In this document: positions 1-64,000 of the stretch, piece by piece
How positions within the stretch are numbered: the first letter of the stretch is position 1
How the letters are laid out: each line of letters starts with the position of its first letter
Source of the DNA: Utricularia gibba
Lineage: Eukaryota > Streptophyta > Magnoliopsida > Lamiales > Lentibulariaceae
Reading direction: 5' to 3'
DNA length: 64,000 nucleotides
NCBI GenBank assembly: GCA_002189035.1
Contig: NEEC01000024.1
Span: 1 to 64,000, forward strand
Translations under genes and position numbers: made by a program
The notes under the pieces: model-generated
Seen by the model: the letters and a program-made list of their open reading frames with translations, nothing else
Databases searched by the model: none
What the model was told of the DNA's origin: nothing

Positions 1-306
1 CTGACTCCTTTGCCACATCGGGTCCTACTCGACGAAAATCGTGCTGCACTTATTGAAGTTAGGATGTCATGAGCACCCAAAATGGTTTTCTCAACCGCAT
101 GCTTTTATATTTGATAAGGCGCTCTCGTGGGGCAACGGTATCGAGCAGGTGGTCGAGTCGAGCTCGGGCCCATAGTCATTTGTGGCTCGGCAAAAAACTT
201 GATGCATTTCTTAACGTTGGGTTTTAATTGGCTGCCTACATGGTTTCTCAAGGAAAAGCTTGTCGTTTTTTGGGCGGGTGATGTCGTTGTGAACTTCGTT
301 CTGACC
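1..306 (+). repeat. Left-edge unit with GATAAG / CAGGTGG variant haplotype
   Basis: The window opens inside a unit, at CTGACTCCTTTGCC. At 111 it reads TTGATAAGGC where most units have CTGAGGAGGC, and at 143-152 it reads GAGCAGGTGG where most have GAGAAGGAGG. This linked pair is not seen again in block I. It recurs at 45,766-45,804 and 47,318-47,359, with partial forms at 44,841, 45,153 and 60,331. The unit is otherwise ordinary. Confidence 0.85.
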
Positions 307-397
307 CAAGGTTCGGTCTGACTCTTTGCCACATCGGGTCCTACTCGACGAAAATCGTGATGCACTTATTGAAGTTAGGATGTCATGAGCACCCAAA

Positions 398-554
398 ATG
401 GTTTTCTCAACCGCATGCTTTATATCTGAGGAGGCGCTCTCGTGGGGCAACGGTATCGAGAAGGAGGTCGAGTCGAGCTCGGGCCCATAGTCATTTGTGG
501 CTCGGCAAAAAACTTGATGCATTTCTTAACGTTGGGTTTTAATTGGCTGCCTAC
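398..554 (+). repeat. Half-unit A (157 bp) of the monomer
   Basis: This is the first half of the monomer, starting at ATGGTTTTCTCAA. It aligns with half-unit B (555-712). Positions 501-536 match 659-694 at 27 of 36 bases without gaps. Positions 537-554 match 695-712 at 9 of 18, and both end exactly before ATGGTT. Weaker collinear similarity continues further in: TCTCGTGGGG here against TGTCGTTGTG at 596 in half B, each followed by an AAC. The halves therefore appear to be an old tandem duplication of a unit of about 158 bp. Confidence 0.85.
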
Positions 555-712
555 ATGGTTTCTCAAGGAAAAGCTTGTCGTTTTTGGGCGGGTGATGTCG
601 TTGTGAACTTCGTTCTGACCCAAGGTTCGGTCTGACTCCTTTGCCACATCGGGTCCTACTCGACGAAAATCGTGATGCACTTATTGAAGTTAGGATGTCA
701 TGAGCACCCAAA
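555..712 (+). repeat. Half-unit B (158 bp) of the monomer
   Basis: This is the second half of the monomer, starting at ATGGTTTCTCAAGG, which lacks one T relative to the half-A anchor. It contains the single HindIII site and the hypervariable junction at 621-645. It is homologous to half A over its last 54 bases, as described for half A. The two halves are now too diverged to be called the same monomer, so the working repeat length is 315 bp. Confidence 0.85.
621..645 (+). other. Hypervariable junction segment of the monomer (reference copy)
   Basis: In the reference unit this segment reads CAAGGTTCGGTCTGACTCCT followed by TTGCC. It is the most deletion-prone phase of the monomer. Other units read GGTTCCTTTGCC, GGTCCTTTGCC, GGTCTGACTCC, GGTTTGACTCC, GGTTCCTGACTCC, GGTTCTTTGCC, AACCTTTGCC, GGGTGACTCC or AACTGACTCC. 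By hand count roughly 70 of about 120 junctions before 37 kb are shortened, against about five of some 80 after 39.4 kb. The sequences on both sides stay intact. Confidence 0.9.
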
Positions 713-2490
713 ATGGTTTTCTCAACCGCATGCTTTATATCTGAGGAGGCGCTCTCGTGGGGCAACGGTATCGAGAAGGAGGTCGAGTCGAGCTCGGGCC
801 ATAGTCATTTGTAGCTCGGCAAAAAACTTGATGCATTTCTTAACGTTGGGTTTTAATTGGCTGCCTACATGGTTTCTCAAGGAAAAGCTTGTCGTTTTTG
901 GCGGGTGATGTCGTTGTGAACTTCGTTCTGACCCAAGGTCTGACTCCTTTGCCACATCGGGTCCTACTCGACGAAAATCGTGATGCACTTATTGAAGTTA
1001 GGATGTCATGAGCACCCAAAATGGTTTTCTCAACCGCATGCTTTATATCTGAGGAGGCGCTCTCGTGGGGCAACGGTATCGAGAAGGAGGTCGAGTCGAG
1101 CTCGGGCCCATAGTCATTTGTGGCTCGGCAAAAAACTTGATGCATTTCTTAACGTTGGGTTTTAATTGGCTGCCTACATGGTTTCTCAAGGAAAAGCTTG
1201 TCGTTTTTGGGCGGGTGATGTCGTTGTGAACTTCGTTCTGACCCAAGGTTTGACTCCTTTGCCACATCGGGTCCTACTCGACGAAAATCGTGCTGCACTT
1301 ATTGAAGTTAGGATGTCATGAGCACCCAAAATGGTTTTCTCAACCGCATGCTTTATATCTGAGGAGGCGCTCTCGTGGGGCAACGGTATCGAGAAGGAGG
1401 TCGAGTCGAGCTCGGGCCCATAGTCATTTGTGGCTCGGCAAAAAACTTGATGCATTTCTTAACGTTGGGTTTTAATTGGCTGCCTACATGGTTTCTCAAG
1501 GAAAAGCTTGTCGTTTTTGGGCGGGTGATGTCGTTGTGAACTTCGTTCTGACCCAAGGTTCGGTCTGACTCCTTTGCCACATCGGGTCCTACTCGACGAA
1601 AATCGTGCTGCACTTATTGAAGTTAGGATGTCATGAGCACCCAAAATGGTTTTCTCAACCGCATGCTTTATATCTGAGGAGGCGCTCTCGTGGGGCAACG
1701 GTATCGAGAAGGAGGTCGAGTCGAGCTCGGGCCCATAGTCATTTGTGGCTCGGCAAAAAACTTGATGCATTTCTTAACGTTGGGTTTTAATTGGCTGCCT
1801 ACATGGTTTCTCAAGGAAAAGCTTGTCGTTTTTGGGCGGGTGATGTCGTTGTGAACTTCGTTCTGACCCAAGTTCGGTCTGACTCCTTTGCCACATCGGG
1901 TCCTACTCGACGAAAATCGTGATGCACTTATTGAAGTTAGGATGTCATAAGCACCCAAAATGGTTTTCTCAACCGCATGCTTTATATCTGAGGAGGCGCT
2001 CTCGTGGGGCAACGGTATCGAGAAGGAGGTCGAGTCGAGCTCGGGCCCATAGTCATTTGTAGCTCGGCAAAAAAACTTGATGCATTTCTTAACGTTGGGT
2101 TTTAATTGGCTGCCTACATGGTTTCTCAAGGAAAAGCTTGTCGTTTTTGGGCGGGTGATGTCGTTGTGAACTTCGTTCTGACCCAAGGTTCGGTCTGACT
2201 CCTTTGCCACATCGGGTCCTACTCGACGAAAATCGTGCTGCACTTATTGAAGTTAGGATGTCATGAGCACCCAAAATGGTTTTTCTCAACCGCATGCTTT
2301 ATATCTGAGGAGGCGCTCTCGTGGGGCAACGGTATCGAGAAGGAGGTCGAGTCGAGCTCGGGCCCATAGTCATTTGTAGCTCGGCAAAAAACTTGATGCA
2401 TTTCTTAACGTTGGGTTTTAATTGGCTGCCTACATGGTTTCTCAAGGAAAAGCTTGTCGTTTTTGGGCGGGTGATGTCGTTGTGAACTTC

Positions 2491-2512
2491 GTTCTGACCC
2501 AACCTTTGCCAC
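2491..2512 (+). other. Extreme junction deletion
   Basis: This unit joins GTTCTGACCCAA directly to CCTTTGCCAC and has lost about 14 bp of the junction. It is one of the shortest junctions in the array and illustrates that the hotspot tolerates complete loss. Confidence 0.9.
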
Positions 2513-5500
2513 ATCGGGTCCTACTCGACGAAAATCGTGATGCACTTATTGAAGTTAGGATGTCATGAGCACCCAAAATGGTTTTCTCAACCGCATGCTT
2601 TATATCTGAGGAGGCGCTCTCGTGGGCAACGGTATCGAGAAGGAGGTCGAGTCGAGCTCGGGCCATAGTCATTTGTAGCTCGGCAAAAAACTTGATGCAT
2701 TTCTTAACGTTGGGTTTTAATTGGCTGCCTACATGGTTTCTCAAGGAAAAGCTTGTCGTTTTGGGCGGGTGATGTCGTTGTGAACTTCGTTCTGACCCAA
2801 GGTTTGACTCCTTTGCCACATCGGGTCCTACTCGACGAAAATCGTGCTGCACTTATTGAAGTTAGGATGTCATGAGCACCCAAAATGGTTTTCTCAACCG
2901 CATGCTTTATATTGAGGAGGCGCTCTCGTGGGGCAACGGTATCGAGAGGGGTCGAGTCGAGCTCGGGCCCATAGTCATTTGTAGCTCGGCAAAAAACTTG
3001 ATGCATTTCTTAACGTTGGGTTTTAATTGGCTGCCTACATGGTTTCTCAAGGAAAAGCTTGTCGTTTTTGGGCGGGTGATGTCGTTGTGAACTTCGTTCT
3101 GACCCAAGGTTCCTGACTCCTTTGCCACATCGGGTCCTACTCGACGAAAATCGTGATGCACTTATTGAAGTTAGGATGTCATGAGCACCCAAAATGGTTT
3201 TCTCAACCGCATGCTTTATATCTGAGGAGGCGCTCGTGGGGCAACGGTATCGAGAAGGAGGTCGAGTCGAGCTCGGGCCCATAGTCATTTGTAGCTCGGC
3301 AAAAAACTTGATGCATTTCTTAACGTTGGGTTTTAATTGGCTGCCTACATGGTTTCTCAAGGAAAAGCTTGTCGTTTTTGGGGGTGATGTCGTTGTGAAC
3401 TTCGTTCTGACCCAAGGTTCGGTCTGACTCCTTTGCCACATCGGGTCCTACTCGACGAAAATCGTGCTGCACTTATTGAAGTTAGGATGTCATGAGCACC
3501 CAAAATGGTTTTCTCAACCGCATGCTTTATATTGAGGAGGCGCTCTCGTGGGGCAACGGTATCGAGAAGGAGGTCGAGTCGAGCTCGGGCCCATAGTCAT
3601 TTGTGGCTCGGCAAAAAACTTGATGCATTTCTTAACGTTGGGTTTTAATTGGCTGCCTACATGGTTTCTCAAGGAAAAGCTTGTCGTTTTTGGCGGGTGA
3701 TGTCGTTGTGAACTTCGTTCTGACCCAAGGTTCGGTCTGACTCCTTTGCCACATCGGGTCCTACTCGACGAAAATCGTGATGCACTTATTGAAGTTAGGA
3801 TGTCATAAGCACCCAAAATGGTTTTCTCAACCGCATGCTTTATATCTGAGGAGGCGCTCTCGTGGGGCAACGGTATCGAGAAGGAGGTCGAGTCGAGCTC
3901 GGGCCCATAGTCATTTGTGCTCGGCAAAAACTTGATGCATTTCTTAACGTTGGGTTTTAATTGGCTGCCTACATGGTTTCTCAAGGAAAAGCTTGTCGTT
4001 TTTGGCGGGTGATGTCGTTGTGAACTTCGTTCTGACCCAAGGTCCTTTGCCACATCGGGTCCTACTCGACGAAAATCGTGATGCACTTATTGAAGTTAGG
4101 ATGTCATGAGCACCCAAAATGGTTTTCTCAACCGCATGCTTTATATTGAGGAGGCGCTCTCGTGGGCAACGGTATCGAGAAGGAGGTCGAGTCGAGCTCG
4201 GGCCCATAGTCATTTGTGGCTCGGCAAAAAACTTGATGCATTTCTTAACGTTGGGTTTTAATTGGCTGCCTACATGGTTTCTCAAGAAAAGCTTGTCGTT
4301 TTTGGGCGGTGATGTCGTTGTGAACTTCGTTCTGACCCAAGGTTCGGTCTGACTCCTTTGCCACATCGGGTCCTACTCGACGAAAATCGTGATGCACTTA
4401 TTGAAGTTAGGATGTCATAAGCACCCAAAATGGTTTTCTCAATGCTTTATATCTGAGGAGGCGCTCTCGTGGGCAACGGTATCGAAAGGAGGTCGAGTCG
4501 AGCTCGGCCCATAGTCATTTGTGCTCGGCAAAAAACTTGATGCATTTCTTAACGTTGGTTTTAATTGGCTGCCTACATGGTTTCTCAAGGAAAAGCTTGT
4601 CGTTTTTGGGCGGGTGATGTCGTTGTGAACTTCGTTCTGACCCAAGGTTCGGTCTGACTCCTTTGCACATCGGGTCCTACTCGACGAAAATCGTGCTGCA
4701 CTTATTGAAGTTAGGATGTCATGAGCACCCAAAATGGTTTTCTCAACCGCATGCTTTATATCTGAGGAGGCGCTCTCGTGGGGCAACGGTATCGAGAAGG
4801 AGGTCGAGTCGAGCTCGGGCCCATAGTCATTTGTGCTCGGCAAAAAACTTGATGCATTTCTTAACGTTGGGTTTTAATTGGCTGCCTACATGGTTTCTCA
4901 AGGAAAAGCTTGTCGTTTTTGGGCGGTGATGTCGTTGTGAACTTCGTTCTGACCCAAGGTCCTTTGCCACATCGGGTCCTACTCGACGAAAATCGTGATG
5001 CACTTATTGAAGTTAGGATGTCATGAGCACCCAAAATGGTTTTCTCAACCGCATGCTTTATATCTGAGGAGGCGCTCTCGTGGGGCAACGGTATCGAGAA
5101 GGGGTCGAGTCGAGCTCGGGCCATAGTCATTTGTGGCTCGGCAAAAAACTTGATGCATTTCTTAACGTTGGGTTTTAATTGGCTGCTACATGGTTTCTCA
5201 AGGAAAAGCTTGTCGTTTTTGGGCGGTGATGTCGTTGTGAACTTCGTTCTGACCCAAGGTTCGGTCTGACTCCTTTGCCACATCGGGTCCTACTCGACGA
5301 AAATCGTGCTGCACTTATTGAAGTTAGGATGTCATGAGCACCCAAAATGGTTTTCTCAACCGCATGCTTTATATCTGAGAGGCGCTCTCGTGGGGCAACG
5401 GTATCGAGAAGGAGGTCGAGTCGAGCTCGGGCCCATAGTCATTTGTGCTCGGCAAAAAACTTGATGCATTTCTTAACGTTGGGTTTTAATTGGCTGCCTA

Positions 5501-8500
5501 CATGGTTTCTCAAGGAAAAGCTTGTCGTTTTTGGGCGGGTGATGTCGTTGTGAACTTCGTTCTGACCCAAGGTTCCTGACTCCTTGCCACATCGGGTCCT
5601 ACTCGACGAAAATCGTGCTGCACTTATTGAAGTTAGGATGTCATGAGCACCCAAAATGGTTTTCTCAACCGCATGCTTTATATTGAGGCGCTCTCGTGGG
5701 GCAACGGTATCGAGCAGGAGGTCGAGTCGAGCTCGGGCCCATAGTCATTTGTGCTCGGAAAAACTTGATGCATTTCTTAACGTTGGGTTTTAATTGGCTG
5801 CCTACATGGTTTCTCAAGGAAAAGCTTGTCGTTTTTGGGCGGGGATGTCGTTGTGAACTTCGTTCTGACCCAAGGTTCTTTGCCACATCGGGTCCTACTC
5901 GACGAAAATCGTGCTGCACTTATTGAAGTTAGGATGTCATAAGCACCCAAAATGGTTTTCTCAACCGCATGCTTTATATCTGAGGAGGCGCTCTCGTGGG
6001 GCAACGGTATCGAGAAGGAGGTCGAGTCGAGCTCGGGCCCATAGTCATTTGTGCTCGGCAAAAAACTTGATGCATTTTAACGTTGGGTTTAATTGGCTGC
6101 CTACATGGTTTCTCAAGGAAAAGCTTGTCGTTTTGGGCGGGTGATGTCGTTGTGAACTTCGTTCTGACCCAAGGTTCGGTCTGACTCCTTTGCACTCGGG
6201 TCCTACTCGACGAAAATCGTGATGCACTTATTGAAGTTAGGATGTCATAGCACCCAAATGGTTTTCAACCGCATGCTTTATATCTGAGGAGGCGCTCTCG
6301 TGGGGCAACGGTATCGAGAAGGAGGTCGAGTCGAGCTCGGGCCCATAGTCATTTGTGCTCGGCAAAAAACTTGATGCATTTCTTAACGTTGGGTTTTAAT
6401 TGGCTGCCTACATGGTTTCTCAAGGAAAAGCTTGTCGTTTTTGGGCGGTGATGTCGTTGTGAACTTCGTTCTGACCAAGGTTCCTTTGCCACATCGGGTC
6501 CTACTCGACGAAAATCGTGATGCACTTATTGAAGTTAGGATGTCATGAGCACCCAAAATGGTTTTCTCAACCGCATGCTTTATATCTGAGGAGGCGCTCT
6601 CGTGGGGCAACGGTATCGAGAAGGGGTCGAGTCGAGCTCGGGCCCATAGTCATTTGTGCTCGGCAAAAAACTTGATGCATTTCTTAACGTTGGGTTTTAA
6701 TTGGCTGCCTACATGGTTTCTCAAGGAAAAGCTTGTCGTTTTTGGGGGTGATGTCGTTGTGAACTTCGTTCTGACCCAAGGTTCGGTCTGACTCCTTTGC
6801 CACATCGGGTCCTACTCGACGAAAATCGTGATGCACTTATTGAAGTTAGGATGTCATAGCACCCAAAATGGTTTTCTCAACCGCATGCTTTATATCTGAG
6901 GAGGCGCTCTCGTGGGGCAACGGTATCGAGAAGGAGGTCGAGTCGAGCTCGGGCCCATAGTCATTTGTGCTCGGCAAAAAACTTGATGCATTTCTTAACG
7001 TTGGGTTTTAATTGGCTGCCTACATGGTTTCTCAAGGAAAAGCTTGTCGTTTTTGGCGGGTGATGTCGTTGTGAACTTCGTTCTGACCCAAGGTTTTTTG
7101 CCACATCGGGTCCTACTCGACGAAAATCGTGATGCACTTATTGAAGTTAGGATGTCATGAGCACCCAAAATGGTTTTCAACCGCATGCTTTATATCTGAG
7201 GAGGCGCTCTCGTGGGGCAACGGTATCGAGAAGGAGGTCGAGTCGAGCTCGGGCCCATAGTCATTTGTGCTCGGCAAAAAACTTGATGCATTTCTTAACG
7301 TTGGGTTTTAATTGGCTGCCTACATGGTTTCTCAAGGAAAAGCTTGTCGTTTTTGGGCGGTGATGTCGTTGTGAACTTCGTTCTGACCCAAGTTCGGTGA
7401 CTCCTTTGCCACATCGGGTCCTACTCGACGAAATCGTGCTGCACTTATTGAAGTTAGGATGTCATGAGCACCCAAAATGGTTTTCTCAACCGCATGCTTT
7501 ATATCTGAGGAGGCGCTCTCGTGGGGCAACGGTATCGAGAAGGAGGTCGAGTCGAGCTCGGGCCCATAGTCATTTGTAGCTCGGCAAAAAACTTGATGCA
7601 TTTTTAACGTTGGGTTTTAATTGGCTGCCTACATGGTTTCTCAAGGAAAAGCTTGTCGTTTTTGGGCGGTGATGTCGTTGTGAACTTCGTTCTGACCCAA
7701 GGTTCGGTCTGACTCCTTTGCCACATCGGGTCCTACTCGACGAAAATCGTGATGCACTTATTGAAGTTAGGATGTCATGAGCACCCAAAATGGTTTTCTC
7801 AACCGCATGCTTTATATCTGAGGAGGCGCTCTCGTGGGGCAACGGTATCGAGAAGGAGGTCGAGTCGAGCTCGGGCCCATAGTCATTTGTCTCGGCAAAA
7901 AACTTGATGCATTTCTTAACGTTGGGTTTTAATTGGCTGCCTACATGGTTTCTCAAGGAAAAGCTTGTCGTTTTTGGGCGGTGATGTCGTTGTGAACTTC
8001 GTTCTGACCCAAGGTTCTGACTCCTTGCCACATCGGGTCCTACTCGACGAAAATCGTGCTGCACTTATTGAAGTTAGGATGTCATGAGCACCCAAAATGG
8101 TTTCTCAACCGCATGCTTTATATCTGAGGAGGCGCTCTCGTGGGCAACGGTATCGAGAAGGTCGAGTCGAGCTCGGGCCCATAGTCATTTGTGGCTCGGC
8201 AAAAAACTTGATGCATTTCTTAACGTTGGGTTTTAATTGGCTGCCTACATGGTTTCTCAAGGAAAAGCTTGTCGTTTTTGGGGGTGATGTCGTTGTGAAC
8301 TTCGTTCTGACCCAAGGTTCGGTCTGACTCCTTTGCCACATCGGGTCCTACTCGACGAAAATCGTGCTGCACTTATTGAAGTTAGGATGTCATGAGCACC
8401 CAAAATGGTTTTCTCAACCGCATGCTTTATATCTGAGGAGGCGCTCTCGTGGGGCAACGGTATCGAGAAGGAGGTCGAGTCGAGCTCGGGCCCATAGTCA

Positions 8501-11500
8501 TTTGTGCTCGGCAAAAAACTTGATGCATTTCTTAACGTTGGGTTTTAATTGGCTGCCTACATGGTTTCTCAAGGAAAAGCTTGTCGTTTTTGGGGGTGAT
8601 GTCGTTGTGAACTTCGTTCTGACCCAAGGTTCGGTCTGACTCCTTTGCCACATCGGGTCCTACTCGACGAAAATCGTGATGCACTTATTGAAGTTAGGAT
8701 GTCATGAGCACCCAAAATGGTTTTCTCAACCGCATGCTTATATCTGAGGAGGCGCTCTCGTGGGCAACGGTATCGAGAAGGAGGTCGAGTCGAGCTCGGG
8801 CCCATAGTCATTTGTGCTCGGCAAAAAACTTGATGCATTTCTTAACGTTGGGTTTTAATTGGCTGCCTACATGGTTTCTCAAGGAAAAGCTTGTCGTTTT
8901 TGGGCGGGTGATGTCGTTGTGAACTTCGTTCTGACCCAAGGTTCGGTCTGACTCCTTTGCCACATCGGGTCCTACTCGACGAAAATCGTGCTGCACTTAT
9001 GAAGTTAGGATGTCATGAGCACCCAAAATGGTTTTCTCAACCGCATGCTTTATATCTGAGGAGGCGCTCTCGTGGGCAACGGTATCGAGAAGGAGGTCGA
9101 GTCGAGCTCGGGCCATAGTCATTTGTGGCTCGGCAAAAAACTTGATGCATTTCTTAACGTTGGGTTTTAATTGGCTGCCTACATGGTTTCTCAAGGAAAA
9201 GCTTGTCGTTTTTGGGCGGGTGATGTCGTTGTGAACTTCGTTCTGACCCAAGGTTCGGTCTGACTCTTTGCCACATCGGGTCCTACTCGACGAAATCGTG
9301 CTGCACTTATTGAAGTTAGGATGTCATGAGCACCAAAATGGTTTTCTCAACCGCATGCTTTATATCTGAGGAGGCGCTCTCGTGGGGCAACGGTATCGAG
9401 AAGGAGGTCGAGTCGAGCTCGGGCCCATAGTCATTTGTGCTCGGCAAAAAACTTGATGCATTTCTTAACGTTGGGTTTTAATTGGCTGCCTACATGGTTT
9501 CTCAAGGAAAAGCTTGTCGTTTTTGGGCGGGTGATGTCGTTGTGAACTTCGTTCTGACCCAAGGTTCGGTCTGACTCCTTTGCCACATCGGGTCCTACTC
9601 GACGAAATCGTGCTGCACTTATTGAAGTTAGGATGTCATGAGCACCCAAAATGGTTTTCTCAACGCATGCTTTATATGAGGAGGCGCTCTCGTGGGGCAA
9701 CGGTATCGAGAAGGAGGTCGAGTCGAGCTCGGGCCCATAGTCATTTGTAGCTCGGCAAAAACTTGATGCATTTCTTAACGTTGGGTTTTAATTGGCTGCC
9801 TACATGGTTTCTCAAGGAAAAGCTTGTCGTTTTTGGGCGGTGATGTCGTTGTGAACTTCGTTCTGACCCAAGGTTCCTTTGCCACATCGGGTCCTACTCG
9901 ACGAAAATCGTGATGCACTTATTGAAGTTAGGATGTCAAAGCACCCAAAATGGTTTTCTCAACCGCATGCTTTATATCTGAGGAGGCGCTCTCGTGGGCA
10001 ACGGTATCGAGAAGGAGGTCGAGTCGAGCTCGGGCCCATAGTCATTTGTGCTCGGCAAAAAACTTGATGCATTTCTTAACGTTGGGTTTTAATTGGCTGC
10101 CTACATGGTTTCTCAAGGAAAAGCTTGTCGTTTTTGGGCGGGTGATGTCGTTGTGAACTTCGTTCTGACCCAAGGTTCGGTCTGACTCCTTTGCCACATC
10201 GGTCCTACTCGACGAAAATCGTGCTGCACTTATTGAAGTTAGGATGTCATGAGCACCAAAATGGTTTTCTCAACCGCATGCTTTATATCTGAGGAGGCGC
10301 TCTCGTGGGGCAACGGTATCGAGAAGGAGGTCGAGTCGAGCTCGGGCCCATAGTCATTTGTGCTCGGCAAAAAACTTGATGCATTTCTTAACGTTGGGTT
10401 TTAATTGGCTGCCTACATGGTTCTCAAGGAAAAGCTTGTCGTTTTTGGGCGGTGATGTCGTTGTGAACTTCGTTCTGACCCAAGGTTCGGTCTGACTCCT
10501 TTGCCACATCGGGTCCTACTCGACGAAAATCGTGCTGCACTTATTGAAGTTAGGATGTCATGAGCACCCAAAATGGTTTTCTCAACCGCATGCTTTATAT
10601 CTGAGGAGGCGCTCTCGTGGGGCAACGGTATCGAGAAGGAGGTCGAGTCGAGCTCGGGCCCATAGTCATTTGTGGCTCGGCAAAAAACTTGATGCATTTC
10701 TTAACGTTGGGTTTTAATTGGCTGCCTACATGGTTTCTCAAGGAAAAGCTTGTCGTTTTTGGGCGGTGATGTCGTTGTGAACTTCGTTCTGACCCAAGTT
10801 CGGTCTGACTCCTTTGCCACATCGGGTCCTACTCGACGAAAATCGTGATGCACTTATTGAAGTTAGGATGTCATAGCACCCAAAATGGTTTTCTCAACCG
10901 CATGCTTTATATGAGGAGGCGCTCTCGTGGGCAACGGTATCGAGAAGGAGGTCGAGTCGAGCTCGGGCCATAGTCATTGTAGCTCGGCAAAAAACTTGAT
11001 GCATTTCTTAACGTTGGGTTTTAATTGGCTGCCTACATGGTTTCTCAAGGAAAAGCTTGTCGTTTTTGGGCGGTGATGTCGTTGTGAACTTCGTTCTGAC
11101 CCAAGGTTCGGTCTGACTCCTTTGCCACATCGGTCCTACTCGACGAAAATCGTGCTGCACTTATTGAAGTTAGGATGTCATAGCACCCAAAATGGTTTTC
11201 TCAACCGCATGCTTTATATCTGAGGAGGCGCTCTCGTGGGGCAACGGTATCGAGAAGGAGGTCGAGTCGAGCTCGGGCCCATAGTCATTTGTGGCTCGGC
11301 AAAAAACTTGATGCATTTCTTAACGTTGGGTTTTAATTGGCTGCCTACATGGTTTCTCAAGGAAAAGCTTGTCGTTTTTGGGCGGGTGATGTCGTTGTGA
11401 ACTTCGTTCTGACCCAAGGTTCCTTTGCCACATCGGGTCCTACTCGACGAAAATCGTGATGCACTTATTGAAGTTAGGATGTCATGAGCACCCAAAATGG

Positions 11501-14500
11501 TTTTCTCAACCGCATGCTTTATATCTGAGGAGCGCTCTCGTGGGGCAACGGTATCGAGAAGGAGGTCGAGTCGAGCTCGGGCCCATAGTCATTTGTAGCT
11601 CGGCAAAAAACTTGATGCATTTCTTAACGTTGGGTTTTAATTGGCTGCCTACATGGTTTCTCAAGGAAAAGCTTGTCGTTTTTGGGCGGTGATGTCGTTG
11701 TGAACTTCGTTCTGACCCAAGGTTCGGTCTGACTCCTTTGCCACATCGGGTCCTACTCGACGAAAATCGTGATGCACTTATTGAAGTTAGGATGTCATGA
11801 GCACCCAAAATGGTTTTCTCAACCGCATGCTTTATATCTGAGGAGGCGCTCTCGTGGGCAACGGTATCGAGAAGGAGGTCGAGTCGAGCTCGGGCCCATA
11901 GTCATTTGTGCTCGGCAAAAAACTTGATGCATTTCTTAACGTTGGTTTTAATTGGCTGCCTACATGGTTTCTCAAGGAAAAGCTTGTCGTTTTTGGGCGG
12001 GTGATGTCGTTGTGAACTTCGTTCTGACCCAAGGTTCGGTCTGACTCCTTTGCCACATCGGTCCTACTCGACGAAAATCGTGCTGCACTTATTGAAGTTA
12101 GGATGTCATGAGCACCCAAAATGGTTTTCTCAACCGCATGCTTTATATCTGAGGAGGCGCTCTCGTGGGGCAACGGTATCGAGAAGGAGGTCGAGTCGAG
12201 CTCGGGCCCATAGTCATTTGTGCTCGGCAAAAAACTTGATGCATTTCTTAACGTTGGGTTTTAATTGGCTGCCTACATGGTTTCTCAAGGAAAAGCTTGT
12301 CGTTTTTGGGCGGTGATGTCGTTGTGAACTTCGTTCTGACCCAAGGTTCGGTCTGACTCTTTGCCACATCGGGTCCTACTCGACGAAAATCGTGCTGCAC
12401 TTATTGAAGTTAGGATGTCATGAGCACCCAAAATGGTTTTCTCAACCGCATGCTTTATATCTGAGGAGGCGCTCTCGTGGGCAACGGTATCGAGAAGGAG
12501 GTCGAGTCGAGCTCGGGCCCATAGTCATTTGTGCTCGGCAAAAAACTTGATGCATTTCTTAACGTTGGGTTTTAATTGGCTGCCTACATGGTTTCTCAAG
12601 GAAAAGCTTGTCGTTTGGGCGGTGATGTCGTTGTGAACTTCGTTCTGACCAAGGTTCCTTTGCCACATCGGGTCCTACTCGACGAAAATCGTGATGCACT
12701 TATTGAAGTTAGGATGTCATGAGCACCCAAAATGGTTTTCTCAACCGCATGCTTTATATCTGAGGAGGCGCTCTCGTGGGCAACGGTATCGAAGGAGGTC
12801 GAGTCGAGCTCGGGCCCATAGTCATTTGTGCTCGGCAAAAAACTTGATGCATTTCTTAACGTTGGGTTTTAATTGGCTGCCTACATGGTTTCTCAAGGAA
12901 AAGCTTGTCGTTTTTGGGCGGTGATGTCGTTGTGAACTTCGTTCTGACCCAAGGTTCGGTCTGACTCCTTGCCACATCGGGTCCTACTCGACGAAAATCG
13001 TGCTGCACTTATTGAAGTTAGGATGTCATAGCACCCAAAATGGTTTTCTCAACCGCATGCTTTATATCTGAGGAGGCGCTCTCGTGGGCAACGGTATCGA
13101 GAAGGAGGTCGAGTCGAGCTCGGGCCCATAGTCATTTGTGGCTCGGCAAAAAACTTGATGCATTTCTTAACGTTGGGTTTTAATTGGCTGCCTACATGGT
13201 TTCTCAAGGAAAAGCTTGTCGTTTTTGGGCGGGTGATGTTTGTGAACTTCGTTCTGACCCAAGGTCTTCCTTTGCCACATCGGGTCCTACTCGACGAAAA
13301 TCGTGATGCACTTATTGAAGTTAGGATGTCATGAGCACCCAAATGGTTTTCTCAACCGCATGCTTTATATCTGAGGAGGCGCTCTCGTGGGGCAACGGTA
13401 TCGAGAAGGAGGTCGAGTCGAGCTCGGGCCCATAGTCATTTGTAGCTCGGCAAAAAACTTGATGCATTTCTTAACGTTGGTTTTAATTGGCTGCCTACAT
13501 GGTTTCTCAAGGAAAAGCTTGTCGTTTGGGCGGGTGATGTCGTTGTGAACTTCGTTCTGACCCAAGGTTCTTTGCCACATCGGGTCCTACTCGACGAAAA
13601 TCGTGCTGCACTTATTGAAGTTAGGATGTCATGAGCACCCAAAATGGTTTTCTCAACCGCATGCTTTATATCTGAGGAGGCGCTCTCGTGGGGCAACGGT
13701 ATCGAGAAGGAGGTCGAGTCGAGCTCGGGCCCATAGTCATTGTGGCTCGGCAAAAAACTTGATGCATTTCTTAACGTTGGGTTTTAATTGGCTGCCTACA
13801 TGGTTTCTCAAGGAAAAGCTTGTCGTTTTTGGGCGGGTGATGTCGTTGTGAACTTCGTTCTGACCCAAGGTTCGGTCTGACTCCTTTGCCACATCGGGTC
13901 CTACTCGACGAAAATCGTGATGCACTTATTGAAGTTAGGATGTCATGAGCACCCAAAATGGTTTTCTCAACCGCATGCTTTATATCTGAGGAGGCGCTCT
14001 CGTGGGGCAACGGTATCGAGAAGGAGGTCGAGTCGAGCTCGGGCCCATAGTCATTTGTAGCTCGGCAAAAAAACTTGATGCATTTCTTAACGTTGGGTTT
14101 TAATTGGCTGCCTACATGGTTTCTCAAGGAAAAGCTTGTCGTTTTTGGGCGGGTGATGTCGTTGTGAACTTCGTTCTGACCCAAGGTTCGGTCTGACTCC
14201 TTTGCCACATCGGGTCCTACTCGACGAAAATCGTGCTGCACTTATTGAAGTTAGGATGTCATGAGCACCCAAAATGGTTTTCTCAACCGCATGCTTTATA
14301 TTTGAGGAGGCGCTCTCGTGGGGCAACGGTATCGAGAAGGAGGTCGAGTCGAGCTCGGGCCCATAGTCATTTGTGGCTCGGCAAAAAACTTGATGCATTT
14401 CTTAACGTTGGGTTTTAATTGGCTGCCTACATGGTTTCTCAAGGAAAAGCTTGTCGTTTTTGGGCGGGTGATGTCGTTGTGAACTTCGTTCTGACCCAAA

Positions 14501-17500
14501 GGTTCCTTTGCCACATCGGGTCCTACTCGACGAAAATCGTGATGCACTTATTGAAGTAGGATGTCATAAGCACCCAAAATGGTTTTCTCAACCGCATGCT
14601 TTATATCTGAGGAGGCGCTCTCGTGGGCAACGGTATCGAGAAGGAGGTCGAGTCGAGCTCGGGCCCATAGTCATTTGTAGCTCGGCAAAAAAACTTGATG
14701 CATTTCTTAACGTTGGGTTTTAATTGGCTGCCTACATGGTTTCTCAAGGAAAAGCTTGTCGTTTTTGGGCGGGTGATGTCGTTGTGAACTTCGTTCTGAC
14801 CCAAGGTTCGGTCTGACTCCTTTGCCACATCGGGTCCTACTCGACGAAAATCGTGCTGCACTTATTGAAGTTAGGATGTCATGAGCACCCAAAATGGTTT
14901 TCTCAACCGCATGCTTTATATCTGAGGAGGCGCTCTCGTGGGGCAACGGTATCGAGAAGGAGGTCGAGTCGAGCTCGGGCCCATAGTCATTTGTGGCTCG
15001 GCAAAAAACTTGATGCATTTCTTAACGTTGGGTTTTAATTGGCTGCCTACATGGTTTCTCAAGGAAAAGCTTGTCGTTTTTGGCGGGTGATGTCGTTGTG
15101 AACTTCGTTCTGACCCAAGGTTCGGTCTGACTCCTTTGCCACATCGGGTCCTACTCGACGAAAATCGTGATGCACTTATTGAAGTTAGGATGTCATAAGC
15201 ACCCAAAATGGTTTTCTCAACCGCATGCTTTATATCTGAGGAGGCGCTCTCGTGGGGCAACGGTATCGAGAAGGAGGTCGAGTCGAGCTCGGGCCCATAG
15301 TCATTTGTAGCTCGGCAAAAAACTTGATGCATTTCTTAACGTTGGGTTTTAATTGGCTGCCTACATGGTTTCTCAAGGAAAAGCTTGTCGTTTTTGGGCG
15401 GTGATGTCGTTGTGAACTTCGTTCTGACCCAAGGTTCCTTTGCCACATCGGGTCCTACTCGACGAAAATCGTGCTGCACTTATTGAAGTTAGGATGTCAT
15501 GAGCACCCAAAATGGTTTTCTCAACCGCATGCTTTATATCTGAGGAGGCGCTCTCGTGGGGCAACGGTATCGAGAAGGAGGTCGAGTCGAGCTCGGGCCC
15601 ATAGTCATTTGTGGCTCGGCAAAAAACTTGATGCATTTCTTAACGTTGGGTTTTAATTGGCTGCCTACATGGTTTCTCAAGGAAAAGCTTGTCGTTTTTG
15701 GGCGGGTGATGTCGTTGTGAACTTCGTTCTGACCCAAGGTTCGGTCTGACTCCTTTGCCACATCGGGTCCTACTCGACGAAAATCGTGATGCACTTATTG
15801 AAGTTAGGATGTCATGAGCACCCAAAATGGTTTTCTCAACCGCATGCTTTATATCTGAGGAGGCGCTCTCGTGGGCAACGGTATCGAGAAGGAGGTCGAG
15901 TCGAGCTCGGGCCCATAGTCATTTGTAGCTCGGCAAAAAACTTGATGCATTTCTTAACGTTGGGTTTTAATTGGCTGCCTACATGGTTTCTCAAGGAAAA
16001 GCTTGTCGTTTTTGGGCGGGTGATGTCGTTGTGAACTTCGTTCTGACCCAAGGTTGACTCCTTTGCCACATCGGGTCCTACTCGACGAAAATCGTGATGC
16101 ACTTATTGAAGTTAGGATGTCATGAGCACCCAAAATGGTTTTCTCAACCGCATGCTTTATATCTGAGGAGGCGCTCTCGTGGGGCAACGGTATCGAGAAG
16201 GAGGTCGAGTCGAGCTCGGGCCCATAGTCATTTGTAGCTCGGCAAAAAACTTGATGCATTTCTTAACGTTGGTTTTAATTGGCTGCCTACATGGTTTCTC
16301 AAGGAAAAGCTTGTCGTTTTTGGGCGGGTGATGTCGTTGTGAACTTCGTTCTGACCCAAGGTTCGTCTGACTCCTTTGCCACATCGGGTCCTACTCGACG
16401 AAAATCGTGCTGCACTTATTGAAGTTAGGATGTCATGAGCACCCAAAATGGTTTTCTCAACCGCATGCTTTATATCTGATAAGGCGCTCTCGTGGGCAAC
16501 GGTATCGAGAAGAGGTCGAGTCGAGCTCGGGCCCATAGTCATTTGTGGCTCGGCAAAAAACTTGATGCATTTCTTAACGTTGGGTTTTAATTGGCTGCCT
16601 ACATGGTTTCTCAAGGAAAAGCTTGTCGTTTTTGGCGGGTGATGTCGTTGTGAACTTCGTTCTGACCCAAGGTTCCTTTGCCACATCGGGTCCTACTCGA
16701 CGAAAATCGTGATGCACTTATTGAAGTTAGGATGTCATGAGCACCCAAAATGGTTTTCTCAACCGCATGCTTTATATCTGAGGAGGCGCTCTCGTGGGGC
16801 AACGGTATCGAGAAGGAGGTCGAGTCGAGCTCGGGCCCATAGTCATTTGTAGCTCGGCAAAAAACTTGATGCATTTCTTAACGTTGGGTTTTAATTGGCT
16901 GCCTACATGGTTTCTCAAGGAAAAGCTTGTCGTTTTTGGGCGGGTGATGTCGTTGTGAACTTCGTTCTGACCCAAGGTTCGGTCTGACTCCTTTGCCACA
17001 TCGGGTCCTACTCGACGAAAATCGTGATGCACTTATTGAAGTTAGGATGTCATGAGCACCCAAAATGGTTTTCTCAACCGCATGCTTTATATCTGAGGAG
17101 GCGCTCTCGTGGGCAACGGTATCGAGAAGGAGGTCGAGTCGAGCTCGGCCCATAGTCATTTGTGGCTCGGCAAAAAACTTGATGCATTTCTTAACGTTGG
17201 GTTTTAATTGGCTGCCTACATGGTTTCTCAAGGAAAAGCTTGTCGTTTTTGGGCGGGTGATGTCGTTGTGAACTTCGTTCTGACCCAAGGTTCCTTTGCC
17301 ACATCGGGTCCTACTCGACGAAAATCGTGCTGCACTTATTGAAGTTAGGATGTCATGAGCACCCAAAATGGTTTTCTCAACCGCATGCTTTATATCTGAG
17401 GAGGCGCTCTCGTGGGGCAACGGTATCGAGAAGGAGGTCGAGTCGAGCTCGGGCCCATAGTCATTTGTAGCTCGGCAAAAAACTTGATGCATTTCTTAAC

Positions 17501-19127
17501 GTTGGGTTTTAATTGGCTGCCTACATGGTTTCTCAAGGAAAAGCTTGTCGTTTTTGGGCGGTGATGTCGTTGTGAACTTCGTTCTGACCCAAGGTTCGGT
17601 CTGACTCCTTTGCCACATCGGGTCCTACTCGACGAAAATCGTGATGCACTTATTGAAGTTAGGATGTCATAAGCACCCAAAATGTTTTCTCAACCGCATG
17701 CTTTATATCTGAGGAGGCGCTCTCGTGGGGCAACGGTATCGAGAAGGAGGTCGAGTCGAGCTCGGGCCCATAGTCATTTGTAGCTCGGCAAAAAACTTGA
17801 TGCATTTCTTAACGTTGGGTTTTAATTGGCTGCCTACATGTTTCTCAAGGAAAAGCTTGTCGTTTTTGGGCGGGTGATGTCGTTGTGAACTTCGTTCTGA
17901 CCCAAGGTCCTTTGCCACATCGGGTCCTACTCGACGAAAATCGTGCTGCACTTATTGAAGTTAGGATGTCATGAGCACCCAAAATGGTTTTCTCAACCGC
18001 ATGCTTTATATCTGAGGAGGCGCTCTCGTGGGGCAACGGTATCGAGAAGGAGGTCGAGTCGAGCTCGGGCCCATAGTCATTTGTGGCTCGGCAAAAAACT
18101 TGATGCATTTCTTAACGTTGGGTTTTAATTGGCTGCCTACATGGTTTCTCAAGGAAAAGCTTGTCGTTTTTTGGGGTGATGTGTTGTGAACTTCGTTCTG
18201 ACCCAAGGTTCTGACTCCTTTGCCACATCGGGTCCTACTCGACGAAAATCGTGGCTGCACTTATTGAAGTTAGGATGTCATGAGCACCCAAAATGGTTTT
18301 CTCAACCGCATGCTTATATCTGAGGAGGCGCTCTCGTGGGGCAACGGTATCGAGAAGGAGGTCGAGTCGAGCTCGGGCCCATAGTCATTTGTGGCTCGGC
18401 AAAAAACTTGATGCATTTCTTAACGTTGGGTTTTAATTGGCTGCCTACATGGTTTCTCAAGGAAAAGCTTGTCGTTTTTTGGCGGGTGATGTCGTTGTGA
18501 ACTTCGTTCTGACCCAAGGTTCGGTCTGACTCCTTTGCCACATCGGTCCTACTCGACGAAAATCGTGCTGCACTTATTGAAGTTAGGATGTCATGAGCAC
18601 CCAAAATGGTTTTCTCAACCGCATGCTTTATATCTGAGGAGGCGCTCTCGTGGGGCAACGGTATCGAGAAGGAGGTCGAGTCGAGCTCGGGCCCATAGTC
18701 ATTTGTGGCTCGGCAAAAAACTTGATGCATTTCTTAACGTTGGGTTTTAATTGGCTGCCTACATGGTTTCTCAAGGAAAAGCTTGTCGTTTTTGGGCGGG
18801 TGATCGTTGTGAACTCGTTCTGACCCAAGGTTCGGTCTGACTCCTTGCCACATCGGGTCCTACTCGACGAAAATCGTGATGCACTTATTGAAGTTAGGAT
18901 GTCATGAGCACCCAAAATGGTTTCTCAACCGCATGCTTATATCTGAGGAGGCGCTCTCGTGGGGCAACGGTATCGAGAAGGAGGTCGAGTCGAGCTCGGC
19001 CCATAGTCATTTGTAGCTCGGCAAAAAACTTGATGCATTTCTTAACGTTGGTTTTAATTGGCTGCCTACATGGTTTCTCAAGGAAAAGCTTGTCGTTTTT
19101 GGGCGGTGATGTCGTTGAACTTCGTTC

Positions 19128-20010
19128 TGACCCAAGGTTCCTTCCTTTGCCACATCGGTCCTACTCGACGAAAATCGTGCTGCACTTATTGAAGTTAGGA
19201 TGTCATGAGCACCCAAAATGGTTTTCTCAACCGCATGCTTTATATTTGAAAGGCGCTCTCGTGGGCAACGGTATCGAGAAGGAGGTCGAGTCGAGCTCGG
19301 CCCATAGTCATTTGTGCTCGGCAACTTGATGCATTTCTTAACGTTGGTTTTAATTGGCTGCCTACATGGTTCTCAAGGAAAAGTGATGTCGTTGTGAACT
19401 TCGTTCTGACCCTCCTTTGCCACATCGGGTCCTACTCGACGAAAATCGTGATGCACTTATTGAAGTTAGGATGTCATGAGCACCCAAAATGGTTTTCTCA
19501 ACCGCATGCTTTATATCTGAGGAGGCGCTCTCGTGGGGCAACGGTATCGAAAGGAGGTCGAGTCGAGCTCGGGCCCATAGTCATTTGTAGCTCGGCAAAA
19601 AACTTGATGCATTTCTTAACGTTGGTTTTAATTGGCTGCCTACATGGTTTCTCAAGGAAAAGCTTGTCGTTTTTGGGCGGGTGATGTCGTTGTGAACTTC
19701 GTTCTGACCAAGGGTGACTCCTTTGCCACATCGGGTCCTACTCGACGAAAATCTGCACTTATTGAAGTTAGGATGTCATCAAAATTTTCTCAACCGCATG
19801 CTTTATATCTGAGGAGGCGCTCTCGTGGGGCAACGGTATCGAGAAGGAGGTCGAGTCGAGCTCGGGCCCATAGTCATTTGTGCTCGGCAAAAAACTTGAT
19901 GCATTTCTTAACGTTGGGTTTTAATTGGCTGCCTACATTTCTCAAGGAAAAGCTTGTCGTTTTTGGGCGTGATGTCTTGTGAACTTCGTTCTGACCCAAA
20001 CTCCTTTGCC
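19128..20010 (+). repeat. Cluster of deletion-rich units in block I
   Basis: Three to four successive units here carry several losses each. At about 19,321 GCAACTTGATGC lacks five A residues. At 19,379-19,386 GGAAAAG jumps to TGATGTCG, losing CTTGTCGTTTTTGGGCGGG. At 19,411 the junction is reduced to GACCCTCCTTTGCC. At about 19,750 AAAATCTGCAC lacks the GTG, and at 19,779 GTCATCAAAATTTTC lacks GAGCACC. Flanking units are normal, so this is a local cluster, either a decayed patch or poorly polished sequence. Confidence 0.85.
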
Positions 20011-23000
20011 ACATCGGGTCCTACTCGACGAAATCGTGCTGCACTTATTGAAGTTAGGATGTCATGAGCACCAAAATGGTTTTCTCAACCGCATGCTTTA
20101 TATCTGAGGAGGCGCTCTCGTGGGGCAACGGTATCGAGAAGGAGGTCGAGTCGAGCTCGGGCCCATAGTCATTTGTGCTCGGCAAAAAACTTGATGCATT
20201 TCTTAACGTTGGGTTTTAATTGGCTGCCTACATGGTTTCTCAAGGAAAAGCTTGTCGTTTTGGGGGTGATGTCGTTGTGAACTTCGTTCTGACCCAAGGT
20301 TCGGTCTGACTCCTTTGCCACATCGGGTCTACTCGAAAATCGTGCTGCACTTATTGAAGTTAGGATGTCAATGAGCACCAAAATGGTTTTCTCAACCGCA
20401 TGCTTTATATCTGAGGAGGCGCTCTCGTGGGGCAACGGTATCGAGAAGGAGGTCGAGTCGAGCTCGGGCCCATAGTCATTTGTAGCTCGGCAAAAAACTT
20501 GATGCATTTCTTAACGTTGGGTTTTAATTGGCTGCCTACATGGTTTCTCAAGGAAAAGCTTGTCGTTTTTGGGCGGGTGATGTCGTTGTGAACTTCGTTC
20601 TGACCCAAGGTTCCTTTGCCACATCGGGTCCTACTCGACGAAAATCGTGCTGCACTTATTGAAGTTAGGATGTCATGAGCACCCAAAATGGTTTTCTCAA
20701 CCGCATGCTTTATATCTGAGGAGGCGCTCTCGTGGGGCAACGGTATCGAGAAGGAGGTCGAGTCGAGCTCGGGCCCATAGTCATTTGTAGCTCGGCAAAA
20801 AACTTGATGCATTTCTTAACGTTGGGTTTTAATTGGCTGCCTACATGGTTTCTCAAGGAAAAGCTTGTCGTTTTTGGCGGTGATGTCGTTGTGAACTTCG
20901 TTCTGACCCAAGGTCTGACTCCTTTGCCACATCGGGTCCTACTCGACGAAAATCGTGCTGCACTTATTGAAGTTAGATGTCATGAGCACCCAAAATGGTT
21001 TTCTCAACCGCATGCTTTATATCTGAGGAGGCGCTCTCGTGGGGCAACGGTATCGAGAAGGAGGTCGAGTCGAGCTCGGCCCATAGTCATTTGTGGCTCG
21101 GCAAAAAAACTTGATGCATTTCTTAACGTTGGGTTTTAATTGGCTGCCTACATGGTTTCTCAAGGAAAAGCTTGTCGTTTTGGGCGGTGATGTCGTTGTG
21201 AACTTCGTTCTGACCCAAGTTCGGTCTGACTCCTTTGCCACATCGGGTCCTACTCGACGAAAATCGTTATTGAAGTTAGGATGTCATGAGCACCCAAAAT
21301 GGTTTTCTCAACCGCATGCTTTATATCTGAGGAGGCGCTCTCGTGGGGCAACGGTATCGAGAAGGAGGTCGAGTCGAGCTCGGGCCCATAGTCATTTGTA
21401 GCTCGGCAAAAAACTTGATGCATTTCTTAACGTTGGGTTTTAATTGGCTGCCTACATGGTTTCTCAAGGAAAAGCTTGTCGTTTTTGGGCGGGTGATGTC
21501 GTTGTGAACTTCGTTCTGACCCAAGGTTCCTTTGCCACATCGGTCCTACTCGACGAAAATCGTGCTGCACTTTGAAGTTAGGATGTCATGAGCACCCAAA
21601 ATGGTTTTCTCAACCGCATGCTTTATATCTGAGGAGGCGCTCTCGTGGGGCAACGGTATCGAGAAGGAGGTCGAGTCGAGCTCGGGCCCATAGTCATTTG
21701 TGGCTCGGCAAAAAACTTGATGCATTTCTTAACGTTGGGTTTTAATTGGCTGCCTACATGGTTTCTCAAGGAAAAGCTTGTCGTTTTTGGGCGGGTGATG
21801 TCGTTGTGAACTTCGTTCTGACCCAAGGGTGACTCCTTTGCCACATCGGGTCCTACTCGACGAAAATCGTGATGCACTTATTGAAGTTAGGATGTCATGA
21901 GCACCCAAAATGGTTTTCTCAACCGCATGCTTTATATCTGAGGAGGCGCTCTCGTGGGGCAACGGTATCGAGAAGGAGGTCGAGTCGAGCTCGGGCCCAT
22001 AGTCATTTGTGGCTCGGCAAAAAACTTGATGCATTTCTTAACGTTGGGTTTTAATTGGCTGCCTACATGGTTTCTCAAGGAAAAGCTTGTCGTTTTTGGG
22101 CGGGTGATGTCGTTGTGAACTTCGTTCTGACCCAACTGACTCCTTTGCCACATCGGTCCTACTCGACGAAAATCGTGATGCACTTATTGAAGTTAGGATG
22201 TCATGAGCACCCAAAATGGTTTTCTCAACCGCATGCTTTATATCTGAGGAGGCGCTCTCGTGGGGCAACGGTATCGAGAAGGAGGTCGAGTCGAGCTCGG
22301 GCCCATAGTCATTTGTAGCTCGGCAAAAAACTTGATGCATTCTTAACGTTGGGTTTTAATTGGCTGCCTACATGGTTTCTCAAGGAAAAGCTTGTCGTTT
22401 TTGGGGGGTGATGTCGTTGTGAACTTCGTTCTGACCCAAGGTTCCTGACTCCTTTGCCACATCGGGTCCTACTCGACGAAAATCGTGATGCACTTATTGA
22501 AGTTAGGATGTCATGAGCACCCAAAATGGTTTTCTCAACCGCATGCTTTATATCTGAGGCGCTCTCGTGGGGCAACGGTATCGAGAAGGAGGTCGAGTCG
22601 AGCTCGGGCCCATAGTCATTTAGCTCGGCAAAAAACTTGATGCATTTCTTAACGTTGGGTTTTAATTGGCTGCCTACATGGTTTCTCAAGGAAAAGCTTG
22701 TCGTTTTGGGCATGTCGTTGTGAACTTCGTTCTGACCCAAAGGTTCCTTTGCCACATCGGGTCCTACTCGACGAAAATCGTGCTGCACTTATTGAAGTTA
22801 GGATGTCATGAGCACCCAAAATGGTTTTCTCAACCGCATGCTTTATATCTGAGGAGGCGCTCTCGTGGGGCAACGGTATCGAGAAGGAGGTCGAGTCGAG
22901 CTCGGGCCCATAGTCATTTGTGGCTCGGCAAAAAACTTGATGCATTTCTTAACGTTGGGTTTTAATTGGCTGCCTACATGGTTTCTCAAGAAAAGCTTGT

Positions 23001-25904
23001 CGTTTTTGGGCGGTGATGTCGTTGTGAACTTCGTTCTGACCCAAGGTTCGGTCTGACTCCTTTGCCACATCGGGTCCTACTCGACGAAAATCGTGATGCA
23101 CTTATTGAAGTTAGGATGTCATGAGCACCCAAAATGGTTTTCTCAACCGCATGCTTTATATCTGAGGAGGCGCTCTCGTGGGGCAACGGTATCGAGAAGG
23201 AGTCGAGTCGAGCTCGGGCCCATAGTCATTTGTAGCTCGGCAAAAAAACTTGATGCATTTCTTAACGTTGGGTTTTAATTGGCTGCCTACATGGTTTCTC
23301 AAGGAAAAGCTTGTCGTTTTTGGGCGGGTGATGTCGTTGTGAACTTCGTTCTGACCCAAGGTTCGGTCTGACTCCTTTGCCACATCGGGTCCTACTCGAC
23401 GAAAATCGTGCTGCACTTATTGAAGTTAGGATGTCATAAGCACCCAAAATGGTTTTCTCACCGCATGCTTTATATCTGAGGAGGCGCTCTCGTGGGGCAA
23501 CGGTATCGAGAAGGAGGTCGAGTCGAGCTCGGGCCCATAGTCATTTGTAGCTCGGCAAAAAACTTGATGCATTTCTTAACGTTGGGTTTTAATTGGCTGC
23601 CTACATGGTTTCTCAAGGAAAAGCTTGTCGTTTTGCGGGTGATGTCGTTGTGAACTTCGTTCTGACCCAACTGACTCCTTTGCCACATCGGGTCCTACTC
23701 GACGAAAATCGTGCTGCACTTATTGAAGTTAGGATGTCATGAGCACCCAAAATGGTTTCTCAACCGCATGCTTTATATCTGAGGAGGCGCTCTCGTGGGC
23801 AACGGTATCGAGAAGGAGGTCGAGTCGAGCTCGGGCCCATAGTCATTTGTGGCTCGGCAAAAAACTTGATGCATTTCTTAACGTTGGGTTTTAATTGGCT
23901 GCCTACATGGTTTCTCAAGGAAAAGCTTGTCGTTTTTGGGCGGTGATGTCGTTGTGAACTTCGTTCTGACCCAAGGTTCGGTCTGACTCCTTTGCCACAT
24001 CGGGTCCTACTCGACGAAATCGTGCTGCACTTATTGAAGTTAGGATGTCATGAGCACCCAAAATGGTTTTCTCAACCGCATGCTTTATATCTGAGGAGGC
24101 GCTCTCGTGGGCAACGGTATCGAGAAGGAGGTCGAGTCGAGCTCGGGCCCATAGTCATTTGTGGCTCGGCAAAAAACTTGATGCATTTCTTAACGTTGGG
24201 TTTTAATTGGCTGCCTACATGGTTTCTCAAGGAAAAGCTTGTCGTTTTTGGGCGGGTGATGTCGTTGTGAACTTCGTTCTGACCCAAGGTTCCTTTGCCA
24301 CATCGGGTCCTACTCGACGAAAATCGTGCTGCACTTATTGAAGTTAGGATGTCATGAGCACCCAAAATGGTTTTCTCAACCGCATGCTTTATATCTGAGG
24401 AGGCGCTCTCGTGGGGCAACGGTATCGAAAGGTCGAGTCGAGCTCGGCCCATAGTCATTTGTGGCTCGGCAAAAAAACTTGATGCATTTCTTAACGTTGG
24501 GTTTTAATTGGCTGCCTACATGGTTTCTCAAGGAAAAGCTTGTCGTTTTTGGGCGGGTGATGTCGTTGTGAACTTCGTTCTGACCCAATCCTTTGCCACA
24601 TCGGGTCCTACTCGACGAAAATCGTGCACTTATTGAAGTTAGGATGTCATGAGCACCCAAAATGGTTTTCTCAACCGCATGCTTTATATCTGAGGAGGCG
24701 CTCTCGTGGGCAACGGTATCGAGAAGGAGGTCGAGTCGAGCTCGGGCCCATAGTCATTTGTGGCTCGGCAAAAAACTTGATGCATTTCTTAACGTTGGGT
24801 TTTAATTGGCTGCCTACATGGTTTCTCAAGGAAAAGCTTGTCGTTTTTGGGCGGTGATGTCGTTGTGAACTTCGTTCTGACCCAAGGTCTGACTCCTTTG
24901 CCACATCGGGTCCTACTCGACGAAAATCGTGATGCACTTATTGAAGTTAGGATGTCATAAGCACCCAAAATGGTTTTCTCAACCGCATGCTTTATATCTG
25001 AGGAGGCGCTCTCGTGGGGCAACGTATCGAGAAGGAGGTCGAGTCGAGCTCGGGCCCATAGTCATTTGTAGCTCGGCAAAAAAACTTGATGCATTTCTTA
25101 ACGTTGGTTTTAATTGGCTGCCTACATGGTTTCTCAAGGAAAAGCTTGTCGTTTTTGGGCGGTGATGTCGTTGTGAACTTCGTTCTGACCAAGGTTCGGT
25201 CTGACTCCTTTGCCACATCGGGTCCTACTCGACGAAAATCGTGATGCACTTATTGAAGTTAGGATGTCATGAGCACCCAAAATGGTTTTCTCAACCGCAT
25301 GCTTTATATCTGGCGCTCTCGTGGGGCAACGGTATCGAGAAGGAGGTCGAGTCGAGCTCGGGCCCATAGTCATTTTAGCTCGGCAAAAAACTTGATGCAT
25401 TTCTTAACGTTGGGTTTTAATTGGCTGCCTACATGGTTTCTCAAGGAAAAGCTTGTCGTTTTTGGGCGGGTGATGTCGTTGTGAACTTCGTTCTGACCCA
25501 AGGTTCCTTTGCCACATCGGGTCCTACTCGACGAAAATCGTGCTGCACTTATTGAAGTTAGGATGTCATGAGCACCCAAAATGGTTTTCTCAACCGCATG
25601 CTTTATATCTGAGGAGGCGCTCTCGTGGGGCAACGGTATCGAGAAGGAGGTCGAGTCGAGCTCGGCCCATAGTCATTTGTAGCTCGGCAAAAAACTTGAT
25701 GCATTTCTTAACGTTGGGTTTTAATTGGCTGCCTACATGGTTTCTCAAGGAAAAGCTTGTCGTTTTTGGGCGGTGATGTCGTTGTGAACTTCGTTCTGAC
25801 CCAAGGTTCGGTCTGACTCCTTTGCCACATCGGGTCCTACTCGACGAAAATCGTGCTGCACTTATTGAAGTTAGGATGTCATAAGCACCCAAAATTTTTT
25901 CTCA

Positions 25905-26290
25905 ACCGCATGCTTTATATCAGGCGCTCTCGTGGGGCAACGGTATCGAGAAGGAGGTCGAGTCGAGCTCGGGCCCATAGTCATTTGTAGCTCGGCAAAA
26001 AACTTGATGCATTTCTTAACGTTGGGTTTAATACATTGGCTGTCGTTTTTGGGCGGGTGATGTCGTTGTGAACTTCGTTCTGACCCAAGGGACTCCTTCC
26101 ACATCAACGAAAATCGTGAAATTGAGCTTGTCGTGCTTTATATCTGAGGAGGCGCTCTCGTGGGCAACGGTATCGAGAAGGAGGTCGAGTCGTTGTGAAC
26201 TTCGTTCTGACATGGTTTCTCAAGGAAAAGCTTGTCGTTTTTGGGCGGGTGATGTGCCACCCAAGGTTCGGGTCCTACTCGACGAAAATC
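25905..26290 (+). repeat. Shuffled units between block I and block II
   Basis: Monomer segments are present but out of order. At 25,911-25,923 TTTATAT joins CAGGCGCTC. At 26,027-26,045 GGGTTTAATACATTGGC joins TGTCGTTTTT, skipping GGCTGCCTAC through AAAAGCT. At 26,191 GGTCGAGTCG from half A jumps to TTGTGAACTTCG of half B through a shared GTCG. At 26,209 it steps back to CATGGTTTCTCAAGG. At 26,255 GATGTGCCACCCAAGGTTCG joins GGTCCTACTCG. The joins fall at 2-5 bp shared sequences. This fits template switching in vivo or a consensus error in assembly. Confidence 0.85.
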
Positions 26291-29200
26291 GTGCTGCACT
26301 TATTGAAGTTAGGATGTCATGAGCACCCAAAATGGTTTTCTCAACCGCATGCTTTATATCTGAGGAGGCGCTCTCGTGGGGCAACGGTATCGAGAAGGAG
26401 GTCGAGTCGAGCTCGGGCCCATAGTCATTTGTGGCTCGGCAAAAAACTTGATGCATTTCTTAACGTTGGGTTTTAATTGGCTGCCTACATGGTTTCTCAA
26501 GGAAAAGCTTGTCGTTTTTGGGGGTGATGTCGTTGTGAACTTCGTTCTGACCCAAGGTTCCTGACTCCTTTGCCACATCGGGTCCTACTCGACGAAAATC
26601 GTGATGCACTTATTGAAGTTAGGATGTCATAAGCACCCAAAATGGTTTTCTCAACCGCATGCTTTATATCTGAGGAGGCGCTCTCGTGGGCAACGTATCG
26701 AGAAGGAGGTCGAGTCGAGCTCGGCCCATAGTCATTTGTAGGCTCGGCAAAAAACTTGATGCATTTCTTAACGTTTTTTAATTGGCTGCCTACATGGTTT
26801 CTCAAGGAAAAGCTTGTCGTTTTTGGGCGGTGATGTCGTTTGTGACTTCGTTCTGACCCAAATTGCCACATCGGGTCCTACTCGACGAAAATCGTGCTGC
26901 ACTTATTGAAGTTAGGATGTCATCAAAAATGGTTTTCTCAACCGCATGCTTTATATCTGAGGAGGCGCTCTCGTGGGCAACGTTATCGAGAAGGAGGTCG
27001 AGTCGAGTCGGGCCCATAGTCATTTGTGGCTCGGCAAAAAACTTGATGCATTTCTTAACGTTGGGTTTTAATTGGCTGCCTACATGGTTTCTCAAGGAAA
27101 AGCTTGTCGTTTTTGGGGGTGATGTCGTTGTGAACTTCGTTCTGACCCAAGGTTCCTTTGCCACATCGGGTCCTACTCGACGAAAATCGTGATGCACTTA
27201 TTGAAGTTAGGATGTCATGAGCACCCAAAATGGTTTTCTCAACCGCATGCTTTATATCTGAGGAGGCGCTCTCGTGGGGCAACGGTATCGAGAAGGAGGT
27301 CGAGTCGAGCTCGGGCCCATAGTCATTTGTGCTCGGCAAAAAACTTGATGCATTTCTTAACGTTGGGTTTTAATTGGCTGCCTACATGGTTTCTCAAGGA
27401 AAAGCTTGTCGTTTTTGGGCGGGTGATGTCGTTGTGAACTTCGTTCTGACCCAAGGTTCCTTTGCCACATCGGGTCCTACTCGACGAAAATCGTGCTGCA
27501 CTTATTGAAGTTAGGATGTCATGAGCACCCAAAATGGTTTTCTCAACCGCATGCTTTATATCTGAGGAGGCGCTCTCGTGGGGCAACGGTATCGAGAAGG
27601 AGGTCGAGTCGAGCTCGGGCCCATAGTCATTTGTAGCTCGGCAAAAAACTTGATGCATTTCTTAACGTTGGGTTTTAATTGGCTGCCTACATGGTTTCTC
27701 AAGGAAAAGCTTGTCGTTTTTGGGCGGGTGATGTCGTTGTGAACTTCGTTCTGACCCAAGGTTCGGTCTGACTCCTTTGCCACATCGGGTCCTACTCGAC
27801 GAAAATCGTGCTGCACTTATTGAAGTTAGGATGTCATGAGCACCCAAAATGGTTTTCTCAACCGCATGCTTTATATCTGAGGAGGCGCTCTCGTGGGGCA
27901 ACGGTATCGAGAAGGAGGTCGAGTCGAGCTCGGGCCCATAGTCATTTGTGGCTCGGCAAAAAACTTGATGCATTTCTTAACGTTGGGTTTTAATTGGCTG
28001 CCTACATGGTTTCTCAAGGAAAAGCTTGTCGTTTTTGGGCGGTGATGTCGTTGTGAACTTCGTTCTGACCCAAGGTTCTCTGACTCCTTTGCCACATCGG
28101 GTCCTACTCGACGAAAATCGTGATGCACTTATTGAAGTTAGGATGTCATGAGCACCCAAAATGGTTTTCTCAACCGCATGCTTTATATCTGAGGAGGCGC
28201 TCTCGTGGGGCAACGGTATCGAGAAGGAGGTCGAGTCGAGCTCGGGCCCATAGTCATTTGTGGCTCGGCAAAAAACTTGATGCATTTCTTAACGTTGGGT
28301 TTTAATTGGCTGCCTACATGGTTTCTCAAGGAAAAGCTTGTCGTTTTTGGGCGGTGATGTCGTTGTGAACTTCGTTCTGACCCAAGGTTCCTTTGCCACA
28401 TCGGGTCCTACTCGACGAAAATCGTGCTGCACTTATTGAAGTTAGGATGTCATGAGCACCCAAAATGGTTTTCTCAACCGCATGCTTTATATCTGAGGAG
28501 GCGCTCTCGTGGGGCAACGGTATCGAGAAGGAGGTCGAGTCGAGCTCGGGCCCATAGTCATTTGTGCTCGGCAAAAAACTTGATGCATTTCTTAACGTTG
28601 GGTTTTAATTGGCTGCCTACATGGTTTCTCAAGGAAAAGCTTGTCGTTTTTGGGCGGGTGATGTCGTTGTGAACTTCGTTCTGACCCAAGGTTCCTTTGC
28701 CACATCGGGTCCTACTCGACGAAAATCGTGCTGCACTTATTGAAGTTAGGATGTCATGAGCACCCAAAATGGTTTTCTCAACCGCATGCTTTATATCTGA
28801 GGAGGCGCTCTCGTGGCAACGGTATCGAGAAGGAGGTCGAGTCGAGCTCGGGCCCATAGTCATTTGTGGCTCGGCAAAAAACTTGATGCATTTCTTAACG
28901 TTGGGTTTTAATTGGCTGCCTACATGGTTTCTCAAGGAAAAGCTTGTCGTTTTTGGGCGGGTGATGTCGTTGTGAACTTCGTTCTGACCCAAGGTCCTTT
29001 GCCACATCGGGTCCTACTCGACGAAAATCGTGTGCACTTATTGAAGTTAGGATGTCATGAGCACCCAAAATGGTTTTCTCAACCGCATGCTTTATATCTG
29101 AGGAGGCGCTCTCGTGGGGCAACGGTATCGAGAAGGAGGTCGAGTCGAGCTCGGGCCCATAGTCATTTGTAGCTCGGCAAAAAACTTGATGCATTTCTTA

Positions 29201-32200
29201 ACGTTGGGTTTTAATTGGCTGCCTACATGGTTTCTCAAGGAAAAGCTTGTCGTTTTTGGGCGGGTGATGTCGTTGTGAACTTCGTTCTGACCCAAGGTTC
29301 CTTTGCCACATCGGGTCCTACTCGACGAAAATCGTGCTGCACTTATTGAAGTTAGGATGTCATGAGCACCCAAAATGGTTTTCTCAACCGCATGCTTTAT
29401 ATCTGAGGAGGCGCTCTCGTGGGGCAACGGTATCGAGAAGGAGGTCGAGTCGAGCTCGGGCCCATAGTCATTTGTGGCTCGGCAAAAAACTTGATGCATT
29501 TCTTAACGTTGGGTTTTAATTGGCTGCCTACATGGTTTCTCAAGGAAAAGCTTGTCGTTTTTGGGCGGGTGATGTCGTTGTGAACTTCGTTCTGACCCAA
29601 GGTTCGGTGACTCCTTTGCCACATCGGGTCCTACTCGACGAAAATCGTGCTGCACTTATTGAAGTTAGGATGTCATGAGCACCCAAAATGGTTTTCTCAA
29701 CCGCATGCTTTATATCTGAGGAGGCGCTCTCGTGGGGCAACGGTATCGAGAAGGAGGTCGAGTCGAGCTCGGGCCCATAGTCATTTGTAGCTCGGCAAAA
29801 AACTTGATGCATTTCTTAACGTTGGTTTTAATTGGCTGCCTACATGGTTTCTCAAGGAAAAGCTTGTCGTTTTTGGGCGGGTGATGTCGTTGTGAACTTC
29901 GTTCTGACCCAAGGTTCGTCTGACTCCTTTGCCACATCGGGTCCTACTCGACGAAAATCGTGATGCACTTATTGAAGTTAGGATGTCATAAGCACCCAAA
30001 ATGGTTTTCTCAACCGCATGCTTTATATCTGAGGAGGCGCTCTCGTGGGCAACGGTATCGAGAAGGAGGTCGAGTCGAGCTCGGGCCCATAGTCATTTGT
30101 AGCTCGGCAAAAAACTTGATGCATTTCTTAACGTTGGGTTTTAATTGGCTGCCTACATGGTTTCTCAAGGAAAAGCTTGTCGTTTTTGGGCGGGTGATGT
30201 CGTTGTGAACTTCGTTCTGACCCAAGGTTCCTTTGCCACATCGGGTCCTACTCGACGAAAATCGTGATGCACTTATTGAAGTTAGGATGTCATGAGCACC
30301 CAAAATGGTTTTCTCAACCGCATGCTTTATATCTGAGGAGGCGCTCTCGTGGGCAACGGTATCGAGAAGGAGGTCGAGTCGAGCTCGGGCCCATAGTCAT
30401 TTGTGGCTCGGCAAAAAACTTGATGCATTTCTTAACGTTGGGTTTTAATTGGCTGCCTACATGGTTTCTCAAGGAAAAGCTTGTCGTTTTTGGGCGGGTG
30501 ATGTCGTTGTGAACTTCGTTCTGACCCAAGGTTGACTCCTTTGCCACATCGGGTCCTACTCGACGAAAATCGTGCTGCACTTATTGAAGTTAGGATGTCA
30601 TGAGCACCCAAAATGGTTTTCTCAACCGCATGCTTTATATCTGAGGAGGCGCTCTCGTGGGGCAACGTATCGAGAAGGAGGTCGAGTCGAGCTCGGGCCC
30701 ATAGTCATTTGTGCTCGGCAAAAAACTTGATGCATTTCTTAACGTTGGGTTTTAATTGGCTGCCTACATGGTTTCTCAAGGAAAAGCTTGTCGTTTTTGG
30801 GCGGTGATGTCGTTGTGAACTTCGTTCTGACCCAAGGTTCCTTTGCCACATCGGGTCCTACTCGACGAAAATCGTGCTGCACTTATTGAAGTTAGGATGT
30901 CATGAGCACCCAAAATGGTTTTCTCAACCGCATGCTTTATATCTGAGGAGGCGCTCTCGTGGGGCAACGGTATCGAGAAGGAGGTCGAGTCGAGCTCGGG
31001 CCCATAGTCATTTGTGGCTCGGCAAAAAACTTGATGCATTTCTTAACGTTGGGTTTTAATTGGCTGCCTACATGGTTTCTCAAGGAAAAGCTTGTCGTTT
31101 TTGGGCGGTGATGTCGTTGTGAACTTCGTTCTGACCCAAGGGTCTGACTCCTTTGCCACATCGGGTCCTACTCGACGAAAATCGTGATGCACTTATTGAA
31201 GTTAGGATGTCATGAGCACCCAAAATGGTTTTCTCAACCGCATGCTTTATATCTGAGGAGGCGCTCTCGTGGGGCAACGGTATCGAGAAGGAGGTCGAGT
31301 CGAGCTCGGGCCCATAGTCATTTGTAGCTCGGCAAAAAACTTGATGCATTTCTTAACGTTGGGTTTTAATTGGCTGCCTACATGGTTTCTCAAGGAAAAG
31401 CTTGTCGTTTTGGGCGGGTGATGTCGTTGTGAACTTCGTTCTGACCCAAGGTTCCTTTGCCACATCGGGTCCTACTCGACGAAAATCGTGCTGCACTTAT
31501 TGAAGTTAGGATGTCATGAGCACCCAAAATGGTTTTCTCAACCGCATGCTTTATATCTGAGGAGGCGCTCTCGTGGGCAACGGTATCGAGAAGGAGGTCG
31601 AGTCGAGCTCGGGCCCATAGTCATTTGTAGCTCGGCAAAAAACTTGATGCATTTCTTAACGTTGGGTTTTAATTGGCTGCCTACATGGTTTCTCAAGGAA
31701 AAGCTTGTCGTTTTTGGGCGGGTGATGTCGTTGTGAACTTCGTTCTGACCCAAGGTTCCTTTGCCACATCGGGTCCTACTCGACGAAAATCGTTGCACTT
31801 ATTGAAGTTAGGATGTCATGAGCACCCAAAATGGTTTTCTCAACCGCATGCTTTATATCTGAGGAGGCGCTCTCGTGGGGCAACGGTATCGAGAAGGAGG
31901 TCGAGTCGAGCTCGGGCCCATAGTCATTTGTGGCTCGGCAAAAAACTTGATGCATTTCTTAACGTTGGGTTTTAATTGGCTGCCTACATGGTTTCTCAAG
32001 GAAAAGCTTGTCGTTTTTGGCGGGTGATGTCGTTGTGAACTTCGTTCTGACCCAAGGTTCGGTCTGACTCCTTTGCCACATCGGGTCCTACTCGACGAAA
32101 ATCGTGCTGCACTTATTGAAGTTAGGATGTCATGAGCACCCAAAATGGTTTTCTCAACCGCATGCTTTATATCTGAGGAGGCGCTCTCGTGGGCAACGGT

Positions 32201-35200
32201 ATCGAGAAGGAGGTCGAGTCGAGCTCGGGCCCATAGTCATTTGTAGCTCGGCAAAAAACTTGATGCATTTCTTAACGTTGGGTTTTAATTGGCTGCCTAC
32301 ATGGTTTCTCAAGGAAAAGCTTGTCGTTTTTGGCGGGTGATGTCGTTGTGAACTTCGTTCTGACCCAAGGTTCCTTTGCCACATCGGGTCCTACTCGACG
32401 AAAATCGTGCTGCACTTATTGAAGTTAGGATGTCATGAGCACCCAAAATGGTTTTCTCAACCGCATGCTTTATATCTGAGGAGGCGCTCTCGGGGCAACG
32501 GTATCGAGAAGGAGGTCGAGTCGAGCTCGGGCCCATAGTCATTTGTAGCTCGGCAAAAAACTTGATGCATTTCTTAACGTTGGGTTTTAATTGGCTGCCT
32601 ACATGGTTTCTCAAGGAAAAGCTTGTCGTTTTTGGGCGGGTGATGTCGTTGTGAACTTCGTTCTGACCCAAGGTTCCTTTTGCCACATCGGGTCCTACTC
32701 GACGAAAATCGTGCTGCACTTATTGAAGTTAGGATGTCATGAGCACCCAAAATGGTTTTCTCAACCGCATGCTTTATATCTGAGGAGGCGCTCTCGTGGG
32801 CAACGGTATCGAGAAGGAGGTCGAGTCGAGCTCGGGCCCATAGTCATTTGTGGCTCGGCAAAAAACTTGATGCATTTCTTAACGTTGGGTTTTAATTGGC
32901 TGCCTACATGGTTTCTCAAGGAAAAGCTTGTCGTTTTTGGGGGTGATGTCGTTGTGAACTTCGTTCTGACCCAAGGTTCCTTTGCCACATCGGGTCCTAC
33001 TCGACGAAAATCGTGCTGCACTTATTGAAGTTAGGATGTCATGAGCACCCAAAATGGTTTTCTCAACCGCATGCTTTATATCTGAGGAGGCGCTCTCGTG
33101 GGGCAACGGTATCGAGAAGGAGGTCGAGTCGAGCTCGGGCCCATAGTCATTTGTGGCTCGGCAAAAAACTTGATGCATTTCTTAACGTTGGGTTTTAATT
33201 GGCTGCCTACATGGTTTCTCAAGGAAAAGCTTGTCGTTTTTGGGCGGGTGGTGTGTTGTGAACTTCGTTCTGACCCAATTCGCCACATCGGGTCCTACTC
33301 GACGAAAATCGTGCTGCACTTATTGAAGTTAGGATGTCATGAGCACCCAAAATGGTTTTCTCAACCGCATGCTTTATATCTGAGGAGGCGCTCTCGTGGG
33401 GCAACGGTATCGAGAAGGAGGTCGAGTCGAGCTCGGGCCCATAGTCATTTGTGGCTCGGCAAAAAACTTGATGCATTTCTTAACGTTGGGTTTTAATTGG
33501 CTGCCTACATGGTTTCTCAAGGAAAAGCTTGTCGTTTTTGGGCGGGTGATGTCGTTGTGAACTTCGTTCTGACCCAAGGGTCCCCTTTGCCACATCGGGT
33601 CCTACTCGACGAAAATCGTGATGCACTTATTGAAGTTAGGATGTCATAAGCACCCAAAATGGTTTTCTCAACCGCATGCTTTATATCTGAGGAGGCGCTC
33701 TCGTGGGGCAACGGTATCGAGAAGGAGGTCGAGTCGAGCTCGGGCCCATAGTCATTTGTAGCTCGGCAAAAAACTTGATGCATTTCTTAACGTTGGGTTT
33801 TAATTGGCTGCCTACATGGTTTCTCAAGGAAAAGCTTGTCGTTTTTGGGCGGGTGATGTCGTTGTGAACTTCGTTCTGACCCAAGGTTCGGTCTGACTCC
33901 TTTGCCACATCGGGTCCTACTCGACGAAAATCGTGCTGCACTTATTGAAGTTAGGATGTCATGAGCACCCAAAATGGTTTTCTCAACCGCATGCTTTATA
34001 TCTGAGGAGGCGCTCTCGTGGGGCAACGGTATCGAGAAGGAGGTCGAGTCGAGCTCGGGCCCATAGTCATTTGTGGCTCGGCAAAAAACTTGATGCATTT
34101 CTTAACGTTGGGTTTTAATTGGCTGCCTACATGGTTTCTCAAGGAAAAGCTTGTCGTTTTTGGGCGGTGATGTCGTTGTGAACTTCGTTCTGACCCAAGG
34201 TTCCTTTGCCACATCGGTCCTACTCGACGAAAATCGTGATGCACTTATTGAAGTTAGGATGTCATGAGCACCCAAAATGGTTTTCTCAACCGCATGCTTT
34301 ATATCTGAGGAGGCGCTCTCGTGGGGCAACGGTATCGAGAAGGAGGTCGAGTCGAGCTCGGGCCCATAGTCATTTGTGGCTCGGCAAAAAACTTGATGCA
34401 TTTCTTAACGTTGGGTTTTAATTGGCTGCCTACATGGTTTCTCAAGGAAAAGCTTGTCGTTTTTGGGTGTGTCGTTGTGAACTTCGTTCTGACCCAAGGT
34501 TCGGTCTGACTCCTTTGCCACATCGGGTCCTACTCGACGAAAATCGTGATGCACTTATTGAAGTTAGGATGTCATGAGCACCCAAAATGGTTTTCTCAAC
34601 CGCATGCTTTATATCTGAGAGGCGCTCTCGTGGGGCAACGGTATCGAGAAGGAGGTCGAGTCGAGCTCGGGCCCATAGTCATTTGTGGCTCGGCAAAAAA
34701 CTTGATGCATTTCTTAACGTTGGGTTTTAATTGGCTGCCTACATGGTTTCTCAAGGAAAAGCTTGTCGTTTTTGGGGGTGATGTCGTTGTGAACTTCGTT
34801 CTGACCCAAGGTTCTGACTCCTTTGCCACATCGGGTCCTACTCGACGAAAATCGTGATGCACTTATTGAAGTTAGGATGTCATAAGCACCCAAAATGGTT
34901 TTCTCAACCGCATGCTTTATATCTGAGGAGGCTCTCGTGGGGCAACGGTATCGAGAAGGAGGTCGAGTCGAGCTCGGGCCCATAGTCATTTGTAGCTCGG
35001 CAAAAAACTTGATGCATTTCTTAACGTTGGGTTTTAATTGGCTGCCTACATGGTTTCTCAAGGAAAAGCTTGTCGTTTTTGGGCGGGTGATGTCGTTGTG
35101 AACTTCGTTCTGACCCAAGGTCCTTTGCCACATCGGGTCCTACTCGACGAAAATCGTGCTGCACTTATTGAAGTTAGGATGTCATGAGCACCCAAAATGG

Positions 35201-36960
35201 TTTTCTCAACCGCATGCTTTATATCTGAGGAGGCGCTCTCGTGGGGCAACGGTATCGAGAAGGAGTCGAGTCGAGCTCGGCCCATAGTCATTTGTAGCTC
35301 GGCAAAAAACTTGATGCATTTTTTAACGTTGGGTTTTAATTGGCTGCCTACATGGTTTTCAAGGAAAAGCTTGTCGTTTTGGGCGGGTGATGTCGTTGTG
35401 AACTTCGTTCTGACCCAAGGTTCCTTGCCACATCGGGTCCTACTCGACGAAAATCGTGCTGCACTTATTGAAGTTAGGATGTCATGAGCACCCAAAATGG
35501 TTTTCTCAACCGCATGCTTTATATCTGAGGAGGCGCTCTCGTGGCAACGGTATCGGAAGGAGGTCGAGTCGAGCTCGGGCCCATAGTCATTTGTGGCTCG
35601 GCAAAAAACTTGATGCATTTCTTAACGTTGGGTTTTAATTGGCTGCCTACATGGTTTCTCAAGGAAAAGCTTGTCGTTTTGGGCGGTGATGTCGTTGTGA
35701 ACTTCGTTCTGACCCAAGGTTCGGTCTGACTCCTTTGCCACATCGGGTCCTACTCGACGAAAATCGTGATGCACTTATTGAAGTTAGGATGTCATGAGCA
35801 CCCAAAATGGTTTTCTCAACCGCATGCTTTATATCTGAGGAGGCGCTCTCGTGGGGCAACGGTATCGAGAAGGAGGTCGAGTCGAGCTCGGGCCCATAGT
35901 CATTTGGCTCGGCAAAAAACTTGATGCATTTCTTAACGTTGGGTTTTAATTGGCTGCCTACATGGTTTCTCAAGGAAAAGCTTGTCGTTTTTGGGCGGGT
36001 GATGTCGTTGTGAACTTCGTTCTGACCCAAGTTCCTTTGCCACATCGGGTCCTACTCGACGAAAATCGTGCTGCACTTATTGAAGTTAGGATGTCATGAG
36101 CACCCAAAATGGTTTTCTCAACCGCATGCTTTATATCTGAGGAGGCGCTCTCGTGGGGCAACGGTATCGAGAAGGAGGTCGAGTCGAGCTCGGGCCCATA
36201 GTCATTTGTAGCTCGGCAAAAAACTTGATGCATTTCTTAACGTTGGGTTTTAATTGGCTGCCTACATGGTTTCTCAAGGAAAAGCTTGTCGTTTTTGGGC
36301 GGGTGATGTCGTTGTGAACTTCGTTCTGACCCAAGGTTCGGTCTGACTCCTTTGCCACATCGGGTCCTACTCGACGAAAATCGTGCTGCACTTATTGAAG
36401 TTAGGATGTCATGAGCACCCAAAATGGTTTTCTCAACCGCATGCTTTATATCTGAGGAGGCGCTCTCGTGGGCAACGGTATCGAGAAGGAGGTCGAGTCG
36501 AGCTCGGGCCCATAGTCATTTGTAGCTCGGCAAAAAACTTGATGCATTTCTTAACGTTGGGTTTTAATTGGCTGCCTACATGGTTTCTCAAGGAAAAGCT
36601 TGTCGTTTTTGGGCGGGTGATGTCGTTGTGAACTTCGTTCTGACCCAAGGTCCTTTGCCACATCGGGTCCTACTCGACGAAAATCGTGATGCACTTATTG
36701 AAGTTAGGATGTCATGAGCACCCAAAATGGTTTTCTCAACCGCATGCTTTATATCTGAGGAGGCGCTCTCGTGGGGCAACGGTATCGAGAAGGAGGTCGA
36801 GTCGAGCTCGGGCCCATAGTCATTTGTGGCTCGGCAAAAAACTTGATGCATTTCTTAACGTTGGGTTTTAATTGGCTGCCTACATGGTTTCTCAAGGAAA
36901 AGCTTGTCGTTTTTGGGCGGGTGATGTCGTTGTGAACTTCGTTCTGACCCAAGGTTCGGT
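26291..36960 (+). repeat. Block II: units dominated by the short GGTTCCTTTGCC junction
   Basis: Most of the roughly 34 junctions here lack about 10 bp, and the same product, GGTTCCTTTGCC, recurs repeatedly (27,457; 28,387; 28,689; 29,297; 30,227; 30,835; 31,450; 31,756; 32,369; 32,977; 34,199). The recurrence of one deletion product points to amplification of a shortened subtype of about 305 bp. CATGAG and CTGCAC forms dominate, and TGTAG and TGTGG alternate irregularly. I could not find a regular higher-order period by eye. Confidence 0.9.
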
Positions 36961-37395
36961 GACTCCTTTGCCACATCGGGTCCTACTCGACGAAAATCGT
37001 GCTGCACTTATTGAAGTTAGGATGTCATGAGCACCAAATGGTTTTCTCAACCGCATGCTTTATATTGAGGAGGCGCTCTCGTGGGGCAACGGTATCGAGG
37101 GAGGTCGAGTCGAGCTCGGGCCCATAGTCATTTGGCTCGGCAAAAAACTTGTGATGTCTGATTTTCTTACTCGACGTTGGGTTTTAAGTTGGCTGCCTAA
37201 CATGGATTCTCGTCAAGGAAAAGGCTTGGTCGTTTTTGGGCGGGTGATGTCGTTGTGAACTTCGTTCTGACCCAAGGTTCGGTCTGACTCCTTTGCCACA
37301 TCGGGTCCTACTCGACGAAAAGTCGAGTGCTCGCACTTTATTGAAGTTAGGTATGGTCATGAGCACCTCAAAACTGGTTTCTCGTGCACACCGCA
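36961..37395 (+). repeat. Degenerate unit with scattered small insertions
   Basis: From about 37,100 to 37,390 the unit is readable but interrupted by extra bases. Examples are ACTTGTGATGTCTGATTTTC at 37,147, GTTTTAAGTTGGCTGCC at 37,181, CATGGATTCTCGTCAAGG at 37,201, AAGGCTTGGTCG at 37,220, GGTATGGTCATGAGCACCTC at 37,350, and CTCGTGCACACCGCATGC at 37,381. Units elsewhere almost always lose bases, so an insertion-rich unit is unusual and resembles uncorrected single-molecule read error. Confidence 0.85.
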
Positions 37396-38040
37396 TGCTT
37401 TATATCTGAGGAGGCGCTCTCGTGGGGCAACGGTATCGAGAAGGAGGTCGAGTCGAGCTCGGGCCCATAGTCATTTGTGGCTCGGCAAAAAACTTGATGC
37501 ATTTCTTAACGTTGGGTTTTAATTGGCTGCCTACATGGTTTCTCAAGGAAAAGCTTGTCGTTTTTGGGCGGGTGATGTCGTTGTGAACTTCGTTCTGACC
37601 CAAGGTTCCTGACTCCTGCCACATCGGGTCCTACTCGACGAAATCGTGCTGCACTTATTGAAGTTAGGATGTCATGAGCACCCAAAATGGTTTTCTCAAC
37701 CGCATGCTTTATATCTGAGGAGGCGCTCTCGTGGGGCAACGGTATCGAGAAGGAGGTCGAGTCGAGCTCGGGCCCATAGTCATTTGTGGCTCGGCAAAAA
37801 ACTTGATGCATTTCTTAACGTTGGGTTTTAATTGGCTGCCTACATGGTTTCTCAAGGAAAAGCTTGTCGTTTTTGGGCGGGTGATGTCGTTGTGAACTTC
37901 GTTCTGACCCAAGGTTCGGTCTGACTCCTTTGCCACATCGGGTCCTACTCGACGAAAATCGTGATGCACTTATTGAAGTTAGGATGTCATGAGCACCCAA
38001 AATGGTTTTCTCAACCGCATGCTTTATATCTGAGGAGGCG

Positions 38041-38385
38041 CTCTCGTGGGCAACGTATCGAGAAGGAGTCGTCGAGTCGAGCGGGGCCCTATAGTTTTGT
38101 GTGTTCTCGGCAAAACTTGATGCATGCATTTCTTAACTGGGTGGTTTTAATTGTGCTGCCTATGCATTTTTCTCAAGGAAAAGCTTGTCGTTTTTGGGCG
38201 GGTGATGTCGTTGTGAACTTCGTTCTGACCCAAGGTTCGGTCTGACTCCTTTGCCACATCGGGTCCTACTCGACGAAAATCGTGCACACTTATTGAAGTT
38301 AGGATCATCGAGAGCCCCAAAATGGTTTCTCAACCCGCATGCTTTATTCTGAGGCGCGCTCTGTGGGGCGGTATATCGAGAAGGA
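38041..38385 (+). repeat. Degenerate units, second patch
   Basis: Two half-readable stretches lie here. At 38,050-38,165 short duplications and insertions appear (GAGTCGTCGAGTCGAGCG, TTTTGTGTGTTCTCGG, GATGCATGCATTTC, TTGTGCTGCCTATGC). At 38,281-38,380 more occur (GTGCACACTTATTG, GGATCATCGAGAGCCCC, CTCAACCCGCATGC, GGCGCGCTCTGTGGGG, GGTATATCGAG). The half-B sequence between them is normal. Confidence 0.85.
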
Positions 38386-38589
38386 GGTCGAGTCGAGCTC
38401 GGGCCCATAGTCATTTGTGGCTCGGCAAAAAACTTGATGCATTTCTTAACGTTGGGTTTTAATTGGCTGCCTACATGGTTTCTCAAGGAAAAGCTTGTCG
38501 TTTTTGGGCGGGTGATGTCGTTGTGAACTTCGTTCTGACCCAAGGTTCGGTCTGACTCCTTTGCCACATCGGGTCCTACTCGACGAAAT

Positions 38590-38760
38590 CGTGCTGCACT
38601 CTTGGTTTTCTCATGCTTTATATCTGAAGAGAAGGAGGTCGAGTCGAGCTCGTCATCATTTGTGGCTCGGCAACATTTCAAAATGGTTTTTTTGGGCAAC
38701 CGCATGCTTTATATCTCGTGAGGAAGCTCTCTCAACCGGGGCAACGGTATATCGAGAAGG
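38590..38760 (+). repeat. Shuffled unit in the degenerate zone
   Basis: The unit switches from GTGCTGCACT to CTTGGTTTTCTCATGC, then GCTTTATATCTGAAGAGAAGG, skipping the middle of half A. At about 38,650 it reaches GAGCTCGTCATCATTTGTGG, then returns via CAACATTTCAAAATGG to a second GCATGCTTTATATCTCG at about 38,702. The same half-A segment is thus visited twice in rearranged order. Confidence 0.8.
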
Positions 38761-38920
38761 AGGTCGAGTCGAGCTCGGGCCCATAGTCATTTGTAGCTCG
38801 GCAAAAAACTTGATGCATTTCTTAACGTTGGGTTTTAATTGGCTGCCTACATGGTTTCTCAAGGAAAAGCTTGTCGTTTTTGGGCGGGTGATGTCGTTGT
38901 GAACTTCGTTCTGACCCAAG

Positions 38921-39370
38921 GTTCCTTTGTCTCCTACTCGACCTTTTTCCACATCGGGTCTACTCGACGAAAATCGTGCTCGGCATTGATGCATTAATTG
39001 GCTGAAGGTTTCTCAAGGAAAAGCTAGTCGTTTTTGGGCGGGTGATGTCATGAGCACCAAAATGGTTTTCTCAACCGCATTTATATTGAGGAGGCGCTCT
39101 CGTGGGGCAACGGTATCGAGAAGGAGGTCGAGTCGAGCTCGGGCCCATAGTCATTTGTGAACTTCGTTCTGACCCAAGTTCGGTCTGACTCCTTTTTTAC
39201 AACTCGAAAAATCTTGATGGATGTCATTGGTTTTCTCAACCGCATGCTTTATACTGAGGAGGCGCTCTCGTGGTATCGAGAAGGAGTTAGCTCGGGCCCA
39301 TTCATTTGGGCTGCAAAAAACTTGATGCATGTTGGGTTTTAATTGGCTGCCTACATGGAAGGAAAAGCTT
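38921..39370 (+). repeat. Shuffled units closing the degenerate zone
   Basis: The sequence passes through GGTTCCTTTGTCTCCTACTC at about 38,920, then a second ACATCGGGTCTACTCGACG near 38,951, then GTGCTCGGCATTGATGC and TTAATTGGCTGAAGG, and then a largely normal half A. At 39,157 CATTTGTG joins AACTTCGTTCTGACCC directly, skipping most of half B. Two further compressed segments follow (39,200-39,300 and 39,300-39,362). Regular units resume at about 39,370. Confidence 0.82.
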
Positions 39371-42300
39371 GTCGTTTTTGGGCGGGTGATGTCGTTGTGA
39401 ACTTCGTTCTGACCCAAGGTTCGGTCTGACTCCTTTGCCACATCGGGTCCTACTCGACGAAAATCGTGCTGCACTTATTGAAGTTAGGATGTCATGAGCA
39501 CCCAAAATGGTTTTCTCAACCGCATGCTTTATATCTGAGGAGGCGCTCTCGTGGGGCAACGGTATCGAGAAGGAGGTCGAGTCGAGCTCGGGCCCATAGT
39601 CATTTGTGGCTCGGCAAAAAACTTGATGCATTTCTTAACGTTGGGTTTTAATTGGCTGCCTACATGGTTTCTCAAGGAAAAGCTTGTCGTTTTTGGGCGG
39701 GTGATGTCGTTGTGAACTTCGTTCTGACCCAAGGTTCGGTCTGACTCCTTTGCCACATCGGGTCCTACTCGACGAAATCGTGATGCACTTATTGAAGTTA
39801 GGATGTCATAGCACCCAAAATGGTTTTCTCAACCGCATGCTTTATATCTGAGGAGGCGCTCTCGTGGGGCAACGGTATCGAGAAGGAGGTCGAGTCGAGC
39901 TCGGGCCCATAGTCATTTGTAGCTCGGCAAAAAACTTGATGCATTTCTTAACGTTGGGTTTTAATTGGCTGCCTACATGGTTTCTCAAGGAAAAGCTTGT
40001 CGTTTTTGGGCGGGTGATGTCGTTGTGAACTTCGTTCTGACCCAAGGTTCGGTCTGACTCCTTTGCCACATCGGGTCCTACTCGACGAAAATCGTGCTGC
40101 ACTTATTGAAGTTAGGATGTCATAAGCACCCAAAATGGTTTTCTCAACCGCATGCTTTATATCTGAGGAGGCGCTCTCGTGGGGCAACGGTATCGAGAAG
40201 GAGGTCGAGTCGAGCTCGGGCCCATAGTCATTTGTAGCTCGGCAAAAAACTTGATGCATTTCTTAACGTTGGGTTTTAATTGGCTGCCTACATGGTTTCT
40301 CAAGGAAAAGCTTGTCGTTTTTGGGCGGGTGATGTCGTTGTGAACTTCGTTCTGACCCAAGGTTCGGTCTGACTCCTTTGCCACATCGGGTCCTACTCGA
40401 CGAAATCGTGATGCACTTATTGAAGTTAGGATGTCATGAGCACCAAAATGGTTTTCTCAACCGCATGCTTTATATCTGAGGAGGCGCTCTCGTGGGGCAA
40501 CGGTATCGAGAAGGAGGTCGAGTCGAGCTCGGGCCCATAGTCATTTGTGGCTCGGCAAAAAACTTGATGCATTTCTTAACGTTGGGTTTTAATTGGCTGC
40601 CTACATGGTTTCTCAAGGAAAAGCTTGTCGTTTTTGGGCGGGTGATGTCGTTGTGAACTTCGTTCTGACCCAAGGTTCGGTCTGACTCCTTTGCCACATC
40701 GGGTCCTACTCGACGAAATCGTGATGCACTTATTGAAGTTAGGATGTCATAAGCACCCAAAATGGTTTTCTCAACCATGCTTTATATCTGAGGAGGCGCT
40801 CTCGTGGGGCAACGGTATCGAGAGGAGGTCGAGTCGAGCTCGGGCCCATAGTCATTTGTGGCTCGGCAAAAAACTTGATGCATTTCTTAACGTTGGGTTT
40901 TAATTGGCTGCCTACATGGTTTCTCAAGGAAAAGCTTGTCGTTTTTGGGCGGTGATGTCGTTGTGAACTTCGTTCTGACCCAAGGTTCGGTCTGACTCCT
41001 TTGCCACATCGGGTCCTACTCGACGAAAATCGTGATGCACTTATTGAAGTTAGGATGTCATCCCAAAATGGTTTTCTCAACCGCATGCTTTATATCTGAG
41101 GAGGCGCTCTCGTGGGGCAACGGTATCGAGAAGGAGGTCGAGTCGAGCTCGGGCCCATAGTCATTTGTGGCTCGGCAAAAAACTTGATGCATTTCTTAAC
41201 GTTGGGTTTTAATTGGCTGCCTACATGGTTTCTCAAGGAAAAGCTTGTCGTTTTTGGGCGGGTGATGTCGTTGTGAACTTCGTTCTGACCCAAGGTTCGG
41301 TCTGACTCCTTTGCCACATCGGGTCCTACTCGACGAAAATCGTGATGCACTTATTGAAGTTAGGATGTCATGAAACCAAAATGGTTTTCTCAACCGCATG
41401 CTTTATATCTGAGGCGCTCTCGTGGGGCAACGGTATCGAGAGGAGGTCGAGTCGAGCTCGGGCCCATAGTCATTTGTGGCTCGGCAAAAAACTTGATGCA
41501 TTTCTTAACGTTGGGTTTTAATTGGCTGCCTACATGGTTTCTCAAGGAAAAGCTTGTCGTTTTTGGGCGGGTGATGTCGTTGTGAACTTCGTTCTGACCC
41601 AAGGTTCGGTCTGACTCCTTTGCCACATCGGGTCCTACTCGACGAAAATCGTGATGCACTTATTGAAGTTAGGATGTCATAAGCACCCAAAATGGTTTTC
41701 TCAACCGCATGCTTTATATGAGGAGGCGCTCTCGTGGGGCAACGGTATCGAGAAGGAGGTCGAGTCGAGCTCGGGCCCATAGTCATTTGTAGCTCGGCAA
41801 AAAACTTGATGCATTTCTTAACGTTGGGTTTTAATTGGCTGCCTACATGGTTTCTCAAGGAAAAGCTTGTCGTTTTTGGGCGGGTGATGTCGTTGTGAAC
41901 TTCGTTCTGACCCAAGGTTCTTTGCCACATCGGGTCCTACTCGACGAAAATCGTGCTGCACTTATTGAAGTTAGGATGTCATGAGCACCCAAAATGGTTT
42001 TCTCAACCGCATGCTTTATATCTGAGGAGGCGCTCTCGTGGGGCAACGGTATCGAGAAGGAGGTCGAGTCGAGCTCGGGCCCATAGTCATTTGTGGCTCG
42101 GCAAAAAACTTGATGCATTTCTTAACGTTGGGTTTTAATTGGCTGCCTACATGGTTTCTCAAGGAAAAGCTTGTCGTTTTTGGGCGGGTGATGTCGTTGT
42201 GAACTTCGTTCTGACCCAAGGTTCGGTCTGACTCCTTTGCCACATCGGGTCCTACTCGACGAAAATCGTGATGCACTTATTGAAGTTAGGATGTCATAAG

Positions 42301-42561
42301 CACCCAAAATGGTTTTCTCAACCGCATGCTTTATATCTGAGGAGGCGCTCTCGTGGGGCAACGGTATCGAGAAGGAGGTCGAGTCGAGCTCGGGCCCATA
42401 GTCATTTGTGCTCGGCAAAAAACTTGATGCATTTCTTAACGTTGGGTTTTAATTGGCTGCCTACATGGTTTCTCAAGGAAAAGCTTGTCGTTTTTGGGCG
42501 GGTGATGTCGTTGTGAACTTCGTTCTGACCCAAGGTTCGGTCTGACTCCTTTGCCACATCG
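39371..42561 (+). repeat. Block III: about ten well-conserved full-length units
   Basis: Nearly every junction here is complete, the exception being GGTTCTTTGCC at about 41,916, and units are close to 315 bp. Several share CGAAATCG, one A fewer than usual, and a few have lost part of GAGCACCC (ATGTCATCCCAAAATGG at 41,055; ATGTCATGAAACCAAAATGG at 41,365). The block reads TTTGCCACATCGGGTCC as in blocks I and II, but its complete junction is like block IV, so it is intermediate. Confidence 0.9.
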
Positions 42562-42605
42562 GGTCCTACTCGACGAAAATCGTGGTCCTACTCGACGAAA
42601 ATCGT
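42562..42605 (+). repeat. Perfect 22-bp tandem duplication inside a unit
   Basis: The segment from GGTCCTACTCG to AAAATCGT occupies 42,562-42,583 and is repeated exactly at 42,584-42,605. The second copy then joins GCTTATTG, the shortened form that becomes common in block IV. It lies at the boundary between blocks III and IV. It was the only perfect short tandem duplication of this size I found. Confidence 0.93.
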
Positions 42606-44840
42606 GCTTATTGAAGTTAGGATGTCATAAGCACCAAAATGGTTTTCTCAACCGCATGCTTTATCAGGAGGCGCTCTCGTGGGCAACGGTATCGAGAAGG
42701 AGGTCGAGTCGAGCTCGGGCCCATAGTCATTTGTGGCTCGGCAAAAAACTTGATGCATTTCTTAACGTTGGGTTTTAATTGGCTGCCTACATGGTTTCTC
42801 AAGGAAAAGCTTGTCGTTTTTGGGCGGGTGATGTCGTTGTGAACTTCGTTCTGACCCAAGTTCGGTCTGACTCCTTTTTCCACATCGGGTCCTACTCGAC
42901 GAAAATCGTGATGCACTTATTGAAGTTAGGATGTCATGAGCACCCAAAATGGTTTTCTCAACCGCATGCTTTATATTTGATAAGGCGCTCTCGTGGGGCA
43001 ACGGTATCGAGAAGGAGGTCGAGTCGAGCTCGGGCCCATAGTCATTTGTAGCTCGGCAAAAAACTTGATGCATTTTTAACGTTGGGTTTTAATTGGCTGC
43101 CTACATGGTTTCTCAAGGAAAAGCTTGTCGTTTTTGGGCGGGTGATGTCGTTGTGAACTTCGTTCTGACCCAAGTTCGGTCTGACTCCTTTTTCCACATC
43201 GGGTCTACTCGACGAAAATCGTGATGCACTTATTGAAGTTAGGATGTCATAAGCACCCAAAATGGTTTTCTCAACCGCATGCTTTATATCTGAGGAGGCG
43301 CTCTCGTGGGCAACGGTATCGAGAAGGAGGTCGAGTCGAGCTCGGGCCCATAGTCATTTGTAGCTCGGCAAAAAACTTGATGCATTTTTAACGTTGGGTT
43401 TTAATTGGCTGCCTACATGGTTTCTCAAGGAAAAGCTTGTCGTTTTTTTGGCGGGTGATGTCGTTGTGAACTTCGTTCTGACCCAAGGTTCGGTCTGACT
43501 CCTTTTTCCACATCGGGTCCTACTCGACGAAAATCGTGATGCACTTATTGAAGTTAGGATGTCATAAGCACCCAAAATGGTTTTCTCAACCGCATGCTTT
43601 ATATCTGAGGAGGCGCTCTCGTGGGGCAACGGTATAGGTCGAGTCGAGCTCGGCCCATAGTCATTTGTGGCTCGGCAAAAAACTTGATGCATTTTTTAAC
43701 GTTGGGTTTTAATTGGCTGCCTACATGGTTTCTCAAGGAAAAGCTTGTCGTTTTTGGGCGGTGATGTCGTTGTGAACTTCGTTCTGACCCAAGGTTCGGT
43801 CTGACTCCTTTGCCACATCGGGTCCTACTCGACGAAAATCGTGCTGCACTTATTGAAGTTAGGATGTCATGAGCACCCAAAATGTTTTCTCAACCGCATG
43901 CTTATATTTGATAAGGCGCTCTCGTGGGCAACGGTATCGAGAAGGTCGAGTCGAGCTCGGGCCCATAGTCATTTGTGGCTCGGCAAAAAACTTGATGCAT
44001 TTCTTAACGTTGGGTTTTAATTGGCTGCCTACATGGTTTCTCAAGGAAAAGCTTGTCGTTTTTGGGCGGGTGATGTCGTTGTGAACTTCGTTCTGACCCA
44101 AGATTCGGTCTGACTCCTTTTTCCACATCGGGTGCTACTCGACGAAATCGTGATGCACTTATTGAAGTTAGGATGTCATAAGCACCCAAAATGGTTTTCT
44201 CAACCGCATGCTTTATATCTGAGGAGGCGCTCTCGTGGGGCAACGGTATCGAGAAGGAGGTCGAGTCGAGCTCGGGCCCATAGTCATTTGTAGCTCGGCA
44301 AAAAACTTGATGCATTTTTTAACGTTGGGTTTTAATTGGCTGCCTACATGGTTTCTCAAGGAAAAGCTTGTCGTTTTTTGGCGGGTGATGTCGTTGTGAA
44401 CTTCGTTCTGACCCAAGTTCGGTCTGACTCCTTTTTCCACATCGGGTCCTACTCGACGAAATCGTGATGCACTTATTGAAGTTAGGATGTCATAAGCACC
44501 CAAAATGGTTTTCTCAACCGCATGCTTATATTTGAGGAGGCGCTCTCGTGGGGCAACGGTATCGAGAGGAGTCGAGTCGAGCTCGGCCCATAGTCATTTG
44601 TGCTCGGCAAAAAACTTGATGCATTTTTTAACGTTGGTTTTAATTGGCTGCCTACATGGTTTTTCAAGGAAAAGCTTGTCGTTTTTGGGCGGGTGATGTC
44701 GTTGTGAACTTCGTTCTGACCCAAGGTTCGGTCTGACTCCTTTGCCACATCGGGTCCTACTCGACGAAAATCGTGCTGCACTTATTGAAGTTAGGATGTC
44801 ATAAGCACCAAAATGGTTTTCTCAACCGCATGCTTTATAT

Positions 44841-47360
44841 TTGATAAGGCGCTCTCGTGGGGCAACGGTATCGAGCAGGGGTCGAGTCGAGCTCGGGCCC
44901 ATAGTCATTTGTGGCTCGGCAAAAAACTTGATGCATTTTTAACGTTGGGTTTTAATTGGCTGCCTACATGGTTTCTCAAGGAAAAGCTTGTCGTTTTTGG
45001 GCGGGTGATGTCGTTGTGAACTTCGTTCTGACCCAAGTTCGGTCTGACTCCTTTTTCCACATCGGGTGCTACTCGACGAAAATCGTGATGCACTTATTGA
45101 AGTTAGGATGTCATGAGCACCAAAATGGTTTTCTCAACCGCATGCTTTATATCTGATAAGGCGCTCTCGTGGGGCAACGGTATCGAGCAGGGTCGAGTCG
45201 AGCTCGGGCCCATAGTCATTTGTGGCTCGGCAAAAAACTTGATGCATTTTTTAACGTTGGGTTTTAATTGGCTGCCTACATGGTTTCTCAAGGAAAAGCT
45301 TGTCGTTTTTGGGGGTGATGTCGTTGTGAACTTCGTTCTGACCAAGTTCGGTCTGACTCCTTTTACATCGGGTCCTACTCGACGAAAATCTGCACTTATT
45401 GAAGTTAGGATGTCATAAGCACCCAAAATGGTTTTCTCAACCGCATGCTTTATATCTGAGGAGGCGCTCTCGTGGGCAACGGTATCGAGAAGGAGGTCGA
45501 GTCGAGCTCGGGCCCATAGTCATTTGTGGCTCGGCAAAAAACTTGATGCATTTTTAACGTTGGGTTTTAATTGGCTGCCTACATGGTTTTCAAGGAAAAG
45601 CTTGTCGTTTTTGGGCGGGTGATGTCGTTGTGAACTTCGTTCTGACCCAAGTTCGGTCTGACTCCTTTTTACATCGGGTGCTACTCGACGAAAATCGTGA
45701 TGCACTTATTGAAGTTAGGATGTCATGAGCACCAAAATGGTTTTCTCAACCGCATGCTTTATATTTGATAAGGCGCTCTCGTGGGGCAACGGTATCGAGC
45801 AGGTGGTCGAGTCGAGCTCGGGCCCATAGTCATTTGTGGCTCGCAAAAAACTTGATGCATTTTTAACGTTGGGTTTTAATTGGCTGCCTACATGGTTTCT
45901 CAAGGAAAAGCTTGTCGTTTTTGGGCGGGTGATGTCGTTGTGAACTTCGTTCTGACCCAAGTTCGGTCTGACTCCTTTTTCCACATCGGGTGCTACTCGA
46001 CGAAAATCGTGCACTTATTGAAGTTAGGATGTCATAAGCACCCAAAATGGTTTTCTCAACCGCATGCTTTATATCTGAGGAGGCGCTCTCGTGGGGCAAC
46101 GGTATCGAGAAGGAGGTCGAGTCGAGCTCGGCCCATAGTCATTTGTGGCTCGGCAAAAAACTTGATGCATTTCTTAACGTTGGGTTTTAATTGGCTGCCT
46201 ACATGGTTTCTCAAGGAAAAGCTTGTCGTTTTTGGGCGGGTGATGTCGTTGTGAACTTCGTTCTGACCCAAGTTCGGTCTGACTCCTTTTTCACATCGGG
46301 TTACTCGACGAAAATCGTGCTTATTGAAGTTAGGATGTCATAAGCACCCAAAATGGTTTTCTCAACCGCATGCTTTATCTGAGGGCGCTCTCGTGGGGCA
46401 ACGGTATCGAGAAGGAGGTCGAGTCGAGCTCGGGCCCATAGTCATTTGTGGCTCGGCAAAAAACTTGATGCATTTCTTAACGTTGGGTTTTAATTGGCTG
46501 CCTACATGGTTTTTCAAGGAAAAGCTTGTCGTTTTTGGGCGGGTGATGTCGTTGTGAACTTCGTTCTGACCCAAGTTCGGTCTGACTCCTTTTTCCACAT
46601 CGGGTGCTACTCGACGAAAATCGTGCTGCACTTATTGAAGTTAGGATGTCATGAGCACCAAAATGGTTTTCTCAACCGCATGCTTTATATCTGAGGAGGC
46701 GCTCTCGTGGGGCAACGGTATCGAGAAGGAGGTCGAGTCGAGCTCGGGCCCATAGTCATTTGTGGCTCGGCAAAAAACTTGATGCATTTTTTAACGTTGG
46801 GTTTTAATGGCTGCCTACATGGTTTCTCAAGGAAAAGCTTGTCGTTTTTGGGCGGGTGATGTCGTTGTGAACTTCGTTCTGACCCAAGGTTCGGTCTGAC
46901 TCCTTTCCACATCGGGTCCTACTCGACGAAAATCGTGCTGCACTTATTGAAGTTAGGATGTCATGAGCACCCAAAATGGTTTTCTCAACCGCATGCTTTA
47001 TATCTGAGGAGGCGCTCTCGTGGGGCAACGGTATCGAGAAGGAGGTCGAGTCGAGCTCGGGCCCATAGTCATTTGTGGCTCGGCAAAAAACTTGATGCAT
47101 TTCTTAACGTTGGGTTTTAATTGGCTGCCTACATGGTTTCTCAAGGAAAAGCTTGTCGTTTTTGGGCGGGTGATGTCGTTGTGAACTTCGTTCTGACCCA
47201 AGGTTCGGTCTGACTCCTTTGCCACATCGGGTCCTACTCGACGAAAATCGTGCTGCACTTATTGAAGTTAGGATGTCATGAGCACCAAAATGGTTTTCTC
47301 AACCGCATGCTTTATATTTGATAAGGCGCTCTCGTGGGGCAACGGTATCGAGCAGGTGGT
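44841..47360 (+). repeat. Cluster of GATAAG / CAGG haplotype units
   Basis: TTGATAAGGC is combined with GAGCAGG at 44,841-44,880 and with GAGCAGGTGG at 45,766-45,804 and 47,318-47,359; CTGATAAGG with GAGCAGGG occurs at 45,153-45,190. GATAAG without the CAGG change occurs at 42,975, 43,907, 49,491 and 55,324. CAGGTGG without GATAAG occurs at about 56,240 and 59,432. The recombined forms show exchange within the roughly 35 bp between the two sites, or recurrent change. Confidence 0.8.
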
Positions 47361-50300
47361 CGAGTCGAGCTCGGGCCCATAGTCATTTGTGGCTCGGCAA
47401 AAAACTTGATGCATTTTTTAACGTTGGGTTTTAATTGGCTGCCTACATGGTTTCTCAAGGAAAAGCTTGTCGTTTTTGGGCGGGTGATGTCGTTGTGAAC
47501 TTCGTTCTGACCCAAGTTCGGTCTGACTCCTTTTTCCACATCGGGTGCTACTCGACGAAAATCGTGCTTATTGAAGTTAGGATGTCATAAGCACCCAAAA
47601 TGGTTTTCTCAACCGCATGCTTTATATCTGAGGGCGCTCTCGTGGGGCAACGGTATCGAGAAGGAGGTCGAGTCGAGCTCGGGCCCATAGTCATTTGTGG
47701 CTCGCAAAAAACTTGATGCATTTTTAACGTTGGGTTTTAATTGGCTGCCTACATGGTTTCTCAAGGAAAAGCTTGTCGTTTTTGGGCGGGTGATGTCGTT
47801 GTGAACTTCGTTCTGACCCAAGGTTCGGTCTGACTCCTTTTTCCACATCGGGTCCTACTCGACGAAAATCGTGCTGCACTTATTGAAGTTAGGATGTCAT
47901 GAGCACCCAAAATGGTTTTCTCAACCGCATGCTTTATATTTGAGGAGGCGCTCTCGTGGGGCAACGGTATCGAGAGGAGGTCGAGTCGAGCTCGGGCCCA
48001 TAGTCATTTGTGGCTCGCAAAAAACTTGATGCATTTCTTAACGTTGGGTTTTAATTGGCTGCCTACATGGTTTCTCAAGGAAAAGCTTGTCGTTTTTGGG
48101 CGGGTGATGTCGTTGTGAACTTCGTTCTGACCCAAATTCGGTCTGACTCCTTTTTACATCGGGTGCTACTCGACGAAAATCGTGCTTATTGAAGTTAGGA
48201 TGTCATAAGCACCCAAAATGGTTTTCTCAACCGCATGCTTTATATCTGAGGAGGCGCTCTCGTGGGGCAACGGTATCGAGAAGGAGGTCGAGTCGAGCTC
48301 GGGCCCATAGTCATTTGTGGCTCGGCAAAAAACTTGATGCATTTCTTAACGTTGGGTTTTAATTGGCTGCCTACATGGTTTCTCAAGGAAAAGCTTGTCG
48401 TTTTTGGGCGGGTGATGTCGTTGTGAACTTCGTTCTGACCCAAGATTCGGTCTGACTCCTTTTCCACATCGGGTGCTACTCGACGAAAATCGTGCTTATT
48501 GAAGTTAGGATGTCATAAGCACCCAAAATGGTTTTCTCAACCGCATGCTTTATATTTAGGAGGCGCTCTCGTGGGGCAACGGTATCGAGAAGGAGGTCGA
48601 GTCGAGCTCGGGCCCATAGTCATTTGTGTCGCAAAAAACTTGATGCATTTTTAACGTTGGGTTTTAATTGGCTGCCTACATGGTTTCAAGGAAAAGCTTG
48701 TCGTTTTTGGCGGGTGATGTCGTTGTGAACTTCGTTCTGACCCAAGGTTCGGTCTGACTCCTTTTTCCACATCGGGTCCTACTCGACGAAAATCGTGATG
48801 CACTTATTGAAGTTAGGATGTCATAAGCACCAAAATGGTTTTCTCAACCGCATGCTTTATATCTGAGGAGGCGCTCTCGTGGGGCAACGGTATCGAGAAG
48901 GAGGTCGAGTCGAGCTCGGGCCCATAGTCATTTGTGGCTCGGCAAAAAACTTGATGCATTTTTTAACGTTGGGTTTTAATTGGCTGCCTACATGGTTTCT
49001 CAAGGAAAAGCTTGTCGTTTTTGGGCGGGTGATGTCGTTGTGAACTTCGTTCTGACCCAAGGTTCGGTCTGACTCCTTTCCACATCGGGTCCTACTCGAC
49101 GAAAATCGTGCTGCACTTATTGAAGTTAGGATGTCATGAGCACCAAAATGGTTTTCTCAACCGCATGCTTTATATCTGAGGAGGCGCTCTCGTGGGGCAA
49201 CGGTATCGAGAAGGAGGTCGAGTCGAGCTCGGGCCCATAGTCATTTGTGGCTCGGCAAAAAACTTGATGCATTTCTTAACGTTGGGTTTTAATTGGCTGC
49301 CTACATGGTTTCTCAAGGAAAAGCTTGTCGTTTTTGGGCGGGTGATGTCGTTGTGAACTTCGTTCTGACCCAAGGTTCGGTCTGACTCCTTTTCCACATC
49401 GGGTCCTACTCGACGAAAATCGTGCTGCACTTATTGAAGTTAGGATGTCATGAGCACCCAAAATGGTTTTCTCAACCGCATGCTTTATATTTGATAAGGC
49501 GCTCTCGTGGGGCAACGGTATCGAGAAGGAGGTCGAGTCGAGCTCGGGCCCATAGTCATTTGTGGCTCGGCAAAAAACTTGATGCATTTTTTAACGTTGG
49601 GTTTTAATTGGCTGCCTACATGGTTTCTCAAGGAAAAGCTTGTCGTTTTTGGGCGGGTGATGTCGTTGTGAACTTCGTTCTGACCCAAGGTTCGGTCTGA
49701 CTCCTTTTTCCACATCGGGTCCTACTCGACGAAAATCGTGATGCACTTATTGAAGTTAGGATGTCATAAGCACCCAAAATGGTTTTCTCAACCGCATGCT
49801 TTATATCTGAGGAGGCGCTCTCGTGGGGCAACGGTATCGAGAAGGAGGTCGAGTCGAGCTCGGGCCCATAGTCATTTGTGGCTCGGCAAAAAACTTGATG
49901 CATTTTTTTAACGTTGGGTTTTAATTGGCTGCCTACATGGTTTCTCAAGGAAAAGCTTGTCGTTTTTGGGCGGGTGATGTCGTTGTGAACTTCGTTCTGA
50001 CCCAAGATTCGGTCTGACTCCTTTTTCCACATCGGGTGCTACTCGACGAAAATCGTGATGCACTTATTGAAGTTAGGATGTCATAAGCACCCAAAATGGT
50101 TTTCTCAACCGCATGCTTTATATCTAGGAGGCGCTCTCGTGGGGCAACGGTATCGAGAGGAGGTCGAGTCGAGCTCGGGCCCATAGTCATTTGTGGCTCG
50201 CAAAAAACTTGATGCATTTTTTAACGTTGGGTTTTAATTGGCTGCCTACATGGTTTCTCAAGGAAAAGCTTGTCGTTTTTGGCGGGTGATGTCGTTGTGA

Positions 50301-53300
50301 ACTTCGTTCTGACCCAAGATTCGGTCTGACTCCTTTTTCACATCGGGTGCTACTCGACGAAAATCGTGATTATTGAAGTTAGGATGTCATAAGCACCCAA
50401 AATGGTTTTCTCAACCGCATGCTTTATCTGAGGAGGCGCTCTCGTGGGGCAACGGTATCGAGAAGGAGGTCGAGTCGAGCTCGGGCCCATAGTCATTTGT
50501 GGCTCGGCAAAAAACTTGATGCATTTCTTAACGTTGGGTTTTAATTGGCTGCCTACATGGTTTCTCAAGGAAAAGCTTGTCGTTTTTGGGCGGGTGATGT
50601 CGTTGTGAACTTCGTTCTGACCCAAGGTTCGGTCTGACTCCTTTTTACATCGGGTGCTACTCGACGAAAATCGTGATGCACTTATTGAAGTTAGGATGTC
50701 ATAAGCACCCAAAATGGTTTTCTCAACCGCATGCTTTATATTTGAGGAGGCGCTCTCGTGGGGCAACGGTATCGAGAAGGAGGTCGAGTCGAGCTCGGGC
50801 CCATAGTCATTTGTGGCTCGGCAAAAAACTTGATGCATTTTTAACGTTGGGTTTTAATTGGCTGCCTACATGGTTTCTCAAGGAAAAGCTTGTCGTTTTT
50901 GGGCGGGTGATGTCGTTGTGAACTTCGTTCTGACCCAAGGTTCGGTCTGACTCCTTTTTCCACATCGGGTGCTACTCGACGAAAATCGTGATGCTTATTG
51001 AAGTTAGGATGTCATAAGCACCCAAAATGGTTTTCTCAACCGCATGCTTTATATTGAGGAGGCGCTCTCGTGGGGCAACGGTATCGAGAAGGAGGTCGAG
51101 TCGAGCTCGGGCCCATAGTCATTTGTGCTCGGCAAAAAACTTGATGCATTTCTTAACGTTGGGTTTTAATTGGCTGCCTACATGGTTTCTCAAGGAAAAG
51201 CTTGTCGTTTTTGGGCGGGTGATGTCGTTGTGAACTTCGTTCTGACCCAAGGTTCGGTCTGACTCCTTTCCACATCGGGTCCTACTCGACGAAAATCGTG
51301 CTGCACTTATTGAAGTTAGGATGTCATGAGCACCCAAAATGGTTTTCTCAACCGCATGCTTTATATCTGAGGAGGCGCTCTCGTGGGGCAACGGTATCGA
51401 GAAGGAGGTCGAGTCGAGCTCGGGCCCATAGTCATTTGTGGCTCGGCAAAAAACTTGATGCATTTTTTAACGTTGGGTTTTAATTGGCTGCCTACATGGT
51501 TTCTCAAGGAAAAGCTTGTCGTTTTTGGGCGGGTGATGTCGTTGTGAACTTCGTTCTGACCCAAGATTCGGTCTGACTCCTTTTTCCACATCGGGTCCTA
51601 CTCGACGAAAATCGTGATGCACTTATTGAAGTTAGGATGTCATAAGCACCCAAAATGGTTTTCTCAACCGCATGCTTTATATCTGAGGCGCTCTCGTGGG
51701 GCAACGGTATCGAGAAGGAGGTCGAGTCGAGCTCGGGCCCATAGTCATTTGTGGCTCGCAAAAAACTTGATGCATTTTTAACGTTGGGTTTTAATTGGCT
51801 GCCTACATGGTTTCTCAAGGAAAAGCTTGTCGTTTTTGGGCGGGTGATGTCGTTGTGAACTTCGTTCTGACCCAAGGTTCGGTCTGACTCCTTTCCACAT
51901 CGGGTCTACTCGACGAAAATCGTGCTTATTGAAGTTAGGATGTCATAAGCACCCAAAATGGTTTTCTCAACCGCATGCTTTATATTGAGGCGCTCTCGTG
52001 GGGCAACGGTATCGAGAAGGAGGTCGAGTCGAGCTCGGGCCCATAGTCATTTGTGGCTCGGCAAAAAACTTGATGCATTTTTAACGTTGGGTTTTAATTG
52101 GCTGCCTACATGGTTTCTCAAGGAAAAGCTTGTCGTTTTTGGGCGGGTGATGTCGTTGTGAACTTCGTTCTGACCCAAGTTCGGTCTGACTCCTTTTTCC
52201 ACATCGGGTGCTACTCGACGAAAATCGTGATGCACTTATTGAAGTTAGGATGTCATAAGCACCCAAAATGGTTTTCTCAACCGCATGCTTTATAGGCGCT
52301 CTCGTGGGGCAACGGTATCGAGAAGGAGGTCGAGTCGAGCTCGGGCCCATAGTCATTTGTGGCTCGGCAAAAAACTTGATGCATTTTTAACGTTGGGTTT
52401 TAATTGGCTGCCTACATGGTTTCTCAAGGAAAAGCTTGTCGTTTTTGGGCGGGTGATGTCGTTGTGAACTTCGTTCTGACCCAAGGTTCGGTCTGACTCC
52501 TTTGCCACATCGGGTCCTACTCGACGAAAATCGTGATGCACTTATTGAAGTTAGGATGTCATAAGCACCCAAAATGGTTTTCTCAACCGCATGCTTTATA
52601 TTTGAGGAGGCGCTCTCGTGGGGCAACGGTATCGAGAAGGAGGTCGAGTCGAGCTCGGGCCCATAGTCATTTGTGGCTCGGCAAAAAACTTGATGCATTT
52701 CTTAACGTTGGGTTTTAATTGGCTGCCTACATGGTTTCTCAAGGAAAAGCTTGTCGTTTTTGGGCGGGTGATGTCGTTGTGAACTTCGTTCTGACCCAAG
52801 TTCGGTCTGACTCCTTTTCCACATCGGGTCCTACTCGACGAAAATCGTGATGCACTTATTGAAGTTAGGATGTCATAAGCACCCAAAATGGTTTTCTCAA
52901 CCGCATGCTTTATATTTGAGGAGGCGCTCTCGTGGGGCAACGGTATCGAGAAGGAGGTCGAGTCGAGCTCGGGCCCATAGTCATTTGTGCTCGGCAAAAA
53001 ACTTGATGCATTTCTTAACGTTGGGTTTTAATTGGCTGCCTACATGGTTTCTCAAGGAAAAGCTTGTCGTTTTTGGGCGGGTGATGTCGTTGTGAACTTC
53101 GTTCTGACCCAAGGTTCGGTCTGACTCCTTTTTCCACATCGGGTGCTACTCGACGAAAATCGTCTTATTGAAGTTAGGATGTCATAAGCACCCAAAATGG
53201 TTTTCTCAACCGCATGCTTTATATCTGAGGCGCTCTCGTGGGGCAACGGTATCGAGAAGGAGGTCGAGTCGAGCTCGGGCCCATAGTCATTTGTGGCTCG

Positions 53301-54714
53301 GCAAAAAACTTGATGCATTTTTAACGTTGGGTTTTAATTGGCTGCCTACATGGTTTCTCAAGGAAAAGCTTGTCGTTTTTGGGCGGGTGATGTCGTTGTG
53401 AACTTCGTTCTGACCCAAGGTTCGGTCTGACTCCTTTCCACATCGGGTCCTACTCGACGAAATCGTGCTGCACTTATTGAAGTTAGGATGTCATGAGCAC
53501 CCAAAATGGTTTTCTCAACCGCATGCTTTATATCTGAAGGCGCTCTCGTGGGGCAACGGTATCGAGAAGGAGGTCGAGTCGAGCTCGGGCCCATAGTCAT
53601 TTGTGGCTCGGCAAAAAACTTGATGCATTTCTTAACGTTGGGTTTTAATTGGCTGCCTACATGGTTTCTCAAGGAAAAGCTTGTCGTTTTTGGGCGGGTG
53701 ATGTCGTTGTGAACTTCGTTCTGACCCAAGTTCGGTCTGACTCCTTTTTCCACATCGGGTCTACTCGACGAAAATCGTGATGCACTTATTGAAGTTAGGA
53801 TGTCATAAGCACCCAAAATGGTTTTCTCAACCGCATGCTTTATATCTGAGGAGGCGCTCTCGTGGGGCAACGGTATCGAGAAGGAGGTCGAGTCGAGCTC
53901 GGGCCCATAGTCATTTGTGGCTCGGCAAAAAACTTGATGCATTTCTTAACGTTGGGTTTTAATTGGCTGCCTACATGGTTTCTCAAGGAAAAGCTTGTCG
54001 TTTTTGGGCGGGTGATGTCGTTGTGAACTTCGTTCTGACCCAAGATTCGGTCTGACTCCTTTTACATCGGGTCCTACTCGACGAAAATCGTGATGCACTT
54101 ATTGAAGTTAGGATGTCAAGCACCCAAAATGGTTTTCTCAACCGCATGCTTTATATCTGAGGAGGCGCTCTCGTGGGGCAACGGTATCGAGAAGGAGGTC
54201 GAGTCGAGCTCGGGCCCATAGTCATTTGTGGCTCGGCAAAAAACTTGATGCATTTCTTAACGTTGGGTTTTAATTGGCTGCCTACATGGTTTCTCAAGGA
54301 AAAGCTTGTCGTTTTTGGGCGGGTGATGTCGTTGTGAACTTCGTTCTGACCCAAGTTCGGTCTGACTCCTTTTTCCACATCGGGTCCTACTCGACGAAAA
54401 TCGTGATGCACTTATTGAAGTTAGGATGTCATAAGCACCCAAAATGGTTTTCTCAACCGCATGCTTTATATCTGAGGAGGCGCTCTCGTGGGGCAACGGT
54501 ATCGAGAAGGAGGTCGAGTCGAGCTCGGGCCCATAGTCATTTGTGGCTCGGCAAAAAACTTGATGCATTCTTAACGTTGGGTTTTAATTGGCTGCCTACA
54601 TGGTTTCTCAAGGAAAAGCTTGTCGTTTTTGGGCGGGTGATGTCGTTGTGAACTTCGTTCTGACCCAAGTTCGGTCTGACTCCTTTTCCACATCGGGTCC
54701 TACTCGACGAAAAT

Positions 54715-54891
54715 CGTCTTATTGAAGTTAGGATGTCATGTGGTTTTGCATGGAGGAGGCGAACGGTATCGATCGTCGAGCTCTAGTCATTTGTGGCTCG
54801 GCAAAAAACTTGATGCATTTCTTAACGTTCTGCCTACATGGTTTCTCAAGGAAAAGCTTGTCGTCGGGTGATGTCGTTGTGAACTTCGTTC
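54715..54891 (+). repeat. Compressed unit (231-bp spacing)
   Basis: The distance between successive TGACCC motifs here is 231 bp (54,661 to 54,892). Several segments are missing: GTCATGTGGTTTTGCATGG at 54,735, GAGGAGGCGAACGG at 54,754, GATCGTCGAGCTCTAGTC at 54,769, AACGTTCTGCCTAC at 54,825, and TTGTCGTCGGGTG at 54,858. What remains is in normal order, so this is a multiply deleted unit and not a shuffled one. Confidence 0.88.
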
Positions 54892-56029
54892 TGACCCAAG
54901 TTCGGTCTGACTCCTTTTTTACATCGGGTGCTACTCGACGAAAATCGTGCACTTATTGAAGTTAGGATGTCATAAGCACCAAAATGGTTTTCTCAACCGC
55001 ATGCTTTATATCTGAGGAGGCGCTCTCGTGGGGCAACGGTATCGAGAAGGAGGTCGAGTCGAGCTCGGGCCCATAGTCATTTGTGCTCGGCAAAAAACTT
55101 GATGCATTTTTAACGTTGGGTTTTAATTGGCTGCCTACATGGTTTTTCAAGGAAAAGCTTGTCGTTTTTGGGCGGGTGATGTCGTTGTGAACTTCGTTCT
55201 GACCCAAGGTTCGGTCTGACTCCTTTGCCACATCGGGTCCTACTCGACGAAATCGTGATGCACTTATTGAAGTTAGGATGTCATGAGCACCCAAAATGGT
55301 TTTCTCAACCGCATGCTTTATATTTGATAAGGCGCTCTCGTGGGGCAACGGTATCGAGAGGAGGTCGAGTCGAGCTCGGGCCCATAGTCATTTGTGCTCG
55401 GCAAAAAACTTGATGCATTTTTAACGTTGGGTTTTAATTGGCTGCCTACATGGTTTCTCAAGGAAAAGCTTGTCGTTTTTGGGCGGGTGATGTCGTTGTG
55501 AACTTCGTTCTGACCCAAGGTTCGGTCTGACTCCTTTGCCACATCGGGTCCTACTCGACGAAAATCGTGATGCACTTATTGAAGTTAGGATGTCATTGGT
55601 TTTCTCAACCGCATGCTTTATATCTGAGGAGGCGCTCTCGTGGGGCAACGGTATCGAGAAGGAGGTCGAGTCGAGCTCGGGCCCATAGTCATTTGTGCTC
55701 GGCAAAAAACTTGATGCATTTTTAACGTTGGGTTTTAATGGCTGCCTACATGGTTTCTCAAGGAAAAGCTTGTCGTTTTTGGGCGGGTGATGTCGTTGTG
55801 AACTTCGTTCTGACCCAAGGTTCGGTCTGACTCCTTTTTCCACATCGGGTCCTACTCGACGAAAATCGTGATGCACTTATTGAAGTTAGGATGTCATAAG
55901 CACCCAAAATGGTTTTCTCAACCGCATGCTCTGAGGAGGCGCTCTCGTGGGGCAACGGTATCGAGAAGGAGGTCGAGTCGAGCTCGGGCCCATAGTCATT
56001 TGTGGCTCGGCAAAAAACTTGATGCATTT

Positions 56030-56092
56030 TTTAACGTTGGCTGCCTACATGGTTTCTCATTGTCATGTCGTTGTGACTTCGTTCTGACCCAA
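56030..56092 (+). repeat. Compressed half-unit B
   Basis: AACGTTGG joins CTGCCTACATGG, losing GTTTTAATTGG, and TTTCTCATTGTCATGTCG then loses most of AAGGAAAAGC through GGGTG. The TGACCC-to-TGACCC distance is 274 bp (55,811 to 56,085). Neighbouring units are normal. Confidence 0.88.
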
Positions 56093-56706
56093 GTTCGGTC
56101 TGACTCCTTTTCCACATCGGGTTACTCGACGAAAATCGTGATGCACTTATTGAAGTTAGGATGTCATAAGCACCCAAAATGGTTTTCTCAACCGCATGCT
56201 TTATATCTGAGGAGGCGCTCTCGTGGGCAACGGTATCGAGCAGGTGGTCGAGTCGAGCTCGGGCCCATAGTCATTTGTGGCTCGGCAAAAAACTTGATGC
56301 ATTTCTTAACGTTGGGTTTTAATTGGCTGCCTACATGGTTTCTCAAGGAAAAGCTTGTCGTTTTTGGGCGGGTGATGTCGTTGTGAACTTCGTTCTGACC
56401 CAAGATTCGGTCTGACTCCTTTTCCACATCGGGTCTACTCGACGAAAATCGTGATGCTTATTGAAGTTAGGATGTCATAAGCACCCAAAATGGTTTTCTC
56501 AACCGCATGCTTTATATCTGAGGAGGCGCTCTCGTGGGGCAACGGTATCGAGAAGGAGGTCGAGTCGAGCTCGGGCCCATAGTCATTTGTGCTCGGCAAA
56601 AAACTTGATGCATTTCTTAACGTTGGGTTTTAATTGGCTGCCTACATGGTTTCTCAAGGAAAAGCTTGTCGTTTTTGGGCGGGTGATGTCGTTGTGAACT
56701 TCGTTC

Positions 56707-57131
56707 TGACCCAAGTTCGGTCTGAGGGTTTTCGTTTTTACATGGTGGTGCATGCTTTATATCTGAGGAGGCGCTCTCGTGGGGCAACGGTATCGAGAAG
56801 GAGTTCGAGCTCGACCTCGGCAAGATGCATTGGGGGCTGACATCCTTGTCGTTTTTGGGCCACTTCGTTCTGACCCAAGTTCGGTCTGACTCCACATCGG
56901 GTCCTACTCGACGAAATCGTGATGCACTTATTGAAGTTAGGATGTCATTAACCGCATGGATGGTATTTCTCAACCGCAGCTCATTGATAGGCGCTCTCGT
57001 GGGCATGGTATTCAGAACTTCGAGCTCGGGCCCATAGTCTTTGTGGCTTTGATGCATGGGGTTTTAAACATGGTTTCTCAAGGAAAAGCTTGTCGTTTTT
57101 GGGCGGGTGATGTCGTTGTGAACTTCGTTCT
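56707..57131 (+). repeat. Two strongly compressed and shuffled units
   Basis: Successive TGACCC motifs lie at 56,707, 56,871 and 57,131, giving spacings of 164 and 260 bp in place of 315. The first unit goes from TTCGGTCTGAGGG into TTTTCGTTTTTACATGGTGG, then half A, then TTCGAGCTCGACCTCGGC and GATGCATTGGGGGC. The second has GTCATTAACCGCATGGATGG, CAGCTCATTGATAGGCGC, GGCATGGTATTCAGAAC and GATGCATGGGGTTTTAAAC. The 164-bp spacing is close to a half-unit, but the content is scrambled, so I do not call it a surviving ancestral unit. Confidence 0.85.
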
Positions 57132-57540
57132 GACCCAAGGTTCGGTCTGACTCCTTTTCCACATCGGGTCCTACTCGACGAAAATCGTGATGCACTTATT
57201 GAAGTTAGGATGTCATAAGCACCCAAAATGGTTTTCTCAACCGCATGCTTTATATCTGAGGAGGCGCTCTCGTGGGGCAACGGTATCGAGAAGGAGGTCG
57301 AGTCGAGCTCGGGCCCATAGTCATTTGTGGCTCGGCAAAAAACTTGATGCATTTCTTAACGTTGGGTTTTAATTGGCTGCCTACATGGTTTCTCAAGGAA
57401 AAGCTTGTCGTTTTTGGGCGGGTGATGTCGTTGTGAACTTCGTTCTGACCCAAGGTTCGGTCTGACTCCTTTGCCACATCGGGTCCTACTCGACGAAAAT
57501 CGTGATGCACTTATTGAAGTTAGGATGTCATAAGCACCCA

Positions 57541-57605
57541 AAATGCTCAACCGCATGCTGAGGAGGCGCTCATGCACGGTATCGAGAAACGGTATCGAGT
57601 CGAGT
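57541..57605 (+). repeat. Rearranged segment of half-unit A
   Basis: AAATGCTCAACCGCATGC lacks GTTTT, then joins TGAGGAGGCGCTCATGCACG. ACGGTATCGAGA is followed by a second ACGGTATCGAG, and the unit continues TCGAGTCGAGC. The order is preserved, with one short duplication and several losses. Confidence 0.85.
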
Positions 57606-58084
57606 CGAGCTCGGGCCCATAGTCATTTGTGGCTCGGCAAAAAACTTGATGCATTTCTTAACGTTGGGTTTTAATTGGCTGCCTACATGGTTTCTCAAGG
57701 AAAAGCTTGTCGTTTTTGGGCGGGTGATGTCGTTGTGAACTTCGTTCTGACCCAAGGTTCGGTCTGACTCCTTTGCCACATCGGGTCCTACTCGACGAAA
57801 ATCGTGCTGCACTTATTGAAGTTAGGATGTCATGAGCACCCAAAATGGTTTTCTCAACCGCATGCTTTATATCTGAGGAGGCGCTCTCGTGGGGCAACGG
57901 TATCGAGAAGGAGGTCGAGTCGAGCTCGGGCCCATAGTCATTTGTGGCTCGGCAAAAAACTTGATGCATTTCTTAACGTTGGGTTTTAATTGGCTGCCTA
58001 CATGGTTTCTCAAGGAAAAGCTTGTCGTTTTTGGGCGGGTGATGTCGTTGTGAACTTCGTTCTGACCCAAGGTTCGGTCTGACT

Positions 58085-58125
58085 CCTTTGCACATCGGTA
58101 TCGTCGACGAGGTCGTCGTGATGCA
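58085..58125 (+). repeat. Scrambled CATCGGG-to-TCGTG segment
   Basis: In place of CACATCGGGTCCTACTCGAC the unit reads CACATCGGTATCGTCGACG followed by AGGTCGTCGTGATGC. Extra TCG-rich bases suggest slippage or switching among the many TCG motifs of the monomer. Confidence 0.8.
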
Positions 58126-61100
58126 CTTATTGAAGTTAGGATGTCATAAGCACCCAAAATGGTTTTCTCAACCGCATGCTTTATATCTGAGGAGGCGCTC
58201 TAACGGTATCGAGAAGGAGGTCGAGTCGAGCTCGGGCCCATAGTCATTTGTGGCTCGGCAAAAAACTTGATGCATTTCTTAACGTTGGGTTTTAATTGGC
58301 TGCCTACATGGTTTCTCAAGGAAAAGCTTGTCGTTTTTGGGCGGGTGATGTCGTTGTGAACTTCGTTCTGACCCAAGGTTCGGTCTGACTCCTTTTTCCA
58401 CATCGGGTCTACTCGACGAAAATCGTGATGCACTTATTGAAGTTAGGATGTCATAAGCACCCAAAATGGTTTTCTCAACCGCATGCTTTATATCTGAAGG
58501 CGCTCTCGTGGGGCAACGGTATCGAGAAGGGGTCGAGTCGAGCTCGGGCCCATAGTCATTTGTGGCTCGGCAAAAAACTTGATGCATTTCTTAACGTTGG
58601 GTTTTAATTGGCTGCCTACATGGTTTCTCAAGGAAAAGCTTGTCGTTTTTGGGCGGGTGATGTCGTTGTGAACTTCGTTCTGACCCAAGGTTCGGTCTGA
58701 CTGGGTCCTACTCGACGAAAATCGTGATGCACTTATTGAAGTTAGGATGTCATGAAGCACCCAAAATGGTTTTCTCAACCGCATGCTTTATATCTGAGGA
58801 GGCGCTCTCGTGGGGCAACGGTATCGAGAAGGAGGTCGAGTCGAGCTCGGGCCCATAGTCATTTGTGGCTCGGCAAAAAACTGATGCATTTTTAACGTTG
58901 GGTTTTAATTGGCTGCCTACATGGTTTCTCAAGGAAAAGCTTGTCGTTTTTGGGCGGGTGATGTCGTTGTGAACTTCGTTCTGACCCAAGATTCGGTCTG
59001 ACTCCTTTTTCCACATCGGGTCTACTCGACGAAAATCGTGATGCACTTATTGAAGTTAGGATGTCATAAGCACCCAAAATGGTTTTCTCAACCGCATGCT
59101 TTATATCTGAGGAGGCGCTCTCGTGGGGCAACGGTATCGAGCAGGAGGTCGAGTCGAGCTCGGGCCCATAGTCATTTGTGGCTCGTTGATGCATTTTTAA
59201 CGTTGGGTTTTAATTGGCTGCCTACATGGTTTCTCAAGGAAAAGCTTGTCGTTTTTGGGCGGGTGATGTCGTTGTGAACTTCGTTCTGACCCAAGGTTCG
59301 GTCTGACTCCTTTTTCCACATCGGGTCCTACTCGACGAAAATCGTGACTTATTGAAGTTAGGATGTCATAAGCACCCAAAATGGTTTTCTCAACCGCATG
59401 CTTTATACGCTCTCGTGGGGCAACGGTATCGAGCAGGTGGTCGAGTCGAGCTCGGGCCCATAGTCATTTGTGCTCGGCAAAAAACTTGATGCATTTCTTA
59501 ACGTTGGGTTTTAATTGGCTGCCTACATGGTTTCTCAAGGAAAAGCTTGTCGTTTTTGGGCGGGTGATGTCGTTGTGAACTTCGTTCTGACCCAAGTTCG
59601 GTCTGACTCCTTTGCCACATCGGGTCCTACTCGACGAAAATCGTGCTTATTGAAGTTAGGATGTCATAAGCACCCAAAATGGTTTTCTCAACCGCATGCT
59701 TTATATCTGAGGAGGCGCTCTCGTGGGCAACGGTATCGAGAAGGAGGTCGAGTCGAGCTCGGGCCCATAGTCATTTGTGCTCGGCAAAAAACTTGATGCA
59801 TTTCTTAACGTTGGGTTTTAATTGGCTGCCTACATGGTTTCTCAAGGAAAAGCTTGTCGTTTTTGGGCGGGTGATGTCGTTGTGAACTTCGTTCTGACCA
59901 AGGTTCGGTCTGACTCCTTTGCCACATCGGGTCCTACTCGACGAAAATCGTGATGCACTTATTGAAGTTAGGATGTCATAGCACCCAAAATGGTTTTCTC
60001 AACCGCATGCTTTATATCTGAGGAGGCGCTCTCGTGGGGCAACGGTATCGAGAAGGTGGTCGAGTCGAGCTCGGGCCCATAGTCATTTGTGGCTCGGCAA
60101 AAAACTTGATGCATTTCTTAACGTTGGGTTTTAATTGGCTGCCTACATGGTTTCTCAAGGAAAAGCTTGTCGTTTTTGGGCGGTGATGTCGTTGTGAACT
60201 TCGTTCTGACCCAAGGTTCGGTCTGACTCCTTTGCCACATCGGGTCCTACTCGACGAAAATCGTGATGCACTTATTGAAGTTAGGATGTCATGAGCACCC
60301 AAAATGGTTTTCTCAACCGCATGCTTTATATTGATAGGCGCTCTCGTGGGGCAACGGTATCGAGCAGGTGGTCGAGTCGAGCTCGGGCCCATAGTCATTT
60401 GTGGCTCGGCAAAAAACTTGATGCATTTCTTAACGTTGGGTTTTAATTGGCTGCCTACATGGTTTCTCAAGGAAAAGCTTGTCGTTTTTGGGCGGGTGAT
60501 GTCGTTGTGAACTTCGTTCTGACCCAAGGTTCGGTCTGACTCCTTTTTCCACATCGGGTCCTACTCGACGAAAATCGTGATGCACTTATTGAAGTTAGGA
60601 TGTCATAAGCACCCAAAATGGTTTTCTCAACCGCATGCTTTATATCTGAGGAGGCGCTCTCGTGGGGCAACGGTATCGAGAAGGAGGTCGAGTCGAGCTC
60701 GGGCCCATAGTCATTTGTGGCTCGGCAAAAAACTTGATGCATTTCTTAACGTTGGGTTTTAATTGGCTGCCTACATGGTTTCTCAAGGAAAAGCTTGTCG
60801 TTTTTGGGCGGGTGATGTCGTTGTGAACTTCGTTCTGACCCAAGTTCGGTCTGACTCCTTTTTCCACATCGGGTCTACTCGACGAAATCGTGATGCACTT
60901 ATTGAAGTTAGGATGTCATAAGCACCCAAAATGGTTTTCTCAACCGCATGCTTTATATCTGAGGAGGCGCTCTCGTGGGCAACGGTATCGAGTCGAGTCG
61001 GCTCGGGCCCATAGTCATTTGTGGCTCGGCAAAAAACTTGATGCATTTCTTAACGTTGGGTTTTAATTGGCTGCCTACATGGTTTCTCAAGGAAAAGCTT

Positions 61101-61320
61101 GTCGTTTTTGGGCGGGTGATGTCGTTGTGAACTTCGTTCTGACCCAAGTTCGGTCTGACTCCTTTTCCACATCGGGTCCTACTCGACGAAAATCGTGATG
61201 CACTTATTGAAGTTAGGATGTCATCACCCAAAATGGTTTTCTCAACCGCATGCTTTATATCTGAGGAGGCGCTCTCGTGGGGCAACGGTATCGAGAAGGG
61301 TCGAGTCGAGCTCGGGCCCA

Positions 61321-61545
61321 TAGTCATTTAAAAAAACTTGATGCATTTCTTAACGTTGGGTTTTAATTGGCTGCCTACATGGTTTCTCAAGGAAAAGCTT
61401 GTCGTTTTTGGGCGGGTGATGTCGTTGTGAACTTCGTTCTGACCCAAGTTCGGTCTGACTCCTTTGCCACATCGGGTCCTACTCGACGAAAATCGTGATG
61501 CACTTATTGCATTGGTTTTCTCAACCGCATGCTTTATATCGGCGC
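61321..61545 (+). repeat. Two units with block deletions
   Basis: At 61,325 CATTTAAAAAAACTTG lacks GTGGCTCGGC. At 61,504 CTTATTGCATTGGTTTTC lacks AGTTAGGATG and most of GAGCACCCAAAA, and at 61,532 GCTTTATATCGGCGC lacks TGAGGA. The flanking half-B sequence is intact. Confidence 0.87.
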
Positions 61546-62334
61546 TCTCGTGGGGCAACGGTATCGAGAGGGGTCGAGTCGAGCTCGGGCCCATAGTCAT
61601 TTGTGGCTCGGCAAAAAACTTGATGCATTTCTTAACGTTGGGTTTTAATTGGCTGCCTACATGGTTTCTCAAGGAAAAGCTTGTCGTTTTTGGGCGGGTG
61701 ATGTCGTTGTGAACTTCGTTCTGACCCAAGTTCGGTCTGACTCCTTTTTCCACATCGGGTCCTACTCGACGAAAATCGTGATGCACTTATTGAAGTTAGG
61801 ATGTCATAAGCACCCAAAATGGTTTTCTCAACCGCATGCTTTATATCTGAGGAGGCGCTCTCGTGGGGCGGTATCGAGAAGGAGGTCGAGTCGAGCTCGG
61901 CCCATAGTCATTTGTGGCTCGGCAAAAAACTTGATGCATTTCTTAACGTTGGGTTTTAATTGGCTGCCTACATGGTTTCTCAAGGAAAAGCTTGTCGTTT
62001 TTGGGCGGGTGATGTCGTTGTGAACTTCGTTCTGACCCAAGTTCGGTCTGACTCCTTTTCCACATCGGGTCTACTCGACGAAAATCGTGTTATTGAAGTT
62101 AGGATGTCATAAGCACCCAAAATGGTTTTCTCAACCGCATGCTTTATATCTGACGCTCTCGTGGGGCAACGGTATCGAGAAGGAGGTCGAGTCGAGCTCG
62201 GGCCCATAGTCATTTGTGCTCGGCAAAAAACTTGATGCATTTCTTAACGTTGGGTTTTAATTGGCTGCCTACATGGTTTCTCAAGGAAAAGCTTGTCGTT
62301 TTTGGGCGGGTGATGTCGTTGTGAACTTCGTTCT

Positions 62335-62452
62335 GACCCGGTCTGACTCCTTTGCCACATCGGGTCCTACTCGACGTCGTGATGCACTCCACCCAAAATG
62401 GTTTTCTCAACCGCATGCGGGTCTACTCGACGGAAGTCGAATAGTCGTGGCT
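62335..62452 (+). repeat. Rearranged unit at the start of the right-end zone
   Basis: GACCCGGTCTGACTCC lacks AAGTT. CTCGACGTCGTGATGCACTC then joins CACCCAAAATGG, losing the TTATTGAAG region. At 62,418 GCATGC runs into GGGTCTACTCGACGGAAGTC, copying the CTACTCGACG motif of half B into half A before returning to CGTGGCTCGGC. A B-half motif inside an A-half again suggests switching between the two halves. Confidence 0.85.
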
Positions 62453-63040
62453 CGGCAAAAAACTTGATGCATTTCTTAACGTTGGGTTTTAATTGGCTGC
62501 CTACATGGTTTCTCAAGGAAAAGCTTGTCGTTTTTGGGCGGGTGATGTCGTTGTGAACTTCGTTCTGACCCAAGGTTCGGTCTGACTCCTTTGCCACATC
62601 GGGTCCTACTCGACGAAAATCGTGATGCACTTATTGAAGTTAGGATGTCATAAGCACCCAAAATGGTTTTCTCAACCGCATGCTTTATATCTGAGGAGGC
62701 GCTCTCGTGGGGCAACGGTATCGAGAAGGAGGTCGAGTCGAGCTCGGGCCCATAGTCATTTGTAGCTCGGCAAAAAACTTGATGCATTTCTTAACGTTGG
62801 GTTTTAATTGGCTGCCTACATGGTTTCTCAAGGAAAAGCTTGTCGTTTTTGGGCGGGTGATGTCGTTGTGAACTTCGTTCTGACCCAAGGTTCGGTCTGA
62901 CTCCTTTTTCCACATCGGGTCCTACTCGACGAAATCGTGATGCACTTATTGAAGTTAGGATGTCATAAGCACCCAAAATGGTTTTCTCAACCGCATGCTT
63001 TATATCTGAGGAGGCGCTCTCGTGGGGCAACGGTATCGAG

Positions 63041-63145
63041 AAGGAGGTCGGTCGCTGTCATTATTGAAGTTGGGTTTTAATTGGCTGCCTACATGGTTTC
63101 TCAAGGAAAAGCTTGTCGTTTTTGGGCAAGGTTCGGTCTGACTGG
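63041..63145 (+). repeat. Half-to-half switch unit
   Basis: Half A proceeds to GGAGGTCGGTCGCTGTCAT, then enters TATTGAAGTT, which belongs to half B, and leaves as GGGTTTTAATTGGC, which belongs to half A. The exit occurs exactly where GTTAGG of half B and GTTGGG of half A are homologous. Later TTTTTGGGC joins AAGGTTCGGTCTGACTGGG and TTACTCGACG, losing most of the end of half B. Confidence 0.85.
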
Positions 63146-63228
63146 GTTACTCGACGAAAATCGTGATGCACTTATTGAAGTTAGGATGTCATAAGCACCC
63201 AAAATGGTTTTCTCAACCGCATGCTTTA

Positions 63229-63310
63229 TATTGAGGAGGCGCTCTCGTGGGGGTATCGAGAAGCGAGTCGAGCTCTAGTCGTGGCTCGGCAAAAAACTTG
63301 ATGCAGTTGG
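63229..63310 (+). repeat. Multiply deleted half-unit A
   Basis: CTCGTGGGGGTATCGAGAAG lacks CAACG. GCGAGTCGAGCTCTAGTCG lacks GGGCCCA and CATTT. GATGCAGTTGGG lacks TTTCTTAAC. The order of segments is unchanged. Confidence 0.87.
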
Positions 63311-63539
63311 GTTTTAATTGGCTGCCTACATGGTTTCTCAAGGAAAAGCTTGTCGTTTTTGGCGGGTGATGTCGTTGTGAACTTCGTTCTGACCCAAGTT
63401 CGGTCTGACTCCTTTTTCCACATCGGGTCCTACTCGACGAAAATCGTGATGCACTTATTGAAGTTAGGATGTCATAAGCACCCAAAATGGTTTTCTCAAC
63501 CGCATGCTTTATATCTGAGGAGGCGCTCTCGTGGGGCAA

Positions 63540-63572
63540 CGGTGCAGGAGGTTCTTAAACTTGGGTTGGGTT
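63540..63572 (+). repeat. Unit lacking most of half-unit A (260-bp spacing)
   Basis: GGCAACGGTGCAGGAGG joins TTCTTAAACTTGGG directly, losing the GTCGAG, GAGCTC and GATGCAT parts. The distance between flanking GACCCAA motifs is 260 bp (63,391 to 63,651). Confidence 0.88.
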
Positions 63573-63792
63573 TTAATTGGCTGCCTACATGGTTTCTCAA
63601 GGAAAAGCTTGTCGTTTTTGGGCGGGTGATGTCGTTGTGAACTTCGTTCTGACCCAAGGTTCGGTCTGACTCCTTTGCCACATCGGGTCCTACTCGACGA
63701 AAATCGTGATGCACTTATTGAAGTTAGGATGTCATGAGCACCCAAAATGGTTTTCTCAACCGCATGCTTTATATCTGAGGAGGCGCTCTCGT

Positions 63793-64000
63793 GGGGGTAT
63801 TCGAGTCGAGCTCGGGCCCATAGTCAAAAAAACTTGATGCATTTCTTAACGTTGGGTTTTAATTGGCTGCCTACATGGTTTCTCAAGGAAAAGCTTGTCG
63901 TCCGTTGTGGTTCTGACCCAAGGTTCGGTCTGAGTCACTTCGTGATGCACTTACGGTATGCGAGGAATATCGTCGAGTCGAGCTTAGTCATTTGTTCGGC
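63793..64000 (+). repeat. Degenerate right-edge units
   Basis: GTGGGGGTATTCGAGTCGAG lacks CAACGG and GAAGGAGG, and TAGTCAAAAAAACTTG lacks TTTGTGGCTCGGC. At about 63,899 GTCGTCCGTTGTGG joins TTCTGACCC, losing the middle of half B. The final 75 bases contain GTCTGAGTCACTTCGTGATG, ACTTACGGTATGCGAGG, and AATATCGTCGAGTCGAGC in shuffled order. The window ends inside half A at TCGGC. Confidence 0.85.

What the first reader, a model, noticed from the sequence alone, without database searches (positions are those of the whole stretch)
398..712. The 315-bp satellite unit is a diverged dimer of a half-unit of about 158 bp
ATGGTT(T)TCTCAA occurs twice per unit, at 398 and 555 and again at 713, spacings of 157 and 158. 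CTCGGCAAAAAACTTGATGC at 501 and CTCGACGAAAATCGTGATGC at 659 are 158 apart. Over the ungapped block 501-560 against 659-718 I count 42 of 60 matches, with 27 of 36 in the first part, and a further six bases match after a one-base gap. Collinear weaker similarity (TCTCGT against TGTCGT at half offsets 40 and 41) extends it. The ancestral unit was therefore nucleosome-sized, and the array shifted to a doubled period. That the dimer then replaced the monomer as amplification unit is inference.
Basis: seen in the sequence. Interest (0 to 1): 0.75.

Follow-up and report, generated by a model that had tools for sequence, protein, structure and literature searches.

The report
Dimeric plant satellite, two 158-bp halves
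The 315-base repeat that fills this piece of a bladderwort (Utricularia) genome really is two ancient, drifted copies of one 158-base unit that now multiply together as a pair, a well-known way for such satellite DNA to evolve.

Summary
The consensus of 186 units is 315 bp (halves A=158, B=157); its best self-lag is 157, score 25 against a maximum of 12 in 200 dinucleotide shuffles. In the window alone only the first ~80 bases of the half-unit are clearly similar; related arrays in the same genome extend the similarity over the whole half-unit. A tree of 99 half-units from nine contigs puts every A on one side and every B on the other (100/100). So one duplication of a ~158-bp unit preceded all sampled sub-families, and A-B has been amplified as a unit since. 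Intact halves alternate almost without exception. No array of the single half-unit turned up, but that search was limited. The genome is a Utricularia, very probably U. gibba. The family has about 14,600 A-box copies (~4.6 Mb, ~4.6%). It forms the inner end of a telomere-bearing 3.7-Mb contig, and no exact box lies in contigs C1-C33, which include contigs with telomeres at both ends. Pericentromeric or centromeric location is the best guess, unproven. A new member of a known kind (dimeric satellite).

The parts
1..64000 (+). Satellite array, head to tail, unit about 315 bp (most units 295-316); fills the window and goes on to about position 87,000 of its contig
398..712 (+).
501..658 (+). Half-unit A (158 bp)
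659..815 (+). Half-unit B (157 bp in the consensus)
501..560 (+). Best conserved block of half A; 42/60 identical to 659-718
659..718 (+). Best conserved block of half B, holds the box GATGCAYTTAWTGAAGTTAGGATGTCATGA
26019..26255 (+). Broken stretch of the array: order of half-unit pieces disturbed (two A fragments adjacent)
38578..39384 (+). Broken stretch: fragments, B-B and A-A neighbours, phase jumps; the main interruption of regular order in the window
62408..64000 (+). Less regular end of the window with several deletions and phase jumps

Best explanation
A Utricularia satellite DNA family whose 315-bp unit is a fossil dimer. Shown: two ~158-bp halves A and B descend from one ancestral unit; the split is older than all sampled sub-families; since then A-B has behaved as one unit, kept homogeneous within each array (about 95% between units here). 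Inferred: an array of near-identical ~158-bp monomers existed; two diverged neighbours were caught together by unequal crossing-over, gene conversion or re-integration of a circular excision product. Once A and B had drifted apart, pairing in register with the 315-bp period was favoured over half-register pairing, so the dimer became the amplification unit. A similar step has happened again in one sub-family, where two and three dimers form a higher-order repeat (626 and about 935 bp). The arrays are probably (peri)centromeric heterochromatin, by analogy and contig position; that step is not shown.
For: Self-lag 157 far above shuffles. A/B tree split 100/100 for 99 halves from nine contigs. 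A/B identity rises in independent arrays, and both portions of the half-unit are significant there (0 of 1000 shuffles for the balanced consensus and for families F3 and F4). Polarised test 34 against 11. Alternation of A and B in all arrays read. Higher-order periods 626, 935, 1561 in L016 and 617-627 spacings in C92. Position: telomere repeats at the start and the satellite at the end of the 3.70-Mb contig C213; satellite at both ends of C460 (881 kb) and C510 (382 kb), each array pointing inwards; none beside the nine telomere ends read.
Against: No surviving array of the single half-unit was found, so the monomer stage is reconstructed, not seen. The second part of the half-unit is not significant within the window family alone. 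No centromere mark (CENH3) or in-situ data; the chromosomal role is inference. The assembly is fragmented at these arrays.
Confidence: 0.93

Rival explanations
1. Only a ~60-80 bp box is shared: a functional or mobile segment was duplicated into two otherwise unrelated spacers, so there never was a 158-bp unit.
For: In the window the similarity is concentrated in the first ~80 bases of each half; the rest is not significant alone (75 of 1000 shuffles).
Against: In families F3 and F4 and in the balanced consensus the second portion is also significantly alike, collinear and at the same offset (0 of 1000 shuffles; 0.57 identity at zero shift against a mean of 0.29 at other shifts). Half lengths are nearly equal (158 and 157).
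Confidence: 0.05
2. The box is alike in A and B because gene conversion or selection (for example a binding site) keeps it alike, not because the two halves descend from one unit.
For: The GATGCAYTT box is the best conserved part in both halves and in all families.
Against: A and B never mix in the tree, as they would under continuing conversion, and where the window family has changed it has moved away from the other half (34 against 11). Constraint on the box may still act in addition to descent.
Confidence: 0.1
3. Assembly artefact: the dimer period or the regular alternation was produced by collapse of long reads.
For: Many one-base length differences in homopolymers look like long-read error.
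Against: Many contigs and several diverged families, one with a higher-order period, show the same A-B order; within-unit A/B similarity cannot come from collapse.
Confidence: 0.01

Closest known systems
Dimeric alpha-satellite (suprachromosomal families 1-2) of primates
   Same: Two alternating diverged monomers, up to about 30% different, amplified as a pair; higher-order repeats built on top (PMC8122249).
   Different: No sequence relation claimed; half-unit 158 bp against 171 bp; here A and B are only about 50-62% identical, so the dimer looks older; no CENP-B-box test was made.
Gn7c161, the 161-bp (peri)centromere-associated tandem repeat of Genlisea nigrocaulis (same plant family)
   Same: Almost the same length as the half-unit; sister genus; most abundant tandem repeat of a tiny genome (PMC4542322).
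Plant centromeric satellites with ~155-bp units (rice CentO, maize CentC; from memory)
   Same: Unit length close to that of the half-unit.
   Different: No sequence comparison was made; those are amplified as monomers.

Membership tests
Satellite DNA | Long head-to-tail arrays of non-coding, homogenised units in high copy number | tested here: met
   Array of ~87 kb on C460, 95% mean pairwise unit identity; 14,606 A-box and 8,856 B-box matches in the genome, 0 in reversed-pattern controls
Dimeric satellite (alternating two-monomer unit) | The unit is two homologous monomers | tested here: met
   Lag 157 against shuffles
Dimeric satellite (alternating two-monomer unit) | The two monomer types form separate clades and alternate | tested here: met
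   Tree 100/100; alternation
Dimeric satellite (alternating two-monomer unit) | Arrays of the single monomer survive in the genome or in relatives (supporting, not strictly required) | tested here: inconclusive
   Two tandem-monomer queries found no full-length match, but only the best ~40 candidates were scored; relatives could not be searched
Centromeric satellite | Bound by CENH3 / present at primary constrictions | not testable with these tools
   Only contig position is known
Subtelomeric satellite | Lies next to telomere repeats | tested here: not met
   Nine telomere-bearing contig ends (C1, C4, C213, C244, C317 starts; C3, C4, C142, C321 ends) show no satellite in the 600 bases read; on C213 the satellite is at the opposite end. 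Deeper subtelomeric sequence was not read
Gn7c161 (Genlisea) | Sequence homology | tested here: inconclusive
   Only the two primer sequences were available; no better than shuffles

The most novel reading that the evidence does not exclude
This family marks the centromeres of those chromosomes that did not assemble, while the complete telomere-to-telomere chromosomes lack it: one nucleus with satellite-based and satellite-free centromeres, and the published view that U. gibba centromeres lack satellites would be an effect of looking at the chromosomes that could be assembled.
Probability: 0.35. Interest if true: 0.65.

Novelty: new member of a known kind. Interest (0 to 1): 0.4.

Why it matters
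The dimer is a clear case of period doubling, with independent sub-families that let the ancestor be inferred and the doubling be placed before their split; in one sub-family a second level (626/935 bp) is visible. More widely, a family of at least ~4.6 Mb in a 100-Mb genome known for its compactness qualifies the statement in the literature that putative U. gibba centromeres lack satellite repeats (PMC8333044), which was made from an assembly with four complete chromosomes.

Tried and rejected
Plasmid collection: no match, as expected for a plant repeat. Rfam on the window: no RNA family. 18S rRNA search for identification failed twice for technical reasons. Motif matching with four errors could not tell A boxes from B boxes, because the halves are too alike there; replaced by best-scoring local matches. 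Higher-order structure inside the window family: no preferred unit spacing beyond a faint excess. Primer-based link to the Genlisea 161-bp repeat: no better than shuffles. An ancestral-state run with IQ-TREE did not start; replaced by family-balanced consensus and outgroup comparison. Literature searches found no description of a 315-bp Utricularia repeat, in an open-access library only.

Full report
What was checked. The strings, positions and counts in the finding are correct. A consensus of 186 units from the window is 315 bp long; units are on average 95% identical. Scored at every circular lag, the consensus has one outstanding self-similarity, lag 157, score 25; the next lag scores 9, and 200 dinucleotide-preserving shuffles, each allowed its best lag, reach at most 12. 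Half A starts at the CTCGGCAAAA box (501) and is 158 bp; half B starts at CTCGACGAAA (659) and is 157 bp in the consensus.

Setting. The window is the first 64 kb of contig C460 (880,676 bp) of a 100-Mb genome in 516 contigs. The array runs to about 87 kb of C460, where it decays into degraded copies next to an element with integrase domains (H2C2 zinc-binding and a weak rve match; Ty3/gypsy-like). The far end of the same contig holds a diverged version of the same satellite on the other strand (L016). Telomere repeats of the plant type TTTAGGG are present. The mitochondrial-type COX1 on contig C515 reads LLLLCCSALVE: two contiguous cysteines, the state reported for all Utricularia species and for one Genlisea section (PMC11688529). 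With a genome size of 100 Mb and a few complete chromosome contigs, the plant is a Utricularia, very probably U. gibba; the species name is inference.

Related arrays. Further groups of arrays were sampled: F2 (C460 far end, C452, C456, C133, C99, C92), with higher-order periods of two and three dimers; F3 (C150, C183, C209, C217, C252, C349, end of C402 and others), a 2.33-kb unit that holds about three dimers plus a long stretch of inverted 62-bp repeats; F4 (C186, C208, C130) and an F1-like group (C137, C218); C510; and isolated degraded copies at C460:87,344 and 128,786.

Dimer test with relatives. In a maximum-likelihood tree of 99 half-units from nine contigs all 52 A halves lie on one side and all 47 B halves on the other side of a single branch, support 100/100. 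So the duplication that made A and B is older than the split of the sampled families. Identity between A and B is 0.50 in the window family, 0.51-0.54 in its near relatives, F2 and F4, 0.55 in C510, 0.62 in F3 and 0.62 between family-balanced consensus halves. Where the window's A differs from A in the related arrays (34 columns) the related state equals B in 22 and the window's state in 7; for B the figures are 12 and 4 of 22. The columns are not independent, so this is a direction, not an exact probability. The second portion of the half-unit, not significant in the window family alone (75 of 1000 shuffles), is significant in F3, F4 and the balanced consensus (0 of 1000) and less strongly in F2 (4 of 1000). 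The similarity therefore covered the whole half-unit in the ancestor.

Amplification unit. The window decomposes into 424 half-unit matches, 213 A and 211 B; only three neighbours are of the same type and all three are fragments at broken places. Other arrays alternate likewise. In the less regular stretch C460:64-84 kb there are eight same-type neighbours, seven of which involve partial matches and one of which is a pair of full B halves 33 bases apart (L013:7591-7938). No tandem A-A or B-B array was found with two monomer-tandem queries, but the search scores only the best ~40 candidates. The dimer is thus the unit that is copied; the earlier monomer array is inferred.

How it probably works. 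Shown: common descent of the halves, age order, alternation, homogeneity within arrays, a second level of multimer in F2. Inferred: unequal exchange or circle-mediated amplification of a diverged neighbour pair, after which in-register pairing at 315 bp prevails over half-register pairing. Chromosomal role: the satellite forms the inner end of contig C213, whose other end is a telomere, and both ends of C460 and C510; it is not in the outer 600 bases of the nine telomere ends read. Exact copies of the A and B boxes are absent from C1-C33, which include C3 and C4 with telomeres at both ends; the listing gives exact matches only in its first 100 rows, so mismatched copies there are not excluded. 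Pericentromeric or centromeric heterochromatin is the likeliest place. Abundance: 14,606 A-box matches with up to two mismatches, 8,856 B-box matches with up to three, no control matches; at ~312 bp per unit the A count means about 4.6 Mb.

Known or new. Dimeric satellites with alternating monomers are well known (alpha-satellite SF1-2, PMC8122249). This is a new member of that kind. It was not found described for Utricularia in the open-access papers searched; a paper on U. gibba says that its putative centromeric regions lack satellite repeats (PMC8333044). Whether there is a real contradiction depends on where these arrays lie, which sequence alone cannot tell.

Noticed in passing
C460 870,677-880,676 (L016); C92: Sub-family F2 has a higher-order structure of two and three dimers (626, ~935, 1561 bp), a second round of multimer formation.
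   Followed up: partly
L048 (C219:8257-11488) and contigs C150, C183, C209, C217, C252, C349: A 2.33-kb tandem unit in which about three satellite dimers are joined to a stretch of 62-bp sub-repeats in inverted arrangement (fold-back-element-like): a satellite that seems to have captured an insertion and been amplified with it.
   Followed up: partly
contigs C1-C4, C213, C460, C510: The telomere-to-telomere contigs seem to lack the satellite (exact box), while contigs that stop internally end in it; published statements on satellite-free centromeres may rest on the chromosomes that assembled.
   Followed up: partly
window, consensus phase 105-135 of the unit (for example around 930-945, 1245-1256, 2500-2506): Recurrent 10-12 base deletions near the short direct repeat TCTGAC, making two length classes of units (about 302 and 313).
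   Followed up: no
window, homopolymer runs: About 340 one-base deletions against the consensus, many in homopolymer runs; likely long-read assembly error.
   Followed up: no
L064:583-2271 (C515): COX1 with the CC motif, interrupted by an intron whose open reading frame continues from the upstream exon (looks like an intron-encoded homing endonuclease).
   Followed up: no
C460:88,000-94,000 (L015): Ty3/gypsy-like element directly beside the array edge (Integrase_H2C2).
   Followed up: no
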